From positions 1-58,956 of the IMG/VR virus record IMGVR_UViG_3300046683_000093: a stretch of DNA of 58,956 bases; one strand, 5' to 3'. The notes below the pieces were generated by a model. That model was not told where the DNA came from, did no database searches, and saw nothing but the letters and a program-made list of their open reading frames with translations. Both the position numbers and the translations under genes were made by a program. This document shows, piece after piece, positions 1-58,956 of the stretch; position 1 is the stretch's first letter, and each line of letters opens with the position of its first letter. This DNA comes from a virus.

Positions 1-25
1 CGCGTTAATAAGGACAAAGTTATAA

Positions 26-95
26 CCTTGCCATGCCTTGCCTTACTAAGCGCGGTTCCGTCTAGCCTAGTCCCGTTCGGCTTTGCGTTGCCGTG
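26..95 (-). repeat. Period-5 CNNRR array, locus 1
   Basis: Fourteen consecutive pentamers in one phase. On the plus strand the pattern is YYNNG, which is CNNRR in the leftward transcript; by hand count 11 of 14 units fit fully and 13 of 14 end in G. The array lies just downstream of the stop of the 112-705 gene, so with the larger array at 744-1430 it brackets that gene. AT-rich linkers (TTATAA at 20-25, AATTAGG at 97-103) border it. No ORF of interest. Confidence 0.75.
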
Positions 96-111
96 GAATT
101 AGGTTAGTAGT

Positions 112-705
112 TTAGTCCTCATCTACTATAACAAGCTCTTCAATTTTAAATCTACCATAATAACCTCTGTTCTTCGGCCGGAACCTACCAATACCAATGA
201 ACTGCCCGGTCCGCATGAGTACAAACTCAAAGACCGACTTGGTTGGATCGGTTACCGACGTCTGTAGTACCGTCTCGTCGAGGATGATGAACTTGAACTC
301 GGCCTTCCACCCCGGCTGGATTAGGGGGAAGATCTTGTAGACCCGCGAGCCGCCACCCGGCCGACCATCAGAGGGTACGAATAGTCTCTCGCTCTTTACA
401 TCGGCGACGTTGATGTTCAACGACGCCGGTTCGACCGCCAGCACACCCGCCTCGAAGTGCTTGGTGTACGTCGCACTCTTACCGCCGGGTATCCTGATAG
501 AAAGAAACTTCGCCGCCTCTGCCAGCGCATTCTTGTAGGCCATCGGTGGGATGAACACCATCTTGTTGGAGTCGACGTGAAGCCGCTCGCGCCATGTTCT
601 TTGTTCGTAATCCTCATAACCTTCTCCCTGAAGTTTTTCAACTTCATATGGACGACCTTGGCTATAAGGAGATACCCCTTCAACGATTGCTATTACGGTT
701 TTCAT
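112..705 (-). CDS. Conserved phage protein of unknown function (197 aa)
   Basis: ATG at 705 is preceded by AAGGATAACAACCCA, a good ribosome binding site. The protein is basic and glycine-rich in places, with FIPPMAYKNALAEAAKFL (about residues 51-68), a loop RPGGGSRVYK (about 115-124) and a C-terminal block FIGIGRFRPKNRGYYGRFK (about 168-186). I have an impression of similar proteins in other tailed phages but cannot name a family; a RAMP/Cas7-like fold would fit the glycine-rich loop but is speculation. No signal peptide, TM segment or cysteine cluster. It is isolated from neighbours by period-5 arrays on both sides, and a one-mismatch copy of the genome-wide palindrome sits 17 nt upstream, so it may be an independently expressed accessory gene. 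Confidence 0.85.
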   Translation of the reverse strand: MKTVIAIVEGVSPYSQGRPYEVEKLQGEGYEDYEQRTWRERLHVDSNKMVFIPPMAYKNALAEAAKFLSIRIPGGKSATYTKHFEAGVLAVEPASLNINVADVKSERLFVPSDGRPGGGSRVYKIFPLIQPGWKAEFKFIILDETVLQTSVTDPTKSVFEFVLMRTGQFIGIGRFRPKNRGYYGRFKIEELVIVDED

Positions 706-722
706 TGGGTTGTTATCCTTGT

Positions 723-734
723 CACTAGCTAGTA
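723..734. repeat. Palindrome variant CACTAGCTAGTA
   Basis: Eleven of 12 bases match the genome-wide palindrome. It lies 17 nt upstream of the leftward start at 705. Confidence 0.7.
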
Positions 735-743
735 GTTAGTATT

Positions 744-1430
744 CCTTGCCTCGTCATACTAAGCCATGTTCTGTCTAGTCTCGCTGGGTTATGCCAAACC
801 TCTCTTCGCCACGTTTGGTCTTGTTCAGTTTCGTTAGGTTTTGACTTACCGCGTTCAGCTACGTCCCGTCCCTCCTCGCCATGTTGTTATAACAAAAATA
901 ATCCATGCCTTGTCCTGCGCCGTCTGGTCCAGTCAAGTTCAGTTCCGTCTGGCAACGCCAAGCTATGTGTTGCTCCGTCTAGTCAGGTGCTGTCGTGTCG
1001 TGCCGTGCCGGGGTAATAACCTCAAAATAATCCTCGCCTTGCCTCGTTGTGACCGGACCCGCCCCGTCGAGCTAAGCCACGCGATGACTTGCTAAGTCAT
1101 GCTATGCCGGGCCTGGGTAATCCCATAAACCTCGCCTCGTCGTGCAGTGCCTCAACGTGCCATGCCCAGCAGCGCCAAGCAAAGTCGAGTCGTGCCGGGC
1201 CACGTTGTGACGGGTTGCTTGATGCCGCGCCATGTTAATCTCGTAAACCTCGCCTCGCCATGCTGCGCTTTGCTCCGTCGAGTCCCGCTACGCTTCACCT
1301 CGCTGCGCCAGGGTAAATTTATAAACCCTTGCCTTGTCACGTATCGTCGTGTCTTCACCTCATCAGGCCGTGCCTAGCTTCGTCTTGTCGTGACCAGTTT
1401 TGTCGTGACCAGCTAAGCCGTGGTAATTCT
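744..1430 (-). repeat. Large period-5 CNNRR array in about six modules
   Basis: This roughly 690-base gap between DNA polymerase and the 112-705 gene has no credible gene. The stretch 744-883 alone contains 28 successive pentamers, 23 of which fit YYNNG (CNNRR in leftward RNA) by hand count. The rest keeps the period in modules of about 75-125 bp separated by AT-rich linkers near 891, 1015, 1117, 1234, 1311 and 1421. In RNA sense each module begins near ATTACCC.GGC and ends near GGCAAGG or GGCGAGG followed by WTTA. The terminal linker GGTAATTCTA at 1422-1431 recurs at 56850-56859 beside another array. ORFs called across it are products of skewed composition. Confidence 0.8.
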
Positions 1431-3336
1431 ATTCGTTAGCTGCCTGCTCAGCCAGTGCTAGGGTCCGACCCCACCCTCCTTCGGAAGACAAAGGAAGACC
1501 CGGTGCCCATAATGGCACAGTCGAGAACTCCCGGTCAAGATAATTATTCCACTCGCTTGCATCTTTTTCTGGGACCACATAATCAAGCGAGTCGTGCGTC
1601 GACAAGCATGGATGATATCCCGTGTCGTTGTAAACTCTCACTGCAATATCGGTAACCACGATCCTTGCCAACGCCTGTGATAAGTTCTCTATAAACTTAG
1701 CACCGTAAATCCTAACACGTCCTCCGTTATATGTTCCTCTGTATGTCATCTCCTGTTTACCCTGCTCGTTACTGTCCCATCGCAGATCGGGATAGGTCAG
1801 ACTCAGATCGGAGGGGAGCCAGACCCGTTCAGCGGTTAGTCGGACAGGCAAGCCGGCGAGGATATGTTGATCGAACCCCACTAGATAGTGGGGCCGACCA
1901 GCCAGTCTGATAAGCTCGTCGAGGATAACCTGCCCTCGACCCCATAGTCCCTTGATCTGAGGATAACGCGTGCGGTATTTGTTAACAATACCTGCTGCCT
2001 CTTCGAGTATTAGGTTAACCGCAATGCCACCGTTACCAATGAAGCACATGTGCCTAAACTTGTCGGGACCGCAGCCGTAGCCCAGACCAAGGATTGCGGT
2101 CTTGCCGACGAAGCGTTCCATCTTGTCGGCTTTGGTTATCTCTCGGTTGTAGATACCATTAGCAAACTCGCAGTAGACATCGCGCCCCTCACTGAAAGCG
2201 TCGAGTAGTTCCCGACAACCAGATAGGTGAGCCACCATCCGCGCCTCGATCTGGGATGAATCTCTATGTACTATACGCATACCCGGCGGGGCTTCGACCG
2301 CATCCTTAATGCGCGACCCACGGCGGATGTTCTGCCAGTTCATCTGGTCGTCGCCCGATAGACGATGGGTTCTAGCACCGCTGTACTTCAGCGGTATGGG
2401 TGCCCACGCAGTGTCACCGTCGGGCCATTGATTCATCGACAAATCGAGCAGGCGTTTGGCCCGGCTCTCATCGAGAGTGGACTTAGCCCCGACACGCGCA
2501 GCCAACAGCGCCTGGATAAACACCGGCAGAGAGGCGTCGGCGCACATCTCCTTGAAGGCACGGTCATTCTTGGATAGGGCAGGGATCATCTCCCCTGTCG
2601 ACGGGGATTTCTTCAGCGGCACCTCGACGTTGTGCTGTTCCAGCAGCGCCTGGAATTGCGGCTGCGAACTGAACACCGACTTGTCATAGGTCGATACCTG
2701 AGCAAACACCGCTTCCTTCTCGGCTTGCACCTGTGCCAGATGCTCGGCCAGCACATGCGGGTTGAGCTTGACCTGGGGCTGAACGTGCATGCGGACGACG
2801 AGATCTATGAGTGTCAGCTCGCTCTCGGTAAACGCCGGGACCATGAGATCGTACAGCGCCTTGCAGTTGAGGGTATCTCTTATACAATATAATGCATAAT
2901 GGTGAAGCTCGTCGCGGGTGAAGTTGGCGAGGCGCTTGCCTAGAGCTTTGACCACCGCGTCTCCCTTGGCGGGCAGCTCGTGGTGTTTGGACAGCGCAGC
3001 CAGCGACGAGGAACCTATCTCCCAGTGAGTGGTAGCCCGCGCCATCGACAAAGTGCAGAGGTAGCGCCGGGGGTAGAAGCCAAAGCGCCAGCCTAGAATA
3101 CTCATGTCGAAGATGGCGTTGTGGGATAGCGCGTCGACCTCCTCCCAGTTTAGTTTAGCCAGCGCCGCCGCGATCTGATCGTGTCCAAAGTAGATCGATG
3201 TCTGAGTGTCACCCTCCATCAACATCGACAGCATGATGGTTTCGTAGCGGTGGTCAAGGATGTACTCGGCGGTGGTCATTTTGGTAAGGCTGTACGCCTT
3301 GTCATACGTCGTCTCGAAATCCAGGGTGACGATCAT
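1429..3336 (-). CDS. Family A DNA polymerase with 3'-5' exonuclease
   Basis: Replicative polymerase of 635 residues without a 5'-3' exonuclease domain, as in many phages. Exonuclease motifs: D6/E8 in LDFETT, N73/D77 in HNAIFD, and Y150/D154 in YCIRD. Polymerase motif A is HRDSSQIEAR with D359 and E364 (S at the usual Y position after D); motif B spans R408, K412 and Y420-G421; motif C is H581-D582 in STHDSLDYV. The ATG at 3336 is chosen because it overlaps the upstream stop (TGATG) and has GGAAGG 6-8 nt before it; a longer reading from 3381 has no support. A one-base variant of the palindrome lies inside (1879-1890). It heads the 3' end of a tight leftward operon. Confidence 0.96.
   Translation of the reverse strand: MIVTLDFETTYDKAYSLTKMTTAEYILDHRYETIMLSMLMEGDTQTSIYFGHDQIAAALAKLNWEEVDALSHNAIFDMSILGWRFGFYPRRYLCTLSMARATTHWEIGSSSLAALSKHHELPAKGDAVVKALGKRLANFTRDELHHYALYCIRDTLNCKALYDLMVPAFTESELTLIDLVVRMHVQPQVKLNPHVLAEHLAQVQAEKEAVFAQVSTYDKSVFSSQPQFQALLEQHNVEVPLKKSPSTGEMIPALSKNDRAFKEMCADASLPVFIQALLAARVGAKSTLDESRAKRLLDLSMNQWPDGDTAWAPIPLKYSGARTHRLSGDDQMNWQNIRRGSRIKDAVEAPPGMRIVHRDSSQIEARMVAHLSGCRELLDAFSEGRDVYCEFANGIYNREITKADKMERFVGKTAILGLGYGCGPDKFRHMCFIGNGGIAVNLILEEAAGIVNKYRTRYPQIKGLWGRGQVILDELIRLAGRPHYLVGFDQHILAGLPVRLTAERVWLPSDLSLTYPDLRWDSNEQGKQEMTYRGTYNGGRVRIYGAKFIENLSQALARIVVTDIAVRVYNDTGYHPCLSTHDSLDYVVPEKDASEWNNYLDREFSTVPLWAPGLPLSSEGGWGRTLALAEQAANE
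1879..1890. repeat. Palindrome variant CACTAGATAGTG inside DNA polymerase
   Basis: Read leftward it is CACTATCTAGTG in the frame His-Tyr-Leu-Val. The consensus base here would create a TAG stop in this frame; the change removes it. The flanks extend the symmetry to CCCC...GGGG. Confidence 0.7.
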
Positions 3337-3527
3337 CAGTGTACCTTCCTGCCAAAGAGGGCAACGGCGCAGTCGAAACAAAAACCTATGCGCCCTGGGA
3401 TATGGGCATGCTCCGGGTCGTTATCCCTGCCCCGGAACTGAACCATCCCCAGTTGGTCGACAACCTTCTTACACCCTGTGCAGTAGCCGGGGCCGGAAAG
3501 GATCTCGTTAATCTCTTCGTCATTCAC
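3336..3527 (-). CDS. Small zinc-finger-like protein (63 aa)
   Basis: Contains CTGCKK and CFDC, two CxxC pairs about 30 residues apart, consistent with one zinc site. An ATG at 3563 is possible, but a GTG at 3527 reading VNDEEI has GAGGAG 7 nt upstream and overlaps the previous stop by only a few bases, so it is preferred. Its own stop overlaps the DNA polymerase start (TGATG), implying coupled translation and perhaps a role with the polymerase. Function unknown. Confidence 0.7.
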   Translation of the reverse strand: MNDEEINEILSGPGYCTGCKKVVDQLGMVQFRGRDNDPEHAHIPGRIGFCFDCAVALFGRKVH

Positions 3528-3804
3528 GACAGATCTCCTCGACTTCGCGTCGTAGGTTAGCACGTAGCTCGGGCAGGATCTTTAACCAGCGTGCCCGCAA
3601 AGCCCGCTCGCCCCACTCGGCAACGGGTGACACCGATACCGCTTCTCGCGCAGCCCGCCAGTGCTGGTAGATCGTGTTGCGGTTGCGGCCGACCGCCTTG
3701 GCCGTCGCCGTGATTGTCATGCCGTTCATTGCCATCGTTTGGATTCGGCCAATCTCGCCTGTCGTGAGATATTGGTAAGGCATCGTAAGATATCGATAAG
3801 GCAT
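3520..3804 (-). CDS. Helix-turn-helix protein (94 aa)
   Basis: Residues about 16-50 read as a homeodomain-like helix-turn-helix, with ITATAKAVGRNRNTIYQHWR as recognition unit, followed by a charged helical tail. It resembles small phage HTH proteins seen near DNA processing genes, but the role is unknown. ATG at 3804 overlaps the upstream stop (TAATG) and has GGAGAA 8 nt upstream. The first 14 codons come from a tandem 21-bp duplication that also duplicates the ATG (3804 and 3783). Confidence 0.75.
   Translation of the reverse strand: MPYRYLTMPYQYLTTGEIGRIQTMAMNGMTITATAKAVGRNRNTIYQHWRAAREAVSVSPVAEWGERALRARWLKILPELRANLRREVEEICRE
3763..3804 (-). repeat. Tandem 21-bp duplication at the HTH gene start
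   Basis: Units 3763-3783 and 3784-3804 are identical at 18 of 21 positions. Translation gives MPYRYLT then MPYQYLT, so the start codon and first seven codons are repeated in frame. Confidence 0.85.
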
Positions 3805-4070
3805 TAGTATTTCTCCGGATAGAGTTCGCGCATGATCGGGTCGGCCCGGTAGGCGGCGAGGATATTCTGCCGCATCTCTAATAATGTCGGCGGCCCATCC
3901 TGCTCAGGATAATCAATAACCTCCAACAACCCCACCACCATCACCTCCAGTCGCTCGACCGGCAGATCCCACGGCAGCGCGGCGCGCATAACCGAGATCA
4001 CAACATCACGAAAAACGTGATGATGATTAGCGGCGGCAAGTGCGGCATCGATGATCGGGGTATCGGTCAT
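3804..4070 (-). CDS. Unknown small protein (88 aa)
   Basis: Acidic, mostly helical sequence beginning MTDTPIIDAALAAANHHH; no motif, cysteine or TM segment recognised. The ATG at 4070 has a weak upstream purine stretch. The stop overlaps the next start by one base, so it belongs to the operon of HTH, zinc-finger and polymerase genes. Confidence 0.65.
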   Translation of the reverse strand: MTDTPIIDAALAAANHHHVFRDVVISVMRAALPWDLPVERLEVMVVGLLEVIDYPEQDGPPTLLEMRQNILAAYRADPIMRELYPEKY

Positions 4071-4170
4071 CTATCTACCCTCCGACCGCAGCCAAAGTCA
4101 CAATGTGCGCCGCCTCGGTCCGGTCGAAATGGACACAAGCGCAACCAACAACGTAGACCGAACCAGCGTC

Positions 4171-4554
4171 TCATCCCGTCGACCTCCCGGTTGGCGAAGG
4201 CATGTGGCGCACCGGGTTATCCCGCAGCACCGCGTCCAGCGTATCGTGCAGTGCCTGACACCTATCGAACAGTGTCCTCGGCTCGCCGCCTCTGGGCTTA
4301 TAGGTACGCGCACGCGGCTTGGGTACGTAAGCCCGCTTGCGCTTAGGTTTAGGCACCCCCGGTACCCGGCGGGGCTTAGGGATGCCTTTAGGTACCCCAC
4401 CCATGCCTTTGACGAACGACACCCAGCCGCCACGGCGGATCATGCCGCCGACCTGACCTCGGGTCATCCCAAATTGCAGAGCAATTTGGGTCATCGAGGT
4501 ATCGGTGGTTTCCCATAAGCGTTTGATCTCAGTGTCTCGCTCTTCTTTAGTCAT
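4171..4554 (-). CDS. GcrA-like DNA-binding protein (127 aa)
   Basis: The N-terminal 45 residues (EIKRLWETTDTSMTQIA, QFGMTRGQVGGMIRRGGW) have the shape of the GcrA helix-turn-helix, an alphaproteobacterial cell-cycle regulator that works with methylated GANTC sites. The following 50 residues are a Lys/Arg/Pro-rich linker. It may redirect host transcription or act on the phage, by analogy only. ATG at 4554 is chosen because CACTAGCTAGTGGAGAAGTT places GGAG just upstream; the upstream in-frame extension would translate the palindrome. Confidence 0.75.
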   Translation of the reverse strand: MTKEERDTEIKRLWETTDTSMTQIALQFGMTRGQVGGMIRRGGWVSFVKGMGGVPKGIPKPRRVPGVPKPKRKRAYVPKPRARTYKPRGGEPRTLFDRCQALHDTLDAVLRDNPVRHMPSPTGRSTG

Positions 4555-4562
4555 AACTTCTC

Positions 4563-4574
4563 CACTAGCTAGTG
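4563..4574. repeat. Palindrome CACTAGCTAGTG
   Basis: Exact copy 8 nt upstream of the leftward start at 4554; its last bases flow into the Shine-Dalgarno GGAG. Confidence 0.95.
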
Positions 4575-4664
4575 GTCGAAACTGTAAGTGAGACACAGCC
4601 GGTAGGCTGCGCTATATGGGGAGGGTGTTGTAGAACTAATACCCCCCTTAACTACGCGTGCACC

Positions 4665-5426
4665 TTAGACCATCTCATCCCCCAGCTTGACCCAGTTATA
4701 CACCCGCACCCGTGGGTTCTTGACGTCCTTGAGTAAGCTCGTCTCTAACATCACGCGTTGCGTCAGCTCGAAGTATTTCTCGTTGAGGGTTTTCCACGAC
4801 GAGAACCTCATCTCGCTATCCCACGCATAATGCTGCGGCCGACGAGGGCTGTCGTTGGACCACGCCCTGGTCTGCGCGTTGAAAGCCAGCTTGATGGTAG
4901 GCATCTGGATCATAACGTGCCACAGCGACGGCTGGCAGGACATCAGATAATCTTTGGTAACTTTAGATACCAAATTAAATATCCGCCGCGCCAGCACCGC
5001 CTTCTCGACCCATGCCACCAGTTTGACAAGTTGCGTCTCGTCGAGGACGTCGAAGCTGCCGATCAATGCTGCCTGTTTGCGGGTAACCTGTTGCTGTCGA
5101 TGTCCTTGCCCACTGGTGTTGCGATAACCGTAAGGTAGGTAGAACCTCTGCGTTCCCGCCGCGTTGGCGTGCAGTTGGGGTGAGCGTTGGATACTCGGGT
5201 GATCCGGCAACCCAAAGTATACCTCGCCATAAGCGTCGATGTCGGTGTATTTGTGGTCGTGGATCAGGGTATGGATCAAGGCCAGCGTCTCGGGCTTGAC
5301 GACCATGCGCTGGATCGTGTCGTGATTGAGCGGGAACTCAGCCTCGGCGTCCTTGACGTAGTTTTCGAGGAAGTGATCGACCTGAAAACCCAGATCGCTG
5401 ATCGCTCGGTATTGTTGGTTTGGCAT
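4665..5426 (-). CDS. Unknown protein (253 aa)
   Basis: No recognised domain. Aromatic-rich, with a low-complexity QGHRQQQVTRKQ stretch near residue 110 and a helical C-terminal half; no signal peptide, TM or cysteine motif. ATG at 5426 follows AAGGAAACACAACCA. It sits between the GcrA-like gene and the VWA gene in the leftward block. The 134 bases between it and the VWA stop hold GC-rich sequence with no clear gene or terminator. Confidence 0.8.
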   Translation of the reverse strand: MPNQQYRAISDLGFQVDHFLENYVKDAEAEFPLNHDTIQRMVVKPETLALIHTLIHDHKYTDIDAYGEVYFGLPDHPSIQRSPQLHANAAGTQRFYLPYGYRNTSGQGHRQQQVTRKQAALIGSFDVLDETQLVKLVAWVEKAVLARRIFNLVSKVTKDYLMSCQPSLWHVMIQMPTIKLAFNAQTRAWSNDSPRRPQHYAWDSEMRFSSWKTLNEKYFELTQRVMLETSLLKDVKNPRVRVYNWVKLGDEMV

Positions 5427-5560
5427 TGGTTGTGTTTCCTTGTATTATTAATTACCGGTCGGCCTTTTCCCATCGACTGGTCGGCCCCTCCCGTGGAGAT
5501 GCTAGCTCTAGCCGCCGAGTCGACAGCGGATACCCTAGCGCCACTGGGAGGGGCTGGGGA

Positions 5561-6946
5561 TTACAGCTTAAGGTGCACGGTGTCACCAAAGCTACCGACT
5601 TTCGTCGTCGTCGAACACCAGATCGTCGGGTAAGGCGGCGCACTCGACGGCTCGATAACTTCGAGATCCGTTAGTACTATAAGTACTTCCGGTCGCAGTT
5701 CGTCCTTCCTGATCTGTTCAAAGATGGGCCTCATATCAGAACCGCCACCACCCGGTGCCTTTTGTAATCTGATATGCTCGATGTCGGATAGACTTCTTAC
5801 CCGCTCGACCCGCCTGATGTAGGTGTCGCACCACATTACGACGATCTCGCGCGGCTTGACAAGTGTCATCACACCGCCGACCTCGGCGAAGAAGGCGTCG
5901 TACTCCAACTGACTGATACTACCCGAACAGTCAAATCCTACCACCACCTGCTTGGCACCGTAGCGGGTGACGCCGGGCAGGATGATCTTGGGATTTAACA
6001 CTAGTCGCCTGCGGTTAGGAGACTGCCACGTCTCGTGGCGTCGACCGACCTTACTCATGATGAGTTGGGGGATGTGTTCGCGCCAGTCGATCTGCGGGTT
6101 CATGATCTCGGCCACCTTGCGCTCGACCGAGCCGGGCACCTTGCCCATCGATTTAGCCTGGGTGTATGCCTTCTGTATCGCCTCTTTGTAGTCACCCTCG
6201 CTCAGCACATCCTCGGCCCCGGTCACCGGATCGCGGAATGGCGTCACACACTGGTCGAACCGGCCTTCCTGCTGCTGTGCCTTCTTGTCGTCGCGCCCAC
6301 GTATACGAGCGTCGGCTGCGGTTTTGGTTGGGTTACCCACCGGCCCCGGTTCCAGCTTCTCTTTTGTTGAACTCCCGGGGCCGGGCGCGTTCCCTGGCCC
6401 CGTCCCACCTTGGCCCGGCTGGCCCTGCGGTTGTTGCCCTTGGTTGCCACCCTGCCCTCCACCCTGCTTGTATTTCCTGACGAAGACGTCTTCGAGGAGG
6501 TCAGCGCCCGTGATGCGCGGGTCATACAGCCACGTCGGGTTGATCTGCCCGACCTTGTCCTCGATAAGCTGGGCATTGATCACGTAGTCACCGCACTGGT
6601 TAAACAAGTTGGTGCCGTAACCGACGGTGAACGGCAGTTGTCGGAGATGACCTTGGTTGAGGTAGAATTTCTGCCTCGACGGGTGGCGGTCGACGGCGTG
6701 GACGATCTCGTGCACGAGGGCGAAGATGGTTTCCCCAGGCTCCAGGCTGGAGAAGTAATCAGGGTTGATGAACACCCGCCGCCCATCGGTGGCGAGGGTG
6801 TCGATGTCGAAGGTGGGGTAGTCGATCATGGTGTTGTAGTAGAAGTGGGAGTAAAACCCGGCCTGCGACATCGCCCCTATTCTCGCAAGCTCCAGGGTAC
6901 GCTCTTGCTTGGGGGTGAGCGTTGCCTTTGTTGGTAACCTATCCAT
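5561..6946 (-). CDS. VWA-domain protein with N-terminal metallopeptidase motif
   Basis: Residues about 1-160 match the predicted metallopeptidase half of DUF2201-type proteins: HEIVH (H79, E80, H83) and a later CGDYVINAQL. A Gly/Gln/Pro-rich linker (about 161-215) joins this to a C-terminal von Willebrand A domain with the MIDAS DCSGS (D339, S341, S343). VWA proteins of this class partner MoxR AAA+ ATPases; such an ATPase is encoded at 10488-9277 in the same leftward block. Known pairs of this family remodel or mature other proteins, so a chaperone-like role on a phage or host target is likely but unproven. ATG at 6946 follows AAGGAACAACAACC. Confidence 0.88.
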   Translation of the reverse strand: MDRLPTKATLTPKQERTLELARIGAMSQAGFYSHFYYNTMIDYPTFDIDTLATDGRRVFINPDYFSSLEPGETIFALVHEIVHAVDRHPSRQKFYLNQGHLRQLPFTVGYGTNLFNQCGDYVINAQLIEDKVGQINPTWLYDPRITGADLLEDVFVRKYKQGGGQGGNQGQQPQGQPGQGGTGPGNAPGPGSSTKEKLEPGPVGNPTKTAADARIRGRDDKKAQQQEGRFDQCVTPFRDPVTGAEDVLSEGDYKEAIQKAYTQAKSMGKVPGSVERKVAEIMNPQIDWREHIPQLIMSKVGRRHETWQSPNRRRLVLNPKIILPGVTRYGAKQVVVGFDCSGSISQLEYDAFFAEVGGVMTLVKPREIVVMWCDTYIRRVERVRSLSDIEHIRLQKAPGGGGSDMRPIFEQIRKDELRPEVLIVLTDLEVIEPSSAPPYPTIWCSTTTKVGSFGDTVHLKL

Positions 6947-6962
6947 GGTTGTTGTTCCTTCT

Positions 6963-6974
6963 CACTAGCTAGTG
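6963..6974. repeat. Palindrome CACTAGCTAGTG
   Basis: Exact copy, 16 nt upstream of the VWA start at 6946. Its CAC TAG also supplies the last codon and stop of the preceding 57-aa gene. Confidence 0.95.
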
Positions 6975-7142
6975 GTTATTTTTTATTTCTTCGACAAAGA
7001 GATCGATCTCCCGCTCGACGGCGTAGCTGGCGTCGCGCAACTCGGAGATGGTCATCAGCTCGGCCTCTTTGTGGGCTTCTTCGGGTGACGCCGCCTCGAT
7101 ATACACTGCACCGAAAGCGGTCCAGGTGACACTATACAGCAT
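6969..7142 (-). CDS. Small unknown protein (57 aa)
   Basis: Reads MLYSVTWTAFGAVY then an acidic helical tail ending EEIKNNH. ATG at 7142 has a strong GGAGGAAC upstream and overlaps the end of the previous gene. The stop TAG lies inside the palindrome at 6963-6974. The amino-terminal beta-strand followed by EAASPEEAHKEA resembles small phage proteins of the type that adopt an alpha/beta fold; function unknown. Confidence 0.65.
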   Translation of the reverse strand: MLYSVTWTAFGAVYIEAASPEEAHKEAELMTISELRDASYAVEREIDLFVEEIKNNH

Positions 7143-7311
7143 CCCGTTCCTCCAACGAATACCGGTGATCCTTCACCACCTCCGACAGCGGCACGAACAC
7201 CATAGCCATAGCGGCACTACCGGCTGCGGAGTAAAGCCAGCCGCCGGGTATCGACAGCCGCCATGTGTTGCTCTCTACGTCGCCGACTCGTTCCCACTTA
7301 TCGGTCATCAT
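7132..7311 (-). CDS. Small unknown protein (59 aa)
   Basis: Reads MMTDKWERVGDVE with a Gly/Ala-rich middle (AAGSAAMAMVFV). ATG at 7311 or 7308 follows AAGGAGG; overlap with both neighbours indicates translational coupling. No domain recognised. Confidence 0.65.
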   Translation of the reverse strand: MMTDKWERVGDVESNTWRLSIPGGWLYSAAGSAAMAMVFVPLSEVVKDHRYSLEERDAV

Positions 7312-7573
7312 CGTCCTCCTTAATGACACGAGGCAGCGCCTCGATCAACGCTAGCTCGGCTGGCTTATCAGCGGTCCATCGACGCAGGCCCGCCTTCTCG
7401 ACGGCAGTCTCCAACATGAACCTGTTGGTTTCGATCACGCCGAACTCGTGCTCGCTGATAGGCACACCGCCCATCTGAGCGGCGAGGCAACGCGGAGCCT
7501 CACAGTATCGCCAACGATAGTCACCCATATCGCTGTATTTGATAAGTCGACTAGGTATGTATCTGTGGTTCAT
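7298..7573 (-). CDS. Small unknown protein (91 aa)
   Basis: Reads MNHRYIPSRLIKYSD and ends in an acidic EDDDDR. ATG at 7573 overlaps the stop of the upstream membrane protein (TAATG), preferred over an upstream ATG at 7615 that would overlap more. Two cysteines but no clear metal site. Confidence 0.65.
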   Translation of the reverse strand: MNHRYIPSRLIKYSDMGDYRWRYCEAPRCLAAQMGGVPISEHEFGVIETNRFMLETAVEKAGLRRWTADKPAELALIEALPRVIKEDDDDR

Positions 7574-7806
7574 TATTTGTACCCCATAAGAACTAACACC
7601 GGCATAAACATGCAAGTTGCCCCTGATAACATCATACCTCCAAAGAACAGAAGGCAGATCAAGCCAACGATACCTTCGAATAGGTTATTATTTTCCCACT
7701 CGATGCTGTCATGGCCTGATATAGCTTCCTGTGCCATGTGATAACCCGCGCGCATCCAGAAATACCCGAAGATAGCAGCGGGTATAGACACAATAAATAG
7801 GCCCAT
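7573..7806 (-). CDS. Small membrane protein with two TM segments (77 aa)
   Basis: Hydrophobic spans at about residues 2-18 and 45-72 (IVGLICLLFFGGMML and following) flank a polar middle. Could be a holin-like or inner-membrane exclusion protein, but its place among early small genes rather than lysis genes makes this uncertain. ATG at 7806 is 3 nt after the upstream stop. Confidence 0.65.
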   Translation of the reverse strand: MGLFIVSIPAAIFGYFWMRAGYHMAQEAISGHDSIEWENNNLFEGIVGLICLLFFGGMMLSGATCMFMPVLVLMGYK

Positions 7807-7809
7807 GCT

Positions 7810-8211
7810 TCACTCCTCTACGGTTGTTGTCTCGATACCTAATGTAGCTATCGCTACTCTGTGAACGAACTTACTCATTCCTCCTACTTGTTGTGTCGCA
7901 GCAAGCCTGGATATTTTATAGCGGTGGTTAAGTTCGTTGATTACCTGCACTGCTTCTTCGTAGTAATACAGCCGACCCGACGGATGCCGGAACCGGGATT
8001 TAATATCCGGGTCCGTCGATTTACACACCAGCGGATTCGCTTTTGGCGACCTGATCAGTTGATCAGGTGACACGACGACGTGGACCACATACCACGCCGG
8101 CTTAACGAACCGCTGTTCGAAGTAGACACCATAAATCTTCGACTGCGCGATAGCGAAGAAGTCGGGTGTTAGTCGGTCTATCGGGTCGAAAGCGGTAGGT
8201 AAATTAGACAC
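7810..8211 (-). CDS. Unknown protein (133 aa)
   Basis: Soluble-looking, aromatic-rich (RLYYYEEAVQVINELNHRY near residue 85). The frame is open to an ATG at 8253 just after the palindrome variant, but AAGGAGG lies 9 nt upstream of a GTG at 8211, which I prefer. No domain recognised. Confidence 0.65.
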   Translation of the reverse strand: MSNLPTAFDPIDRLTPDFFAIAQSKIYGVYFEQRFVKPAWYVVHVVVSPDQLIRSPKANPLVCKSTDPDIKSRFRHPSGRLYYYEEAVQVINELNHRYKISRLAATQQVGGMSKFVHRVAIATLGIETTTVEE

Positions 8212-8253
8212 TGGCACTAACCTCCTTTCCACCCAACTCCACCTGACCGACAT

Positions 8254-8265
8254 CACTAGATAGTG
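8254..8265. repeat. Palindrome variant CACTAGATAGTG
   Basis: Read leftward (CACTATCTAGTG) it holds the TAG stop of the 308-aa gene and is followed at once by an ATG. Same single change as at 1879 and 16603. Confidence 0.75.
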
Positions 8266-9182
8266 GGGGCAATCTGGTTGAGCCGGTCCATGATGGTCTG
8301 ACCGGCAGCGATGGTCGTCGCCCTTACAGAAGGCGAGGTCTTGGCAGTCTTGTGGTCGAGGCTAGCTATCATGTTGTCGAGGTCGTTCATGATCTCGGCG
8401 ACGCGCGGGTCGTTAGCCATGTTCCACCCCGGCAGCAGGACCAACAGATCGCGCACATGCTGGATCGAACTCTCGTAGAATTTCTTGTTCTCGTCGTTGT
8501 TGAGTTCGGTCAGATCCTTGATCAGCTTATCCACAGGTTGTTTAACCCTGTCCCACATGGCACGCTGCGAAGCCAGCGCCTTCTGGTTGTGCTTGGCGTC
8601 CATCGCGGCGATAAACTTCGGACCCCAGATCCCGCCCAGTTTCTTAAAGCTGCCTGCGTTGCGGTCGGCGATGGGTTCGAAGTCGATGTTGATATAGAAA
8701 GCCGCCCGCACTTCGTCGACCGTGGGGTACACGGCATCGCTCATGGTGCCGAGGTTACTCTGGGCGGTGGGAATGCACGACGGGTAGACGTAGAGGAACT
8801 CCTCCTTGGCTTTCATGGCGACGTTGCGAGCTTCGGCCATCTGGGTCAGGTAGCTTTCCACTGCGAGGGTAGAGAGCAAGCCCTGCTCCGGTGACCCCCA
8901 GGCGATGGTTAGTCTGTAGTGTAGGGTTCTAACCGCTCTGTAGGCGCTGTGGGCCACCTTAAGCGGGCCGTCGGCCCCAGCTAGGAGATTTTTGGTAAAG
9001 CGCCCCACGTCGCCCGCTGCGCCGTGCTGGGCCTTTAGCTCGGCAACCCGCTCGCGGTCGGTCTTGATGCCGGTCCACATGCCCATCGACAGGGTTGCCA
9101 GTATCGCACTATCCCTTACGGCGTCGAGGATAGCCTGTCCTGAGTTTATCGAAGGATCGGTATTCATGGTGATGTCATTCAT
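8256..9182 (-). CDS. Unknown protein in the MoxR/VWA module (308 aa)
   Basis: Starts MNDITMNTDPSINSG; residues about 28-70 (LSMGMWTGIKTDRERV) recall the start of DUF3150-type phage proteins that accompany MoxR and VWA genes, but I cannot confirm this. Helical throughout, no TM. It lies between the ATPase (stop 9277) and VWA genes and is probably the third component or substrate adaptor. ATG at 9182 is 28 nt from a palindrome copy; ribosome binding site weak (AGAAAGCAACGACC). Confidence 0.8.
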   Translation of the reverse strand: MNDITMNTDPSINSGQAILDAVRDSAILATLSMGMWTGIKTDRERVAELKAQHGAAGDVGRFTKNLLAGADGPLKVAHSAYRAVRTLHYRLTIAWGSPEQGLLSTLAVESYLTQMAEARNVAMKAKEEFLYVYPSCIPTAQSNLGTMSDAVYPTVDEVRAAFYINIDFEPIADRNAGSFKKLGGIWGPKFIAAMDAKHNQKALASQRAMWDRVKQPVDKLIKDLTELNNDENKKFYESSIQHVRDLLVLLPGWNMANDPRVAEIMNDLDNMIASLDHKTAKTSPSVRATTIAAGQTIMDRLNQIAPTI

Positions 9183-9210
9183 GGTCGTTGCTTTCTATTA
9201 ACAACGCAGC

Positions 9211-9222
9211 CACTAGCTAGTG
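9211..9222. repeat. Palindrome CACTAGCTAGTG
   Basis: Exact copy 28 nt upstream of the 9182 start. Flanks GCAGC/GCTGC extend the potential pairing. Confidence 0.95.
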
Positions 9223-9234
9223 GGCTGCAAGGTA

Positions 9235-9261
9235 AACCCGGCGGCACTGCGCCGCCGGGTT
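9235..9261 (-). terminator. GC-rich hairpin after the MoxR gene
   Basis: Perfect 11-bp arms AACCCGGCGGC / GCCGCCGGGTT around 5 nt, between the ATPase stop and the 9182 start. The leftward T run is short (GGGTTTACC), so it may be a weak terminator or a processing hairpin. Confidence 0.55.
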
Positions 9262-9276
9262 GTCGAGGGGTTAGGG

Positions 9277-10488
9277 TTAAGCCTTCGCCGCCATCAACAG
9301 TTCACCGTTCTCGATGATCCACGGACCCCAGTTCTTGGAGTTACGCAGGGCCAGGGCTTTCACCCGGTCACCCAGCGTGGCGGTAACCGTGGCGATCTGC
9401 ATCTCCTTGTGCAGCCGCTTCATATAGTGAAAGATAGGCTCGCACGTCTCGGTGGTGACGTGGTGCGCCAACTTGTAGGCCGTCACCATCTGCGCGTCCT
9501 TCTCCGGTGGGAGTTTGGCACTCGACGGGTCTTTCACGATGTCCTCGATCTCGGGTATCCGCTCGTAATATTTAAGATGGGTGAAATATTGTGACGCGGC
9601 CCCCTCGCCGATCCAACCCGTACAGAACTCACGCGCCATGTCGGACGTCGGCATCACGTCACGCAGCTTCTCCTCACCGGTACGCAGAGCGCGCAGGTCC
9701 ATGTCCATCTTACACAGACTACGGGCAGTGCAGTATTCCTTGTTGCCATCAGGAACGCTAGGCTGGAACACCGCGTCGGCATGTGAGCGCACGAAGTTGA
9801 TGGTCATATAATGTGGGCGCAGTCGACCCGACTGCCGCTCGGCCCACTTCACCCAACTGTCCATCTCGCCGTCGACGTTGATGAGGCAGCGACGGTTGAT
9901 GATGTGGCTCAACTCACGCACCGCGCCTGCTCTGTCCGACAGGCGGTTACCGGCGGTCAGGACACGCCAGCCCGGCTCCAGTTCACGATCACCCACCCTG
10001 GCATTGAGGATGAGTTCCGCCGTGGGCTTCTGAACGTCCTCGTCGGTTTGCGACCACTCGTCGACGAACACCACACCATAACGTGGCGGCTCCCGACCCA
10101 ACGCTTCCCACTGTCGAGGGGTAAACCACCGCCCGGTCGGCTCGCCCGTGAGGGTATCCTCGGCATGAGGATCAAACACCATGGTATTCTTGTTGGTGGG
10201 GTACCACATCGGCGTCGAGAAGATAGTCTGGAGTTCCTTTGTGTTGGTGTCGTAGTGGGGTAACATGAACCCCATGAGATCTACCGACGAGTAATTTGCC
10301 AACATGCAAATTACCAACCCGCAGGGTTCGTCGACGATGCGGGCTAACATTTCCACCGACTGCATAATACCCTGGGATTTACCAATACCGGGACCGCCCC
10401 TCATCAAGAGGCAGTTGGCGCGGTAGTCGTTGGTCAGCGCCTCGACGTGGGTGGCGACGAGGGCTTTCTGTAACATCAGGATGTTCAT
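9277..10488 (-). CDS. MoxR-family AAA+ ATPase (403 aa)
   Basis: Walker A is GGPGIGKS (residues 31-38); Walker B is VVFVDEW with D143-E144; an asparagine sensor lies in LTAGNRLSDR near residue 180. MoxR ATPases act with VWA proteins to remodel targets, and the matching VWA-metallopeptidase gene is two loci downstream. ATG at 10488 is chosen for AAGGAAGG 8-12 nt upstream; the upstream ATG at 10521 would translate part of the palindrome. Confidence 0.92.
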   Translation of the reverse strand: MNILMLQKALVATHVEALTNDYRANCLLMRGGPGIGKSQGIMQSVEMLARIVDEPCGLVICMLANYSSVDLMGFMLPHYDTNTKELQTIFSTPMWYPTNKNTMVFDPHAEDTLTGEPTGRWFTPRQWEALGREPPRYGVVFVDEWSQTDEDVQKPTAELILNARVGDRELEPGWRVLTAGNRLSDRAGAVRELSHIINRRCLINVDGEMDSWVKWAERQSGRLRPHYMTINFVRSHADAVFQPSVPDGNKEYCTARSLCKMDMDLRALRTGEEKLRDVMPTSDMAREFCTGWIGEGAASQYFTHLKYYERIPEIEDIVKDPSSAKLPPEKDAQMVTAYKLAHHVTTETCEPIFHYMKRLHKEMQIATVTATLGDRVKALALRNSKNWGPWIIENGELLMAAKA

Positions 10489-10518
10489 AACATATCCTTC
10501 CTTATTGGGTTGTCGTCT

Positions 10519-10530
10519 CACTAGCTAGTG
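10519..10530. repeat. Palindrome CACTAGCTAGTG
   Basis: Exact copy 30 nt upstream of the MoxR start, in the gap after the 10536 stop. Confidence 0.95.
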
Positions 10531-10535
10531 GTATA

Positions 10536-10652
10536 TTACTCTTCGTCCTCGAAGTCCTCCAGTTCGTCGAGGAAATTTATCCGTCGTGTCGGTCCAGTGT
10601 CGACGAAGACGATGCGCTTGCCGTCGGGCGCGGGTCGACCATGAGCGACCAT
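10536..10652 (-). CDS. Overlapping acidic tail ORF (38 aa), possible frameshift product
   Basis: Reads MVAHGRPAPDGKRIVF and ends in an acidic FEDEE tail. It overlaps the end of the 10577-10828 gene in another frame by 76 bases. Its sequence looks more protein-like than the last 20 residues of that gene, which are Ser-rich. Either it is a separate gene with a poor ribosome binding site, or the two frames are joined by programmed frameshifting or a sequence error. Confidence 0.45.
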   Translation of the reverse strand: MVAHGRPAPDGKRIVFVDTGPTRRINFLDELEDFEDEE

Positions 10653-10828
10653 TTGAGGAAGTCGTCGACGTATTTGTCCATCACCGCGTCAGCCGCCTTG
10701 TTAAACTCGACGAGGGTGTTCCTTTGGTCACGCTCGTATTTGTAGGCGGCGAGACGGATGCTCGTCATGCACACCCAGTACATGTTGTGGGGTGCGCTGA
10801 GCGCACCATGGATATGGTAGTGGTACAT
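10577..10828 (-). CDS. Unknown protein (83 aa)
   Basis: Reads MYHYHIHGALSAP, then a helical region with ERDQRNTLVEFNKAADAV. ATG at 10828 follows GAGGTGTAAT, overlapping the upstream stop region. The C-terminal end (TASASSSSTLDRHDG) looks out of frame; see the overlapping ORF. Confidence 0.65.
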   Translation of the reverse strand: MYHYHIHGALSAPHNMYWVCMTSIRLAAYKYERDQRNTLVEFNKAADAVMDKYVDDFLKWSLMVDPRPTASASSSSTLDRHDG

Positions 10829-10829
10829 A

Positions 10830-11126
10830 TTACACCTCGTTGGCGAATTTGGGCCAGGGTTGTGGTATCGCTACTGTAGTGGGCAACCGGAAGCGGCCTA
10901 GTTGGTCCTCTTGTTTGATAGCAAAAGCGATCAGTTCGGACACGTCCTCGGACGACAGCCGCCACAGGCGGATGTCGAAGCGGGACAGATCACTCACGCT
11001 GTCGAGGAGGTAGTTAAAGTGCGCCTCGGCGTGATCCTCCTGCAAAAATACCGCGTTGACGATGCGATACACAGTCACGCTGTAACGCAGACCCGCGCCG
11101 TACAGCACATTACCTTTGGTTTTCAC
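10830..11126 (-). CDS. Unknown protein (98 aa)
   Basis: Starts at GTG 11126 with AGGAGGTAAAC upstream. Mixed alpha/beta composition with LYGAGLRYSVTVYRIV at the N-terminus and an acidic middle. No domain recognised; tightly packed with neighbours (2-nt gaps). Confidence 0.75.
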   Translation of the reverse strand: MKTKGNVLYGAGLRYSVTVYRIVNAVFLQEDHAEAHFNYLLDSVSDLSRFDIRLWRLSSEDVSELIAFAIKQEDQLGRFRLPTTVAIPQPWPKFANEV

Positions 11127-11128
11127 GT

Positions 11129-11386
11129 TTACCTCCTAGTTTCCACAGTCTGCACATCCCACGAAAAACTGCGCCACCTCTCGATTTGTGGGTGCTGGAT
11201 CGAGCGCAGGGTGACGGCGTGGATATTATTCACCGGGACTTCCTCCAAGCTGGGACGGTGCACACCCGACAGCATGGCGATGGTCGAGGCATCCTCCGAG
11301 CCAGCCGGCCACGCGCAATCGTAGCGCAGCATGTCGAGCGGGAACGGCCATTTGCCCGACACGATGTAGGTGTAGGATTTAGCCAT
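11129..11386 (-). CDS. Unknown protein (85 aa)
   Basis: MAKSYTYIVSGKWPFPL at the N-terminus suggests a beta strand start. ATG at 11386 follows GAGGTGAAGTAAC. No motif recognised. Part of a run of four small leftward genes with gaps of 1-2 nt. Confidence 0.75.
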   Translation of the reverse strand: MAKSYTYIVSGKWPFPLDMLRYDCAWPAGSEDASTIAMLSGVHRPSLEEVPVNNIHAVTLRSIQHPQIERWRSFSWDVQTVETRR

Positions 11387-11387
11387 G

Positions 11388-11609
11388 TTACTTCACCTCG
11401 TGCAAATAGTCGACCAGCCAATCGGACAGGACTTTCGCCTCGGACTTGGTCAGCTCGATGTGGTAGTGAATGTGGGTTTTCTTCAGGTTGGGGGTGAACA
11501 GCAGGACGGGACAGAGGGTCGTCGGGTCGTCCCAATCGTCACCGTCGAGGCTGATGGTGATGGCGTCACGCGGACCGGGTTTGATCTCGCGGATTTTGGG
11601 ATCGTGCAT
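11388..11609 (-). CDS. Unknown protein (73 aa)
   Basis: Acidic N-terminal half (SLDGDDWDDPTT) and KKTHIHYHIELTKSEAK in the second half; short beta-rich then helical. ATG at 11609 follows GGGAGGTACTA. Its leader holds an 11-bp hairpin and a palindrome copy. Confidence 0.75.
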   Translation of the reverse strand: MHDPKIREIKPGPRDAITISLDGDDWDDPTTLCPVLLFTPNLKKTHIHYHIELTKSEAKVLSDWLVDYLHEVK

Positions 11610-11621
11610 TAGTACCTCCCA

Positions 11622-11649
11622 TGCCGGTCGACAATCCCGTCGACCGGCA
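11622..11649. promoter_or_regulatory. 11-bp leader hairpin
   Basis: Arms TGCCGGTCGAC and GTCGACCGGCA around AATCCC, ending in the first bases of the palindrome at 11648. It lies 12 nt before the 11609 start and covers the upstream edge of the ribosome binding site; no T run, so regulatory rather than terminator. Confidence 0.6.
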
Positions 11650-11659
11650 CTAGCTAGTG
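11648..11659. repeat. Palindrome CACTAGCTAGTG
   Basis: Exact copy 38 nt upstream of the 11609 start, overlapping the hairpin by two bases. Confidence 0.95.
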
Positions 11660-11664
11660 GTGGG

Positions 11665-12186
11665 TTAAAGTTTCGATGCTAGTTCAGTCTTCTTGGCAAA
11701 CTCGGCCTCTAATTTGGTCACGGCCTCGTCGTACTCGCGCGGGTCGATGCGGCGAGAATAGCGGCAGCGGTTGGACGAGACGCGGACGGTGCAGAGAACC
11801 CGGTGGATCTCGTCCTCCTCTTTTCGTAAAGCCGACGCCTTCCGCAAGAGCGCGATGACGGCGGCAGAGCGTGGGTAAACCCAAGTGCCGAGATACCCAT
11901 CCGAGCCGTCCTTGAGGACGACGTTGCCGTTGCGGGCACTTATGGCCTTGATGGTGATCGAGTTACCTCTCTCGCCCATCGCCTCGATGTTGGTCTTGAG
12001 GCTGGCCTTAGCCTGCTTAGCCGCCGCCTCGACGCGGGAGTTGATAGACTTATAGGCGCTGTCGAGGTTGTGAAACATGCGGTCGAACTCGGAGGTTTCG
12101 TCGAACAGCGGGCCGGTGACGACAATGCGCCACGAGGCGTCGAGGGTGAGCGTGTGGCCGAGGTACTCTTTGGTGTTCGGGATCAT
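11665..12186 (-). CDS. Unknown helical protein (173 aa)
   Basis: MIPNTKEYLGHTLTLD, a long helical middle (SINSRVEAAAKQAKAS) and a charged C-terminus KLEAEFAKKTEL. ATG at 12186 is chosen for AAGGAAACACAACC, the same leader as at 5426. Function unknown. Confidence 0.75.
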   Translation of the reverse strand: MIPNTKEYLGHTLTLDASWRIVVTGPLFDETSEFDRMFHNLDSAYKSINSRVEAAAKQAKASLKTNIEAMGERGNSITIKAISARNGNVVLKDGSDGYLGTWVYPRSAAVIALLRKASALRKEEDEIHRVLCTVRVSSNRCRYSRRIDPREYDEAVTKLEAEFAKKTELASKL

Positions 12187-12208
12187 GGTTGTGTTTCCTT
12201 GTCGTGGT

Positions 12209-12622
12209 TTAAATGTTAGTGTCACTAGCTAGTGGAACGGTTATAGTAGTGTAACCTCCTTTCATAGGTGTCAGTCGCGGGACTGGGTACGGCGGCGGTG
12301 TCACCGCGTGGACGACGGTGTCGATGCCAACCGCGATGTCGGCATAAGCCCGATGATCGTAGGTTTCGTGCTCGAAGTCTGGGCACCCCCACAGCTGGAC
12401 GGCGTTGGCGTAGTGCTGCCGGTCCCTGCTCGTCTTAAAGCGGAAGCCGACGAAGTGCAGCGCGGGCTTCGTGCTACAGTCGGCAGACTGTTTAGTGGGC
12501 GTTGGGGCGAGGAAGTCGACGGGGGCTACCCGGAGACGCAGACATAGTTTACGGGCCTCACAGAGGCCCGCAGCGACGCAGGAGCCTGGGCCTGTCGAGG
12601 AGCGGGGGCAGATGCGGGTCAC
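12209..12622 (-). CDS. Unknown Cys-containing protein (137 aa)
   Basis: GTG at 12622 has GGAGGAG just upstream and overlaps the previous stop; an ATG at 12643 is also open. Several cysteines near the N-terminus without a clear finger. The C-terminal VPLASDTNI is encoded by a palindrome copy, read in the Leu-Ala-Ser frame. Confidence 0.6.
   Translation of the reverse strand: MTRICPRSSTGPGSCVAAGLCEARKLCLRLRVAPVDFLAPTPTKQSADCSTKPALHFVGFRFKTSRDRQHYANAVQLWGCPDFEHETYDHRAYADIAVGIDTVVHAVTPPPYPVPRLTPMKGGYTTITVPLASDTNI
12223..12234. repeat. Palindrome CACTAGCTAGTG
   Basis: Exact copy in the last codons of the 12209 gene (Leu-Ala-Ser) and 36 nt upstream of the 12186 start. Confidence 0.95.
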
Positions 12623-13005
12623 AGCTCCTCCATCACATAGCACTGGTCAGGGACGCCGCACTCGACGCAACGGTCGAACGCCTCGTCGGAGACGTAGCCG
12701 CAGGCACCGCAGCGCCACGTCGAAGCATCCTCCACTACCCAGTGCCCCTGCCCGACGTAAGGCGGCTCCTCGCCGCGTAGTCGAGGCTGGTCCAGTTTAC
12801 TGGTGTCGTAGAGGTCGACGGCGAGGCAGAACGCCCGACTGGGGTTCTTCTTCCAGTAGGTCCGACAATAGGTGGAGTTTATCCCTCTGATAAACTCCGA
12901 CCGCGACGGGTACGCGGTGCCGGTGACGATGCGCTCGATGGAATTTGGGTTCACCTTACCCTCGATGACGTCGAGGATGCAGAGTGAAAGTGATAGACCT
13001 ATCAT
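12619..13005 (-). CDS. Zinc-ribbon protein (128 aa)
   Basis: C-terminal CGACGYVSDEAFDRCVECG gives two CxxC pairs spaced by about 12 residues, a compact zinc ribbon. The N-terminal half is unknown. ATG at 13005 follows AGGAGCCGAAT. Could bind nucleic acid or a host protein; function not known. Confidence 0.75.
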   Translation of the reverse strand: MIGLSLSLCILDVIEGKVNPNSIERIVTGTAYPSRSEFIRGINSTYCRTYWKKNPSRAFCLAVDLYDTSKLDQPRLRGEEPPYVGQGHWVVEDASTWRCGACGYVSDEAFDRCVECGVPDQCYVMEEL

Positions 13006-13014
13006 ATTCGGCTC

Positions 13015-13227
13015 CTAGCGAATGCGGTTTTGTCGATTGGTGTAGTCCAGCGCACGTTGCGACAGTATGCGCCGCGCCGCCTCGGCGATGACAGTCGAGG
13101 CGAAGAGGGGGATTGCGGAATGGTGGTCGACCATCCGCTGGAGTTCAGTGTCGGTCACGCGCATCAGGTTAAGACCGCGAGTAGCCGAGGCGTAATCGTC
13201 TTCGGTGGGGGTGCGTACGATAGTCAT
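13015..13227 (-). CDS. Small helical protein (70 aa)
   Basis: Reads MTIVRTPTEDDYASATRG; basic C-terminus NRQNRIR. ATG at 13227 is chosen for AAGGGAACAACTACC; an in-frame ATG at 13254 would translate through the palindrome flank. Confidence 0.65.
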   Translation of the reverse strand: MTIVRTPTEDDYASATRGLNLMRVTDTELQRMVDHHSAIPLFASTVIAEAARRILSQRALDYTNRQNRIR

Positions 13228-13251
13228 GGTAGTTGTTCCCTTACATGTTTC

Positions 13252-13263
13252 CACTAGCTAGTG
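13252..13263. repeat. Palindrome CACTAGCTAGTG
   Basis: Exact copy 24 nt upstream of the 13227 start. Confidence 0.95.
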
Positions 13264-13265
13264 AT

Positions 13266-13595
13266 TCACATTACGTTCGCTCTTTTACCTCCTATCCCCC
13301 AGCTTCGCAGGAATGAAAATGCCTCGGAGTAGTCTAACACAGACGAGGCATGCCTGATGTTGGCTTGGTTGAACGGCGGGTCAATCTGGTAGTATAATGG
13401 TGGAAAAGCCTCGGCACGCGCATGTTTTGGCACCCGCACATATATAACCATGCGTCGATGGCCTGGAAGACGGCGGAATACCCGATAGTCGACGCGGTTG
13501 TGGTGCGACGTCGATGGCCACTCGACCATGCTATCGTCATTGGCGATGGCATGGATGAGGAGTTCATATATGGTGGTGCTAAGTTTTGACTTCAT
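13266..13595 (-). CDS. Unknown protein (109 aa)
   Basis: Starts MKSKLSTTIYELLIHAI; Arg-rich middle (VFRRLPGHRRMVIYVRVP). ATG overlaps the stop of the RHH gene (ATGA), so the two are co-translated; it could be the RHH protein's partner. Confidence 0.7.
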   Translation of the reverse strand: MKSKLSTTIYELLIHAIANDDSMVEWPSTSHHNRVDYRVFRRLPGHRRMVIYVRVPKHARAEAFPPLYYQIDPPFNQANIRHASSVLDYSEAFSFLRSWGIGGKRANVM

Positions 13596-13891
13596 GTTGC
13601 TGGCTTTGGGTATGGCGGGGGTTCGGAGGGATTCTCGTTCTCTCGCCGGATGCGATCGAAGAAGGCTTGATCAGGCACCTCTAACTGTTGCGGTGACGGA
13701 TCTATCGGCGCTTCGACAACTGGCACTTCATGGTGCTGATTGCCGACAATAGGAGCGTTGTAGAACTCGCGGAACTCAGGTCGGTCACCAATATAATAGC
13801 AAATGATATTGGCGAGGGATCTATTGGTGCGAGCCGCTTCGGCTTCTAAGAAGGTGCGGTATTTGGCGGGCAACGTCATGTGGAAACGCAT
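13592..13891 (-). CDS. Ribbon-helix-helix DNA-binding protein (99 aa)
   Basis: MRFHMTLPAKYRTFLEAEAA followed by TNRSLANIICYYI has the strand-helix-helix pattern of Arc/MetJ repressors, which bind palindromic DNA as dimers. The acidic Pro-rich tail (about 60-99) is probably disordered. ATG at 13891 follows ACGGAGGTAGATT. A palindrome copy lies 105 nt upstream in a repeat-rich intergenic region, making this the best in-genome candidate to bind CACTAGCTAGTG; that link is inference. Confidence 0.75.
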   Translation of the reverse strand: MRFHMTLPAKYRTFLEAEAARTNRSLANIICYYIGDRPEFREFYNAPIVGNQHHEVPVVEAPIDPSPQQLEVPDQAFFDRIRRENENPSEPPPYPKPAT

Positions 13892-13996
13892 AATCTACCT
13901 CCGTTACACATAAACGGGGCTACTATGGCACAGGCTCATAGCCGGTGCAAGCACAAAGTGTGGCTCTCTAAATTGCTTGCTTGGTTATATTTCATT

Positions 13997-14008
13997 CACT
14001 AGCTAGTG
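13997..14008. repeat. Palindrome CACTAGCTAGTG
   Basis: Exact copy 105 nt upstream of the RHH gene start, the longest distance among start-associated copies. Confidence 0.95.
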
Positions 14009-14194
14009 GGCCTAGCTGGTGCATACTCGACGCATAGTTTACCCATAGTAAATAGATTAGTTGTTGTCGTAGATGTGATGAGCCAGGTATGTGCCGGTTC
14101 ATTCCTAGAACAAAAAGTGTCCATTCCCGTTCGTTTCCCATTCATTGGCTTTGACCTAACCTTATTTAATGCGTTGATTTAACATAATAAAAAG

Positions 14195-14350
14195 TTTCAT
14201 TCCGTTCATTCGGGGGTTTGGGGGGTAATAGAAGGGTGTGGGAAACGAAGTGGTGCATGTGCATGGGCCTAAGTTGGGCCTGTGCATGTGCATGGGCCAC
14301 TAGGTTTTCAAAAAAAGAGCTGTTTAGACTACGGAATGAACGGAATGAAA
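14195..14350. repeat. 17-bp inverted repeat pair
   Basis: TTTCATTCCGTTCATTC at 14195-14211 and its exact reverse complement at 14334-14350, 122 nt apart, enclosing G-rich sequence and the duplicated GTGCATGTGCATGGGCC. Confidence 0.85.
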
Positions 14351-14421
14351 ATATGTGTGTTAGTTAAGACACAGATATATATAGGCTTTTTCCCAATTTC
14401 CATCCCTCGATCAAACGCGCA

Positions 14422-14479
14422 TCAGTCTGTCACCGTCGACTAAGTTGTTGTTATGATTAACTCGACGGTGACAGACTGA
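14422..14479. repeat. 18-bp inverted repeat with 22-nt spacer
   Basis: TCAGTCTGTCACCGTCGA (14422-14439) pairs exactly with 14462-14479. Fifteen bases of the right arm (CTCGACGGTGACAGA) recur directly at 14828-14842. Confidence 0.85.
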
Positions 14480-14486
14480 AGAATAA

Positions 14487-14515
14487 CAAGGCGGGGGTAT
14501 AGACCCCCGCCTTGT
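14487..14515. terminator. Bidirectional terminator hairpin
   Basis: AAGGCGGGGGT ATAG ACCCCCGCCTT. Leftward it is followed by GTTATTC and lies just after the 14531 stop; rightward by GTTAC. Likely ends leftward transcription of the 14881/14752 genes. Confidence 0.7.
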
Positions 14516-14530
14516 TACATATCTCAATGA

Positions 14531-14752
14531 TTACAGATACATCCAGCCCATAGATGTTTTAATGCGTCGACGCTCTGGTTTGTTTAAGTTGAATAGGGCT
14601 ACCTTTTCGTAGGCCGAGATGGTGTTACAGTTGGTCACTAGTGACATAACTTTAACCCCAGGTCGACGTGCTAAACCATTGGTTTGTTTAGCATTGTGTC
14701 TCAACAACATGTTAGCATGAGATTTTAGCCGCTTGGTTTGCCTATTGCTCAT
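14531..14752 (-). CDS. Unknown basic protein (73 aa)
   Basis: Arg/Lys-rich (MSNRQTKRLKSHANML; PERRRIKTSMGWMYL). ATG at 14752 comes 3 nt after the previous stop, without a clear Shine-Dalgarno, consistent with coupling. No domain recognised. Confidence 0.55.
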   Translation of the reverse strand: MSNRQTKRLKSHANMLLRHNAKQTNGLARRPGVKVMSLVTNCNTISAYEKVALFNLNKPERRRIKTSMGWMYL

Positions 14753-14755
14753 AGG

Positions 14756-14881
14756 TTACGGCCGCGCCGATACCATGTGGAACTGCTCATTGAGCTTATC
14801 CCACACACAAACGGCTTCAGAGAGCAGCTCGACGGTGACAGAGTAGTTCACGCAGCGAAACGAGAACCAGATAACGTACAT
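14756..14881 (-). CDS. Small unknown protein (41 aa)
   Basis: Reads MYVIWFSFRCVNYSV and ends HMVSARP. ATG at 14881 has AGGATATGTT upstream, the same leader as the MoxR gene, directly abutting a palindrome copy 10 nt away; this leader is the main support. Confidence 0.6.
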   Translation of the reverse strand: MYVIWFSFRCVNYSVTVELLSEAVCVWDKLNEQFHMVSARP

Positions 14882-14891
14882 AACATATCCT

Positions 14892-14903
14892 CACTAGCTA
14901 GTG
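14892..14903. repeat. Palindrome CACTAGCTAGTG
   Basis: Exact copy 10 nt upstream of the 14881 start; GTGAGGA continues into the ribosome binding site. Confidence 0.95.
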
Positions 14904-14949
14904 GAAGTTACACCGACACCGAATGGTGACAGTGTTAGTGACGGTTTTA

Positions 14950-15000
14950 GTGTCACTACACCTACACTTACACCTAGTGTAAGTGTAGGTGTAGTGACAC
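14950..15000. promoter_or_regulatory. Perfect 24-bp hairpin with 3-nt loop
   Basis: Arms 14950-14973 and 14977-15000 are exact reverse complements around CTA, both made of GTGTCACTA-like and TACAC steps. Nearby GTGACA/GTCACTA words and a degraded palindrome (CACTATTTAGTG, 15004-15015) suggest a multi-site operator between leftward genes and the rightward 15192 gene. The region 14904-15190 has no other convincing gene. Confidence 0.75.
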
Positions 15001-15003
15001 CAC

Positions 15004-15015
15004 CACTATTTAGTG
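15004..15015. repeat. Degraded palindrome CACTATTTAGTG
   Basis: Differs from the consensus at the two central bases only; arms CACTA/TAGTG kept. Next to the 24-bp hairpin. Confidence 0.5.
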
Positions 15016-15041
15016 GCAGTGTCACTATCGCTGATAGAATG

Positions 15042-15158
15042 TCAGTCGAGAGTTTCCAGATACGCTCTGGCAATGGCAGCGGCGCGGCGAGTGCGGCCGT
15101 AGCGTGCGACAATCCAATTGAGTACTGGCAAGGTTGATAGTAGCTTGGCGTCACTCAT
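15042..15158 (-). CDS. Possible small protein (38 aa)
   Basis: Reads MSDAKLLSTLPVLNWIV and ARYGRTRRAAAIA; plausible helical basic peptide. No good ribosome binding site, and it is divergent from the 15192 gene, so low confidence. Confidence 0.3.
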   Translation of the reverse strand: MSDAKLLSTLPVLNWIVARYGRTRRAAAIARAYLETLD

Positions 15159-15191
15159 AGTTGGGTATCCAATTCTGACAGAGAGGTTACA

Positions 15192-15416
15192 GTGTCTACG
15201 TCTTACAGAGGGCACAATTCTAGTCAGCGGCAACGGCGTAAGATGCTGAACCGCGTACGCAGTCGCCTTGGCGATAAGTTGTTTGCTGACTTCATTGTGG
15301 ACCTTGTTTCGCAACATGGCGCTGGCGGATTTTCTACGATTGACATTCCTTCCCTGGCTGACTTGTGGATAGGGCAACGGTTGAAACGCTTTGCAAAGGC
15401 TCTACGAGGCTCGTAG
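15192..15416 (+). CDS. Unknown basic protein (74 aa)
   Basis: GTG at 15192 with GAGAGG upstream. N-terminus STSYRGHNSSQRQRRKML is strongly basic, the rest helical (LGDKLFADFIVDLVSQHG). Could be nucleic-acid binding. First rightward gene of the accessory stretch, with inverted repeats just after it. Confidence 0.65.
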   Translation: MSTSYRGHNSSQRQRRKMLNRVRSRLGDKLFADFIVDLVSQHGAGGFSTIDIPSLADLWIGQRLKRFAKALRGS

Positions 15417-15419
15417 AGC
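15399..15419. repeat. 10-bp inverted repeat over the stop codon
   Basis: GCTCTACGAG and CTCGTAGAGC around one G; includes the TAG stop of the 15192 gene. Confidence 0.6.
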
Positions 15420-15463
15420 GCATGAAGGGCATCGGCTGTAGTTCCCTAGCTTGACAGCCGAAT

Positions 15464-15491
15464 AGCCCCGCTAGCGGGCGCTAGCGGGGCT
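15464..15491 (+). terminator. GC-rich hairpin, likely terminator of the 15192 gene
   Basis: Arms AGCCCCGCTAGCG / CGCTAGCGGGGCT almost touching. Followed by TGTAGGGC, so not a classic T run; probable structural end. Confidence 0.5.
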
Positions 15492-15505
15492 TGTAGGGCA
15501 AACGA

Positions 15506-15533
15506 AAAGGGCGCGGCCTAGGCCGCGCCCTTT
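15506..15533 (-). terminator. Terminator of the 15558 gene
   Basis: AAAGGGCGCGGCC TA GGCCGCGCCCTTT, followed leftward by TCGTTTG, giving a T-rich tail just after the leftward Ala-rich gene. Confidence 0.7.
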
Positions 15534-15557
15534 GGGGCAGTCGAGAGTGTGTGCGGC

Positions 15558-16547
15558 TTACGCCTTAGGCGCGCGCGCTTTCTTCGTCTTCAGTGCAACC
15601 ATCTCGGTCTGCAGCGTCTGCACTGCGGGGACTAAAGAGGTCAACGCAGAGAGCATGGCGTCGAGCTTGCTGCTGTCAGCCAGTGACGCTTGCGCTGCCG
15701 CTGCCTGCGCTGCCGCTGCCTCTGCAGTGGCGTTAGTCGCCTTTGCGATGTTGGCCTCGCGTGTCGCGTCTGCAGCCAGTTTGGCAGCAATCGCCTTGCG
15801 CTCCTCCTCGCTTTGCTCGTGCTTCTGCTCGGCGCGAACTTCTTCGAGCTTTGCAGTGGCAGTGATGGCAGACGTAAACGATTTGGCATCGATGTTCTTC
15901 AGGCCCGGCAGTGCCGCAGTGATCGCCGGACACTTGGCGCACTCCTCTAGCAGTTCCACCGCTTTCTTGACGCGTTGCGCCATCTGCGCCGCAGTCAGCG
16001 GACCGGCGTTCTTGCGGGCCGCAAAGGTGTGCGCTTCTTCCACTGTTGTCGGGACTGGTTCGCTTTTGAGCGCAAAGGCGACCCACGCAAACGTTGCGTT
16101 GTAGGCCGTGGTATATGCCTTTGCGAAAGCGGTTTTCTCGGCATCGGTGCCAGTGGTCATGGCACTGCGTGCAACGGCGAACATGCTGGCCAGCTTGGTC
16201 CGCACAAGCGGATCGGACGCCTTTGCCATATGGCGCGCCACATTGGCGACACTGTTCTTGTCGCCGGGATACTCGGCAACGAGGCGCGCGGAAGCTTCCG
16301 CGACCATGCTGTTCTCCCACGAGCCAGCAATGGCAGCGGTTGCGGTATCGGTCATCAGCTGCTCGCGGTGGGAACCGCTTTTGCCGCTGACTTTCGCCAC
16401 TGCGGTCGACGCGTCTTTTGCGTCTTTGGCCAGCTTGGCATCGATGACGGTTGCGCCGTACGTCGCCTTCATCACGGCGTAGATGGCGTCAACGATAGCG
16501 GCATGGTTCGCGCCTTGGTTAGCAATGGTAGATGCAAGCGTAGTCAT
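15558..16547 (-). CDS. Ala-rich helical protein (329 aa)
   Basis: Starts MTTLASTIANQGANHA; Ala/Thr/Lys-rich throughout with coiled-coil-like segments in the C-terminal third (AEQKHEQSEEERKAIAA; AAAAQAAAAQASL) and a basic end KTKKARAPKA. Two cysteines (ECAKC) near residue 208. No enzyme motif. Could be a nucleoid-like or scaffolding protein. ATG at 16547 follows AGGAGTGAATAGCT. Two palindrome copies 20 bp apart precede it and a strong terminator follows, so it is a self-contained transcription unit. Its composition differs from neighbours, suggesting an independent origin. Confidence 0.8.
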   Translation of the reverse strand: MTTLASTIANQGANHAAIVDAIYAVMKATYGATVIDAKLAKDAKDASTAVAKVSGKSGSHREQLMTDTATAAIAGSWENSMVAEASARLVAEYPGDKNSVANVARHMAKASDPLVRTKLASMFAVARSAMTTGTDAEKTAFAKAYTTAYNATFAWVAFALKSEPVPTTVEEAHTFAARKNAGPLTAAQMAQRVKKAVELLEECAKCPAITAALPGLKNIDAKSFTSAITATAKLEEVRAEQKHEQSEEERKAIAAKLAADATREANIAKATNATAEAAAAQAAAAQASLADSSKLDAMLSALTSLVPAVQTLQTEMVALKTKKARAPKA

Positions 16548-16602
16548 AGCTATTCACTCCTGCGGTGCATGATTGCCCGCACTATGCGTGGCAGTCTCGT
16601 GT

Positions 16603-16614
16603 CACTATCTAGTG
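16603..16614. repeat. Palindrome variant CACTATCTAGTG
   Basis: One change from consensus, 55 nt upstream of the 16547 start, exactly 20 bp from the next copy. Confidence 0.75.
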
Positions 16615-16622
16615 GAAGAAGT

Positions 16623-16634
16623 CACTAGCTAGTG
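16623..16634. repeat. Palindrome CACTAGCTAGTG
   Basis: Exact copy; symmetry extends to GTCACTAGCTAGTGAC. With 16603 it forms a tandem pair two helical turns apart. Confidence 0.95.
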
Positions 16635-16750
16635 ACAGTCAGTTAACCTCTGAGAGACGGCCAAGTGACCACGGGCGGGTTCTGGACTGCCAGTACCCCC
16701 CGGCCGGCATCGGTTAGGTCAGCCTCTCATACAACTTTCAACTTTTTTAC

Positions 16751-16779
16751 TTGACCCCTCACCCAATTAGCCCTTACAA
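16751..16779 (+). promoter_or_regulatory. Candidate sigma70 promoter for a leaderless endonuclease gene
   Basis: TTGACC, 17-bp spacer, TTACAA. The predicted transcription start falls within a few bases of the ATG at 16789, and no Shine-Dalgarno precedes that ATG, so the mRNA may be leaderless. Confidence 0.5.
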
Positions 16780-16788
16780 CCCTAACCC

Positions 16789-17487
16789 ATGAAAACGCCA
16801 TCCGTCTACGCCCTTCATCACCGCCAGACCGGTAAGATTTATATCGGCTCCTCTCGCAATCCCTCTAGTCGCAGGAAGAAGTGGTGGTCACGAATGAATC
16901 GCGACCCACAAAATCTCCCCGAACCATTACGGGAGTTAACCACTAGTCGACAAGATTGGGATTTTAAGATTTTGTGGAGTGACATTAATGCGACGAGTGA
17001 AGATTTAGCCCGTCAGGAAGCCGAGGCCGTCTGGCGGATTCGACAGCGTCGACCGGACCTCCTACTTAATACACTACCTGTCGACCGCCCTGACCTTGCC
17101 GGGTTAACTGCTGGGGACACTACGTTTCCTATACGTGAGTGGTCGCGTATTACCGGGATTAAGCGCACTACTATAGCAGGTAGGTTACAGAGCGGTTGGT
17201 CGAATGAGCAGGCTGTCGGGTTTTTACCACCGCCTGAACGCGATTATCGTAATGGCGCGAGGGGGTTTGCTGTCGACCGCGCGCTGACTAAAGTTATAGA
17301 CGACAACGGGAAACCTATGTTAATTTCTGAAGCGGCTATTATTTTAGGTTGCGCCTACAGAACTTTATCAGCGCGTCTGACTGGTTATCGTAACAGGGAT
17401 GGCAAAACTCAGGTTACCTTAGCCGAGCTAAAACAAGGTACTGAAAAATATCATAAATTAAAAAAAGGTACTCCCCCACCTAAATAA
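16789..17487 (+). CDS. GIY-YIG endonuclease with HTH repeats (232 aa)
   Basis: Residues 6-22 carry the GIY-YIG signature (VYALHHRQTGKIYIGSS); a conserved Glu lies near 79 in QEAEAVW. From about residue 110 there are two DNA-binding-like units: FPIREWSRITGIKRTTI and, near 180, ISEAAIILGCAYRTL. This is the layout of a free-standing homing endonuclease. It has no Shine-Dalgarno. Directly downstream is a protein related only to the C-terminal part. Expected role: site-specific cleavage of related phage DNA to spread itself or exclude rivals (family knowledge); target unknown. Confidence 0.88.
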   Translation: MKTPSVYALHHRQTGKIYIGSSRNPSSRRKKWWSRMNRDPQNLPEPLRELTTSRQDWDFKILWSDINATSEDLARQEAEAVWRIRQRRPDLLLNTLPVDRPDLAGLTAGDTTFPIREWSRITGIKRTTIAGRLQSGWSNEQAVGFLPPPERDYRNGARGFAVDRALTKVIDDNGKPMLISEAAIILGCAYRTLSARLTGYRNRDGKTQVTLAELKQGTEKYHKLKKGTPPPK

Positions 17488-17515
17488 GTCTACCATACAA
17501 AAAAGGAGGTCGACC

Positions 17516-17935
17516 ATGAGTTTAACCCGTCTTTCCAACGCTCTCACCGGCACTGCACCAACACCTGATAAACTACCAGTCACCCCAGTCGACCTCCGTG
17601 TCGAGTACCAGGGTGTCAAACTTTCCTTGCGAGCGTGGTCAAAGCATACCGGTATCTCAGAACCTACACTAAGGTACCGTCACAAACGGGGATGGTTACC
17701 AGAGCAGATCCTCGGGTACGCGGCACCACCAGTGCGCGACCGGGCAGTAGAGCAACTCGACAAACACGAAGCTAAAGTGATTATCTACGGCACTGACGGT
17801 ACTGCCATAAGCCGTCGTGAAGCAGCCTTCATACTTAAAGTTCAGCCGCAGTCTTTACGTCGTCGCCTCAGACAATACCGTCAGCAAGGGCGGGTGACTC
17901 TCGTTGAGCTTATGCAGACGGCTCGCCGTCTGTGA
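17516..17935 (+). CDS. Nuclease-free relative of the endonuclease DNA-binding half (139 aa)
   Basis: LSLRAWSKHTGISEPTLR aligns with FPIREWSRITGIKRTTIA of the upstream gene, and SRREAAFILKVQPQSL with the second unit ISEAAIILGCAYRTL; both proteins also share the following Arg-rich end and VTLAEL/VTLVEL. The GIY-YIG domain is missing. ATG at 17516 has a strong AAGGAGGT. It may repress or compete with the endonuclease at the same DNA site, or be a decayed duplicate. Confidence 0.8.
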   Translation: MSLTRLSNALTGTAPTPDKLPVTPVDLRVEYQGVKLSLRAWSKHTGISEPTLRYRHKRGWLPEQILGYAAPPVRDRAVEQLDKHEAKVIIYGTDGTAISRREAAFILKVQPQSLRRRLRQYRQQGRVTLVELMQTARRL

Positions 17936-17958
17936 GTAAGTCTGGGGGTAGTGGGGAT

Positions 17959-17998
17959 AAAAAAAGCCCGTCGAGAGTTCGGGGTTCTCGACGGGGCT
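17959..17998 (-). terminator. Rho-independent terminator of the predicted small RNA
   Basis: Leftward: AGCCCCGTCGAGA, loop, TCTCGACGGGCT (one bulge), then seven T. No leftward protein gene ends here, so its natural partner is the promoter at 18043-18071. Confidence 0.75.
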
Positions 17999-18036
17999 AA
18001 GGACGCTAGTAGACTTGCAGATAGAAAACAACAACC
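17959..18036 (-). ncRNA. Predicted small RNA of about 75-80 nt
   Basis: A minus-strand promoter (TTGACA-17-TATATC) predicts a start near 18036; a canonical terminator with seven T ends at about 17959. The transcript has an unstructured U-rich 5' half (UUGUUGUUUUCUAUCU) and a terminator stem, the plan of a Hfq-type regulatory RNA. It lies between two rightward genes and contains no ORF. Target unknown. Confidence 0.55.
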
Positions 18037-18042
18037 GCCCCT

Positions 18043-18071
18043 GATATATGTGTGATAGAGTCCGCTGTCAA
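18043..18071 (-). promoter_or_regulatory. Minus-strand sigma70-type promoter
   Basis: Perfect -35 TTGACA (18071-18066), 17-bp spacer, -10 TATATC (18048-18043). It points left into the terminator 40-75 nt downstream. Confidence 0.6.
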
Positions 18072-18084
18072 CTAGGAGGATGCC

Positions 18085-18267
18085 GTGCCAGCCAGGACGC
18101 CAGGAGGTAAAAAGACCGCCCTAGCAGACGTCGAGGCGTCGTTGAAAAAGGAGTATGGGTCCAATAAGGGCGCGATATACGGCACCCTTAATAAAATCGG
18201 GTTGATGAAAGGGTCGAAGGCGACGGCTAAAGGTCTACGTCCCGCCAGAAGTGGGCGGGGGAGATAA
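18085..18267 (+). CDS. Small basic protein (60 aa)
   Basis: GTG start at 18085 with AGGAGG 6 nt upstream. Reads PARTPGGKKTALADVEAS then KKEYGSNKGAIYGTLNKIG and a Lys/Arg-rich tail; likely nucleic-acid associated. Similar short Lys/Gly-rich proteins are common in phage structural regions. Function unknown. Confidence 0.7.
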   Translation: MPARTPGGKKTALADVEASLKKEYGSNKGAIYGTLNKIGLMKGSKATAKGLRPARSGRGR

Positions 18268-18271
18268 AGTC

Positions 18272-18478
18272 GTGTGTTTCCCCGCGTCGAGCGTAAAACA
18301 CGGCGTCGGCTGCGACTGCTCGGCCTGCATGGCACGACGGGTCGACATCGAGAACTACACTGCTGATACTAGCGGGCAGTGGGTGTTACGTGAAGTCCAG
18401 GGTTACCGCGATCCATATTGGTTGTCGACAGCGCCGGCTAGGACTGGACAGTATCGAGACAGTGGTGTAAAGGGGTGA
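18272..18478 (+). CDS. Small Cys-containing protein (68 aa)
   Basis: GTG at 18272, 4 nt after the previous stop, with GGGGGAG upstream. Residues CDCSACMARR give a Cys cluster that may bind metal. No match known. Convergent with the terminase gene, 80 nt away. Confidence 0.6.
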   Translation: MCFPASSVKHGVGCDCSACMARRVDIENYTADTSGQWVLREVQGYRDPYWLSTAPARTGQYRDSGVKG

Positions 18479-18558
18479 CGTTCAAGTCGCTGCTAAACCC
18501 GCCGCGACTCGACACGACAAGGTAACGCATTGCGGTGCCCGTCGAGACGAAGCAAGGT

Positions 18559-19971
18559 CTACGTCCACCCAGCAGCCGACACCTGGGCCTCGTTAATAAA
18601 GCGCGGTCTTTGGTGTCGGAGGGCGCGGCTGGTGTAATTACCCTGTACTCCCAAACAGGCATACTGCAGACAGTCAGCAACGTCACTCCACGGGTGTAAC
18701 TTTTCGGGTGAATCCTCAAACTGACCGTCACGGCGTCGACGATACCTATACCTGTTACCTAGAGCGGTTATTAATGTCGGACAATTTTGTTGATGAATCT
18801 GGATGCCCGGTTCACCCATCAGAGTGGACCGAAATAACTTTTCCACTGCCAACAAACGCGGCCCTATCGAGTTTGTGCTGGCTGGGTAGGCCATGAACCC
18901 CTCGGCCTTGAGGGCGTCGAACGCAGTCTCCTCCCCGACTTGACTCCGCTGCGAGCCGGCGGGATCTCCCACTATAAACACTCGACTACCGGAGTAGGGT
19001 TCCGACATCAACAAGGGTTTAAGGTGCTCTTGCACCATCTGAATTAAGCCCATGTCGTCTGTCACCACCTCGTTCATCACTAATAATCGCCCGTAACTGT
19101 CCACCTGACATACCAAGGCGCAGGGTGTACGTCCAAAATCGACAGCGACCATGAGGGGCCGCATACTGTTAAGTACGATTCGATAGTCACGGACGTGAGT
19201 CGGTGCGTGAAACGATCTTCGAAACACAGCCTGACCGGCGTTACTAACACCCCACTCACTCTCGACATGCACCGACACCCAGTCGGTATCTCTGTCACCG
19301 GCCAGAGTGTCATAATACCCCGGTGGTAAGTTGTCTACGTTCTCGGCGTCCGGTCCGACACCGCTGGGTTGGTGAAACAACTTCCAGTTCGGGTCGGGTT
19401 TTAACACCAGTCGTTCGTGGTAGGGGCTATCGGTGTCCCACGGATTGCAGTCGGCCATCAGACCATACCACAACGGCCCGCCCTGTAGCTTGGATGGGTA
19501 TCGACCAAGACGACCTATAACTCCCGCGACCACCTCGATTGGCACTTCCCTTATTTCATTAATCCAGGCACCCGTTAGCTGCATCGACAACAAGCGCCTG
19601 ACGTCTTCCTTGGTGTCCAGAGGTATCATCACCCAGTCGGAGTGTATGCTGGTCCCGTCGGGTAATTGGGTTCTGAATTGGATGGTACTATCGGTGACAT
19701 AAAATCTCATAAGTGGGCCGAGGTAGTTCTGGATATCAGACAGAACTGTCTGACGTAATTGTTGGAGTGTATTTCTAATTAACGCGAACCTCGTGTAGCG
19801 CGTTCCGTTATGTGGCGTTTGGGTAGAAGCACGTCGTAAAAGCTCCATGATCATCCCCATCGACTTCCCACTACCAATAGGGCCGACGAGGACGCGCACC
19901 AGACTACCGTCTTTCATAAACTCTTCGACGGTCTTGGGGGGTCGGTAAACCAGACCTGGGCTGGACTGCAT
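18559..19971 (-). CDS. Terminase large subunit
   Basis: DNA packaging motor of 470 residues. ATPase: Walker A GPIGSGKS (30-37) and Walker B region LTGAWINEIRE with E139 (an N precedes the catalytic Glu instead of the usual D). Nuclease: D278 in VAVDFGRT, D336 in IVGDPAGS and D430/D433 in SDVADCLQY. ATG at 19971 overlaps the stop of the 69-aa gene (TAATG). The gene runs leftward, opposite to portal and capsid genes. Confidence 0.95.
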   Translation of the reverse strand: MQSSPGLVYRPPKTVEEFMKDGSLVRVLVGPIGSGKSMGMIMELLRRASTQTPHNGTRYTRFALIRNTLQQLRQTVLSDIQNYLGPLMRFYVTDSTIQFRTQLPDGTSIHSDWVMIPLDTKEDVRRLLSMQLTGAWINEIREVPIEVVAGVIGRLGRYPSKLQGGPLWYGLMADCNPWDTDSPYHERLVLKPDPNWKLFHQPSGVGPDAENVDNLPPGYYDTLAGDRDTDWVSVHVESEWGVSNAGQAVFRRSFHAPTHVRDYRIVLNSMRPLMVAVDFGRTPCALVCQVDSYGRLLVMNEVVTDDMGLIQMVQEHLKPLLMSEPYSGSRVFIVGDPAGSQRSQVGEETAFDALKAEGFMAYPASTNSIGPRLLAVEKLFRSTLMGEPGIQIHQQNCPTLITALGNRYRYRRRRDGQFEDSPEKLHPWSDVADCLQYACLGVQGNYTSRALRHQRPRFINEAQVSAAGWT

Positions 19972-20180
19972 TACGTCAGCCTGTCGATGCGACGGGCGAT
20001 TTCGTCAGGGCCAAGGGGCTTCCACGCTTCATCGTTAAAAGCGTGAAAGGCGAACGCCGCCTTGGCGTGGTCGAGATCCGGTGCCTGTTTGACGCAACTC
20101 GGCCACAGGAGTTCGACGTCGATACGGCGGCGCTGTTCGTTGTAGTTAAAAAGGTTTAGAAATTTATTTAGAATCGTCAT
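19971..20180 (-). CDS. Small protein between terminase genes (69 aa)
   Basis: Reads MTILNKFLNLFNYNEQRRRID; helical, no domain known. Overlaps the small-subunit candidate by 4 nt and the large subunit by 1 nt, so it is co-translated with the packaging genes and may assist them. Confidence 0.75.
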   Translation of the reverse strand: MTILNKFLNLFNYNEQRRRIDVELLWPSCVKQAPDLDHAKAAFAFHAFNDEAWKPLGPDEIARRIDRLT

Positions 20181-20683
20181 TCGGTGATCTCGGTATAATC
20201 TTCACTAGCTAGTGGAGGTTGGGCGCTGATCTTCACGTTCTCCCCATTCGAGAACACAATCGATAGATTAAACGCCGTCCCTCCTCCACCGGTCGTTCCG
20301 TTAGCCCCGCCTGATACAGGCCCGTCGGTACCCGCAGCCCTGAGTAATTTATGGAAACCGTCTATGGCCTGGGAGATGGGCGTATCGCCCGATTTACATC
20401 TGAGGGCGATGTAAGGGATAAGATCCTCCGCAGCTAATCCAGCTTTAAGTCTTACCCTGTCCGTAACCGAGAGATCCGAGTTGAACGCCGCCTTATATTT
20501 CCTGATCTGATCCCTGACAGCCGGATGGGTGGTCAGATAATCCATCAAAGTAGCCTCGTCGTTGAGGCCGTATCGTTCGGCAATGGTCGAGTATCGGTGG
20601 ATTCCTTGGGCGCAGTCGATGACGAATTTGGTCAGCAGTTCGTCGTCGATATCGGGTTCGTACCCGGCTAGCTCCATTGACAT
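20177..20683 (-). CDS. Terminase small subunit candidate (168 aa)
   Basis: N-terminal helical DNA-binding-like region with HRYSTIAERYGLNDEATLM, then a central oligomerisation-like helix bundle and a Gly/Thr-rich linker (GANGTTGGGG) before the tail. Size, position two genes before the large subunit and these features fit TerS. ATG at 20683 has no clear Shine-Dalgarno; it lies inside the inverted TTGACA/TGTCAA element. A palindrome copy encodes PPLASED near the C-terminus. Confidence 0.75.
   Translation of the reverse strand: MSMELAGYEPDIDDELLTKFVIDCAQGIHRYSTIAERYGLNDEATLMDYLTTHPAVRDQIRKYKAAFNSDLSVTDRVRLKAGLAAEDLIPYIALRCKSGDTPISQAIDGFHKLLRAAGTDGPVSGGANGTTGGGGTAFNLSIVFSNGENVKISAQPPLASEDYTEITE
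20203..20214. repeat. Palindrome CACTAGCTAGTG
   Basis: Exact copy in the TerS tail (Leu-Ala-Ser) and 22 nt upstream of the 20180 start. Confidence 0.95.
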
Positions 20684-20705
20684 TTGTCAAGCCCGAGATG
20701 ATAAA
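20677..20705 (+). promoter_or_regulatory. Late promoter for the structural operon
   Basis: TTGACA (20677-20682), 17-bp spacer, GATAAA (20700-20705). The -35 is half of the inverted pair TTGACA-TT-TGTCAA that also contains the leftward TerS start codon. Portal starts 29 nt later with AGGAGG. This 51-bp divergence is the only gap at the head of a 30-kb operon. Confidence 0.6.
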
Positions 20706-20734
20706 TTACTACAGCTTCTACGTTAGGAGGTAGC

Positions 20735-23020
20735 TTGCCGCAAGCTCTGCCAGGAGTTAGCTCCTCGACTCCCTCTATCGGTGGCTATGGGGGTCAGGGC
20801 GTCGGCAGTTCCGGTAGCTTGCTGCGTGTCGTCAGCCCGGCGCAGCTCGACGAGCAGGACGCCAACGAGTTGGCGCTGTGGTCGCAGGCCAACAAGCCCA
20901 GTTTACCGCCGGATCTGAGCAAATACGTTCGCAACCGTTGGGAGATGTTTCGAAACCATCGAAACACCGGGACTAATTCCCTCAACGAGCGCCTGCTTCG
21001 TGCCCAGCGCATGTTCGAAGGCAAGTACGACCCCTCCAAGATAGCCGAGATCAGGCGGTTTGGCGGGAGTGAAGTCTATTCACGACTCGTCGCGGTCAAG
21101 TGCCGGGGTGCCAACTCCCTCTTAAGAGACGTTTATCTGGGTGCCCAGAAGCCGTGGGTGATCGACGCCCAGCCTGACCCGCCGATACCCGAGGAAATTA
21201 CCATGTCGGTGATGCGCCTCGTCCAGCAGGAGACGCAGGCGGCTCAAGCGCAGGGGCAACCGCCCGATCCCGAGGCGGAACACCAGCGGTTGTTCGACCT
21301 GATGTACCAAGCGCAGCAGGCGGCGCGGCGTCAGGCGATGCGACAGGCCGAGGAAGCGTCCAACCGGGTCGAGGACACTCTCCGTAACGGTCACTTTTAC
21401 GACGCGTTGGCTGAGTTTCTGGCGGATTTACCGCAATTTCCCTTTGCGTGCATAAAAGGGCCGGTGGTCAAGATGGTTCCGCGCCTGACGTGGAACCAGG
21501 GTAAGCCCTCGATCCAGCAATTACCGCAGATGTTCTGGGAACGGGTCGACCCGTTCAACATTTACTGGACCCCTGGTGCTGCTCGCTTCGACCAGTGTGA
21601 GGTGATCGAGCGAAAACATCTCACCCGCACGGATCTAAACGATCTGATCGACCTTCCCGGCTACGATCAAATAGCCGTGAGGGGTGCGTTGCAAGATTAT
21701 GCCAACGGGTTGCGGGATTGGCTCGACGCACCCGACACCGAGAACGCCATAACGGCGGGCAGAGAAGATCCGAACACTAACCGATCCAATATGATTGACG
21801 CCATCGAGTACCACGGCAACGTCCAAGGGCAGCTTTTGTTGGATCAAGGCGTTTCCAAGGATTTGATACCTGATTTAGACCGTGAGTATAACGTCCAGAC
21901 CTGGGTAGTCGGCCGTCATGTGCTCAAAACACAACTTAACCCCTCTCCACGGCAACGGCATCCATATTTTATTACCAGCTTCGAGAAGGTCGCGGGAACT
22001 GTGGCCGGGCATGGTCTTCCAGATATCCTCGAAGACATGCAGGAGGTCGCGAACGCCGCTTTACGTTCTCTTGTTAACAATCTTGCTATCTCTTCTGGCC
22101 CTCAAGTCGTCATCAACGATGATCGGCTAGCGCCAACCGAGAACTCGGACCAGTTGTACCCCTGGAAACGCTGGCACGTCACCGACGACCCGATGGGGAA
22201 CAACTCTAAGGAGCCGATTTCGTTTTTTCAGCCGCAGTCTAACTCCCAAGAACTGTTAATGGTGTACGACAAGATTAATAATATTGCCGATGATATATCT
22301 GCGATACCGAGATATACAACAGGTGAGAGTTTGTCGGGCGGTGCGGGTAGGACGGCGTCGGGTTTGTCGATGTTGATGAACAACGCCTCGAAAATTCTCC
22401 AAACCGTCGCGTCAAATATCGATATCGACGTGATGGAGCCGTGTCTGACCCAGCTTTACGACATGCTGATGCTAACTGACGATTCCGGTCTGCTGTCGGG
22501 CCAGGAACAGATCGTCGTGAACGGCGTCAACGTCGCGGTGCAAAAAGAAACCGAGCGCCAGAAGCAGATTCAGTTCCTGCAGATCACCGCCAACCCCGTT
22601 GACGCGCAGATTATGGGTGTCGCAGGCCGTGCCAAGGTTCTTCGCGCTGTTGCTTCTAACTTGGGTATGCCCGACGACGTCGTGCCCGACGATCAGACCA
22701 TCCAGCACAAGGAAAAAGAGCAGGAACAGCAGAAACAGGTGCTGATGGCGGCGCAGTTGGGCCAGATGCAGGCGGCGCAAGGGGGCGGTGGTGGACCGGG
22801 CGGCCCACTAGCTAGTGGGAAGATGCCCCCAATAGGCCCACAGCCCTCGGCGGCCGACGGGGGTGGGCCACCTACTAATCCTCAAGGTGCCCCTGCAAGC
22901 CCTCCTGGGGGCGCTGGAGAGCAGGGACCGATACCGGGGGCACGGATGGCACCCGACGGCAAGCACTACGTCCCTGACCACCAGAGGCCGGGGAAATACC
23001 TTCAGGTGGTACCTCGGTAG
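20735..23020 (+). CDS. Portal protein (761 aa)
   Basis: TTG start at 20735 with AGGAGG 5 nt upstream. Core features of podovirus portals: an acidic dodecamer-forming body, YFITSFEKVAGTVAGHGLPD near residue 410-430 and LEDMQEVANAALRSL just after. The C-terminal 100 residues are Gln-rich, then Gly/Pro-rich, probably disordered. A palindrome copy near the end reads GGPLASGK. It begins the late operon. Opposite orientation to the terminase genes is unusual. Confidence 0.93.
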   Translation: MPQALPGVSSSTPSIGGYGGQGVGSSGSLLRVVSPAQLDEQDANELALWSQANKPSLPPDLSKYVRNRWEMFRNHRNTGTNSLNERLLRAQRMFEGKYDPSKIAEIRRFGGSEVYSRLVAVKCRGANSLLRDVYLGAQKPWVIDAQPDPPIPEEITMSVMRLVQQETQAAQAQGQPPDPEAEHQRLFDLMYQAQQAARRQAMRQAEEASNRVEDTLRNGHFYDALAEFLADLPQFPFACIKGPVVKMVPRLTWNQGKPSIQQLPQMFWERVDPFNIYWTPGAARFDQCEVIERKHLTRTDLNDLIDLPGYDQIAVRGALQDYANGLRDWLDAPDTENAITAGREDPNTNRSNMIDAIEYHGNVQGQLLLDQGVSKDLIPDLDREYNVQTWVVGRHVLKTQLNPSPRQRHPYFITSFEKVAGTVAGHGLPDILEDMQEVANAALRSLVNNLAISSGPQVVINDDRLAPTENSDQLYPWKRWHVTDDPMGNNSKEPISFFQPQSNSQELLMVYDKINNIADDISAIPRYTTGESLSGGAGRTASGLSMLMNNASKILQTVASNIDIDVMEPCLTQLYDMLMLTDDSGLLSGQEQIVVNGVNVAVQKETERQKQIQFLQITANPVDAQIMGVAGRAKVLRAVASNLGMPDDVVPDDQTIQHKEKEQEQQKQVLMAAQLGQMQAAQGGGGGPGGPLASGKMPPIGPQPSAADGGGPPTNPQGAPASPPGGAGEQGPIPGARMAPDGKHYVPDHQRPGKYLQVVPR
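22806..22817. repeat. Palindrome CACTAGCTAGTG
   Basis: Exact copy inside portal, Leu-Ala-Ser frame, about 200 nt before the next start. Confidence 0.95.
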
Positions 23021-24307
23021 ATGCCGGGTTACCGCCTTGAACCTGTCGATTTCGACCCGTGGGATTCCGGCCGGTCGATGGCACCCACCGACATCGCGCC
23101 TTTAACTAACGTTTCCGAGGCAGTGCGGGGTTACCCCGGTCGCGTCGCGTCAGGTGAGATATTGCGCGGTGCCACCCAAGGCGGCTACGATCCGGCTAGA
23201 ACCCCTGCCGAGAACGCGGTCAGCCCACAGGGTATTCAGCAGGCCATCGATATTGGCTCGGGCGTTATGGGCGGCGGTCTGTCGGTTAAAGGCGCTGGTC
23301 CGAACGTTACTCCTTTGACCCGCCCGCGCACTTATGAGGCGGCGCAGGGCGACGCTCGTGCCGCTGTCGCTGAGCCGCGCGGTTACGCCTTGGATATCGG
23401 TGAGCGGGGTGCTGAGATGGCACCCTTTGGGAATGTCCCCGAACATTCTATGAGCCAGCCTAGAGGCCCAGCGCAGCCGTTGCGTCCTGGCGAGGCGTTA
23501 CCGGAGGGGACGCAGCTTACTCCGCTGGAACCGATCAACACTAACCAGCCGACACATCCTCTGTCGGGACAGTACCGTCTAATGCCCGCGTTCACCAAGA
23601 AGGACCAATGGTCGATCATCGACCCGCGCGGCGAGATTATGTTCCGCTCGCCTGACAAGGCTACCACCCAGAAGGTTTTTGATTTTGTTAACAAAGGAAC
23701 TACGGGGCTGGCTGTCGGCGGTGGGGCGTTGGCGGTGGGTAATCAGGCATATGCCGGTCAGCCATTTAATACTACTTTGCCCGACCCCATTACCGAGCAG
23801 GACCGGTTCGATATCGCCACTCATCGGATGAAGCCGCCCGACGTGCCGCCGTCGCAACCGCAGGATTGGTCGATCCCCGGCGTCGAGTTGCAGGGCGGAT
23901 GGTCGAGGGACACGATGTCGGGTAAGCCGCAGCCGCCTAATATCGATCTCAGGTATCGCTATAATCTTCCGGTAGGCCCGCAATCCCAGGCCGAGCCGCA
24001 GGGATACGACCTTCAGGAGGTCGACCACGACCCGTTCACGCCGGGGGTACAGACGTCTGGATACGAGCGGGTTGTCGGCGAAGCGTCGAAGCCTTACCCC
24101 AAGGACGTTCAGGATTTCTATGATTTTGTGCAGTCTTATCCCCGGCAGATCCCCTTCACGCCGCCGCAGGCGATACCGACGCAGTCTTGGTCCTTCGGCA
24201 ACAACGCACCGGACGCGACACCGACGAGATTTTCTGATATAGCCCCACCACTGAATTACTATCAACCTCTGTCCAACACCAACGGAGTGCCCACCTATGG
24301 CGGATAA
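23021..24307 (+). CDS. Unknown Pro/Gly-rich virion-region protein (428 aa)
   Basis: ATG immediately follows the portal stop. The phrase GYRLEPVDFDPWD at the N-terminus returns as GYDLQEVDHDPFT near residue 330, a possible internal repeat. A central segment (DQWSIIDPRGEIMFRSPD, about 190-215) looks folded; the rest is Pro-rich. Possibly a minor head or ejection protein. Confidence 0.7.
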   Translation: MPGYRLEPVDFDPWDSGRSMAPTDIAPLTNVSEAVRGYPGRVASGEILRGATQGGYDPARTPAENAVSPQGIQQAIDIGSGVMGGGLSVKGAGPNVTPLTRPRTYEAAQGDARAAVAEPRGYALDIGERGAEMAPFGNVPEHSMSQPRGPAQPLRPGEALPEGTQLTPLEPINTNQPTHPLSGQYRLMPAFTKKDQWSIIDPRGEIMFRSPDKATTQKVFDFVNKGTTGLAVGGGALAVGNQAYAGQPFNTTLPDPITEQDRFDIATHRMKPPDVPPSQPQDWSIPGVELQGGWSRDTMSGKPQPPNIDLRYRYNLPVGPQSQAEPQGYDLQEVDHDPFTPGVQTSGYERVVGEASKPYPKDVQDFYDFVQSYPRQIPFTPPQAIPTQSWSFGNNAPDATPTRFSDIAPPLNYYQPLSNTNGVPTYGG

Positions 24308-24515
24308 TTATACCAAGGGTTCATCCATCGCAGGTGTGACCGGCAAGACGGTCAGCACGGGTACGATGGAGATGACCAAGGGCGGCGGGTCTGGCGGCAA
24401 CATGTCGGGTCCGACCGGGTCGAGCCGGATGTACCCAAAGGGTGCGCTCCGGGTCAACGACAGCCTCAACCCAATGGACTGCCCAACGACTACGATCTAC
24501 GTCGGCGGTGTGTGA
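24297..24515 (+). CDS. Small Gly/Ser-rich protein (72 aa)
   Basis: Overlaps the previous gene by 11 nt. Gly/Ser/Thr-rich with SSRMYPKGALRVNDSLNP and a Cys near the end. Similar short proteins occur beside capsid genes; role unknown. Confidence 0.6.
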   Translation: MADNYTKGSSIAGVTGKTVSTGTMEMTKGGGSGGNMSGPTGSSRMYPKGALRVNDSLNPMDCPTTTIYVGGV

Positions 24516-24537
24516 ACTTTCTTTAGGGGGGATTACG

Positions 24538-25356
24538 ATGCGTAGAACCTTGCTGGTTATGTCGGTGGTGGCAGGTCTGCTGTTTGCCCACGCCTCGGCG
24601 CAAGCCGACACGTTTGTTACCCTTGGCGGTGTTCAGTGGAATACTACCAACAGCGGCTCGCTGTCGCTGAGCAACTTTATTCCTGGCGGCAACCAGCCGC
24701 AAAACGCACCTTGTATCATTTGCGGTGCTAACCAGCCGCAGCAGCCGGCGGGGTTTGGTTATAACGACTACAGCAATGCAGGCAACCTAAGCACTATCTC
24801 TGCCTTCAGCGATCAGGGCAATGGTGGGCGAAATACGCTCCCCGACGACGTGTTCGCCACGGGTTACCAAGTCGGCGCAGGTTCTCCCCTCTTGGCGTTC
24901 CTATTGCTGAACGGCGACAACCCAAACAATTTGAGCTTTTCAGTTGGCATCGACATCAACGACAGCAACAACCCGCAAACACTCAACTCGTTCTGGTTCT
25001 TGAACCTCACCACGCACACCGTGTTGGCGAGCTTCACGGGCGGCGCGACCGGGAACGTCCCTGACCAGAACAACGGCACCGGGTTTCCTGACTACACTTT
25101 GTCGGGCTTCAACCTGACAAATCAGGATATCCACGTCGGCGACACCGTCCTGTTCCTCGCGCGCATGAGTAACTTGAATGATGGACCAGACAGTTTTTTT
25201 GTCGAAGCCGCCCCGGCAGCAGATGTTCCAGAGCCTAACAGTCTATGGATGCTGGGTAGTATGTTATCAATCGGCGGCATTGCCGGTTGGTGGAAGCGTC
25301 GTAAGAATCAACAAGGCGAGACGGAATCCGTCGAAACTCGACTTAGCTTGACATAA
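24538..25356 (+). CDS. PEP-CTERM sorting-signal protein (272 aa)
   Basis: ATG at 24538 follows GGGGGGATTACG. An N-terminal signal peptide (RRTLLVMSVVAGLLFAHASA, cleavage near AQA-D) is followed by an Asn/Gly/Thr-rich body and a C-terminal tripartite signal: VPEP (about residue 230), a hydrophobic span (SLWMLGSMLSIGGIAGWW) and the basic cluster KRRK. This is the PEP-CTERM/exosortase pattern for export and surface processing in Gram-negative bacteria. The phage encodes no exosortase in this window, so host machinery would be needed. It sits in the late operon between portal and scaffold. A role in modifying the host surface is inference. Confidence 0.88.
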   Translation: MRRTLLVMSVVAGLLFAHASAQADTFVTLGGVQWNTTNSGSLSLSNFIPGGNQPQNAPCIICGANQPQQPAGFGYNDYSNAGNLSTISAFSDQGNGGRNTLPDDVFATGYQVGAGSPLLAFLLLNGDNPNNLSFSVGIDINDSNNPQTLNSFWFLNLTTHTVLASFTGGATGNVPDQNNGTGFPDYTLSGFNLTNQDIHVGDTVLFLARMSNLNDGPDSFFVEAAPAADVPEPNSLWMLGSMLSIGGIAGWWKRRKNQQGETESVETRLSLT

Positions 25357-25376
25357 CGAAACGAGACAAGGCGAGG
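25332..25376 (+). repeat. Period-5 CNNRR array, locus 3
   Basis: Nine consecutive pentamers fit CNNRR without exception (cgaaa, ctcga, cttag, cttga, cataa, cgaaa, cgaga, caagg, cgagg). It overlaps the last codons of the PEP-CTERM gene and runs toward the 25408 start. Confidence 0.8.
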
Positions 25377-25407
25377 AAGCGTCGGCGGAAACAAGGAGAG
25401 CTTAGCG

Positions 25408-25635
25408 ATGGCTAAGAAGGAAGTCTTTGTCGGCGGTCAGCCCGGCCAAACTGAGGATCACGGCACGGTCGTGGGCCGTCGGGGCGCAGGATTAAATACT
25501 AAGACTGGCGGCGATCCGATCCTGCATTCGTTCAACCACTACGGCAAGTCAGGCGTACCCGACTCGCCGGGGATGCCGCCAAGTACGGGGATGCCGCCGA
25601 TAATGGGTGGGATCAGGTCGTATCGGGGGTTTTAG
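25408..25635 (+). CDS. Small Gly/Pro-rich protein (75 aa)
   Basis: AAGGAGAG precedes ATG. Reads MAKKEVFVGGQPGQTED with PSTGMPP near the C-terminus, a phrase that returns in the 39355 gene. Probable minor virion protein. Confidence 0.7.
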   Translation: MAKKEVFVGGQPGQTEDHGTVVGRRGAGLNTKTGGDPILHSFNHYGKSGVPDSPGMPPSTGMPPIMGGIRSYRGF

Positions 25636-25917
25636 TTGTCGCTGAATCTGGGTACCGACGCTCTCGATGCCTTAGCTAGTCTGCGGGGCAACGCCGAGTT
25701 TCGTGAGTTTCATAATAAGTTAGGTGAGATAGTTAACCAGTTCAGCAATGCTGCTTTGGAACCTGGGGATGGTGCGGCACGGGATGATAAATGTGGATAC
25801 GCCCGCGCCTTGCGTGATATTTGGATCGCCATTGAGTCGGCTGTGACAAACGAGAAATATAACGCCGTGAAGAAGCCAGGGCCGGTTCAGACCAAAGCCA
25901 GGGCATATAGTCCATGA
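25636..25917 (+). CDS. Small helical protein (93 aa)
   Basis: TTG start immediately after the previous stop. Helical, acidic N-terminal half (LGTDALDALASLRGNAEF). Ends overlapping the scaffold start (ATGA). Unknown. Confidence 0.7.
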   Translation: MSLNLGTDALDALASLRGNAEFREFHNKLGEIVNQFSNAALEPGDGAARDDKCGYARALRDIWIAIESAVTNEKYNAVKKPGPVQTKARAYSP

Positions 25918-26993
25918 GTGACGCTAAAAATAACGACGAGTACCAGCCGGTTATACCACGGGCGGTGCGGGAACAATCCGAGCGGGCTGATCAGATTGCC
26001 CGCGAGTTAGGGGTTGCCAATACGCCGGGGCTTGCGGAATACCAAGCCGAACAAGCGAACCCCACCACTGGCGGCGAGGCTGACGCTTCCCCCCCATCGG
26101 TACCCACCGAGCAGCCTTCTGCTGGTGGTGAGGGCTATCAACAGGATACTTGGGAGCAGCGTTATCGCACGCTCCAGGGTAAGTATGATGCCGAGATACC
26201 TTCGCTAAGGGGGCAGGTTACCCAGCTTCAGACGTTGCTGGCGACTATGCAGTCCGCACCGTCGGCTCCGGTTTATCAAACCCCGGCAGAGCGATATTCG
26301 CCGCCGACTCCGATCACCCCTGAAGACCGTGAGATGTGGGGTGACGATCTTCCACAAGCAGTCAGTCGCTGGGCTGAAAGCTCACTCGGTGAGCGGTTTA
26401 ACCGTCTTGAGTATGAGAACCAGCAGTTACGCGACCAACTCAATAACGTCGCCCAAGCGCAGGGTCATACCCAGGAAACGTTGACTCAGCAACAAGCCGC
26501 TGCAGCCTTGGATCGTGACCCGGATATCGGGCCGCATTGGCGCAGAATTAACAGCGACGACGGTTTTATAGCTTGGCTCAACCAGCCAGATCCGTTCTCG
26601 GGGCATCTTCGAATGAATTTGCTTCGTGACGCCTATGCCCAAGGTGATGTATATCGAACCGGGCAGTTCTTTCGTTCCTACCTGACGGGGCATACCGCAC
26701 CATCTGGAGGGGTGATCAGATCCCAAACCGGGGCAAACGGCACTTACCGAAATGGTAGTGACCACGCCACGGCGGGCAATGTGAACCTCGCTAGCTTGGT
26801 GGCTCCGGGGCGGTCTACCGTCTCGGGTAACAGCGGCGCTTCACCGGAGAAACGCAATTGGACCAATCAGGAGATTGGCGCGTTCTATCGGGATGTGAAC
26901 CGTGGAATGTATCGGGGTCGTGACGCCGAAAAGCTGAACATCGAAACCGATATCATCGCAGCCGCTCGCGAAGGACGCGTCTTCAGCAACTAA
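25914..26993 (+). CDS. Putative scaffolding protein (359 aa)
   Basis: Directly upstream of the coat gene, acidic N-terminal half with a coiled coil (YRTLQGKYDAEIPSLRGQV and LEYENQQLRDQLNNVA), Pro/Gln-rich spacers and a basic C-terminus; these are the usual features of podovirus scaffolds. No catalytic motif. Confidence 0.8.
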   Translation: MSDAKNNDEYQPVIPRAVREQSERADQIARELGVANTPGLAEYQAEQANPTTGGEADASPPSVPTEQPSAGGEGYQQDTWEQRYRTLQGKYDAEIPSLRGQVTQLQTLLATMQSAPSAPVYQTPAERYSPPTPITPEDREMWGDDLPQAVSRWAESSLGERFNRLEYENQQLRDQLNNVAQAQGHTQETLTQQQAAAALDRDPDIGPHWRRINSDDGFIAWLNQPDPFSGHLRMNLLRDAYAQGDVYRTGQFFRSYLTGHTAPSGGVIRSQTGANGTYRNGSDHATAGNVNLASLVAPGRSTVSGNSGASPEKRNWTNQEIGAFYRDVNRGMYRGRDAEKLNIETDIIAAAREGRVFSN

Positions 26994-27012
26994 TCTTTAG
27001 TTGGAGACGTAG

Positions 27013-27963
27013 ATGGCTGTTACCGTAGGTACCCCGTATGCGGGTTCGTCGGCTTCGCCTGCCTATTCGGGTGCAGCGGCAGGCGGCGTGTTCGTTCCTG
27101 AAATTTGGAGCGGCAAACTTATCGAGAAGTTCTACTCAGCAACCGTGCTCAGCGCGATTGCCAATACCGACTACGAGGGAGAGATCTCTCAGAAGGGTGA
27201 CAAGGTTAAGATCCGCACCAAGCCGACGATCACCATTCGCGATTATCAGATCGATATGAATCTGACGGTAGATCGTCCTTCGTCCAGCACGGTCGAGCTA
27301 ACTATCGACTATGCCAAGTACTTTAATTTGGTCCTCGACGACGTGATGGAACGCCAGTCGGATATGAACCTCTTGTCGATGTGGTCTGACGATGCTGCCG
27401 AGCAGCTTAAAATTACCATCGATACCGGCGTCCTGGCCCTGTTGGATGCGGGTGTTGATGCTAACAATAAGGGTATTACTGCTGGCAGAATTTCCGATCT
27501 TAATCTTGGTGCTACTGCTGCTCCTGTGTCGTTGACTGCCCTCAATGTCGTCGACGCTATCGTCGACATGGGCACGGTCCTCGACGAGCAGAATATCCCC
27601 GAGACGGGCCGTTGGCTGGTGATCCCGCCTTGGGTTGCCGGCCTCGTCAAGAAGTCGGATCTACGCAACGCATCCATCTCGGGTGATGGCGTCTCGCTGG
27701 TTCGCAACGGCCGTCTAGGCATGATCGACCGGTTCACCCTCTACAGCTCCAACCTCTTGCCCACGGCGGTGGAAGGTGCGGCGAGTGCAACCCGCATCTT
27801 TGGCGGGCACCCACACGGTCTGACTTTCGCGTCTCAGATTACCAAGGTCGAGACGATGCGGTCGGAGTCGACGTTTGGTACCCTGCTCCGTGGCCTTCAG
27901 GTCTACGGCGCGAAGGTGCTCGACGGTATCGCCCTGGTCGAGTTGTACGCGATCCGGGGTTAG
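27013..27963 (+). CDS. Major capsid protein (316 aa)
   Basis: Coat protein of the HK97-fold type found in podoviruses: FVPEIWSGKLIEKFYSAT at the N-terminus, EISQKGDKVKIRTKPT near 60, and GRLGMIDRFTLYSSN in the second half. Position after scaffold and before adaptor proteins supports the call. Start with GGAGACGTAG upstream. Confidence 0.93.
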   Translation: MAVTVGTPYAGSSASPAYSGAAAGGVFVPEIWSGKLIEKFYSATVLSAIANTDYEGEISQKGDKVKIRTKPTITIRDYQIDMNLTVDRPSSSTVELTIDYAKYFNLVLDDVMERQSDMNLLSMWSDDAAEQLKITIDTGVLALLDAGVDANNKGITAGRISDLNLGATAAPVSLTALNVVDAIVDMGTVLDEQNIPETGRWLVIPPWVAGLVKKSDLRNASISGDGVSLVRNGRLGMIDRFTLYSSNLLPTAVEGAASATRIFGGHPHGLTFASQITKVETMRSESTFGTLLRGLQVYGAKVLDGIALVELYAIRG

Positions 27964-27967
27964 CGCC

Positions 27968-27979
27968 CACTAGCTAGTG
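27968..27979. repeat. Palindrome CACTAGCTAGTG
   Basis: Exact copy 8 nt upstream of the 27988 start; its end merges with GGAG. Here it serves a rightward gene. Confidence 0.95.
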
Positions 27980-27987
27980 GAGCTAAG

Positions 27988-28371
27988 ATGCCCACGATTG
28001 GCGATCTGTTCGCGGCGTCGCGGACGATCTTGAACGATCAGCCGTCGGATGCTGGTCCTGTCCGGTATTCCGACGGCGAGTTGATTCAGGCGTTCAACCA
28101 AGCCCTGATCGAGGCGCGGGCACGCCGGCCCGACGCTTTTCTTGGGATGGGTCTGCGGGAGAGCGTGCCTTTTTATACCGCCGATGACCTCGACGCGGTA
28201 TTTCCCCTCGATCAGATGTTCTACCCGCTCTTTGTTTACTATGTAGTGGGCTGGTCTGAGCTTCGCGAGGACGAATTTACCAATGTTACGGCGGCAGTGG
28301 CGTACATGAACCGATTTGCGTCGGGGTTGATCATGCTCAATGCACCTGTCGCGGCGGCAGGAACAGGCTAA
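27988..28371 (+). CDS. Head-tail adaptor-type protein (127 aa)
   Basis: RYSDGELIQAFNQALIEARARRPD followed by an aromatic segment and helices is the pattern of short phage adaptor proteins (DUF6682-like; not confirmed). The ribosome binding site GGAG adjoins the palindrome. Overlaps the next gene by 1 nt. Confidence 0.7.
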   Translation: MPTIGDLFAASRTILNDQPSDAGPVRYSDGELIQAFNQALIEARARRPDAFLGMGLRESVPFYTADDLDAVFPLDQMFYPLFVYYVVGWSELREDEFTNVTAAVAYMNRFASGLIMLNAPVAAAGTG

Positions 28372-29003
28372 TGGCTGTCACCCAAGCCCCGGTTTATAAC
28401 GATAACGCCTATCTGGGCGACAACCCGGATTTGGTTAGACTGTACGACAACGTCCAGGCGGTCTGTCCTGGGGTGCTGCTGCCTGTGATAAAGATGGCGG
28501 CGTGGAACACCATAGAGGAGTTCTACATTCGGTCGACGTGGCGGCGCGAGTGGGTTGACTGGTGTTTGCCGCCCGGCGTTACCAGCGTCGATTTTAATCC
28601 GTATGATGGTGACTGGCTGGTTGCCTGGATATTGGATTACTACGCTAGCGGCACACTCCAGACGATGGTTAAACCACCGGCTTTGCTGATCGATACGACC
28701 TGTCCGGTGGCGGATGCTGAGCGGACCGGTTGGGCTTTGCTAGCTCTTAAGCCGGTAAGTTTTGACACTGAGTTCGACCCGCTGCTGTTCCAGCAGTGGT
28801 TCGAGACGGTCCTCGACGGCACTTTGTATAGGCTGTTCATGCAGCCGGCGAAGCCGTATTCCAACGCCCAGATGGCTCAGTTTCACGGCAAGGCGTACAA
28901 GGCTGGGTGTAATCGGGCGCGCGTGGTCGCGACTAAGGCTTACACTAACGGCCCCGGCCGCTGGGCTTTCCCCTATTTTGCAGCGGGGAGGGCGAAGAAT
29001 TGA
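28371..29003 (+). CDS. Head-tail connector or tail protein (210 aa)
   Basis: C-terminal SNAQMAQFHGKAYKAGCNRARV matches the helix-rich ending of proteins that follow the adaptor in podovirus head-tail regions. Trp-rich core. No enzyme motif. Confidence 0.65.
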   Translation: MAVTQAPVYNDNAYLGDNPDLVRLYDNVQAVCPGVLLPVIKMAAWNTIEEFYIRSTWRREWVDWCLPPGVTSVDFNPYDGDWLVAWILDYYASGTLQTMVKPPALLIDTTCPVADAERTGWALLALKPVSFDTEFDPLLFQQWFETVLDGTLYRLFMQPAKPYSNAQMAQFHGKAYKAGCNRARVVATKAYTNGPGRWAFPYFAAGRAKN

Positions 29004-29746
29004 GCGGCCCTTTGACCTACCGGGTTACCGATAGATCGTCGTTAGTCGCGCCGCCGCAGGCATCCAAGGAATGGACCGATGTGTCGATGGTGGTGTTTGA
29101 TTTCACTTCGTGGCTGGGGTCCGACCAATATCTTGCCGTGGCGTCGGACGTTCTGTTCCAGACCGCGCCGCAGAGCACCAACGTAGGCGTCTGGGTGCCG
29201 TTTCCGGGTGGGTGCTGCTCGGGTACCCAGGCAGATGTCCCGCTGCCGGCTGACGTAAATCCGATCACCCTGGCCGGGTTGGCGATGCTGCCGGGCGGCA
29301 AGAAGGTCGAGTTGTCCCTTGGTAATGGGACACCCGGCCTTGCCTATCTGGCGTCGTTTTTCGTGGCGGCCGGACCCTATGCGCGCCGTAAGGAAGTCGG
29401 GGTTATCATGACCTGTTTCGCCCTTAGACCTTTTACCGGGGTGGTTCTTCCGCCGCCACCGCCGGTATTTGTTATTGGTGGCAGTGGACCGTTGCCGGTG
29501 GGCACCTCGGGGCCGATCAATATTAATAATACTACCAACGCCCCGATTACGATAACCCTCCCGGCTAGCCCGGTGTCCGGTCAGACGTTGTATTTCAAGG
29601 ATGTGGCGGGTAACGCGGGTACCTATCAGATTACCATTTTGCCGTCTGTCGGTTCCATGATCGACAACCGCACCGAGTTCTATATGTACCAGAACTATCA
29701 GGCCGTCGAGATGTATTGGACCGGCACTGGTTGGGGAGTACGCTGA
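29000..29746 (+). CDS. Virion protein with C-terminal beta domain (248 aa)
   Basis: TTG start overlaps the previous stop. After a Pro-rich linker (VLPPPPPVFVI) at about 155, the last 90 residues are beta-rich (PITITLPASPVSG, YFKDVAGNAGTYQITI), typical of small fibre or tail-attachment domains. A similar domain makes up the 32081 gene. Confidence 0.65.
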   Translation: MSGPLTYRVTDRSSLVAPPQASKEWTDVSMVVFDFTSWLGSDQYLAVASDVLFQTAPQSTNVGVWVPFPGGCCSGTQADVPLPADVNPITLAGLAMLPGGKKVELSLGNGTPGLAYLASFFVAAGPYARRKEVGVIMTCFALRPFTGVVLPPPPPVFVIGGSGPLPVGTSGPININNTTNAPITITLPASPVSGQTLYFKDVAGNAGTYQITILPSVGSMIDNRTEFYMYQNYQAVEMYWTGTGWGVR

Positions 29747-31458
29747 TGCGTTGGTTGTTTATACCGTTATTGTTTTTGCTGGCCGGCTCCGCTCAGGCGG
29801 CGTACGACCCGGCGGCGAACATTAAGGCTTATGGCGCGGTGTGCAACGGTACCGCCGACGACGGGGCGAAGATAAATCAGGCAATAGCTGCCAACGCAGT
29901 GACCTGGGGGCCGGATAAACAGACCTGTTTTAGTACTGTCACGATAACGGTTCCTGCCGGTAAGACCCTGCGTGGCGACAACGTTGCCATCTTCGGGTTA
30001 GACACGACATCGCCCGGCGGGTTTACCATTAAGTGCGCGCTCACGGTGAACCCATGCGTGCGGGTCAATGGCGGGTTGATTAATGTTGGGGTTGATCGGG
30101 TGACACCGGGAACCCCGCCTGCCGGCACGACCGGGGTGGCCCTTAACCGGACGGACCCGTCGCTTAATACGGGTGGAATGATTGTTATTGAGGGCGTTGC
30201 TTCGTGGAACAGTCCGATAGGTTTTTCGATCGGGGTGCCGGATGCCGCTGCGACTCCACCTGCTCTGGGTGGCGGGTTTGGTGCGTTCTTTAATCGTATT
30301 AACACTTGTAAGATCAGTGATACGCATTTGTTGATGGCTAGTTGGGCCGAGACGCGGATCAATATGGGTCGGTTTGGTTGCTACTATGATGTGCCGGGAA
30401 ATAACTATATTAAGATTACCGGACCCGGTTGGTCGAACAGCCTCAATGTGGTGAACAGCCAGTTTAATACTGGGCCGTCTTCTTTACTTCAGTGTTTCAT
30501 ACGATTTGACGGGCCGTTTGAAGATCCGCCGGGTACACCTGTACCGCCAGAAGGCTGGTTTTTTGATACGGTCCACGTCGAGAACCACAATCATGGTATT
30601 TGCACGAACTCAAGCGCGCCTAACATACAGGAACTACAAATTTCCAATAGTGATTTTTGGGGCGGCTTCGGCGATTGGGGGAGTGAGTTCTTTTTTCTTG
30701 ATCCGATAACAACGTTGGATCGGGTGAACATATCCAACAGCGAGTTTAAGAAGCACGGGATGTATACGTTAGCCCCGGCAGCGGCGGCTACCGACGTTCG
30801 TATATCTAATTCCCGGTTCGCCACTAACACCGAAGAAGTCGATATTAGCACCGCCCTTGGGTTTACTTTTACTGCGAAGCCCGGTTCACGGTTGATGATG
30901 ACCGGCAATCGGATAGGTGTGTTAAGTGTTCTGGGGGATTTCGGCACTGGTCCTACGGCTGGTGCAGGACTTATAACCGGCACCCTCGGTAACAACCAAA
31001 TCAATTATCACGCTACTGGTCCGATCTCTATCGATGTACCAGGGCATAACTTGATTTCGAGCAACTGTGCGGTGGGGTTACAGTTCGGCGGCGCGGCTGT
31101 AGGCGTGACCTATGCTCAACGATCGTGTTATTGGCAACGCCATGGTGATCAGGTTTCATTTAGTTTTTACATAGCGTTGACGAATAAAGGAACTTCGACT
31201 GGTGGAGCGACGGTTACCGGCTTGCCGTTTCAGGCGAGTGCCGGTATGGGAGTCGGTAACTCGATATTGTATGCAGTTAATATGACGGCGTTGTCGGCAG
31301 AGGGAGCGTATGTGCTGGCTTCGACGGGTGCGGGACAGACATATATGAATTTGTACCAAGGGTTGGCGACTGGGCTGCAGTCTATTTTACAATCGGCTTT
31401 TACAAATACAAGCGTTATTCAAGGGACGGTTGTGTACATGGTAGACGGTGGGCACTAG
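29746..31458 (+). CDS. Beta-helix tailspike-like protein with signal peptide (570 aa)
   Basis: ATG at 29746 overlaps the previous stop (TGATG). The first 18 residues, RWLFIPLLFLLAGSAQA, form a signal peptide with AQA-A cleavage. Next is the pectate-lyase-3 type entry DPAANIKAYGAVCNGTADDG, then repeated beta strands with ISNS/ISNSEF rungs near 300-370. Such right-handed beta-helices are tailspike depolymerases. A signal peptide on a virion protein is unusual and suggests export instead of, or before, assembly. Confidence 0.8.
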   Translation: MRWLFIPLLFLLAGSAQAAYDPAANIKAYGAVCNGTADDGAKINQAIAANAVTWGPDKQTCFSTVTITVPAGKTLRGDNVAIFGLDTTSPGGFTIKCALTVNPCVRVNGGLINVGVDRVTPGTPPAGTTGVALNRTDPSLNTGGMIVIEGVASWNSPIGFSIGVPDAAATPPALGGGFGAFFNRINTCKISDTHLLMASWAETRINMGRFGCYYDVPGNNYIKITGPGWSNSLNVVNSQFNTGPSSLLQCFIRFDGPFEDPPGTPVPPEGWFFDTVHVENHNHGICTNSSAPNIQELQISNSDFWGGFGDWGSEFFFLDPITTLDRVNISNSEFKKHGMYTLAPAAAATDVRISNSRFATNTEEVDISTALGFTFTAKPGSRLMMTGNRIGVLSVLGDFGTGPTAGAGLITGTLGNNQINYHATGPISIDVPGHNLISSNCAVGLQFGGAAVGVTYAQRSCYWQRHGDQVSFSFYIALTNKGTSTGGATVTGLPFQASAGMGVGNSILYAVNMTALSAEGAYVLASTGAGQTYMNLYQGLATGLQSILQSAFTNTSVIQGTVVYMVDGGH

Positions 31459-31665
31459 GTGGAGTTAGTAGCTCTAACAGTATCGGTAGCGGCGATGGTA
31501 ATTTATATGGCAGGCCATGATACGACGGCGGGGGCTGCGGTGATCGTGCCGTTCCCCAGTCTGGCGAAATGTGAAGAAGCTAAGGTTTATGTGCTAAAAC
31601 AGAGCAGCGTGTCGGCGGCGTTTTGTATCGATACGAGCCGGTTGACGCATGGAGGTAAGCCATGA
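31459..31665 (+). CDS. Small exported or anchored protein (68 aa)
   Basis: GTG start directly after the tailspike stop. One hydrophobic segment (residues 3-18) then a short domain with two Cys (KCEEAKVYVLKQ, AAFCIDTS) that could form a disulfide. Unknown; spanin-like role not supported by a lipobox. Confidence 0.6.
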   Translation: MELVALTVSVAAMVIYMAGHDTTAGAAVIVPFPSLAKCEEAKVYVLKQSSVSAAFCIDTSRLTHGGKP

Positions 31666-31901
31666 ACTCGAAAATGTTCCCTAACCCGGCTACGGCTGGT
31701 GGAAAGACCGGCATGTCCTCGGTGAACCCCAGCTCGAAGGGTCACAACCCGGCGGCAAATTCGGCGGGTACTCCAGGCCGTTCGTTTCCTGCTGATCCAA
31801 TACCTGGGCCAATGAGTACAGGTGGACCTATTTCTTTGAAACGAGCTTTAGCAAAAAAGTCTATGCCACGGATGGGCAGAGATGCACCCGGAACCCGCTG
31901 A
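31662..31901 (+). CDS. Small Pro/Gly/Ser-rich protein (79 aa)
   Basis: MNSKMFPNPATAGGKTGM then a basic C-terminus (LKRALAKKSMPRMGRD). Overlaps neighbours by 4 and 20 nt. Likely minor virion component; unknown. Confidence 0.6.
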   Translation: MNSKMFPNPATAGGKTGMSSVNPSSKGHNPAANSAGTPGRSFPADPIPGPMSTGGPISLKRALAKKSMPRMGRDAPGTR

Positions 31902-32109
31902 GCCGAACGACGAGAATATCCGCCAGTTAGCGTTTCGTCTGGATCGTTTGGCGTGTTACATCGAGCGGTACCCCCGCCCGTCAAGTCTTACTAAATTTCT
32001 GGGCGAGATAAAATTTCTCGTTGCGGCGCTAGAACAAATAGAGGATTACGACATAGCGCCACTAGCTAGTGGAGGTGATCATGCCGAGCTTTCTGAACGC
32101 ACAGAGTAG
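31882..32109 (+). CDS. Small helical protein (75 aa)
   Basis: NIRQLAFRLDRLACYIERY and LGEIKFLVAALEQIEDYD are amphipathic helices. Its C-terminal PLASGG is encoded by a palindrome copy and overlaps the next gene. Confidence 0.6.
   Translation: MHPEPAEPNDENIRQLAFRLDRLACYIERYPRPSSLTKFLGEIKFLVAALEQIEDYDIAPLASGGDHAELSERTE
32060..32071. repeat. Palindrome CACTAGCTAGTG
   Basis: Exact copy in Leu-Ala-Ser frame of the 31882 gene and 9 nt upstream of the 32081 start, merging with GGAGGTGATC. Confidence 0.95.
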
Positions 32110-32419
32110 GTTTTTTCCGCCCGGTTCTAACCCCGCCGTGGCGCAGACCAGTGCCCCGGCGACGGCTACGGTGGTTAAATTGCCGTCGGGTTGTCGCGAT
32201 TACTATTTTTCGCATTCGGCGACTATCGCAACTCTGACGGTGTGGCTACCACCTGGGCCGGCGCTTGGCGATACGTGCCAGCTTAAGTTTCGGTCGATTG
32301 TCACGGCGTTGACGGTTCTCGATGGGGCTGGTGCAGCCGTGGCTGGCTCAGCTACAGCGGCGACAGCTTTGCAGGTTCAGACCTATAAGTTTGTCGGTGG
32401 GGTTTGGGTGCTCTGGTAG
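32081..32419 (+). CDS. Small beta-rich virion protein (112 aa)
   Basis: ATG at 32081 with strong GGAGGTG; an upstream in-frame start at 32069 would sit in the palindrome. VVKLPSGCRDYYFSHS and LQVQTYKFVGGVWVLW resemble the C-terminal domain of the 29000 gene. Confidence 0.7.
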   Translation: MPSFLNAQSRFFPPGSNPAVAQTSAPATATVVKLPSGCRDYYFSHSATIATLTVWLPPGPALGDTCQLKFRSIVTALTVLDGAGAAVAGSATAATALQVQTYKFVGGVWVLW

Positions 32420-32486
32420 GCTAAGATAAAATCGCCGCCACATTATGTGCGACGGCTTACAGCCTTTGTAAATAAGGATTACGGCC

Positions 32487-32696
32487 CTGTCAAGACGCAA
32501 TCGACCATTCACTATGGATATTTCTGAGGAGGCTATGGTTTGGCTAAAAGCTGAAGCGATACGTTTAGGCGCATCTGGAGCTTCAGAAATTATTCGACGC
32601 CTCGTTCAAGAGGCGCGTGGTGAATACCTGCTTCGACAACGCTCTGTGCGCCAGCGTGATGATCGCCAGCAAGAGGATCTCTCTCCTCCTTTTTGA
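32487..32696 (+). CDS. Ribbon-helix-helix protein, possible CTG start (69 aa)
   Basis: RRNRPFTMDISEEAMVWLKAE followed by GASEIIRRLVQEA is an Arc-like RHH domain. An ATG at 32514 would delete the beta strand; a CTG at 32487 with AAGGATT about 9 nt upstream restores it. A second candidate palindrome binder. Confidence 0.65.
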   Translation: MSRRNRPFTMDISEEAMVWLKAEAIRLGASGASEIIRRLVQEARGEYLLRQRSVRQRDDRQQEDLSPPF

Positions 32697-32709
32697 GAAA
32701 GGGTGTCAG

Positions 32710-32838
32710 ATGAAGACCATGAAGAAAAAGCCCGCGTTTTTGATGGACAAGGAAGACCGGGCTGAGATGGCGAAGGGGAAGAAGCCAAGTGCGGCCGAGG
32801 AGAGGCGCGAAGCCAAGGCATCCAAGAAAGGCAAGTAG
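32710..32838 (+). CDS. Lys-rich peptide (42 aa)
   Basis: MKTMKKKPAFLMDKED then AEERREAKASKKGK; highly charged. ATG at 32710 follows GAAAGGGTGTC. Stop overlaps the next GTG. Resembles small virion-region peptides; unknown. Confidence 0.6.
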   Translation: MKTMKKKPAFLMDKEDRAEMAKGKKPSAAEERREAKASKKGK

Positions 32839-34604
32839 TGGTAGCCTTTAAACTTGAACAATTCGGCGGGATGATCCCCCGCCTAGACCCGGATGTCCTC
32901 CCCGAGAAGATGTCGGCCGAGGCGGTCGATTGCGATTTGCGTTCCGGCACCCTTGACGGTTTACCTCAACGACTGTTCCAGATAGCTTTTCCAGGCTCTC
33001 GTAGAGCCTATAAATTTCCCGAGCTAATCCCAGGCGAGGACGGCCAACAGTTTGTCTGGTTCGGGTTACCGAGCGAATTTTCCCAGGTGGTCCGCTCGCC
33101 TATCGCTAACGATCTTCTGAATAGGGTTTATTGGACAAACCCCGGCGATCCGGCGGGGCCGTGGTGGACGACGTTTCAGCGGGTCAAAGACGGCATCGGG
33201 CCTTATCAGCTAGGGATAACTCAGCCGCCCGACGGGTACGCGCTGGCGGTAACCGTGACCGGTGGCACCGTTGACGGGACATTACCCTTCGATGCGAGGG
33301 TATATGTTTTTACTTATATAAACGAGTTTGGCGAAGAGAGTGCGCCTTGCTCGCCCAGTGGGGTCGCCGAAGGCCCCAATGACGGGACTTGGACCGTGAT
33401 AGGCATGCCGGCGATCCGGCCGCCTAACCCCGACGATAAACCCGACTTTCCGATAGTTAAGCGTGTCACGCTTTACCGCACTGTCGTTGGAAATAACGGG
33501 TCAGTGGATTATTACGCGGTAAACGTTTTTAAATACGATGACGACGATGTGCCGGGAACGTACCCGGTGCCGGATGTCTACGTCGATCCATTTACCGATT
33601 TGGAGGTTGTCGGCAATTACACCCTTGCTACGCAAACTTGGGGTAATCCGCCTTACGCGCTCGACGGTCTGGTCGCTTTGCCCAATGGGATGATGGTGGG
33701 GTTTACTAACAATACATTGCATTTCTGCGAACCTTATCATCCGCATGCATGGCCGAAGATTTACGATAAGTCGGTGCTCTACGACATGAGCGCCATGACG
33801 GTCTGGCAAGGTCAGCTCATGGTGCTCACTGTCGGGTATCCATCTGTCGGTACCGGTAATTCCCCGGCTAACTTTTTATTGACCCAGATCCAGGCGGCTG
33901 AGCCGTGTGTCGCACGCGGTAGTGTGGTTACTAATCTGCAGGGGGTTTATTACGCTTCGCAGAATGGCCTCGTGCTGATGAATAATTCTGGTTTGGTAAA
34001 TACTACCTACGCTTCGATGACTAAAAATATTTGGTTAAATAATTATAACGCAGAGACTTTGATCGCTTGCCGGCACCGCTCGCAATATATGGCAATTGAT
34101 CAAAAGACCACAGGCTTTCTGTATGACAGTCAGGAATCGAATTTAGGGTTTATCAGATTATCCGATCAGGTGTTCGATATTATCTCCCTGTGGAACGACG
34201 AGTACGACGGCAACGCCTATATGATGGCGTCTGACGGTAATATTTATATGTGGGACAATGACGATACGTCGATTATGCCGTATCGCTGGCGGTCTAAGAC
34301 TTATTCCGTGCCAAAAGGGGTCAGTTTGGGTGCGGCGCATATCGTGACGGTCCCCGAGAATTTGTCTTTGCCGCCTTTGCACGATCCGGCGTTGACCCTT
34401 CCCGAGGGTGTGCTTGCCGAGTTCAGGCTTTATGCCGGCGACGAATTGCCGTTGGTAATGACCCGGCGGCTATTTAAAACTAACGACGTATTTAGATTGG
34501 TTTCCGGGTTTATGGCTTTCGACTGGCAGATCGAACTCGTGTCGAGGGTTAGAATTAAATCTGTCGAGTTGGCCTCGACGATGAAGGAACTGCAGGGGGT
34601 GTAA
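32838..34604 (+). CDS. Tail nozzle / beta-propeller tail protein (588 aa)
   Basis: GTG start overlapping the previous stop. N-terminal EQFGGMIPRLDPDVLP with later CDLRSGTLDG is typical of podovirus tail nozzle or stabilisation proteins. Body has repeated beta blades (ALDGLVALPNGMMVGFTN, SDGNIYMWDND). Position before the fibre gene fits a tail tip part. Confidence 0.8.
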   Translation: MVAFKLEQFGGMIPRLDPDVLPEKMSAEAVDCDLRSGTLDGLPQRLFQIAFPGSRRAYKFPELIPGEDGQQFVWFGLPSEFSQVVRSPIANDLLNRVYWTNPGDPAGPWWTTFQRVKDGIGPYQLGITQPPDGYALAVTVTGGTVDGTLPFDARVYVFTYINEFGEESAPCSPSGVAEGPNDGTWTVIGMPAIRPPNPDDKPDFPIVKRVTLYRTVVGNNGSVDYYAVNVFKYDDDDVPGTYPVPDVYVDPFTDLEVVGNYTLATQTWGNPPYALDGLVALPNGMMVGFTNNTLHFCEPYHPHAWPKIYDKSVLYDMSAMTVWQGQLMVLTVGYPSVGTGNSPANFLLTQIQAAEPCVARGSVVTNLQGVYYASQNGLVLMNNSGLVNTTYASMTKNIWLNNYNAETLIACRHRSQYMAIDQKTTGFLYDSQESNLGFIRLSDQVFDIISLWNDEYDGNAYMMASDGNIYMWDNDDTSIMPYRWRSKTYSVPKGVSLGAAHIVTVPENLSLPPLHDPALTLPEGVLAEFRLYAGDELPLVMTRRLFKTNDVFRLVSGFMAFDWQIELVSRVRIKSVELASTMKELQGV

Positions 34605-37600
34605 GTGCCCGACCGTCCGGATTATCTTCTGATCCCCCCAAAGCCGCCCGACCTTAAAGCGCAATTTCCACGGCCCAACGGTAACGCCGCGCCAATCCAG
34701 GCACCGCTTGCTAATATCGACGCGCTGTTTGAAACGGTGCGACAGTTAAAGATGGCTGTCGACAGTTTGATCGGCCAGACCGGTCCGTCAACGAATCGCG
34801 CCGTGACGTTCGACGATCTTGTCGAGATCGGCTTGATGACCCGTCAGCAGGTAACCTCGCGGGCTTCGGGTGCCGGCGGTGTTGCCGGTGGAGGTGGCGG
34901 TGGGTCTAACGGGTCAGGGATAACTGCGCCGACTCTCACTTCCGGCTCGGTGATTTTTGCTACCGGCGGGGCAGCGATAGGGCAGGACAACCCTAACCTG
35001 TTTTGGGACGATACTAACGACAGGTTGGGGGTGCGAACTAACGCACCCGGATCGGCACTTTCGGTTAACGGTAGTATCTCGCTGGCTAATGCCGGGGTGA
35101 TCGCCTTTCGCGGTGCGACTGTTGCAGCGAGCAGTAACTATGGGGTCTACGGCGACAGTGCCCAGACTGCGATCAACGCCCCGGCGAGTGGATATATTCA
35201 GTTTCAGGTAAATACCGTTACCAAGATGTTTCTCGATCCCAATGGTAACCTTGGTATCGGCACGGTATCGCCTTTTGGTAAACTTCACGTCTCCGCTGCG
35301 GATGCTCCCGTTGTCGCCTTGATCAACGGCGCGACCAAGGGCGTACGGATTGGTACGACGGCGACGTATGCGGCTGTGCAAGGCGTGGATAATACAGGCA
35401 CTGCCAGTTACCAGCCGCTGTATATCGACGGTTCGGTTGTCGCCATGCAGACTGGGGCTACTGGTAACGTTGGTGTTAATACGACCGCGCCTGGATCTAA
35501 ATTATCGGTTAATGGTAATATCTCACTACCTAACGCGGGGGTTATTTCGTTTCAAGGCGTGACCGTTGCGGCGACAACCAGTAACTATTCGATGTATGGC
35601 GATAATACTCAAACTGCGATGAACGCCCCGGCAAGCGGATATCTTCAATTTCAGATAAACGCCGTAACTAAGATGATTGTTACTACTACCGGTAATGTGG
35701 GTATCGGCACGGTAAGCCCGCACAATACATTGGCGGTCAATGGCAGCATCGAGATTGCGGCCGGCGGTGCCGGGCTTGCTTTTAACGCTTGGTACAACTC
35801 CGGTTGGATTTACGAGGCTAACGGCGCTGCGGCGTTCATTGTTCCCGACACGAGTCGGCTGCGGTTTTACGTAGCTCCTGACGGTGGTGCTGGCGGGGCG
35901 GTGCCGTTCAACCAGCCTGTGACCATGAACGCCAATGGCGGTATGACGATCGGTTCTGGGTACGCCGGCAGTACGCCACCCAGTGATGGGTTGATGGTTG
36001 CCGGTAGTGTTACCTTTGGGGGCAGCCTCGGAGTTGGCACGACGACGCCGCAAACTAAATTAGCGGTCACCGGCCCGAGCCAAGCTTATTCGGGTTCCGG
36101 TGCTGACGGCATTTTCCAGATTACGACTGGCACTGGGGCGGGCACCGACAACAAATTGATGATGGGCGTTGTCGATGCCTCGTACTCGTGGATACAGGCG
36201 GCGAAGCCGGGCACGACGGCCTATCCGCTGGTGCTTAACCCAAGCGCGGGCAATGTCGGCATCGGCACGACGGCTCCGGGAGCGGCGCTGACGGTAAGCA
36301 GGAACGCGGCCCTCCCTTCAATTACCGGCTGGACGCCGCAACTGCATGTAGTCGGACCGGATACGGGGCAGGCGCATGTCATCGTTGACAGTCAGAACGG
36401 GCAGACATGGCTTGGTTTGCGCCGCGCGCGTGGTACGGCTGCGGCGCAGACGGCTGTGCAATCGGGTGACATTATCGCCTCGATACTCGCGCAGGGTTAT
36501 GCGACGACCTTGATGCAAGCGTGTGGCCGGATTGATTTCATCGCGACGGAAAACTATGCGGACGCTGCGCATGGTGGCGCGATTGCGTTCAACACGGTGA
36601 CCAACACGACGGCCCCGGCGGTCGAGCGGATGCGGATCGACCACAGCGGCAACGTCGGCATCGGCACGACGGGGCCGGCGTCAAAACTACACGTCGATAA
36701 TGGTTATACTACTATTGGACGCTATAGTGCATCCGGCGCTCTTGTTTTACAAACAGCGGCTGGGACACAGGGATCGCCGACAGCGCAGGCTGCTAATACT
36801 AATACCGGCACAATATTCTTTAGAGGATATGATGGCACCGCTTACCGTGACGTAGCGCAAATTGCGGTGTGGACCGATAACGCAGTTATTACATCGACAT
36901 CGTCGCCTGGGTTTATAGTGTTTAATACGACACCGACTGGTGCCGTGTCAGTGTCTGAGCGGATGCGGATCGATAGTGCTGGCAACGTCGGCATCGGCAC
37001 GACGGGGCCGGGCGGCAAGCTGCATATTGCCAAAGCGGGCTTTACCGATTTGCGTCTACAGGACACGACCGGTGCGGGCAATTACTTGTGGGCCGCATAT
37101 GTGGCGGGGGCTGGGTATGTCAGTGTAACTGGTGCGGATTATTTGTATTTGCAGACGGCGAATGCTGCACGGGTGACGCTCGACCCTACCGGCAATGTCG
37201 GCATCGGGACGACGGGGCCGAATGTTAGGCTTACGGTAGTCGGCCCAAATACCAACGCCTTTGCGGGGTCTTTCCAGAACCCGCACGCGACGGCGGGGGA
37301 TCAGGGCGTGCTCGTTGCGGCCGGGGCGGCAGGGGCCGACTCAACCACCAACGTGATGACTTTCTACAATGGCCCGGTTACTGCCGCGCAGGGTTCGATC
37401 ACCCGTACCGGCGCGGCGGGGGTTGTGTATTTCAGCGTGTCGGACGCCCGCCACAAACAACAGATAACCGACAGTAAGATTGGCCTGGAAGAGTTGATGA
37501 AACTACGAGTGCGGGATTACAACCCGACTGAAGATGGTATCGAGCACGGGCTGGTTGCCCAAGAGGTAGCCGAGGTTTACCCGGCAGTGGTGCGTCGTGG

Positions 37601-37721
37601 CGGCGACGACTCGGACACCCAGCCGTGGATGATCAGTTACGAGCGGTTTACTCCCTTGTTGATTGGCGCAGTTCAGCAGTTAACAAAGCGGGTGGCGGTG
37701 TTGGAGGGACGTGTGCAATGA
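34605..37721 (+). CDS. Tail fibre with S74 intramolecular chaperone (1038 aa)
   Basis: GTG start. Collagen-like repetitions of GNVGIGTTxPxxKL recur more than eight times, giving a long trimeric fibre. The last 95 residues are a peptidase S74 chaperone: SDARHK (S about 946 with the dyad Lys) and the helical coiled-coil ending (LTKRVAVLEGRVQ). In this family the chaperone cuts itself off after trimer folding. Receptor-binding fibre of the virion. Confidence 0.92.
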   Translation: MPDRPDYLLIPPKPPDLKAQFPRPNGNAAPIQAPLANIDALFETVRQLKMAVDSLIGQTGPSTNRAVTFDDLVEIGLMTRQQVTSRASGAGGVAGGGGGGSNGSGITAPTLTSGSVIFATGGAAIGQDNPNLFWDDTNDRLGVRTNAPGSALSVNGSISLANAGVIAFRGATVAASSNYGVYGDSAQTAINAPASGYIQFQVNTVTKMFLDPNGNLGIGTVSPFGKLHVSAADAPVVALINGATKGVRIGTTATYAAVQGVDNTGTASYQPLYIDGSVVAMQTGATGNVGVNTTAPGSKLSVNGNISLPNAGVISFQGVTVAATTSNYSMYGDNTQTAMNAPASGYLQFQINAVTKMIVTTTGNVGIGTVSPHNTLAVNGSIEIAAGGAGLAFNAWYNSGWIYEANGAAAFIVPDTSRLRFYVAPDGGAGGAVPFNQPVTMNANGGMTIGSGYAGSTPPSDGLMVAGSVTFGGSLGVGTTTPQTKLAVTGPSQAYSGSGADGIFQITTGTGAGTDNKLMMGVVDASYSWIQAAKPGTTAYPLVLNPSAGNVGIGTTAPGAALTVSRNAALPSITGWTPQLHVVGPDTGQAHVIVDSQNGQTWLGLRRARGTAAAQTAVQSGDIIASILAQGYATTLMQACGRIDFIATENYADAAHGGAIAFNTVTNTTAPAVERMRIDHSGNVGIGTTGPASKLHVDNGYTTIGRYSASGALVLQTAAGTQGSPTAQAANTNTGTIFFRGYDGTAYRDVAQIAVWTDNAVITSTSSPGFIVFNTTPTGAVSVSERMRIDSAGNVGIGTTGPGGKLHIAKAGFTDLRLQDTTGAGNYLWAAYVAGAGYVSVTGADYLYLQTANAARVTLDPTGNVGIGTTGPNVRLTVVGPNTNAFAGSFQNPHATAGDQGVLVAAGAAGADSTTNVMTFYNGPVTAAQGSITRTGAAGVVYFSVSDARHKQQITDSKIGLEELMKLRVRDYNPTEDGIEHGLVAQEVAEVYPAVVRRGGDDSDTQPWMISYERFTPLLIGAVQQLTKRVAVLEGRVQ

Positions 37722-38011
37722 GCGATCAGGTATCGATAACATGGACTGACGCGACTGGTGTTTATACCAACGAGTTTCTGATTGAAAGCCCGACGCTGGA
37801 GGACGTTAAGAAGTCGTTTACCGTCACTATGATGATGCCGGGACAGGAATCTAATAAGGAAGAGACACCCGAAGATTTTTATTCTCGTGTTAGTTTTCAA
37901 ATGATTAATCAGGTCATGGCCCAGGTACAGCAAAACAAACAACATCAAGCTATGCAATTGGTGCCGCCGATCACTGTGACGCCGCTTGAGGCTAAAACTA
38001 AAGATGAGTGA
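37718..38011 (+). CDS. Unknown small protein after fibre (97 aa)
   Basis: ATG overlaps the fibre stop (ATGA). Reads MSDQVSITWTDATGVYTNE with a Gln-rich C-terminal part. Possibly fibre assembly factor; unknown. Confidence 0.7.
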   Translation: MSDQVSITWTDATGVYTNEFLIESPTLEDVKKSFTVTMMMPGQESNKEETPEDFYSRVSFQMINQVMAQVQQNKQHQAMQLVPPITVTPLEAKTKDE

Positions 38012-38492
38012 GATCATGATAGATGCGCCCGGGGCCGGCGAGTGGATTATGAGCCGCGTCGAGGGGCGGTTCAGACCTGAGTGCATGCGGGTGTTCTCCA
38101 CCCACGATGCGGAGGGGAACATTCTTGGGGGGTTTGTTTTCTGCGACTACATTGAGAATGCTAGTGCCCTGATTAATATGGCAGGTGAGAGGCCGGGCTG
38201 GTGTACGCGCGACCTTCTGTGGATGATTTTTGAATTTTCTTTTCATCAGACGACGGTGAAGAAGCTGTTCGCCTTGATCCGTTCGAATAATCCCAGGTCG
38301 CTGGAGTTATGTTTGCGGGCTGGCTGGCGCATGGAGACTACTGTGCGCGACGTCTACCCGGACGGGGTGCACGCGGTCATTCTGTATATGACCGAGCAGA
38401 CTTGTCCGTGGCTAAAGCACCGACCGAAAACATGGCACTCCGACAGGGGTAACGTGTTACTTTTCGACCAACTCAAGACGGACGCAGCCTGA
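38004..38492 (+). CDS. GNAT-type acetyltransferase-like protein (162 aa)
   Basis: SNNPRSLELCLRAGWRMET, followed by HAVILYM, is the acetyl-CoA-binding end of small GNAT proteins. Similar genes follow fibre genes in other phages and may modify virion proteins. ATG at 38004 or 38016 possible. Confidence 0.75.
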   Translation: MSEIMIDAPGAGEWIMSRVEGRFRPECMRVFSTHDAEGNILGGFVFCDYIENASALINMAGERPGWCTRDLLWMIFEFSFHQTTVKKLFALIRSNNPRSLELCLRAGWRMETTVRDVYPDGVHAVILYMTEQTCPWLKHRPKTWHSDRGNVLLFDQLKTDAA

Positions 38493-39343
38493 TGGGTGGC
38501 ATAGTCGGTGGTGATAAAGGTGGCGGGTCGACGAGTCAAAACGTCCCGTTTGCCGCGTTCAATCAGAACACCCAGGCACAGCAGGAACTGTCTTTGGGTG
38601 AACAGGAGCAGGCGCATCTGGCGCGCGATGAGTTCCTGCCGAAATTCGAGGATACGATCTGGCCTTACGCCCAGGATTTTATGGACGATCAGGCTAAGGC
38701 GTCGCACGCTGCGACGGATTTTGCTAGCACTGTCCAAGGGATATACCGGGATCAATATATCCCTATGTCGCAGCAATTTTATAATCAGGTTACGAATTAC
38801 GCTTCGCCAGAACGACAGAATCTCGAGTCCGGCATTGCGGCGCAGACCCAAGCAACAGCCGCTGATCAGGCGATCAACACCACTAAGCGCCAGCTCGCCA
38901 GTTACGGCATCTCGCCGACTGAGGGACTTATAGCCGGCGGGGCGCTGGACCTCGGACGATCGGCATCGATCGCTGCCGCCGCCTCGGGTGCGCGGCGTGG
39001 GGTTTACGACACTCAGTTAGGCTTAGAAAAGCAAGCCCTCGATCTGTCGAATACGACACCGACGCAGTTTGCCAACCTCGCCAATGTAGGGGGGAACCTG
39101 CGGGCGTCCGGTATGACCGGCGGCAACGCGGCGCTGACGACGGGGGCTAACGTACTCGGCGGGCCGTTGCAGTGGGCGAATGCGGCGGGTGATGCCCTCA
39201 AGGGTGCGACGAGTTCGTTGGCGGCACAAAGTGGTGCGGCGAGTGACGTTAACAAGATGAACCAAGCCGAGGCGGCAGCTAGTGGTCAGGCTATTGGTAA
39301 TGTGATTGGCACAGTCGGTAAAGTAGCTACGGCCTTTATATAA
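38492..39343 (+). CDS. Internal virion / ejection protein (283 aa)
   Basis: Ala/Gly-rich, helical, with ASPERQNLESGIAAQTQAT and repeated Gly-zipper-like stretches (GGALDLGRSASIAAAAS). Position before the giant proteins fits a DNA-ejection protein. No enzyme motif. Confidence 0.7.
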   Translation: MGGIVGGDKGGGSTSQNVPFAAFNQNTQAQQELSLGEQEQAHLARDEFLPKFEDTIWPYAQDFMDDQAKASHAATDFASTVQGIYRDQYIPMSQQFYNQVTNYASPERQNLESGIAAQTQATAADQAINTTKRQLASYGISPTEGLIAGGALDLGRSASIAAAASGARRGVYDTQLGLEKQALDLSNTTPTQFANLANVGGNLRASGMTGGNAALTTGANVLGGPLQWANAAGDALKGATSSLAAQSGAASDVNKMNQAEAAASGQAIGNVIGTVGKVATAFI

Positions 39344-39354
39344 GGATCACCTCG

Positions 39355-40278
39355 ATGGTAAGTTTTGCCGGATCGATGTTTGCTGGGGTGATGAAAGGTG
39401 CCACAGACTCTTTTAGTGAGAAGGGTCTTGGCGGGCAGCTCTACAATAGTATTATTGCTAAACAAGGCAGGGATTTACTAGATCAACAAAAGCGAGACTC
39501 GGCTAAAGCAGGAACCGGTGGGTTCTACGGTACACAAGAGTCAGGTTCAAGCACGCCGCCAGCCGGTGGGGCAGGCACCCCCTATGGTGCAGGCGATGGT
39601 GCTGATAAGCCGACGGCGGGTGCGCCCTACGTTCAGGAGAAGCCTAAGCCTGCGCCGCCGCCCGCTCCATTGAAACCGTTTGAGACGATCACGGGCGATC
39701 CATCGCGGGGTGGTCCACCGCTGGGGATGGGTAGTGCTTTACCGGCTGGTACAGTTCCTTTATCACAGCAGGCACCGACGACGCACGGCGGGCATCCGCA
39801 GCCGGCCTATAGCGATACAAATCCCGAGCTTGGCGGGACAACAGGTGGCTCGGTAACGTTCGATCCGAATGCACCGACACCAGAATCGCGTGGTCGTGGC
39901 GCTCCACCAGGGTACGTTAACACTACTCCTGAACTTGGTGGGGTTGGTGGTGGATCAGCTACGGTGGGACCGGCTTTTGGTGGGCGCGGTCGGCCGGGAG
40001 GTAGGGCTATACTGGATGCGGTGGGTAATGTTATCGGTTGGGGTGGCGGTCGCTGGGGTGGTGGACAACCTGGGGTACCTCCACCTTCAACGGGCATGCC
40101 GCCATTATCGGCACCTATAGGTAATCCAGCTATACCGACGGTGCCTGGGTACACGGTACCTCAAGGCGTAGTGCCACCGGCTTGGCCGTTTCAGACGACT
40201 CCACCGCCTGTTCCAGCTTTGCCGCCGCCGGGTGCCGGTCAGGCGCTGCCTAATGTCCCACCGGCTGTAATGTTCTAA
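39355..40278 (+). CDS. Pro/Gly-rich internal protein (307 aa)
   Basis: After 60 helical residues (MFAGVMKGATDSFSEKGLG) it becomes Pro/Gly-rich and repetitive (NPELGGTTGGSVT / TPELGGVGGGSAT). The phrase PSTGMPP is shared with the 25408 protein. Probable capsid-internal protein. Confidence 0.65.
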   Translation: MVSFAGSMFAGVMKGATDSFSEKGLGGQLYNSIIAKQGRDLLDQQKRDSAKAGTGGFYGTQESGSSTPPAGGAGTPYGAGDGADKPTAGAPYVQEKPKPAPPPAPLKPFETITGDPSRGGPPLGMGSALPAGTVPLSQQAPTTHGGHPQPAYSDTNPELGGTTGGSVTFDPNAPTPESRGRGAPPGYVNTTPELGGVGGGSATVGPAFGGRGRPGGRAILDAVGNVIGWGGGRWGGGQPGVPPPSTGMPPLSAPIGNPAIPTVPGYTVPQGVVPPAWPFQTTPPPVPALPPPGAGQALPNVPPAVMF

Positions 40279-40287
40279 GGGATTGTA

Positions 40288-42921
40288 ATGTCTGATCCCC
40301 GAAACGATCCCGAATATTTCACGCCGTTACCGCCACCGCCGTCTGCGCCCGCACCTGCGCCCGCACAGGAGCAACAGGCGATACCGGCTGCGCCTGCTCC
40401 CGCTGCTGCTCCCGCTGCTGCTCCCGCTCCCGCTCCCGCTGGGCCTGCACCTGTTCAGCGCCCCGGTTCGTATTATTCATACACGCCCGAAGATCAGGAC
40501 ATTACGCCGCCTACACCGGACCAGCAGGCCATACCAGCCCCACTAGCTAGTGGGCCTACGGGACAGCCGGCGACGCCGTCTGGGGTCGCCCCTGGTGCAG
40601 CCACTGCTGGGGCACGGGCACTGCCTGACGTGGGTACGCCCGCCCCTTCTGCGGGGTCTGCGCCGTCTACTGGGGTTGGCGACGGGTCGTTGCCGTTTGA
40701 TCCGAGTAAGGTTCTAGCTGTTGGCGACAGCCTGACGGCACACCTGTCGCAGTACAGCGGTGTGCCCGGCGGCTGGTCGGGCAAGGTCAAGAACTATCAG
40801 CCCGGCAATACCTCGATAGCCGGTGCGGACCCGAGCGGTATTTTTGATCTGATAAACGACATACCCGAGTCGCGGATCAAAGGTCAGAACGTTGTTCTCT
40901 CTACCGGCGCGTCGAATATCGGCGGGCCGATGACGCCAAAAGACGTCGCGGCAATCGTTCATCAGATTGATCTGCTTCGTACCAAGGGTGCGAATAGCAT
41001 TACCGTGATGGGCGTCGGCACGGCTGTCGACCCTCGTACCAATGGTGCGCTTGGTAGGATTGCACGCGACAACGGTGCTATTTTTAGCGGACCGTTGGAC
41101 CCTAAGAATTTATCCGACGGCATTCATGCTAAGAACTACAACCAAGTTCGTGATCAAATTTACGGGGTTGCTAGCTCGGCATTGAGTGGGGGTGGCGGTC
41201 AAGGTGGTGGCGGTAGTGGACCAGTAACACTTCCATTAACGCCCGCGCCTTTGCCGGTTGGTCCTGACGGTCAACCAGTCCAACGTTTACCGTCGATACA
41301 GACGACGGCGTTACCAACTGGTACTACGGTCCAAGGGCAAGGTGGGCAACCACAAGGACAGGGACAGCAACAAGCGCCGATATACAACCCTGGCTCGGAC
41401 CCGCGCGGTAAGGTGCCGGTACTTCGTGCTGCCGCACAAAAATATGGAATTAATCCTGACCTGATGGTGCTGGCTGCGGCAACAGAAGGGTTGTTTACAT
41501 TTAAGGGCGACGCTAACCAGGGTGGTTCGTACGGCGCTATGCAGCTTAACATGCTGCCCGGCAGTGTCGGCGATCAGATGCTGAAACAAACCGGCATCGA
41601 CCCACGGCTTCCGCAAAACGAAGATGCGACTATCGATTTTGCGGCACGGTATATCGCCCAGCATGGCTGGGGCGCATGGCACGGTCCGAGAAATATTGGT
41701 ATCACTGGGTTTATGGGTGTCGGCGGTAATCCAGTACCGGGGGATGTCTTTACCCGAGGTTACCGAAGTGGCGGTCGTGGCGGTGCACCGGCTTATGGTG
41801 CTGGTAGCCAAGCTGGTTATGACAGTGACGGTAGTGGTGCCAGCCTCGCGCGGTTTCAGCAGCGCGTCCAGGGTAAGGACTCACAAGGTTTCCTGACCGA
41901 CGTTGCCGCGACACAGACCGCCCCCGGTTTCGACGGGTGGATGGCGAAGTGGATGACGTTGCAAAATCGCGTTGTCTTAGACGCTATCGTTAACGGGCAT
42001 GCCGATCAGGTGCAGCACATCGAGGACGCGTTCACCCGCATGGGCTATCAGGAGATGAACCGTAACCTGATGAATATGGATATGGCTTTAGGTAGAGGTG
42101 ACATTAAAGGTGCTGCTGCCTATGGTACGTTGGCTTATGCAAACTTCCCTGACGGCGCTCACGTTAAGTTTCAGACTGACGGTAAGGGTAACCTCTTCGC
42201 GCAGCGCATAGGTGAAGCTAATGGTCAGCCGTTAGGTGACCCCATTCCGGTGACACAAGACGCTATCCGAAGGCAGATGCGGTTTACTTCTAATCCACAA
42301 ACTTATCAGAAATTCCTGGCGGAACAGCAGGCGTCGTCGATGAAGGCGCAGCTTGACGGAGCGCACGCGGATTATTTCAGGAACCTCAACGCCACTCGTG
42401 AGCGGATGAACCAACTGACACGGCAGTCGGAAGAACGGCGTAGCATTATCACGGGTGAATATGGTCTGGCACGGGCACGGGAATCCGGTGCAAACAAAGC
42501 CGAGACTGGGCTTATGACCGAACCCCAGAAGAATACGCTGTTGGAAAAAACCGACGAAGCGATTGTCGGCGGGGGGCAGATTGGCGACATGAAGCTGGAT
42601 ACACCGGAAGGGCAAAAGGCGTATCGCTCGTCGGCTAACATACTGTCGAGTGTTCTTAACCGTAGTAACCGTCAGTTCTCCCAGCCGCAACTGATGGCTT
42701 TGATCCACTCGATAGCCAAGAAAGAGGTAGAACCGGCACCGACGACGACGCCGGGGGTTGTTGCATTGGTCGACAAGAAGAGTGGGCAGATCGTCGCCGC
42801 TCTCGACGAAGCGATAGCTGTACGTTCGTTGGGTTACGATCCCAGCAAATATCAGCAACCGGCTGCTGCCACTGCTCCACCAACAGTTCAGCAACCGCAA
42901 GCCGTACCGGCGGGGCCATAA
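40288..42921 (+). CDS. SGNH-hydrolase plus transglycosylase-like virion protein (877 aa)
   Basis: A Pro/Ala-rich linker (1-140) is followed by an SGNH hydrolase: VLAVGDSLTAHL (GDS near 146), STGASNIGG near 210. After a second Gln/Pro linker comes a lysozyme-like domain (about 380-470): KYGINPDLMVLAAATEG, then GSYGAMQLNM. A helical C-terminus follows. Combining a lipase/esterase-type and a peptidoglycan-lytic domain fits envelope penetration during DNA entry. Family assignments are by motif only. Confidence 0.82.
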   Translation: MSDPRNDPEYFTPLPPPPSAPAPAPAQEQQAIPAAPAPAAAPAAAPAPAPAGPAPVQRPGSYYSYTPEDQDITPPTPDQQAIPAPLASGPTGQPATPSGVAPGAATAGARALPDVGTPAPSAGSAPSTGVGDGSLPFDPSKVLAVGDSLTAHLSQYSGVPGGWSGKVKNYQPGNTSIAGADPSGIFDLINDIPESRIKGQNVVLSTGASNIGGPMTPKDVAAIVHQIDLLRTKGANSITVMGVGTAVDPRTNGALGRIARDNGAIFSGPLDPKNLSDGIHAKNYNQVRDQIYGVASSALSGGGGQGGGGSGPVTLPLTPAPLPVGPDGQPVQRLPSIQTTALPTGTTVQGQGGQPQGQGQQQAPIYNPGSDPRGKVPVLRAAAQKYGINPDLMVLAAATEGLFTFKGDANQGGSYGAMQLNMLPGSVGDQMLKQTGIDPRLPQNEDATIDFAARYIAQHGWGAWHGPRNIGITGFMGVGGNPVPGDVFTRGYRSGGRGGAPAYGAGSQAGYDSDGSGASLARFQQRVQGKDSQGFLTDVAATQTAPGFDGWMAKWMTLQNRVVLDAIVNGHADQVQHIEDAFTRMGYQEMNRNLMNMDMALGRGDIKGAAAYGTLAYANFPDGAHVKFQTDGKGNLFAQRIGEANGQPLGDPIPVTQDAIRRQMRFTSNPQTYQKFLAEQQASSMKAQLDGAHADYFRNLNATRERMNQLTRQSEERRSIITGEYGLARARESGANKAETGLMTEPQKNTLLEKTDEAIVGGGQIGDMKLDTPEGQKAYRSSANILSSVLNRSNRQFSQPQLMALIHSIAKKEVEPAPTTTPGVVALVDKKSGQIVAALDEAIAVRSLGYDPSKYQQPAAATAPPTVQQPQAVPAGP
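40541..40552. repeat. Palindrome CACTAGCTAGTG
   Basis: Exact copy in the Pro-rich linker, Leu-Ala-Ser frame. Confidence 0.95.
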
Positions 42922-45900
42922 TGTCCGACGAGAGGATCGATCCGCTACTTAACGACCCCGGCAATGAGCCGATGCCAGGGGCGGGGGTTAGTGACGAGCA
43001 GCTTCAGCGTGAGTTCGACGCTGCCTCTGCTGTCCCTCAACGTGCCCAACAGCAAACAGAACAGGCGCTGCCGACGGAGCAGCAGCCAGCACCCCAACAA
43101 GCACCACAACAACAGGCGCTACCATTAACTCCGCAAGCGCCACCACCAGCATATCAGTTAGCTGGCCCGACGCAGTCGATAACCTTCACGGGTGTGGGTG
43201 GAGGACAACAGGCACAACGCCCATCGATATCCCAGAAGGTCGACGCGCGTACGCCGCACTATCAGTTAGCCGGTGCGCCACAGCCGATAGGCGGTGACTT
43301 TGCCGGGCCGTCGCCAAGCTGGACTTCCGACTTTGGTAACGAACTGAAGATAGGCGGCGTCGGGTTAGCTCACGACGTTGTCAACTTCGCGCAGTGGGGG
43401 TTGGGTCAGTTAGGTGCACAGGGTGCGTCGGATTACCTCAAGACCCAGCGTGATCAGTTAGGTCAGACGCTTGAGCGCGCCGTCAACGAACTCAGCCCAG
43501 AAGACCGCAAGGCGATGGGGTCGTCGGCGTTTGGAATCACCGCGTTGGGTGGTCAGGTCGACCCGGCTACGGGCCGGGTGCCGTCGCCTTCTGATGTCGG
43601 CTGGGGCAGTTATCTTAGAACCACTATAACTCCGCAGATACCAGCGGCACTGTTGTTCTTTGTCCCTGGCGGCATCATGGGCAAGGTCGCCACGATGGCG
43701 GCCAAGGGTATCGGCGTCGGCGAGAAGGCGGCGGCGGTAGCAACTCGACTGCCTATGGTAGCAACGCCGGGGGAGATAGGCGCTGCCGGTGCGGCCGCGC
43801 AGGCTGGTGTGGTTGCACCCATAGGCACCGCCGCCCGCGTCGGCACGACAGTTGGTTTAGGTGGCGCAGTCCAGGCTGGCAGCGCCCTTGAGCTATTAGA
43901 ACAAGAACTCAAGAACATGCCGCAGGCGCAGGCGGATGCTAACCCTGCGTACAAGGCGTTCCGCGCACAGGGTATGAATGACAGCCAAGCCCGCGAAGCC
44001 ATGTTCAAGGGTGCTTCCGGCGCGTTGGCAGCGGCACAGTTTGGCATCGGCGGGGCGACGGCCGGCATCCTCGGCGAGATCTTCAGGATGCCCTTTGGCC
44101 GTGGCCGTGAGACAGTCGGTGGCAGGCTCGGCCTTGAGCCGACGACGCGAACAGGCCAAGCGGCCCTTGGTGCGGCCGAGGGCGGCTTGGCGATGGGAGG
44201 GCAAGTCGGTGGCGGCCTTGCAACCCAGCAGGCTCTCGACCCCACCCGTACCCAAGGCGTCGACTGGGGTCAAGTGGCCCAGGCTACGGGTGCTGGTGCC
44301 CTTGGCGGCGCTCTTATGGGGGGTGCTGTTGGCGGTGTTGTGGGTGGTCGCGCTCGCCCTGCCGAGATAGCAAAGCCGTCGCCTACGACTGGTTTAGATC
44401 CCGCCACGGAGTTGGCAGCGCGGATACAACAAGGTCAAACTCAAGCTTTACCTACAGGACGCCGCATCGGCGACACGCCACCGTGGGAGCCACCACGTCA
44501 ACCATTGCCGCCGGGGCCAGAGACACCGGGGTTCTCACCAGCACCTAATCCGCCGCGTACGCCTTTCCAGACGCCGCCTGCTGTACGTCCACCAGAGGGA
44601 CCGCAGCCACCGCCGTCGCCGGTACCGTGGGGTAGGCCGCCGTGGGGTGGGCCAGTACCGGAGCGCACTCTTGGAGGTGAGTTCCCGACGGGAGATCCTC
44701 GTTCTGCATTCACGACACCGCCAACCCAGCGAACGGGAGAAGCACAACCGTTTCCTGCGGCTCGTATGCAGCCAGCGGCACCGACTGAGCAAGCTATCCC
44801 GACAGCGCGTGGCGCAGGCTTTACGATGGCTCCGGGGTCGGAACCGGGTCAGGCTCTTAATCTTGGCGTAACTCGACAGGAGTTTCGGCCGACGGGGCGT
44901 ACGCTTGGGGATGCCGCGCCATGGGATAGACCCGCGCCGCCGGCACCAGAGCCGACGCGTGCACCATTACAAACACCACCAACCCAGCGGGCGGGAGAAC
45001 CGCAACCATTCCCAGCCCAACGCTTACAACCAGTACCGGCGACTGCACCGGCAGCACCAGTTAATCCTCTACGAAGGGCAACGCCGTGGGATACACGGAC
45101 GGCACCGGGTGACTTTGGTCGACTGGAAGTACCGCCCGTCACGTCGGGCGAGGCACCAACACCGAGGTTTCCTGCGCCGGTAAAACCAACAATAGCAACG
45201 CTGCCGGATGGGCGGATTGATCTAACGCAGCTACCTGAACCTACACTACGTGCGTTTGCCAAGGCACAGAAAATAAGTGGCGTCGACGGTGCGACGGTCG
45301 AGGAGGTACGTGAGGCGCTGGATCGAAAACTATACCCAGAGACAGGGCCGGATCGGCAGGACTTACTTGATCGGTTGTCTGAACTCACAGGTAAACCACC
45401 TAGTGATTTCGCCGAGTACAGCCGCCCGACACTGGAGAAGATGGTCCGTGACGAAGAGGCCAAGCCGTCACTAGCTAGTGAGGAGAAAGCTGCCGCACCT
45501 AAAGCCGCCGAGGTGAAGGCGAAGGTTGAGAAGGCTAAGGCGGAACCCGAAGAAGAAAAACGCCCGAGTGAGGGTAAGAGTGCAGTACAGCTTAGGGAAG
45601 CTCTGTTCACCGAGTTTGGTGAAAGCCGAGGCAGTAACATCGGTAAAGGTAAAACCAAGGAATACCTAGCTCGACACTACGACGAGCTTGTCGCCGAACG
45701 AGAAGCCAAAGCCAGCGAGGAGCCGGTTAAACCGACTCCTGCAACGGTACCTACAGGGGAGGGAACGCAGGGTGTCGCGCCTGAGTCACAGGCGTCGCTC
45801 CCCGCTGGCGAAACTGCCACTCGACCAAGCCATGGCATGACGATGGCGGCTCTTAAGGAGTCGCTGATTAAGGATTTCGGTGAGAACAAAGGCTGGGTTC

Positions 45901-48900
45901 GCACCCGTGTAGGTGCGAAGGGACGCATAGAATTAGAAGAGCGTTACGACGAGCTTATGGTGGCGGCTAACAAGGAAGAAGCAGATCAGCAGGCTTTCCT
46001 CAAGGAAAAGAATATTACGTTACCGACACCAAAAGTTCAGCCACTTGTCGCGTTGAAGACTACTACACCCACGCATACAGCCGAAGAGGTAGCTGCGTCG
46101 GTTTCTAAATTACGTAAGCGGGGCACCCCCGAGGCTGAGAGGAAAGCCGAGACTGTCGTCGACGAGGACAAATATAAAACCACTGACGAAATACTTAGCG
46201 AGGAGGTACCGACCGAGGGACCGGCAGAGCCGAGTCTGCAAGTCGAGGAGGAAGGTGCCAGGGGAGGTGTGCGTCGACAGGATCTTACTTCGTGGCAAGA
46301 TCTGGGCGAAGCATCGTTCAAAGAAAAACTTACACCTAATATGGACAACGTCACCAACCGCAAGAAGGCTGGGCGTACCCTCGAAAACTTTGTTCGCTAT
46401 AATAATATGTCGCCCGAAGCCGCCGACTTTATGTGGCGGAACCGGTTTGGTGAGTCACCCAAGGCTGCGATAAAAAGTTTTGGTCAGTACCTCGACGAGC
46501 GTATTGCCTACCTGGGTGACGCTCAGAACTATATAGACCACGCCGGTCGTAGGGACCAAGCCACTGACCCGGCTAAGGTGAAAGCGTTCAATCTGGAGTC
46601 GGCGGCGTTCGACCCGGAGCATGTCGAGTATCTGCGTAAGATGCGCGAGGCGCTGGGTGGTGACGAAGCGGCAGTCAGGGAGTTTGAGGATCTTCAGGCA
46701 AACAGATCTAGGACCGGCAGTGCCGTACTTAATAAGGATGTTAATGTAACCCTCGACCTCGTCGACGAGATGCGGAAGCGCGGGCTTAGCGCGCCACCTT
46801 CGATGCGGGTGATGGACCCGAGAGCCAACGCCCCGGTGACAGGTCTGAACGCCTCGACTAACGGCGTGAACCCACGCCGCCCGCCGAGGGCGCAGGCGTT
46901 CATGGCGCGCATTGCCAACGATCCGTGGATCAGGCAGAACCTGCCCGAAGTCGCACGGCTAGCTGACAGGTATCGTAAGCTGGTGCCCGATCATGTGTTA
47001 GTAATGACACCGGGCGAGTTTCGTTCGCGGTTCCCCGACCGGCCCCAGATACCTCCTGATACACCGGGCCGGTTCGACCCGGTGCACGATGTGATCGTGC
47101 TGAACGACGCTGCCAATTGGGGGCACGAGGGGCGTGCATTAGAGGTGATGATGCATGAGACTAATCATGCAATCACGTCACCTTATTTTGAGCGCCCCAG
47201 GTTATCCCAGCGTGCTATCGATGTCCTTAATGTTATTCGTGACGAGTTTCGTGTCGCGCGTGACGGCCTGTCGGGTGACGATCTGCGTACGTTCGACTAT
47301 GCGCTGAGCGACATCGAAGAGTTCCACACTCACTTGATGACCAGCCCAGTGTTAGAGCGGGTAGCTCGTGCCTTGCCGCCGTCCGATAGGTTTAAGACAC
47401 GGATGGCCGAGTACGGCTATCGGCCCTCAGAGCTTCGTAATATGTGGAACGCCTTTGTCGGCTGGGTTAGGCGCGTCGTCGGGCTTTCACCGCGTGAGGT
47501 AAGCGACACACTGTTCGACCGCATTACCAAACCAGTAAGCGATATCCTCGAATACGCCGGGCAGTCGGAAGTCGGCGCTCGCCGGGCTGGCCCGACGCCG
47601 CACCCGTTCCTCGATAAGTTATACCGAGGCGGCAAGATCCCGACGCAGTTTGAGCAGGCTTACCGTGACGCGGTGCGTCCGCAGTTGGGCTTTCTTAATT
47701 CTGCTGGGCGTACCTTGAGAGAGCAAGCCGAGCGCACTCGCTTTACCGACGAGACGGCGCGGGCTGAAGCGGGGATTAAGATCCGCCCGATTATGTTACA
47801 AGCGATGACGCCCGACGCGATGATCGATAGGTATGGGCCGTCGCATTTCACCACGGGTAGCGGTGAAAATCTTCTCGCCATCGAGCGCGCCGCCGAAAAC
47901 AAGATCAACTCGTTCGGCGACGGGTTTAAGGACACCTACATCTCCAAGGCCCGCGCCTTGATCGACAAGATGTGGGGTAGGCAGGAGGTTCAGAACCTGC
48001 TGGTTGAAGGGACGATGGCTAAGGCCCGTCTCGGTACCAATGATCCCGCCGCCAACGAGCACCTGACGACTGAAGCCGAGATTGGGCAACTTCAGCATCT
48101 TCAACGCAGATATGCCGCCATGCCTGCCGACGAGCAGGCGATCTACCGTGAAGCACGGGATATGTTCAAGGAGATCCACGCCAAGGAACGTCAGGTCCAG
48201 CTAGAAGGTTTAGTCAACGGCGTTTTTGGTGACAACGAAATCACCCACGCTCAACGTGAGGCGTTGATCGAGGCGCTCAAAACCAAGCGCGGTATCGATA
48301 GCGTGATCCAAGACCGGTCCAACGTCGGTCAGATCTTTGGTGAGGCGTGGACCCGCTGGCGGCCCCTCGCGCGGGCAGTGGCTAACTTCCACAACCAGGG
48401 CTTTGTCGAGGGAGACTACTTCCCACTGCGCCGGCATGGTGACTACGTAGTAACTTACGGTGACCGGTCACCGGAGAGTACCGTCCCTTACGGCGTCGAG
48501 ATGTTCGACACGCTGCGTGAGGCACAGCGCCGACAGACCGAGTTGATGGGCGATAACCTCAACCCGAGCGACATCGAGATCAAGTCCCAGAAGCACGCGC
48601 GGGACATGGTGGATTTCTCGTCGGGTTTCCTGCGCGAGATCAACGATAAAATTCGAGACAAGTTTGTCGGCGAGTATCGTAACACGATGCTGGATCTGGT
48701 GGCTAACCAAGCCCTCCAGCACATGTCGAACAGCGAGCGCACCCGCCTCGCCGTGGCGCAGCGGCGCGAGTACATCCAGGGTGCGTCGAAGGATGCGATC
48801 CGCACCATCGCGGGCGACGTCAACGCTGCCGCCTACCGCATGGGCTACGCCGCCCACGCGCCGGAACTGGCGGCGGTGCGGCAGCGCATTACCAACCACA

Positions 48901-50684
48901 TCGCCGAGATGCGGGGCCGCACCGACCCGGTTACGGGGGCCGAAGTAGCGCCGTCCCTACGCTCGCTGGAAGCCAAGCAGATCCGCCGCGAGCATGAGCT
49001 ACGCCGGCCCAACAGCGACGAGCCGAGCAACACCGGGGCAGCTCTATTGGCGGGACGGATCACTCACGCAACCTTTGCCCATAGCCTGCTGAGCTTTTCG
49101 CAGTCGGTGGTCAACAGCCTCGAAGCGCACATCATGGGCGCGTCCCTGATCGGCGGTCGTCACGGCTTCGCTAGGTCCGCTCTGGGCCTCGCCAAGGCCA
49201 TGAACGAGATGCTGCCTACCGCGATGAGCAAAATCGGAGGGGGCACCAAGCAGGCGTTCCAGGCGCTGATAGGGGATGGCGCGAAGGAGCTTCAGCGCGC
49301 CGACTGGCAGATGGCAAATGTGTTCCGCGATAGGCTCGTGAGTAAGGGTGCTAACGGCGATCAGATGGGTAAGCTGTTCAGCGCCCTGACCGAAGCGGGG
49401 GTGATGAACCACTCACTAGCTAGTGATCTAAGGGAGATCTCTCATCCGTCGATCTTCAACCAGGGTAAGGGTCGAGTTCTCCAGCGATTCCTCGACATGA
49501 CGTCGGTCATGGGCCACGTCAGTGAGGAGGTCAACAAGGCCGCCATCGCCAAGACCGCGTTTGATTTGGAGCTACACCGGACTCAGAACGTCGACGCGGC
49601 GGTTAATTACGCCGTCCAACAAGTACGACGAGCAGTTCCAAATTGGAGCAACAAGGCTAGGATAGCGACCGCGCAGGGGGCGCTGGGCAGGCTAGGCCCG
49701 GCGATCATGCAGTTCAGAAACTACGGACTGCATATGTATTCCCTCCTCCCCCTCCTAGTGCACGAGGCACGCAACCAGATGCGTGCCGAGGGTAAGAGTT
49801 TCCTCGGCACCGAGAGCGGCAAGACGTTGGGGTTACTCCTGGGTTCGTGGGGTGTCGCGGCGGGTGCCTTCGGCTTCCTGTCCGACGCTACTCGGCTGGC
49901 CGGTGGACTGTACGACTACGCCACGGGGGCGGCGCACCCGCACGATTACCACAAGGACATCGACCGGCTGGTGTCCGACATCTTTGGCCCGCAGCTTGGC
50001 GAGGTGATCAGTAAGGGCGCGCTTTATAGTCTGGCTGGCATCGACGTCACGCACCGGGTGGGTATCGTTAACCCGTTGAATGCGCCCGACTTGGGATCGT
50101 TCAAGCAGGACGATATGTTCACGGTCGCTGGTAAGCTGGCGGGCGGTGCCAGCCTGAGTTCGTTCAACGATATGTACCAAGCCGTGCGTAAGTTTGTTAA
50201 CGGCGACATAACCGGCGCGATGGCGGGGATGGCACCCCGCATCATTCGCGACCCGATCCTCGCCTACCAGTTAGGAACCCGAGGTGCAGTCGACAGCAAG
50301 GGCAAGATTATTATCCCGGCCGACAAGCTCAGCCCCTACGATATCGGTCTTAAGGGCTTTGGCATTCAGCCATCGGCACTCTCGCGTGAGCGCGAGAGGC
50401 GCGCGGTGGGTGTGGAGCTTCGGCTTGAAACCAGTGACGAACGCAGCGAGGCGCTCAATGCTTATGTCGAGTCGCGCCAAGGCGGCGGTGGCGCTTGGGG
50501 CGACGAGTACCGCAAGATTCAAGAGTTCAACCGCACACACCCAGGTCAAACTATAAAACCGGAACAACTACAACAAGCAGTTAAAGATGCGCGTACGGCA
50601 GCGCAGCAACCCGGTGGACTTCGTATACCACGTAACCAAGTGGCGGCGTATCGCGAAGCGGCGCGATATATTCCTGGGGGGTGA
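42921..50684 (+). CDS. Giant internal virion protein with HExxH motif (2587 aa)
   Basis: Longest gene in the window. Residues 1-250 are Gln/Pro-rich; 250-450 hydrophobic and Gly-rich; 450-900 Pro linkers; about 870-1040 contains two related units (LREALFTEFGESRGS and LKESLIKDFGENKGW). A zinc-peptidase motif HETNH lies at 1412-1416, with DIEEFH about 55 residues later as possible third ligand. The C-terminal half is helical, with MQFRNYGLHMYSLLP near 2260, as in large polyvalent ejection proteins. Two palindrome copies lie inside. Likely injected with the DNA; activity untested. Start overlaps the previous stop. Confidence 0.8.
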   Translation: MSDERIDPLLNDPGNEPMPGAGVSDEQLQREFDAASAVPQRAQQQTEQALPTEQQPAPQQAPQQQALPLTPQAPPPAYQLAGPTQSITFTGVGGGQQAQRPSISQKVDARTPHYQLAGAPQPIGGDFAGPSPSWTSDFGNELKIGGVGLAHDVVNFAQWGLGQLGAQGASDYLKTQRDQLGQTLERAVNELSPEDRKAMGSSAFGITALGGQVDPATGRVPSPSDVGWGSYLRTTITPQIPAALLFFVPGGIMGKVATMAAKGIGVGEKAAAVATRLPMVATPGEIGAAGAAAQAGVVAPIGTAARVGTTVGLGGAVQAGSALELLEQELKNMPQAQADANPAYKAFRAQGMNDSQAREAMFKGASGALAAAQFGIGGATAGILGEIFRMPFGRGRETVGGRLGLEPTTRTGQAALGAAEGGLAMGGQVGGGLATQQALDPTRTQGVDWGQVAQATGAGALGGALMGGAVGGVVGGRARPAEIAKPSPTTGLDPATELAARIQQGQTQALPTGRRIGDTPPWEPPRQPLPPGPETPGFSPAPNPPRTPFQTPPAVRPPEGPQPPPSPVPWGRPPWGGPVPERTLGGEFPTGDPRSAFTTPPTQRTGEAQPFPAARMQPAAPTEQAIPTARGAGFTMAPGSEPGQALNLGVTRQEFRPTGRTLGDAAPWDRPAPPAPEPTRAPLQTPPTQRAGEPQPFPAQRLQPVPATAPAAPVNPLRRATPWDTRTAPGDFGRLEVPPVTSGEAPTPRFPAPVKPTIATLPDGRIDLTQLPEPTLRAFAKAQKISGVDGATVEEVREALDRKLYPETGPDRQDLLDRLSELTGKPPSDFAEYSRPTLEKMVRDEEAKPSLASEEKAAAPKAAEVKAKVEKAKAEPEEEKRPSEGKSAVQLREALFTEFGESRGSNIGKGKTKEYLARHYDELVAEREAKASEEPVKPTPATVPTGEGTQGVAPESQASLPAGETATRPSHGMTMAALKESLIKDFGENKGWVRTRVGAKGRIELEERYDELMVAANKEEADQQAFLKEKNITLPTPKVQPLVALKTTTPTHTAEEVAASVSKLRKRGTPEAERKAETVVDEDKYKTTDEILSEEVPTEGPAEPSLQVEEEGARGGVRRQDLTSWQDLGEASFKEKLTPNMDNVTNRKKAGRTLENFVRYNNMSPEAADFMWRNRFGESPKAAIKSFGQYLDERIAYLGDAQNYIDHAGRRDQATDPAKVKAFNLESAAFDPEHVEYLRKMREALGGDEAAVREFEDLQANRSRTGSAVLNKDVNVTLDLVDEMRKRGLSAPPSMRVMDPRANAPVTGLNASTNGVNPRRPPRAQAFMARIANDPWIRQNLPEVARLADRYRKLVPDHVLVMTPGEFRSRFPDRPQIPPDTPGRFDPVHDVIVLNDAANWGHEGRALEVMMHETNHAITSPYFERPRLSQRAIDVLNVIRDEFRVARDGLSGDDLRTFDYALSDIEEFHTHLMTSPVLERVARALPPSDRFKTRMAEYGYRPSELRNMWNAFVGWVRRVVGLSPREVSDTLFDRITKPVSDILEYAGQSEVGARRAGPTPHPFLDKLYRGGKIPTQFEQAYRDAVRPQLGFLNSAGRTLREQAERTRFTDETARAEAGIKIRPIMLQAMTPDAMIDRYGPSHFTTGSGENLLAIERAAENKINSFGDGFKDTYISKARALIDKMWGRQEVQNLLVEGTMAKARLGTNDPAANEHLTTEAEIGQLQHLQRRYAAMPADEQAIYREARDMFKEIHAKERQVQLEGLVNGVFGDNEITHAQREALIEALKTKRGIDSVIQDRSNVGQIFGEAWTRWRPLARAVANFHNQGFVEGDYFPLRRHGDYVVTYGDRSPESTVPYGVEMFDTLREAQRRQTELMGDNLNPSDIEIKSQKHARDMVDFSSGFLREINDKIRDKFVGEYRNTMLDLVANQALQHMSNSERTRLAVAQRREYIQGASKDAIRTIAGDVNAAAYRMGYAAHAPELAAVRQRITNHIAEMRGRTDPVTGAEVAPSLRSLEAKQIRREHELRRPNSDEPSNTGAALLAGRITHATFAHSLLSFSQSVVNSLEAHIMGASLIGGRHGFARSALGLAKAMNEMLPTAMSKIGGGTKQAFQALIGDGAKELQRADWQMANVFRDRLVSKGANGDQMGKLFSALTEAGVMNHSLASDLREISHPSIFNQGKGRVLQRFLDMTSVMGHVSEEVNKAAIAKTAFDLELHRTQNVDAAVNYAVQQVRRAVPNWSNKARIATAQGALGRLGPAIMQFRNYGLHMYSLLPLLVHEARNQMRAEGKSFLGTESGKTLGLLLGSWGVAAGAFGFLSDATRLAGGLYDYATGAAHPHDYHKDIDRLVSDIFGPQLGEVISKGALYSLAGIDVTHRVGIVNPLNAPDLGSFKQDDMFTVAGKLAGGASLSSFNDMYQAVRKFVNGDITGAMAGMAPRIIRDPILAYQLGTRGAVDSKGKIIIPADKLSPYDIGLKGFGIQPSALSRERERRAVGVELRLETSDERSEALNAYVESRQGGGGAWGDEYRKIQEFNRTHPGQTIKPEQLQQAVKDARTAAQQPGGLRIPRNQVAAYREAARYIPGG
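45469..45480. repeat. Palindrome CACTAGCTAGTG
   Basis: Exact copy in the giant gene, reads Ser-Leu-Ala-Ser-Glu. Confidence 0.95.
49414..49425. repeat. Palindrome CACTAGCTAGTG
   Basis: Exact copy in the giant gene, reads His-Ser-Leu-Ala-Ser-Asp. Confidence 0.95.
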
Positions 50685-50686
50685 CA

Positions 50687-50836
50687 ATGGGTAACGCAAT
50701 GGTTATAGTAGGTTGGTTCGCGGCTAAGCCGAGCGAAGCGCGACTCGACAGTACTAAACATGACCCAACCAAGCTGGATAAGGCTCGACTAGGCAAGGAG
50801 AGAGGCGGCGCAAGCCGCCTTTCGTTTGAGCAATGA
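50687..50836 (+). CDS. Possible 49-aa protein overlapping a period-5 array
   Basis: ATG at 50687 with GGGGGGTGAC upstream; reads MGNAMVIVGWFAAKPSE and ends overlapping the 50833 start. Most of it is encoded by the array, so translation may be incidental. Confidence 0.3.
   Translation: MGNAMVIVGWFAAKPSEARLDSTKHDPTKLDKARLGKERGGASRLSFEQ
50719..50798 (+). repeat. Period-5 CNNRR array, locus 4
   Basis: Sixteen pentamers in phase, 14 fitting CNNRR exactly by hand count (misses cagta and taagg). Rightward orientation, matching the genes on both sides; ends in CAAGG next to the terminator hairpin. Confidence 0.8.
50803..50828 (+). terminator. Terminator at the end of the structural operon
   Basis: AGGCGGC GCAA GCCGCCT with a GNRA tetraloop, followed by TTCGTTTG. 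Confidence 0.7.
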
Positions 50837-51015
50837 CGATACGTGAGGCTTTCCAGCAGTCGATAAAAGAGATCGACAAAGAGCCGTGCCTGTCACCCTT
50901 GGGGCGGGTCGTGTGGTTATACTCCGGTCGGGATGATCGCCATACCGGTATGCGTATCGGTATGGTTTATTACCGCAGATCAAAGAATGATGTCGATGAC
51001 GAGCAATCAAGGTAA
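50833..51015 (+). CDS. Small unknown protein (60 aa)
   Basis: Reads MTIREAFQQSIKEIDKEP, then WLYSGRDDRHTGMRIG; charged C-terminus. Ribosome binding site weak. First of three small rightward genes after the structural operon. Confidence 0.5.
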   Translation: MTIREAFQQSIKEIDKEPCLSPLGRVVWLYSGRDDRHTGMRIGMVYYRRSKNDVDDEQSR

Positions 51016-51187
51016 GTGGGATAAACTCTTTGGCCCGGCGCGTGTACCTACACGCCTGACGCCCACAGACCGTGAGCGTGATGGTGTTAGCTGGGACAAC
51101 GAGCGCGCCGAACTCGACGAACTCAAACGTAGGTTACTAGCTTTCGAGTTGGACCCCGTGAACTTTTTCAAAATTGGGAGGAAGTGA
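50996..51187 (+). CDS. Small unknown protein (63 aa)
   Basis: Reads MTSNQGKWDKLFGPARVP and a charged helical end DELKRRLLAFELD. Start among three close ATGs (50987, 50990, 50996). Stop overlaps the holin-like gene (TGATG). Confidence 0.6.
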   Translation: MTSNQGKWDKLFGPARVPTRLTPTDRERDGVSWDNERAELDELKRRLLAFELDPVNFFKIGRK

Positions 51188-51351
51188 TGGGCGGTGGTAT
51201 AATACTAATAGTACTATGGGTCGTGGCAATGTTCCTTTGGTTCTTGTCGCTCACGCCACCGGCTGCGCCCTACGCTGTCGGGCGTCCGTGGATCGCATGG
51301 ATCTGCGTCTTACTTCTAGGGGTATTTATATTCGTACCGGGACTGAGATAA
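51187..51351 (+). CDS. Two-TM holin-like protein (54 aa)
   Basis: GGAGGAAGTG precedes ATG. Two hydrophobic spans (GIILIVLWVVAMFLWFL, residues 4-20; WIAWICVLLLGVFIFV, 35-50) joined by a short Pro-rich turn, with almost no other sequence. Size and layout suit a small holin; no endolysin neighbour confirms it. The overlapping 61-aa reading in another frame is rejected. Confidence 0.65.
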   Translation: MGGGIILIVLWVVAMFLWFLSLTPPAAPYAVGRPWIAWICVLLLGVFIFVPGLR

Positions 51352-51353
51352 TC

Positions 51354-51365
51354 CACTAGCTAGTG
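51354..51365. repeat. Palindrome CACTAGCTAGTG
   Basis: Exact copy between convergent genes; ACT AGC TAG supplies the end of the primase-helicase (Thr-Ser-stop). Confidence 0.95.
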
Positions 51366-54271
51366 GGGTGTTTGGGTGCGATCTGTACCTTACCAATACT
51401 CTTTGCCTCGACGGCTTCAGCGTAGTAGGATTTCAACACGCGCAGATCCGGGTGGGTCAGATCGATCTCGACCACCTGTAGTGGTGGCGTCCCTCTTACG
51501 TCGCCATACTTACCGAGAGCTACCTCGCGCGGCTTAGCCCCGAGCTTGCTTATCACGTCCTGCACCCTGTATCTGGGCATGGTATTGGATAGTTTCTCGG
51601 CGAGCTTGTTACGGTTAATGCGGATCTTCTCGTCCTCGATAGCAACGTGGACTATGGGCGCGTCACGTAACACGAACCCGTTGTCGATACGATGCGTCGC
51701 CGCTTTACTCAGGTTACCCTCGATGAACTTATTGGTAAACACAGTCTGCTGATAGAAGTGTAACAGAACTTCGTTAAGCACGATTGGTAGCGGGCGTTTG
51801 TATTCGCTCATCTCTTCGATGGCGTATCGTACCGACTGATACAGTCTGTCTTTAACGCCAACCAGATCGAAATCCACCAGCCCCGCCTGCTGGGCCAACG
51901 CCGCGCCGCATATCACGAGGGCGCAATAGGCCGCGTAGAACCTGTTCTCATGTGATAGTTTTAACTCGGCGAACACACCGTCGATGGTGTTGGTTACGTA
52001 GTCGATGAGGGCTTGCCTGTCGATATCGACCAGATACTGCGCGAAGAGTGCGCCCGCTACACCGTGATTGTTGTCGAGATCCAGGCTCACCCGGCTGTCA
52101 CGCTCGAAGGGAACGTCGGCGATCTCGATGGGCAGCAACCTGACAGCGGCGGCTTCGGTGTGCCGCACGTTAAGCACGACAGTCTCGAAGAGATTTTGAT
52201 TTGACACGATAGACAAGAGGGCCGACCAGCTACCTGTCTCGCGCTCGGACCCATCACGCTTCAAGGCGCGCTTGCCCTGCCCACCCGACAGGGAGAACAG
52301 GTCGAGTATAAAATCTGTTATAGTATCTTTACTAACTTGAACTTCGTCGTAGATTATTGGCATCATATTAGTTGTTACTATAGCACGGAACCTGACGTTC
52401 TGGGTATCACTTAACCTAAACCCCGCACCTTGCGATGCCCAGAAGGACTGCGCTACCTTAGCTGCTGCCGACTTACCAATGCCGGATTCGGCAGACCAGA
52501 AGTTAGCAGCCAGCCCGTCGAACCCACTTAAAGGTGTAAGTACCGACGCTATCGATGCAGCTACGAGTATCTGAAGATCGGGCCTACCCTTGATGATGGT
52601 GTGGGCTGCGTGCTGCCATCGTTTTAAGTCTCCCGTGGGATCGTAGTGTTCGGCAGCTTTGTTATCCGTTACGGGGATCTTCTGCACTGGCTCACCCTCA
52701 CGGTAAAAATTATTACCGATAGACATACCGTTAGGGTGCCAGTCGAACGCTTTCACCGCCACACGCAGCAACGAGGGGTCGCTGAGTTTCTCGATCCACG
52801 CCATTAGAAATTTCCTTAGCCTGACGTATACATCGTAGGGTCGATTGATGCCCTGTATGGTTAGCATCTCGCCATAGCGTGAGCCAACGAGATCGCGGTT
52901 CTTCAAGTTACGAACCCGAGTGCCTTCCAGCCACAGCATACGGACGCCTTCGTCGGCGGTATCCTCGGCCCACACCCCGACGAAAATATCCTTTATCAAC
53001 TCGGGCCAATACTCCTGCTGGTTGCCGTGTTCGTCGGAGCTAACCTCGACCGGCCCCTCGATCCATCCGTGCTGCCGCCGATACCGGTCTGGCAGATCAA
53101 AATTCTCAGGGTCGAAGTCGGAGGTGCCCAGTGTGTAGGGCGACTTAACGCGAGTGCCCCAAAAGGGACACGACGGGCAAACGCCTTGACGGTACCCGTC
53201 GTACTTGAGACACGTCGGCGCTCCCGCTCCCTTCTTGTTGAGTTCGTCGACGGCTTGCTGGTAGTGGTTGTCAACGTTGACCTGATTGTATCGCTGGTCA
53301 CCACTGCTCAGATCGTGAATGAACGTCGAGCCGTCGTCGCACTTAGCCGACAGGCTGACGTGGCCCAGGTACCACAAATTATAAGAGTCGCCGTCGCCGC
53401 CACTAGCTAGTGAGAGTTTGACCTGTTCGCAGCGAGTGGCGATCTCGTACATGAAGTGCGGTCGTCGCCCGCTGTCACTCTGTACGGCAGTGGCGACCTT
53501 GCTTTGTCGATTTTGCAGGGCGATGGGGGTCGTGCCGCCGCCAGGGATACCAATCAGGTTGGTGCCGGTCCGCGTTACGTAGCTCTGCGTTATGACGCTT
53601 GGAAAATTCTTTAGGTGCGCCTCGACAAACGACAGGCTGTACGGTTGGCCTTCCCATATCGTGTGCACCGGCATCGGCTGCATCGGTACCTTATAGTTAT
53701 GGGTGCCCGGTGGGCGCAGAATACGCGCCGCGTCGGTGGTTATCCCTATATCCCCACGCGCGGCATTGGCGACGAGGTAGCCTTTGAACTGGTACGCTCG
53801 GGGCAACCAGTCATCCTTAGATAAGTATGTATCTAACAACCAGTAGAAGTGTACCCCATAACCTGACCGTACTGACAAGTTAGGAGGAAGTGGTATACCC
53901 CTGGCCCACGCCTCGGCGTCGGCAAGACTGGCAAAACAATCTGCGGGTTTCTTGCCGTCGCCCGGTCGCGAGACATCGGCGTCGTACCAGAACACCTGCA
54001 GGTTCTCGGCGTTGTCCTGCGAGCGTGGGCCTTTGGTATAATGAATAGACCCTGCGGCTGTCGCTGGATCGGTAGCTAACTTATACGAGGCACAGGCGTA
54101 CCACGTATCAACACCCCTTTTGTCCAGCCAGATGATATAGGCGGCGGCGTGGAGTAGGTCCGCGTAAGTAAACAAACGCGTACCCATAAATTTATCGGTA
54201 GCTTTTTTCCAATTAACGCAGACGAAGTTCCCAGGCGCGACTACGTGCGCCAGAAAAGTGGCGGTGTCCAT
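51356..54271 (-). CDS. Primase-helicase (971 aa)
   Basis: N-terminal archaeo-eukaryotic-type primase features: FWYDADVSRPG near 95, SVRSGYGVHFYWLL near 130 and RILRPPGTHNYK near 187. A Cys cluster (TCLKYDGYRQGVCPSC, about 350-366) may bind zinc. The C-terminal half is a DUF927-like helicase/ATPase with Walker A SGIGKSAAAK near 595 and Walker B IIYDEVQ near 640. The combination makes primers and unwinds DNA ahead of the polymerase at 1429-3336. A palindrome copy reads LASGG near 288, and another ends the gene. Confidence 0.88.
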   Translation of the reverse strand: MDTATFLAHVVAPGNFVCVNWKKATDKFMGTRLFTYADLLHAAAYIIWLDKRGVDTWYACASYKLATDPATAAGSIHYTKGPRSQDNAENLQVFWYDADVSRPGDGKKPADCFASLADAEAWARGIPLPPNLSVRSGYGVHFYWLLDTYLSKDDWLPRAYQFKGYLVANAARGDIGITTDAARILRPPGTHNYKVPMQPMPVHTIWEGQPYSLSFVEAHLKNFPSVITQSYVTRTGTNLIGIPGGGTTPIALQNRQSKVATAVQSDSGRRPHFMYEIATRCEQVKLSLASGGDGDSYNLWYLGHVSLSAKCDDGSTFIHDLSSGDQRYNQVNVDNHYQQAVDELNKKGAGAPTCLKYDGYRQGVCPSCPFWGTRVKSPYTLGTSDFDPENFDLPDRYRRQHGWIEGPVEVSSDEHGNQQEYWPELIKDIFVGVWAEDTADEGVRMLWLEGTRVRNLKNRDLVGSRYGEMLTIQGINRPYDVYVRLRKFLMAWIEKLSDPSLLRVAVKAFDWHPNGMSIGNNFYREGEPVQKIPVTDNKAAEHYDPTGDLKRWQHAAHTIIKGRPDLQILVAASIASVLTPLSGFDGLAANFWSAESGIGKSAAAKVAQSFWASQGAGFRLSDTQNVRFRAIVTTNMMPIIYDEVQVSKDTITDFILDLFSLSGGQGKRALKRDGSERETGSWSALLSIVSNQNLFETVVLNVRHTEAAAVRLLPIEIADVPFERDSRVSLDLDNNHGVAGALFAQYLVDIDRQALIDYVTNTIDGVFAELKLSHENRFYAAYCALVICGAALAQQAGLVDFDLVGVKDRLYQSVRYAIEEMSEYKRPLPIVLNEVLLHFYQQTVFTNKFIEGNLSKAATHRIDNGFVLRDAPIVHVAIEDEKIRINRNKLAEKLSNTMPRYRVQDVISKLGAKPREVALGKYGDVRGTPPLQVVEIDLTHPDLRVLKSYYAEAVEAKSIGKVQIAPKHPTS
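53401..53412. repeat. Palindrome CACTAGCTAGTG
   Basis: Exact copy inside the primase-helicase, Leu-Ala-Ser frame on the minus strand. Confidence 0.95.
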
Positions 54272-54285
54272 CGCAATGTCCTAAG

Positions 54286-54310
54286 AAAAGGGGGGAACTA
54301 AGTTCCCCCC
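54286..54310 (-). terminator. Terminator between SSB-like and primase genes
   Basis: Leftward CCCCCC-type arms GGGGGGAACT / AGTTCCCCCC then TTTTCTT. It lies in the 55-nt gap before the primase-helicase start and would lower its expression relative to the upstream gene. Confidence 0.7.
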
Positions 54311-54326
54311 TGTTAGACGCGGATAC

Positions 54327-55364
54327 TTACGACCCTGTTGGGGAAGTCAGTAAGTCGTCTATCGCCTGTTGCATATTAGCTGGCGCGACGGACACCCCCG
54401 ATCCATTGCTCTGGGGTGTGGCCGGTGCAGGGGCCGGTGCAGGGCTACCGCCAAAGGCGGCAGACCTCCGTCGTGGCGCAGGCGGTGCCGCTGCCGGGGG
54501 TGGTGCCTGCGGAGGGGGTGGTGCAGAAGGCGCTGGAGCAGGCTGTGGAGCAGGCTGCGCTGGCGGGGGCGGTTGGGGAGCGGGGGTGGTTTCCGGCTCC
54601 TCAGCGGGGCTGCTAGCGGCGTCGAAGAGGATGCGGTCCAGGCCGGGGTGGTCGAGGATACCATCGTTCCCATTCGGACCCACGAGTAGAGCCGCTTCTT
54701 CGTCGTTGAGCATCCGCTCTGCCTTGAACGTCAGCAGTGGGTACGCCACCGTGAAGTCGAAGCTGAGTGTGGTAACCACAGCCTCGGGTGCTACGCCGAG
54801 ACGGGTCAGCCCAGCCGCGTACATCGACAGATTGTTCAGCGACATGGGTGGGATACGCAGCAACATCGGCCCGCCGAAAGCCTCGTTGGTTACGTCGCCC
54901 GCCGGGACCACGGCGAGACGGCGGCTATCCTGGCACGCCTTAGCCCGCTTGCCGTCGTTGGTGATGCGCGAACCCCACGCACCCTTGGGGCAGTTGGCAC
55001 AGAGAGGACTTTGTTTCTGCGTCGACTGGTTGTGCGGCTTGATCCCGTCGAGCGAGAAACAAATCGGTGCGCTGTCGCTACCCTCGACGTATTGCGAACT
55101 GAAGTATTGCTTCGAGATCGCGTCCGCTGCGCCGACGATGATGATGCTCAGCGCACTGGCCGGTACTTCGGGCCGTGTCGGGTCCGTTACCATCTCCTCT
55201 TCGCCACGGTATTTGATGCGAAAGTTACGTCCTTTGTAACTGATAACAGCGAATGACGCGCCGACGTTGGCCTGTAAGGCTGCGCTGATCGACGATTGTC
55301 GCGTTGCCAGTGCGGCGGGAAGCCGACCTGGGATGCTGATATTAACGATGTTGTTACCCGGCAT
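54327..55364 (-). CDS. Putative ssDNA-binding-type protein with Cys motif (345 aa)
   Basis: ATG at 55364 has GGGAGATCACT upstream; a GTG at 55409 is also open. Residues about 120-150 contain LCANCPKGAWGSRIT and KACQDSRR, a Cys-based metal site common to replication-region phage proteins sometimes named SSB. A long Pro/Ala/Gln linker (about 250-320) leads to a short tip (MQQAIDDLLTSP), as in SSBs. Lies just upstream of primase-helicase. Assignment is moderate. Confidence 0.65.
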   Translation of the reverse strand: MPGNNIVNISIPGRLPAALATRQSSISAALQANVGASFAVISYKGRNFRIKYRGEEEMVTDPTRPEVPASALSIIIVGAADAISKQYFSSQYVEGSDSAPICFSLDGIKPHNQSTQKQSPLCANCPKGAWGSRITNDGKRAKACQDSRRLAVVPAGDVTNEAFGGPMLLRIPPMSLNNLSMYAAGLTRLGVAPEAVVTTLSFDFTVAYPLLTFKAERMLNDEEAALLVGPNGNDGILDHPGLDRILFDAASSPAEEPETTPAPQPPPPAQPAPQPAPAPSAPPPPQAPPPAAAPPAPRRRSAAFGGSPAPAPAPATPQSNGSGVSVAPANMQQAIDDLLTSPTGS

Positions 55365-55405
55365 AGTGATCTCCCGAACTTGGTTGTTGTAAGGGTAGGC
55401 TAGGC

Positions 55406-55810
55406 TCACTTGGCCCTGACGCGCAAGACGACTTCCTGAGAAACTTTTACGCCAGGGATTGGCTGGTCCGTCTCGTTCATAACGGTGATGGCGGCGACTT
55501 TGGAGACTCGTGCCTCAAGCAAGTCCCATGCTTCGTTTTCTTTGATGTATTCTAAAGTAAGCGGCCAGTCGCCGACGGTGACACTGGTGTCGACCGCCTT
55601 GTAGACTGTGCCCTCACTCGACGCCATCGAGTTTACGCCCGCCGCGTCCAACTCGGCAAGGATCAAGTTGCCCAGCCGGTAAATTAATTCGTTGAACGGG
55701 GCGAGCTGTGCCTTGTGGTCTTCCTGTAGTGCACGCTTCTTGTTACGCAGTGCGAGATATTTCTCTGTCATCTGCGCGACGGTCATATTGGTAGGTGGTT
55801 GTTGCATCAT
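55406..55810 (-). CDS. Conserved replication-region protein (134 aa)
   Basis: Helical N-terminus (YLALRNKKRALQEDHKA) and DAAGVNSMASSEGTVYKAVD, then DWPLTLEYIKENEAWDLLE; I recognise this as a recurrent phage protein of unknown function next to SSB-like genes. ATG at 55810 follows AAGGAAGCAG. Confidence 0.75.
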   Translation of the reverse strand: MMQQPPTNMTVAQMTEKYLALRNKKRALQEDHKAQLAPFNELIYRLGNLILAELDAAGVNSMASSEGTVYKAVDTSVTVGDWPLTLEYIKENEAWDLLEARVSKVAAITVMNETDQPIPGVKVSQEVVLRVRAK

Positions 55811-55827
55811 CTGCTTCCTTGCTTCTA

Positions 55828-55849
55828 GCCACCGCGAGAAGACGCGGTG
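55828..55849. promoter_or_regulatory. 8-bp hairpin in the leader of the 55406 gene
   Basis: CCACCGCG / CGCGGTGG around six bases, 17 nt upstream of the ATG region, without a leftward T run. Confidence 0.45.
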
Positions 55850-55857
55850 GTCATAAT

Positions 55858-56598
55858 TTATTTCTTGTCGTCATGCTTAGGTGTCGAAGACGATGAAGAT
55901 GACGCTGACGAAGTAGACGGCGCAGGTGTTGTCGAACGGGGTGCCGACGCCGACTGAGCCGACGCCCCTCCTGCCGCCGCGATGGCGACCGCGTTGCTCG
56001 GACCAGCCTCAGTGGTACCGATGGGGTTGGTTGCTGTCACCACACAGGTAAGGGACTTACCTTGGTCAGCCTCGGTGACAAGGTGCGTGGCCCCGGTACC
56101 GACAGGTGTAGTGCCGTCTGCGAGCCAGCGGTAGGCGTACGATGTGGGCGCACCGGTCCAATTACCCATTGTGCACGTCAAGGTATTACCTACGACTGCA
56201 GTGGGTGGGCCAACCGCAGGGATGTCGACAACAGTAGGCGCAGCCGGTAGATCGCCAGCCCAGGCAACCAGGGTTTCCCCCTCGACGGCTTCGCGGAAGC
56301 CGACGCCCATTGACTCAACGGGTGCGCCGGGGTGCTTGCTGCGATACCAACCAGCGTGGCTTTCTAGGAGCCAATTATAATAATCCGGCAATACCCCGCT
56401 GCCCATAGCGGTAGCAAACTCGACGGGGGGTGGCAAGCTGGCAATCCATTCGAACAGCCCTTCCGGTACTTCAATGTTTCGACCTACCGGAACGATCCCG
56501 CCAGTCATACTGTCGAGGTCGACGACGCTGCCGGTGGTTGACTGTTGTGTTGTCTTTGCTACGGTGTCAAAGGTTTCAGTGGAGTGAGAAACGGCCAT
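55858..56598 (-). CDS. Ig-like domain protein (246 aa)
   Basis: First 120 residues unknown. Residues about 128-205 read as a bacterial Ig-like domain: VVGNTLTCTMGNWTGAPTSY, RWLADGT, LTCVVTATNPIGT, two paired Cys included. The tail is Ser/Ala/Pro-rich and ends in basic KHDDKK. Ig-like domains usually decorate virion or surface proteins; finding one inside the replication block is unusual. ATG at 56598 follows AAAGGAGTTTATC. Confidence 0.7.
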   Translation of the reverse strand: MAVSHSTETFDTVAKTTQQSTTGSVVDLDSMTGGIVPVGRNIEVPEGLFEWIASLPPPVEFATAMGSGVLPDYYNWLLESHAGWYRSKHPGAPVESMGVGFREAVEGETLVAWAGDLPAAPTVVDIPAVGPPTAVVGNTLTCTMGNWTGAPTSYAYRWLADGTTPVGTGATHLVTEADQGKSLTCVVTATNPIGTTEAGPSNAVAIAAAGGASAQSASAPRSTTPAPSTSSASSSSSSTPKHDDKK

Positions 56599-56614
56599 GA
56601 TAAACTCCTTTGGT

Positions 56615-56779
56615 ATGTGGTTGTGCTATGAGAACGAACACCCACCGCACGTCGTTCCTGCCGACGATCTGCGTCCTCATTGTCTGGGCATTGATTGCTG
56701 GTGCGATCCTTTCGTTAGTGATGACGGGATAATACACAATGCCCTCGATGGGCGTGAGCGTTACGAGCGCGCCCAGTAA
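56615..56779 (+). CDS. Conserved small phage protein (54 aa)
   Basis: HVVPADDLRPHCLGIDCWC followed by IIHNALDGRERYE matches a recurrent short phage protein family (His/Cys-rich, function unknown) seen on its own in many genomes. It is the only rightward gene here, overlapping the leftward Ig gene's start region. ATG at 56615 or 56597; neither has a good ribosome binding site. Confidence 0.7.
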   Translation: MWLCYENEHPPHVVPADDLRPHCLGIDCWCDPFVSDDGIIHNALDGRERYERAQ

Positions 56780-56780
56780 T

Positions 56781-56850
56781 CCTTGCCTCGCCTCGTCTGG
56801 CTGCGCTTCGCCAAGTCAGGTTCAGTCTTGTTTAGTCAAGACTGGCCGGG
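56781..56850 (-). repeat. Period-5 CNNRR array, locus 5
   Basis: Fourteen pentamers; 13 fit YYNNG on the plus strand (CNNRR leftward) by hand count. Directly downstream of the Acb2-type gene; the linker GGTAATTCTA follows, as at 1422-1431. Confidence 0.8.
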
Positions 56851-56856
56851 GTAATT

Positions 56857-57084
56857 CTAGCCAGTGATATGTTTCACAGCCCACATCACCGCTTCCTCGA
56901 TCTTGGTCTTAGCTAGTGACAGTTCACGACTGGACCCTAGCTTATCTAGTTCCTCATAAAAGGCCAAGCCGAGATCCTTCACGGTCTTCATGTCCTCCTT
57001 ATCCTGGGCGCTGAGTTCGCGGTATTGGTGGCGCATAACGTTGCGCGGGTCGACCTTGGGGTACTCGCGTTTTTGATCTGACAT
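56857..57084 (-). CDS. acb2: Acb2-type cyclic-nucleotide sponge (anti-CBASS)
   Basis: The last 50 residues match the Acb2/Tad1 hairpin domain: RELSAQDKEDMKTVKDLG, LGSSRELSLAKTKIEEAV and MWAVKHIT. Known family members form hexamers that bind the cyclic di- and trinucleotides of CBASS and stop its effector. A short basic N-terminus precedes. ATG at 57084 is fed directly by the array at 57088-57152, which ends CGAGG-CAAGG-ACT and so forms the ribosome binding site. Recognition is by memory of the family consensus. Confidence 0.85.
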   Translation of the reverse strand: MSDQKREYPKVDPRNVMRHQYRELSAQDKEDMKTVKDLGLAFYEELDKLGSSRELSLAKTKIEEAVMWAVKHITG

Positions 57085-57087
57085 AGT

Positions 57088-57152
57088 CCTTGCCTCGCCT
57101 TACTTCGTTTCGCTTGGCCTCGTCAGGTTTCGACGAGTTTCGTCATGCCATG
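57088..57152 (-). repeat. Period-5 CNNRR array, locus 6, leading into the Acb2 gene
   Basis: Thirteen pentamers in one phase, 11 exact. The last two, CGAGG and CAAGG, are the Shine-Dalgarno of the 57084 start. A 14-nt word (ATGACGCGGTGT-like) is repeated just upstream at 57150-57175. Confidence 0.8.
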
Positions 57153-57175
57153 ACGCGGTGTGCCATGACGCGGTG

Positions 57176-58723
57176 TTAGTAATCTAATTCCTGTTCACGA
57201 AAAAGTTCAAGTAGTAATCCTTGCATTCGTGTCCGAGATTTAAGTCTACTATAAGCAAGACGTTCTATTGGGGTACCAGTTAAGTGTATTATCTGCGTCT
57301 TCGAAGTTTGCCCCGGTCGCCGTATGCGACCGTTCGCCTGCTGGTAAGTCTCAGGATTGTTCGTAGCAGTGAACCATACGATGGTATTGGCCGATGTAAG
57401 CGTGAGGCCGTGGGCCATACATTGCGGGTGTGCCACCAGAACATGTGGGATTGGTGACGACTGAAATGCCTGGAATATTTCATCGCGCTTCCCCTTTGGG
57501 GTGCCGCCGTGCACGGTGTCGACAATCTCACCACACCCGCGCAGGTAAGTGGCGATCATGGCTAGGCTATGCACGAACGGCGAAAAGATTATAACCTTTT
57601 TAGTGGCGGCTGCACAGATGTCTGCGAGCATGTCGAGGCGTGGTTTGTTAGGTAAGTTATACACCTGATGCGTGTCGGTGTAGATAAACCCACACGCTAC
57701 CTGTAACAGCTTACTCTGAAGCACACCCTCGTTAGCAGCGGTGATCTCCCCCGCTTTGGACATCATAAATAACTTATCACACATCATCTTATAGGCCCGC
57801 TGCGCCTCGGGTTCCAGTGGGATGGATACGTCCCGGTAAATCAATTCAGGCAGTTCGTGCACGTCGTCGAGGGCGAACCTTACGCTGGGCTGCATCTGGC
57901 CGAACACGATATCGTTGGCCCCCATCCGTTCGACCCACTTGAATTGGGTGATCTGCTGCATCGTCGAGTCCCTGAACCTCGTGAAGGTCCGCGAGGTTTT
58001 CTCGGGGGTGAGCAACCTGATCTGCGCCCACGCGTCGGTCGGTGCCTTGGGCCTCGGCGCTCCCGTCATGCCCCATACGTACTTCACGCCTGACTGGATG
58101 AGTGCGTTGGCTGCCTTCCATAGCTGCGTGCGCTGCTTGCGGAAGACGGCAAGCTCGTCGATGATAACCAGATCGAACTTGCGCTTGATCAGGTCGTCGA
58201 GGATGAGGGGTAACCCGTGGTGATTGATGACGTACCAGTCTGCATCCTGGCGCAACAACTCACGGCGTTTTGCCTTCGTACCATACAGAAGATGGGTAAT
58301 GGCACGGGGGCAAGCGAGGAACAGTTCGTGTTCCCAGACCAGTGTGAGAGTCGAGAGTGGTGCTATGACACATGCCCGCTTTACTTCACCCATTTGTCTG
58401 AGATATTCGGCAGCAAATATGGCGGATAAAGTTTTCCCCGTCCCTATCTCCGACAGGACGTAGGCTCTCGGCGACTCACTGAGCATGGCAGCGGTTGTGC
58501 GCTGCGTGTGCCAGGGCTTTAGGTTGCACCAATCGAACCTACTCAGGATGGGTGCCGGGACTGGAAGTCCCAGGTTACGGGCAAGGCGTGTCTCCTCCCG
58601 GTTATTGGGTAGCAGTAGTAAGTCCTGTTGATTGTGGGTGAACCGGCGGGCATGAGGGACTAGGGTAGCTAGGTCTTCTCTATAGGGTACGACCACATGG
58701 TTGTTGTCCTGGGTAACGTACAT
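57176..58723 (-). CDS. SNF2/DEAD-like helicase (515 aa)
   Basis: Motif I SEIGTGKT (91-98), motif II DLVIIDEL (D189-E190), motif III GMTGAP near 220 and motif VI QQANGRIRRPGQ near 475 place it among SNF2-type phage helicases used for replication or recombination. ATG at 58723 preferred because the palindrome and GGGAG sit just upstream; a GTG at 58735 lies inside the palindrome. Confidence 0.9.
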   Translation of the reverse strand: MYVTQDNNHVVVPYREDLATLVPHARRFTHNQQDLLLLPNNREETRLARNLGLPVPAPILSRFDWCNLKPWHTQRTTAAMLSESPRAYVLSEIGTGKTLSAIFAAEYLRQMGEVKRACVIAPLSTLTLVWEHELFLACPRAITHLLYGTKAKRRELLRQDADWYVINHHGLPLILDDLIKRKFDLVIIDELAVFRKQRTQLWKAANALIQSGVKYVWGMTGAPRPKAPTDAWAQIRLLTPEKTSRTFTRFRDSTMQQITQFKWVERMGANDIVFGQMQPSVRFALDDVHELPELIYRDVSIPLEPEAQRAYKMMCDKLFMMSKAGEITAANEGVLQSKLLQVACGFIYTDTHQVYNLPNKPRLDMLADICAAATKKVIIFSPFVHSLAMIATYLRGCGEIVDTVHGGTPKGKRDEIFQAFQSSPIPHVLVAHPQCMAHGLTLTSANTIVWFTATNNPETYQQANGRIRRPGQTSKTQIIHLTGTPIERLAYSRLKSRTRMQGLLLELFREQELDY

Positions 58724-58732
58724 GTTAACTCC

Positions 58733-58744
58733 CACTAGCTAGTG
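58733..58744. repeat. Palindrome CACTAGCTAGTG
   Basis: Exact copy 9 nt upstream of the helicase start, flowing into GGGAG. Confidence 0.95.
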
Positions 58745-58745
58745 A

Positions 58746-58956
58746 CTATCTTCGCATGATCATCTGACACCACTCGTTGAACACCGTCAGCGAAGCAACG
58801 CCGTCGATCACGAATACTGGTGTATCGGACTGTCGGATTTTCTTGATCGTCAACTCCTGCTTGGACGTCGGCTTCTCCCCCTTAGCTTTAGCTTCGATAG
58901 CAAACCCATAGCCGCGCAAGAATCCCAGGTAGTCAAGTGACGACCGGCCATACCCG
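58746..58956 (-). CDS. VRR-NUC nuclease, cut by the window edge
   Basis: Only the last 69 residues are present. GYGRSSLDYLG followed by FAIEAKAKGEKPTSKQ carries the PD-(D/E)xK pattern of VRR-NUC nucleases (D, then E-x-K), and VFVIDG follows as usual. About 40 N-terminal residues lie beyond the edge. Such nucleases often sit next to SNF2-type helicases, as here. Confidence 0.85.
   Translation of the reverse strand, partial: GYGRSSLDYLGFLRGYGFAIEAKAKGEKPTSKQELTIKKIRQSDTPVFVIDGVASLTVFNEWCQMIMRR

Follow-up and report, generated by a model that had tools for sequence, protein, structure and literature searches.

A candidate exosortase substrate encoded among the head genes of an uncultured soil phage

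INTRODUCTION

PEP-CTERM proteins are bacterial, and the biology of the exosortases thought to act on them is still thinly tested by experiment. When a phage encodes such a protein between its portal and its major capsid gene, the question arises of what a virus would do with a sorting signal whose presumed reader is an enzyme of its host. We addressed this question for a 58,956-base IMG/VR virus record, the whole of which is referred to here as the window, and for the relatives of its PEP-CTERM protein in other viral contigs.

RESULTS AND DISCUSSION

The PEP-CTERM gene lies in a probable late operon

The window phage is a soil virus whose hosts are probably Rhizobium-like bacteria. Its major capsid protein and portal are 60% and 53% identical, respectively, to those of Rhizobium phage RHph_TM3_14A, and on the basis of its head genes we consider it a podovirus of the HMO-2011 kind (rhizobiophage-like). 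The gene of interest (P0001, 272 aa, 24538..25356; identified by ORF calling and a PEP_CTERM HMM) is a real ORF that begins with ATG at 24538 and ends with TAA at 25354-25356. The Shine-Dalgarno-like sequence AGGGGGG (24525..24531) is situated 6 nt before the start codon. This gene, its parts described below and its neighbors are all on the + strand. Upstream in the same operon are the portal/head-tail adaptor gene (phrog_332 by PHROGs match, 20735..23020), an ORF for a 428-aa protein without assigned function on the portal side (23021..24307) and, directly adjacent, a small 72-aa ORF (24297..24515). A small 75-aa ORF (25408..25635) follows directly downstream, and beyond it are the gene for a phrog_13678 protein (PHROGs match, 25914..26993), which from its position may be the scaffold, and the major capsid gene (phrog_267 by PHROGs match, 27013..27963). 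Position, strand and the intergenic gaps of 22 nt upstream and 51 nt downstream support the preliminary description of this locus, which had assigned the gene to the late (capsid) operon. As no promoter or terminator signal around the gene exceeded that of shuffled sequences, it is probably transcribed together with the head genes. The same comparison left a promoter of its own, i.e. a moron arrangement, unsupported.

Two other ORFs of the late region deserve mention. Positions 29746-31458 of the window encode a second late-operon protein, which begins much like a signal peptide (MRWLFIPLLFLLAGSAQA) and opens in the manner of a pectate lyase (NIKAYGAVCNGTADDGAKINQAI), and for which Pfam and PHROGs gave no match. 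A single ORF of 2587 aa occupies positions 42921-50684.

The protein carries a PEP-CTERM sorting signal

The preliminary description had read a full PEP-CTERM architecture from the sequence, and all four of its elements were present. A signal peptide spans residues 1-23 (24538..24606; MRRTLLVMSVVAGLLFAHASAQA followed by D), with predicted cleavage between SAQA and D; by sequence, such a signal peptide is also present in the relatives. Near the C-terminus the elements follow in the order PEP motif, transmembrane span and basic cluster: the VPEP motif at residues 230-233 (25225..25236), in which P233 is invariant in 31 relatives, a transmembrane span at residues 234-252 (25237..25293; a helix at 233-258 in our first structural model) and the KRRK cluster at residues 253-256 (25294..25305). 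A match to PEP-CTERM HMMs, proposed earlier as a check, was obtained with NCBIfam TIGR02595 (20.1 bits over residues 230-256, curated cut-off 16), whereas Pfam PF07589 reached 15.6 bits, short of the 20.7 that it requires.

The tail that follows KRRK departs from the textbook signal. It is 16 residues long (25306..25353), and the tails of close relatives are short. Fewer than 10 residues follow the basic cluster in 87% of PEP-CTERM proteins, and a few very long C-terminal tails were suspected to be non-functional (Haft et al. 2006, PMC1569441). The window protein resembles known exosortase substrates (TIGR02595, PF07589; PMC1569441) in its signal peptide, PEP motif, transmembrane span and basic cluster, but differs from them in being phage-encoded, in its 16-aa tail and in carrying a strongly conserved passenger that is absent from the bacterial genomes sampled.

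The passenger is modeled as a beta-sandwich domain without a recognized family

An AF2 model built from a 52-row alignment, which replaced an earlier low-confidence model (pLDDT 63), showed the mature passenger domain (residues 25-226, 24610..25215) as a beta-sandwich with a pLDDT of 84.3 and a pTM of 0.86. The cysteine pair C59-x-x-C62 (24712..24723) is invariant in the 52 rows, and both cysteines are lost together in one relative (L062), which suggests that C59 and C62 form a disulfide. No passenger family was recognized by PHROGs, Pfam or PADLOC, and neither a PDB sequence search nor Foldseek with two models returned a match at E≤0.001. Lectin and carbohydrate-binding module resemblances were frequent in the fold search; none was significant and we gave them no weight. 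As no solved structure matched at this threshold, the fold gives no function.

Relatives are encoded by many unrelated phages

Relatives of the protein are encoded on at least 217 viral-contig stretches. A tblastn search of 50,697 phage records recovered no relative, nor did a search of 84,980 bacterial and archaeal genomes with the patterns used, and in 397 Rhizobiales genomes searched with a profile there was nothing beyond a C-terminal local match. From the lack of a relative in the sampled bacterial genomes we conclude that this is not a recent host gene. The preliminary description had called such proteins rarely reported in phages. This agrees with our finding no report of phage-encoded PEP-CTERM proteins in the open-access literature searched, but the protein itself is common in uncultured soil phages.

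Among the first 74 relatives only one, from an independent dataset, shared the neighbors of the window gene, and its arrangement was identical. The other phages included types with HK97-type terminase, protease and portal, with a phrog_146 portal, with a phrog_156 portal or with baseplate and sheath genes, as well as phrog_1216 podoviruses; the carriers thus span unrelated podo-, sipho- and myo-type phages. The gene often adjoins terminase or portal. RHph_TM3_14A, a close relative, has no such gene at this position, and Bradyrhizobium prophages whose terminase is 74-81% identical lack it as well; we therefore rejected the possibility that it belongs to the core of the head module. As most relatives have other neighbors and reside in other phages, and as these close relatives lack the gene, we conclude that it is accessory and travels from phage to phage. 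Three contigs (L020, L025 and L029) have a near-identical PLPA-class gene (see below) between a terminase of one phage type and a portal of a second type, a mixture that may reflect recombination at the PEP-CTERM gene or misassembly.

The signal is conserved and its class follows the passenger

Conservation was assessed with 48 distinct complete members chosen by their passenger domain, and 778 other ORFs of the same contigs served as background. A PxP motif, transmembrane span and basic C-terminus occurred together in 48/48 members, compared with 4/778 background ORFs, where the PxP count includes one-residue variants such as TEP or LEP. Retention of the C-terminal signal by relatives, another check that had been proposed, is therefore evident.

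The tails fell into three classes: PEP (9 members), PLPA (25) and P[GA]P (14). Thus, VPLPA-CTERM (TIGR03370) tails and a VPGP-GAGLPG tail known from Bradyrhizobium are carried by relatives of the passenger in place of PEP. The PLPA-class tails matched TIGR03370 at 16.2-20.5 bits, under the cut-off of 25.35, and the VPGP-GAGLPG members tested matched no NCBIfam model. In a tree built from the passenger without its tail, each tail class formed one side of a single branch, so that two changes account for all of the classes. Phage type, by a coarse typing that left out untyped contigs, changed at least 15 times on the same tree. That tail class tracks the tree and phage type does not is consistent with exchange between phages drawing on a common host pool with one sorting enzyme. 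The dN/dS values were 0.08-0.20 for the passenger and 0.31-0.38 for the signal and tail, which indicates that purifying selection is strong on the passenger and weaker but clear on the signal.

Exosortases occur in a minority of candidate hosts

Exosortases were sought in candidate host groups. PF09721 matched 51/385 sampled alphaproteobacterial genomes (~13%); in the Bradyrhizobium family it matched 8/297. In Bradyrhizobium, the best-sampled candidate genus, TIGR04178 exceeded its cut-off in 29/196 genomes, and an exosortase is present in about 15-17% of species. TIGR02595 PEP-CTERM proteins were found in 22/24 Bradyrhizobium genomes with a strong TIGR04178 (classical) exosortase, versus 3/20 without one, the latter being marginal single matches; the PEP-CTERM/exosortase system of this genus is therefore real. 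We also considered a match between the phage PEP-class tails and those of Bradyrhizobium. This failed, as the sampled Bradyrhizobium tails read PEPSTWAMM and the phage tails VPEPGSL.

The VPGP motif occurred in 0/385 alphaproteobacterial and 4/196 Bradyrhizobium genomes. PF09721 alone had suggested that the four genomes with this P[GA]P-type tail were devoid of exosortase (0/4), a suggestion that was overturned by TIGR04178, which exceeded its cut-off in 4/4. Given its occurrence in 29/196 genomes, the chance of 4/4 is ~4e-4 by a hand calculation with simple combinatorics. The TIGR04178 match is to a divergent protein of the exosortase/archaeosortase family (loci L261-L264; L262:874-1797), in which Cys, Arg and His residues are positioned as expected when judged by eye. 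Its gene lies in an exopolysaccharide locus, next to eps_transp_fam and PrsT-like TPR genes; in three of the genomes (G740, G797 and G830) the closest VPGP protein is encoded 28-42 kb away. These observations, from four genomes only, support a putative pairing of the divergent enzyme with the VPGP tail. When this divergent protein was used as a query against viral contigs, no phage-encoded exosortase emerged.

A late change of the host surface is the favored role

We consider it somewhat more probable than the alternatives taken together that the window protein is a phage-specific secreted surface protein made for the exosortase of the host, and that it changes the cell surface late in infection. 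The protein would be made together with the capsid proteins and exported by Sec, with loss of its signal peptide. The PxP, transmembrane and basic tail would hold it in the inner membrane until the host exosortase acts, presumably by cleavage at the PxP motif, and the beta-sandwich domain could then pass to the outer surface or the exopolysaccharide, where its display would change the surface of the doomed cell. Masking of a receptor or surface glycan is our leading guess as to the effect, albeit a tentative one to which we give less than even weight; related phages would be excluded and progeny kept off sister cells and debris. We prefer masking on the grounds that the gene is accessory and late, that its product is secreted and strongly conserved, and that the phages carrying it probably have hosts in common; moreover, receptor blocking by secreted phage proteins is known. 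Llp of phage T5, a phage-encoded secreted envelope protein that stops further adsorption (PMC9586334), may work in a similar way. It differs in being an early lipoprotein, whereas the window protein has a sorting tail, is encoded in a late head operon and is unrelated in sequence. No lipobox was found in the window protein: no Cys follows the signal peptide, and the only cysteines are at 59 and 62. A role in coating the host or blocking superinfection, as originally proposed, is plausible.

An exosortase-sorted surface protein is supported by the HMM score above cut-off, the signal in 48/48 members, the tail classes, the selection, the lack of relatives in the bacterial genomes searched, the confident model of the beta-domain and the presence of exosortases in plausible hosts. 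Counting against it are the lack of an exosortase in most sampled Rhizobiales (the Bradyrhizobium family, by PF09721), the mismatch between the phage PEP class and PEPSTWAMM, the 16-residue tail, the subthreshold PF07589 score, and the absence of a structural or sequence relative that points to function. Its most serious rivals are a role in the matrix and simple anchoring in the inner membrane. An exosortase substrate at work in a biofilm or exopolysaccharide matrix could aggregate infected cells or loosen the matrix and so, instead of masking a receptor, alter the access of progeny to new hosts. Host PEP-CTERM proteins take part in floc formation alongside exopolysaccharide (Gao et al. 2018, cited in PMC12642866; PMC9850573). 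The Bradyrhizobium exosortase genes lie in exopolysaccharide loci, and lectin-like folds recurred among our non-significant matches. We nevertheless find a matrix role unlikely, because no enzyme or binding family was recognized and a lytic cell is short of time for matrix building. Slightly less likely still is an ordinary type I inner-membrane protein with a periplasmic domain, which uses no exosortase and might, for example, assist lysis or act on DNA injection, as in superinfection exclusion of the HK97 gp15 type. The topology, the long tail of the window copy and the several candidate host genera that mostly lack exosortase would all suit such an anchor; a PxP motif, however, is needless for anchoring, yet it was kept in every member, in sorting-signal classes, and many passengers unrelated to this one end in such a tail.

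The two remaining explanations are much weaker. The position between portal and scaffold, or beside terminase or portal in other phages, would suit a component of the virion or its assembly, but a cleavable signal peptide exports the protein from the cytoplasm, where heads are assembled, and its absence from RHph_TM3_14A and the related prophages shows that the gene is dispensable for assembly; we regard this as very improbable. Least probable of all is a stray host surface gene, acquired by recent transduction or joined on in a chimeric assembly. That PEP-CTERM proteins are bacterial and that three contigs join the markers of two phage types could be cited in its favor, but the arrangement recurs identically in an independent dataset (L002), and relatives of the gene, which are under purifying selection, number in the hundreds in viral contigs, with none in the bacterial genomes searched.

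VPGP-tailed proteins may form a wider viral class

ORFs with the motif VPGPxxGAGxPG (loci L132-L250, e.g. L157, L176 and L204) were collected from viral contigs by a DNA pattern; having been chosen by motif, these loci were not counted toward conservation. Among the matches listed, the motif was 14-30 residues from the C-terminus in all 138 ORFs, 124/138 had a signal-peptide-like start, and the ORFs formed at least 18 passenger clusters, the largest of which contained the passenger of the window. Hallmark homologs were found in 48/132 loci with a small query set, the rest being viral by the classification of IMG/VR. It is conceivable, at somewhat less than even confidence, that phage-specific surface proteins using the host exosortase constitute a whole class in alphaproteobacterial soil phages. 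The passenger would circulate within host pools defined by their sorting enzyme, and the tail class would report the exosortase type, including an undescribed divergent exosortase that reads VPGP-GAGLPG.

If our interpretation is correct, phages exploit a bacterial surface-sorting pathway in a manner unreported for viruses in the literature searched. The compact, conserved phage substrate with its three natural tail classes would make the matching of enzyme and signal directly testable, tail class would help to predict the hosts of soil phages that have not been cultured, and the VPGP tail would gain a candidate enzyme.

Other proteins accompany these genes. A second, unrelated secreted protein with a PEP or PGP tail is encoded beside or near a relative in three contigs (L009:9180-9929, L012:3380-4102 and L065:3318-4010). 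In two phage types, a protein of 116-140 aa (cluster c3, L017-L057; e.g. L045:1839-2210) is encoded downstream of the PEP-CTERM gene. Some contigs carry two VPGP-tailed genes in tandem.
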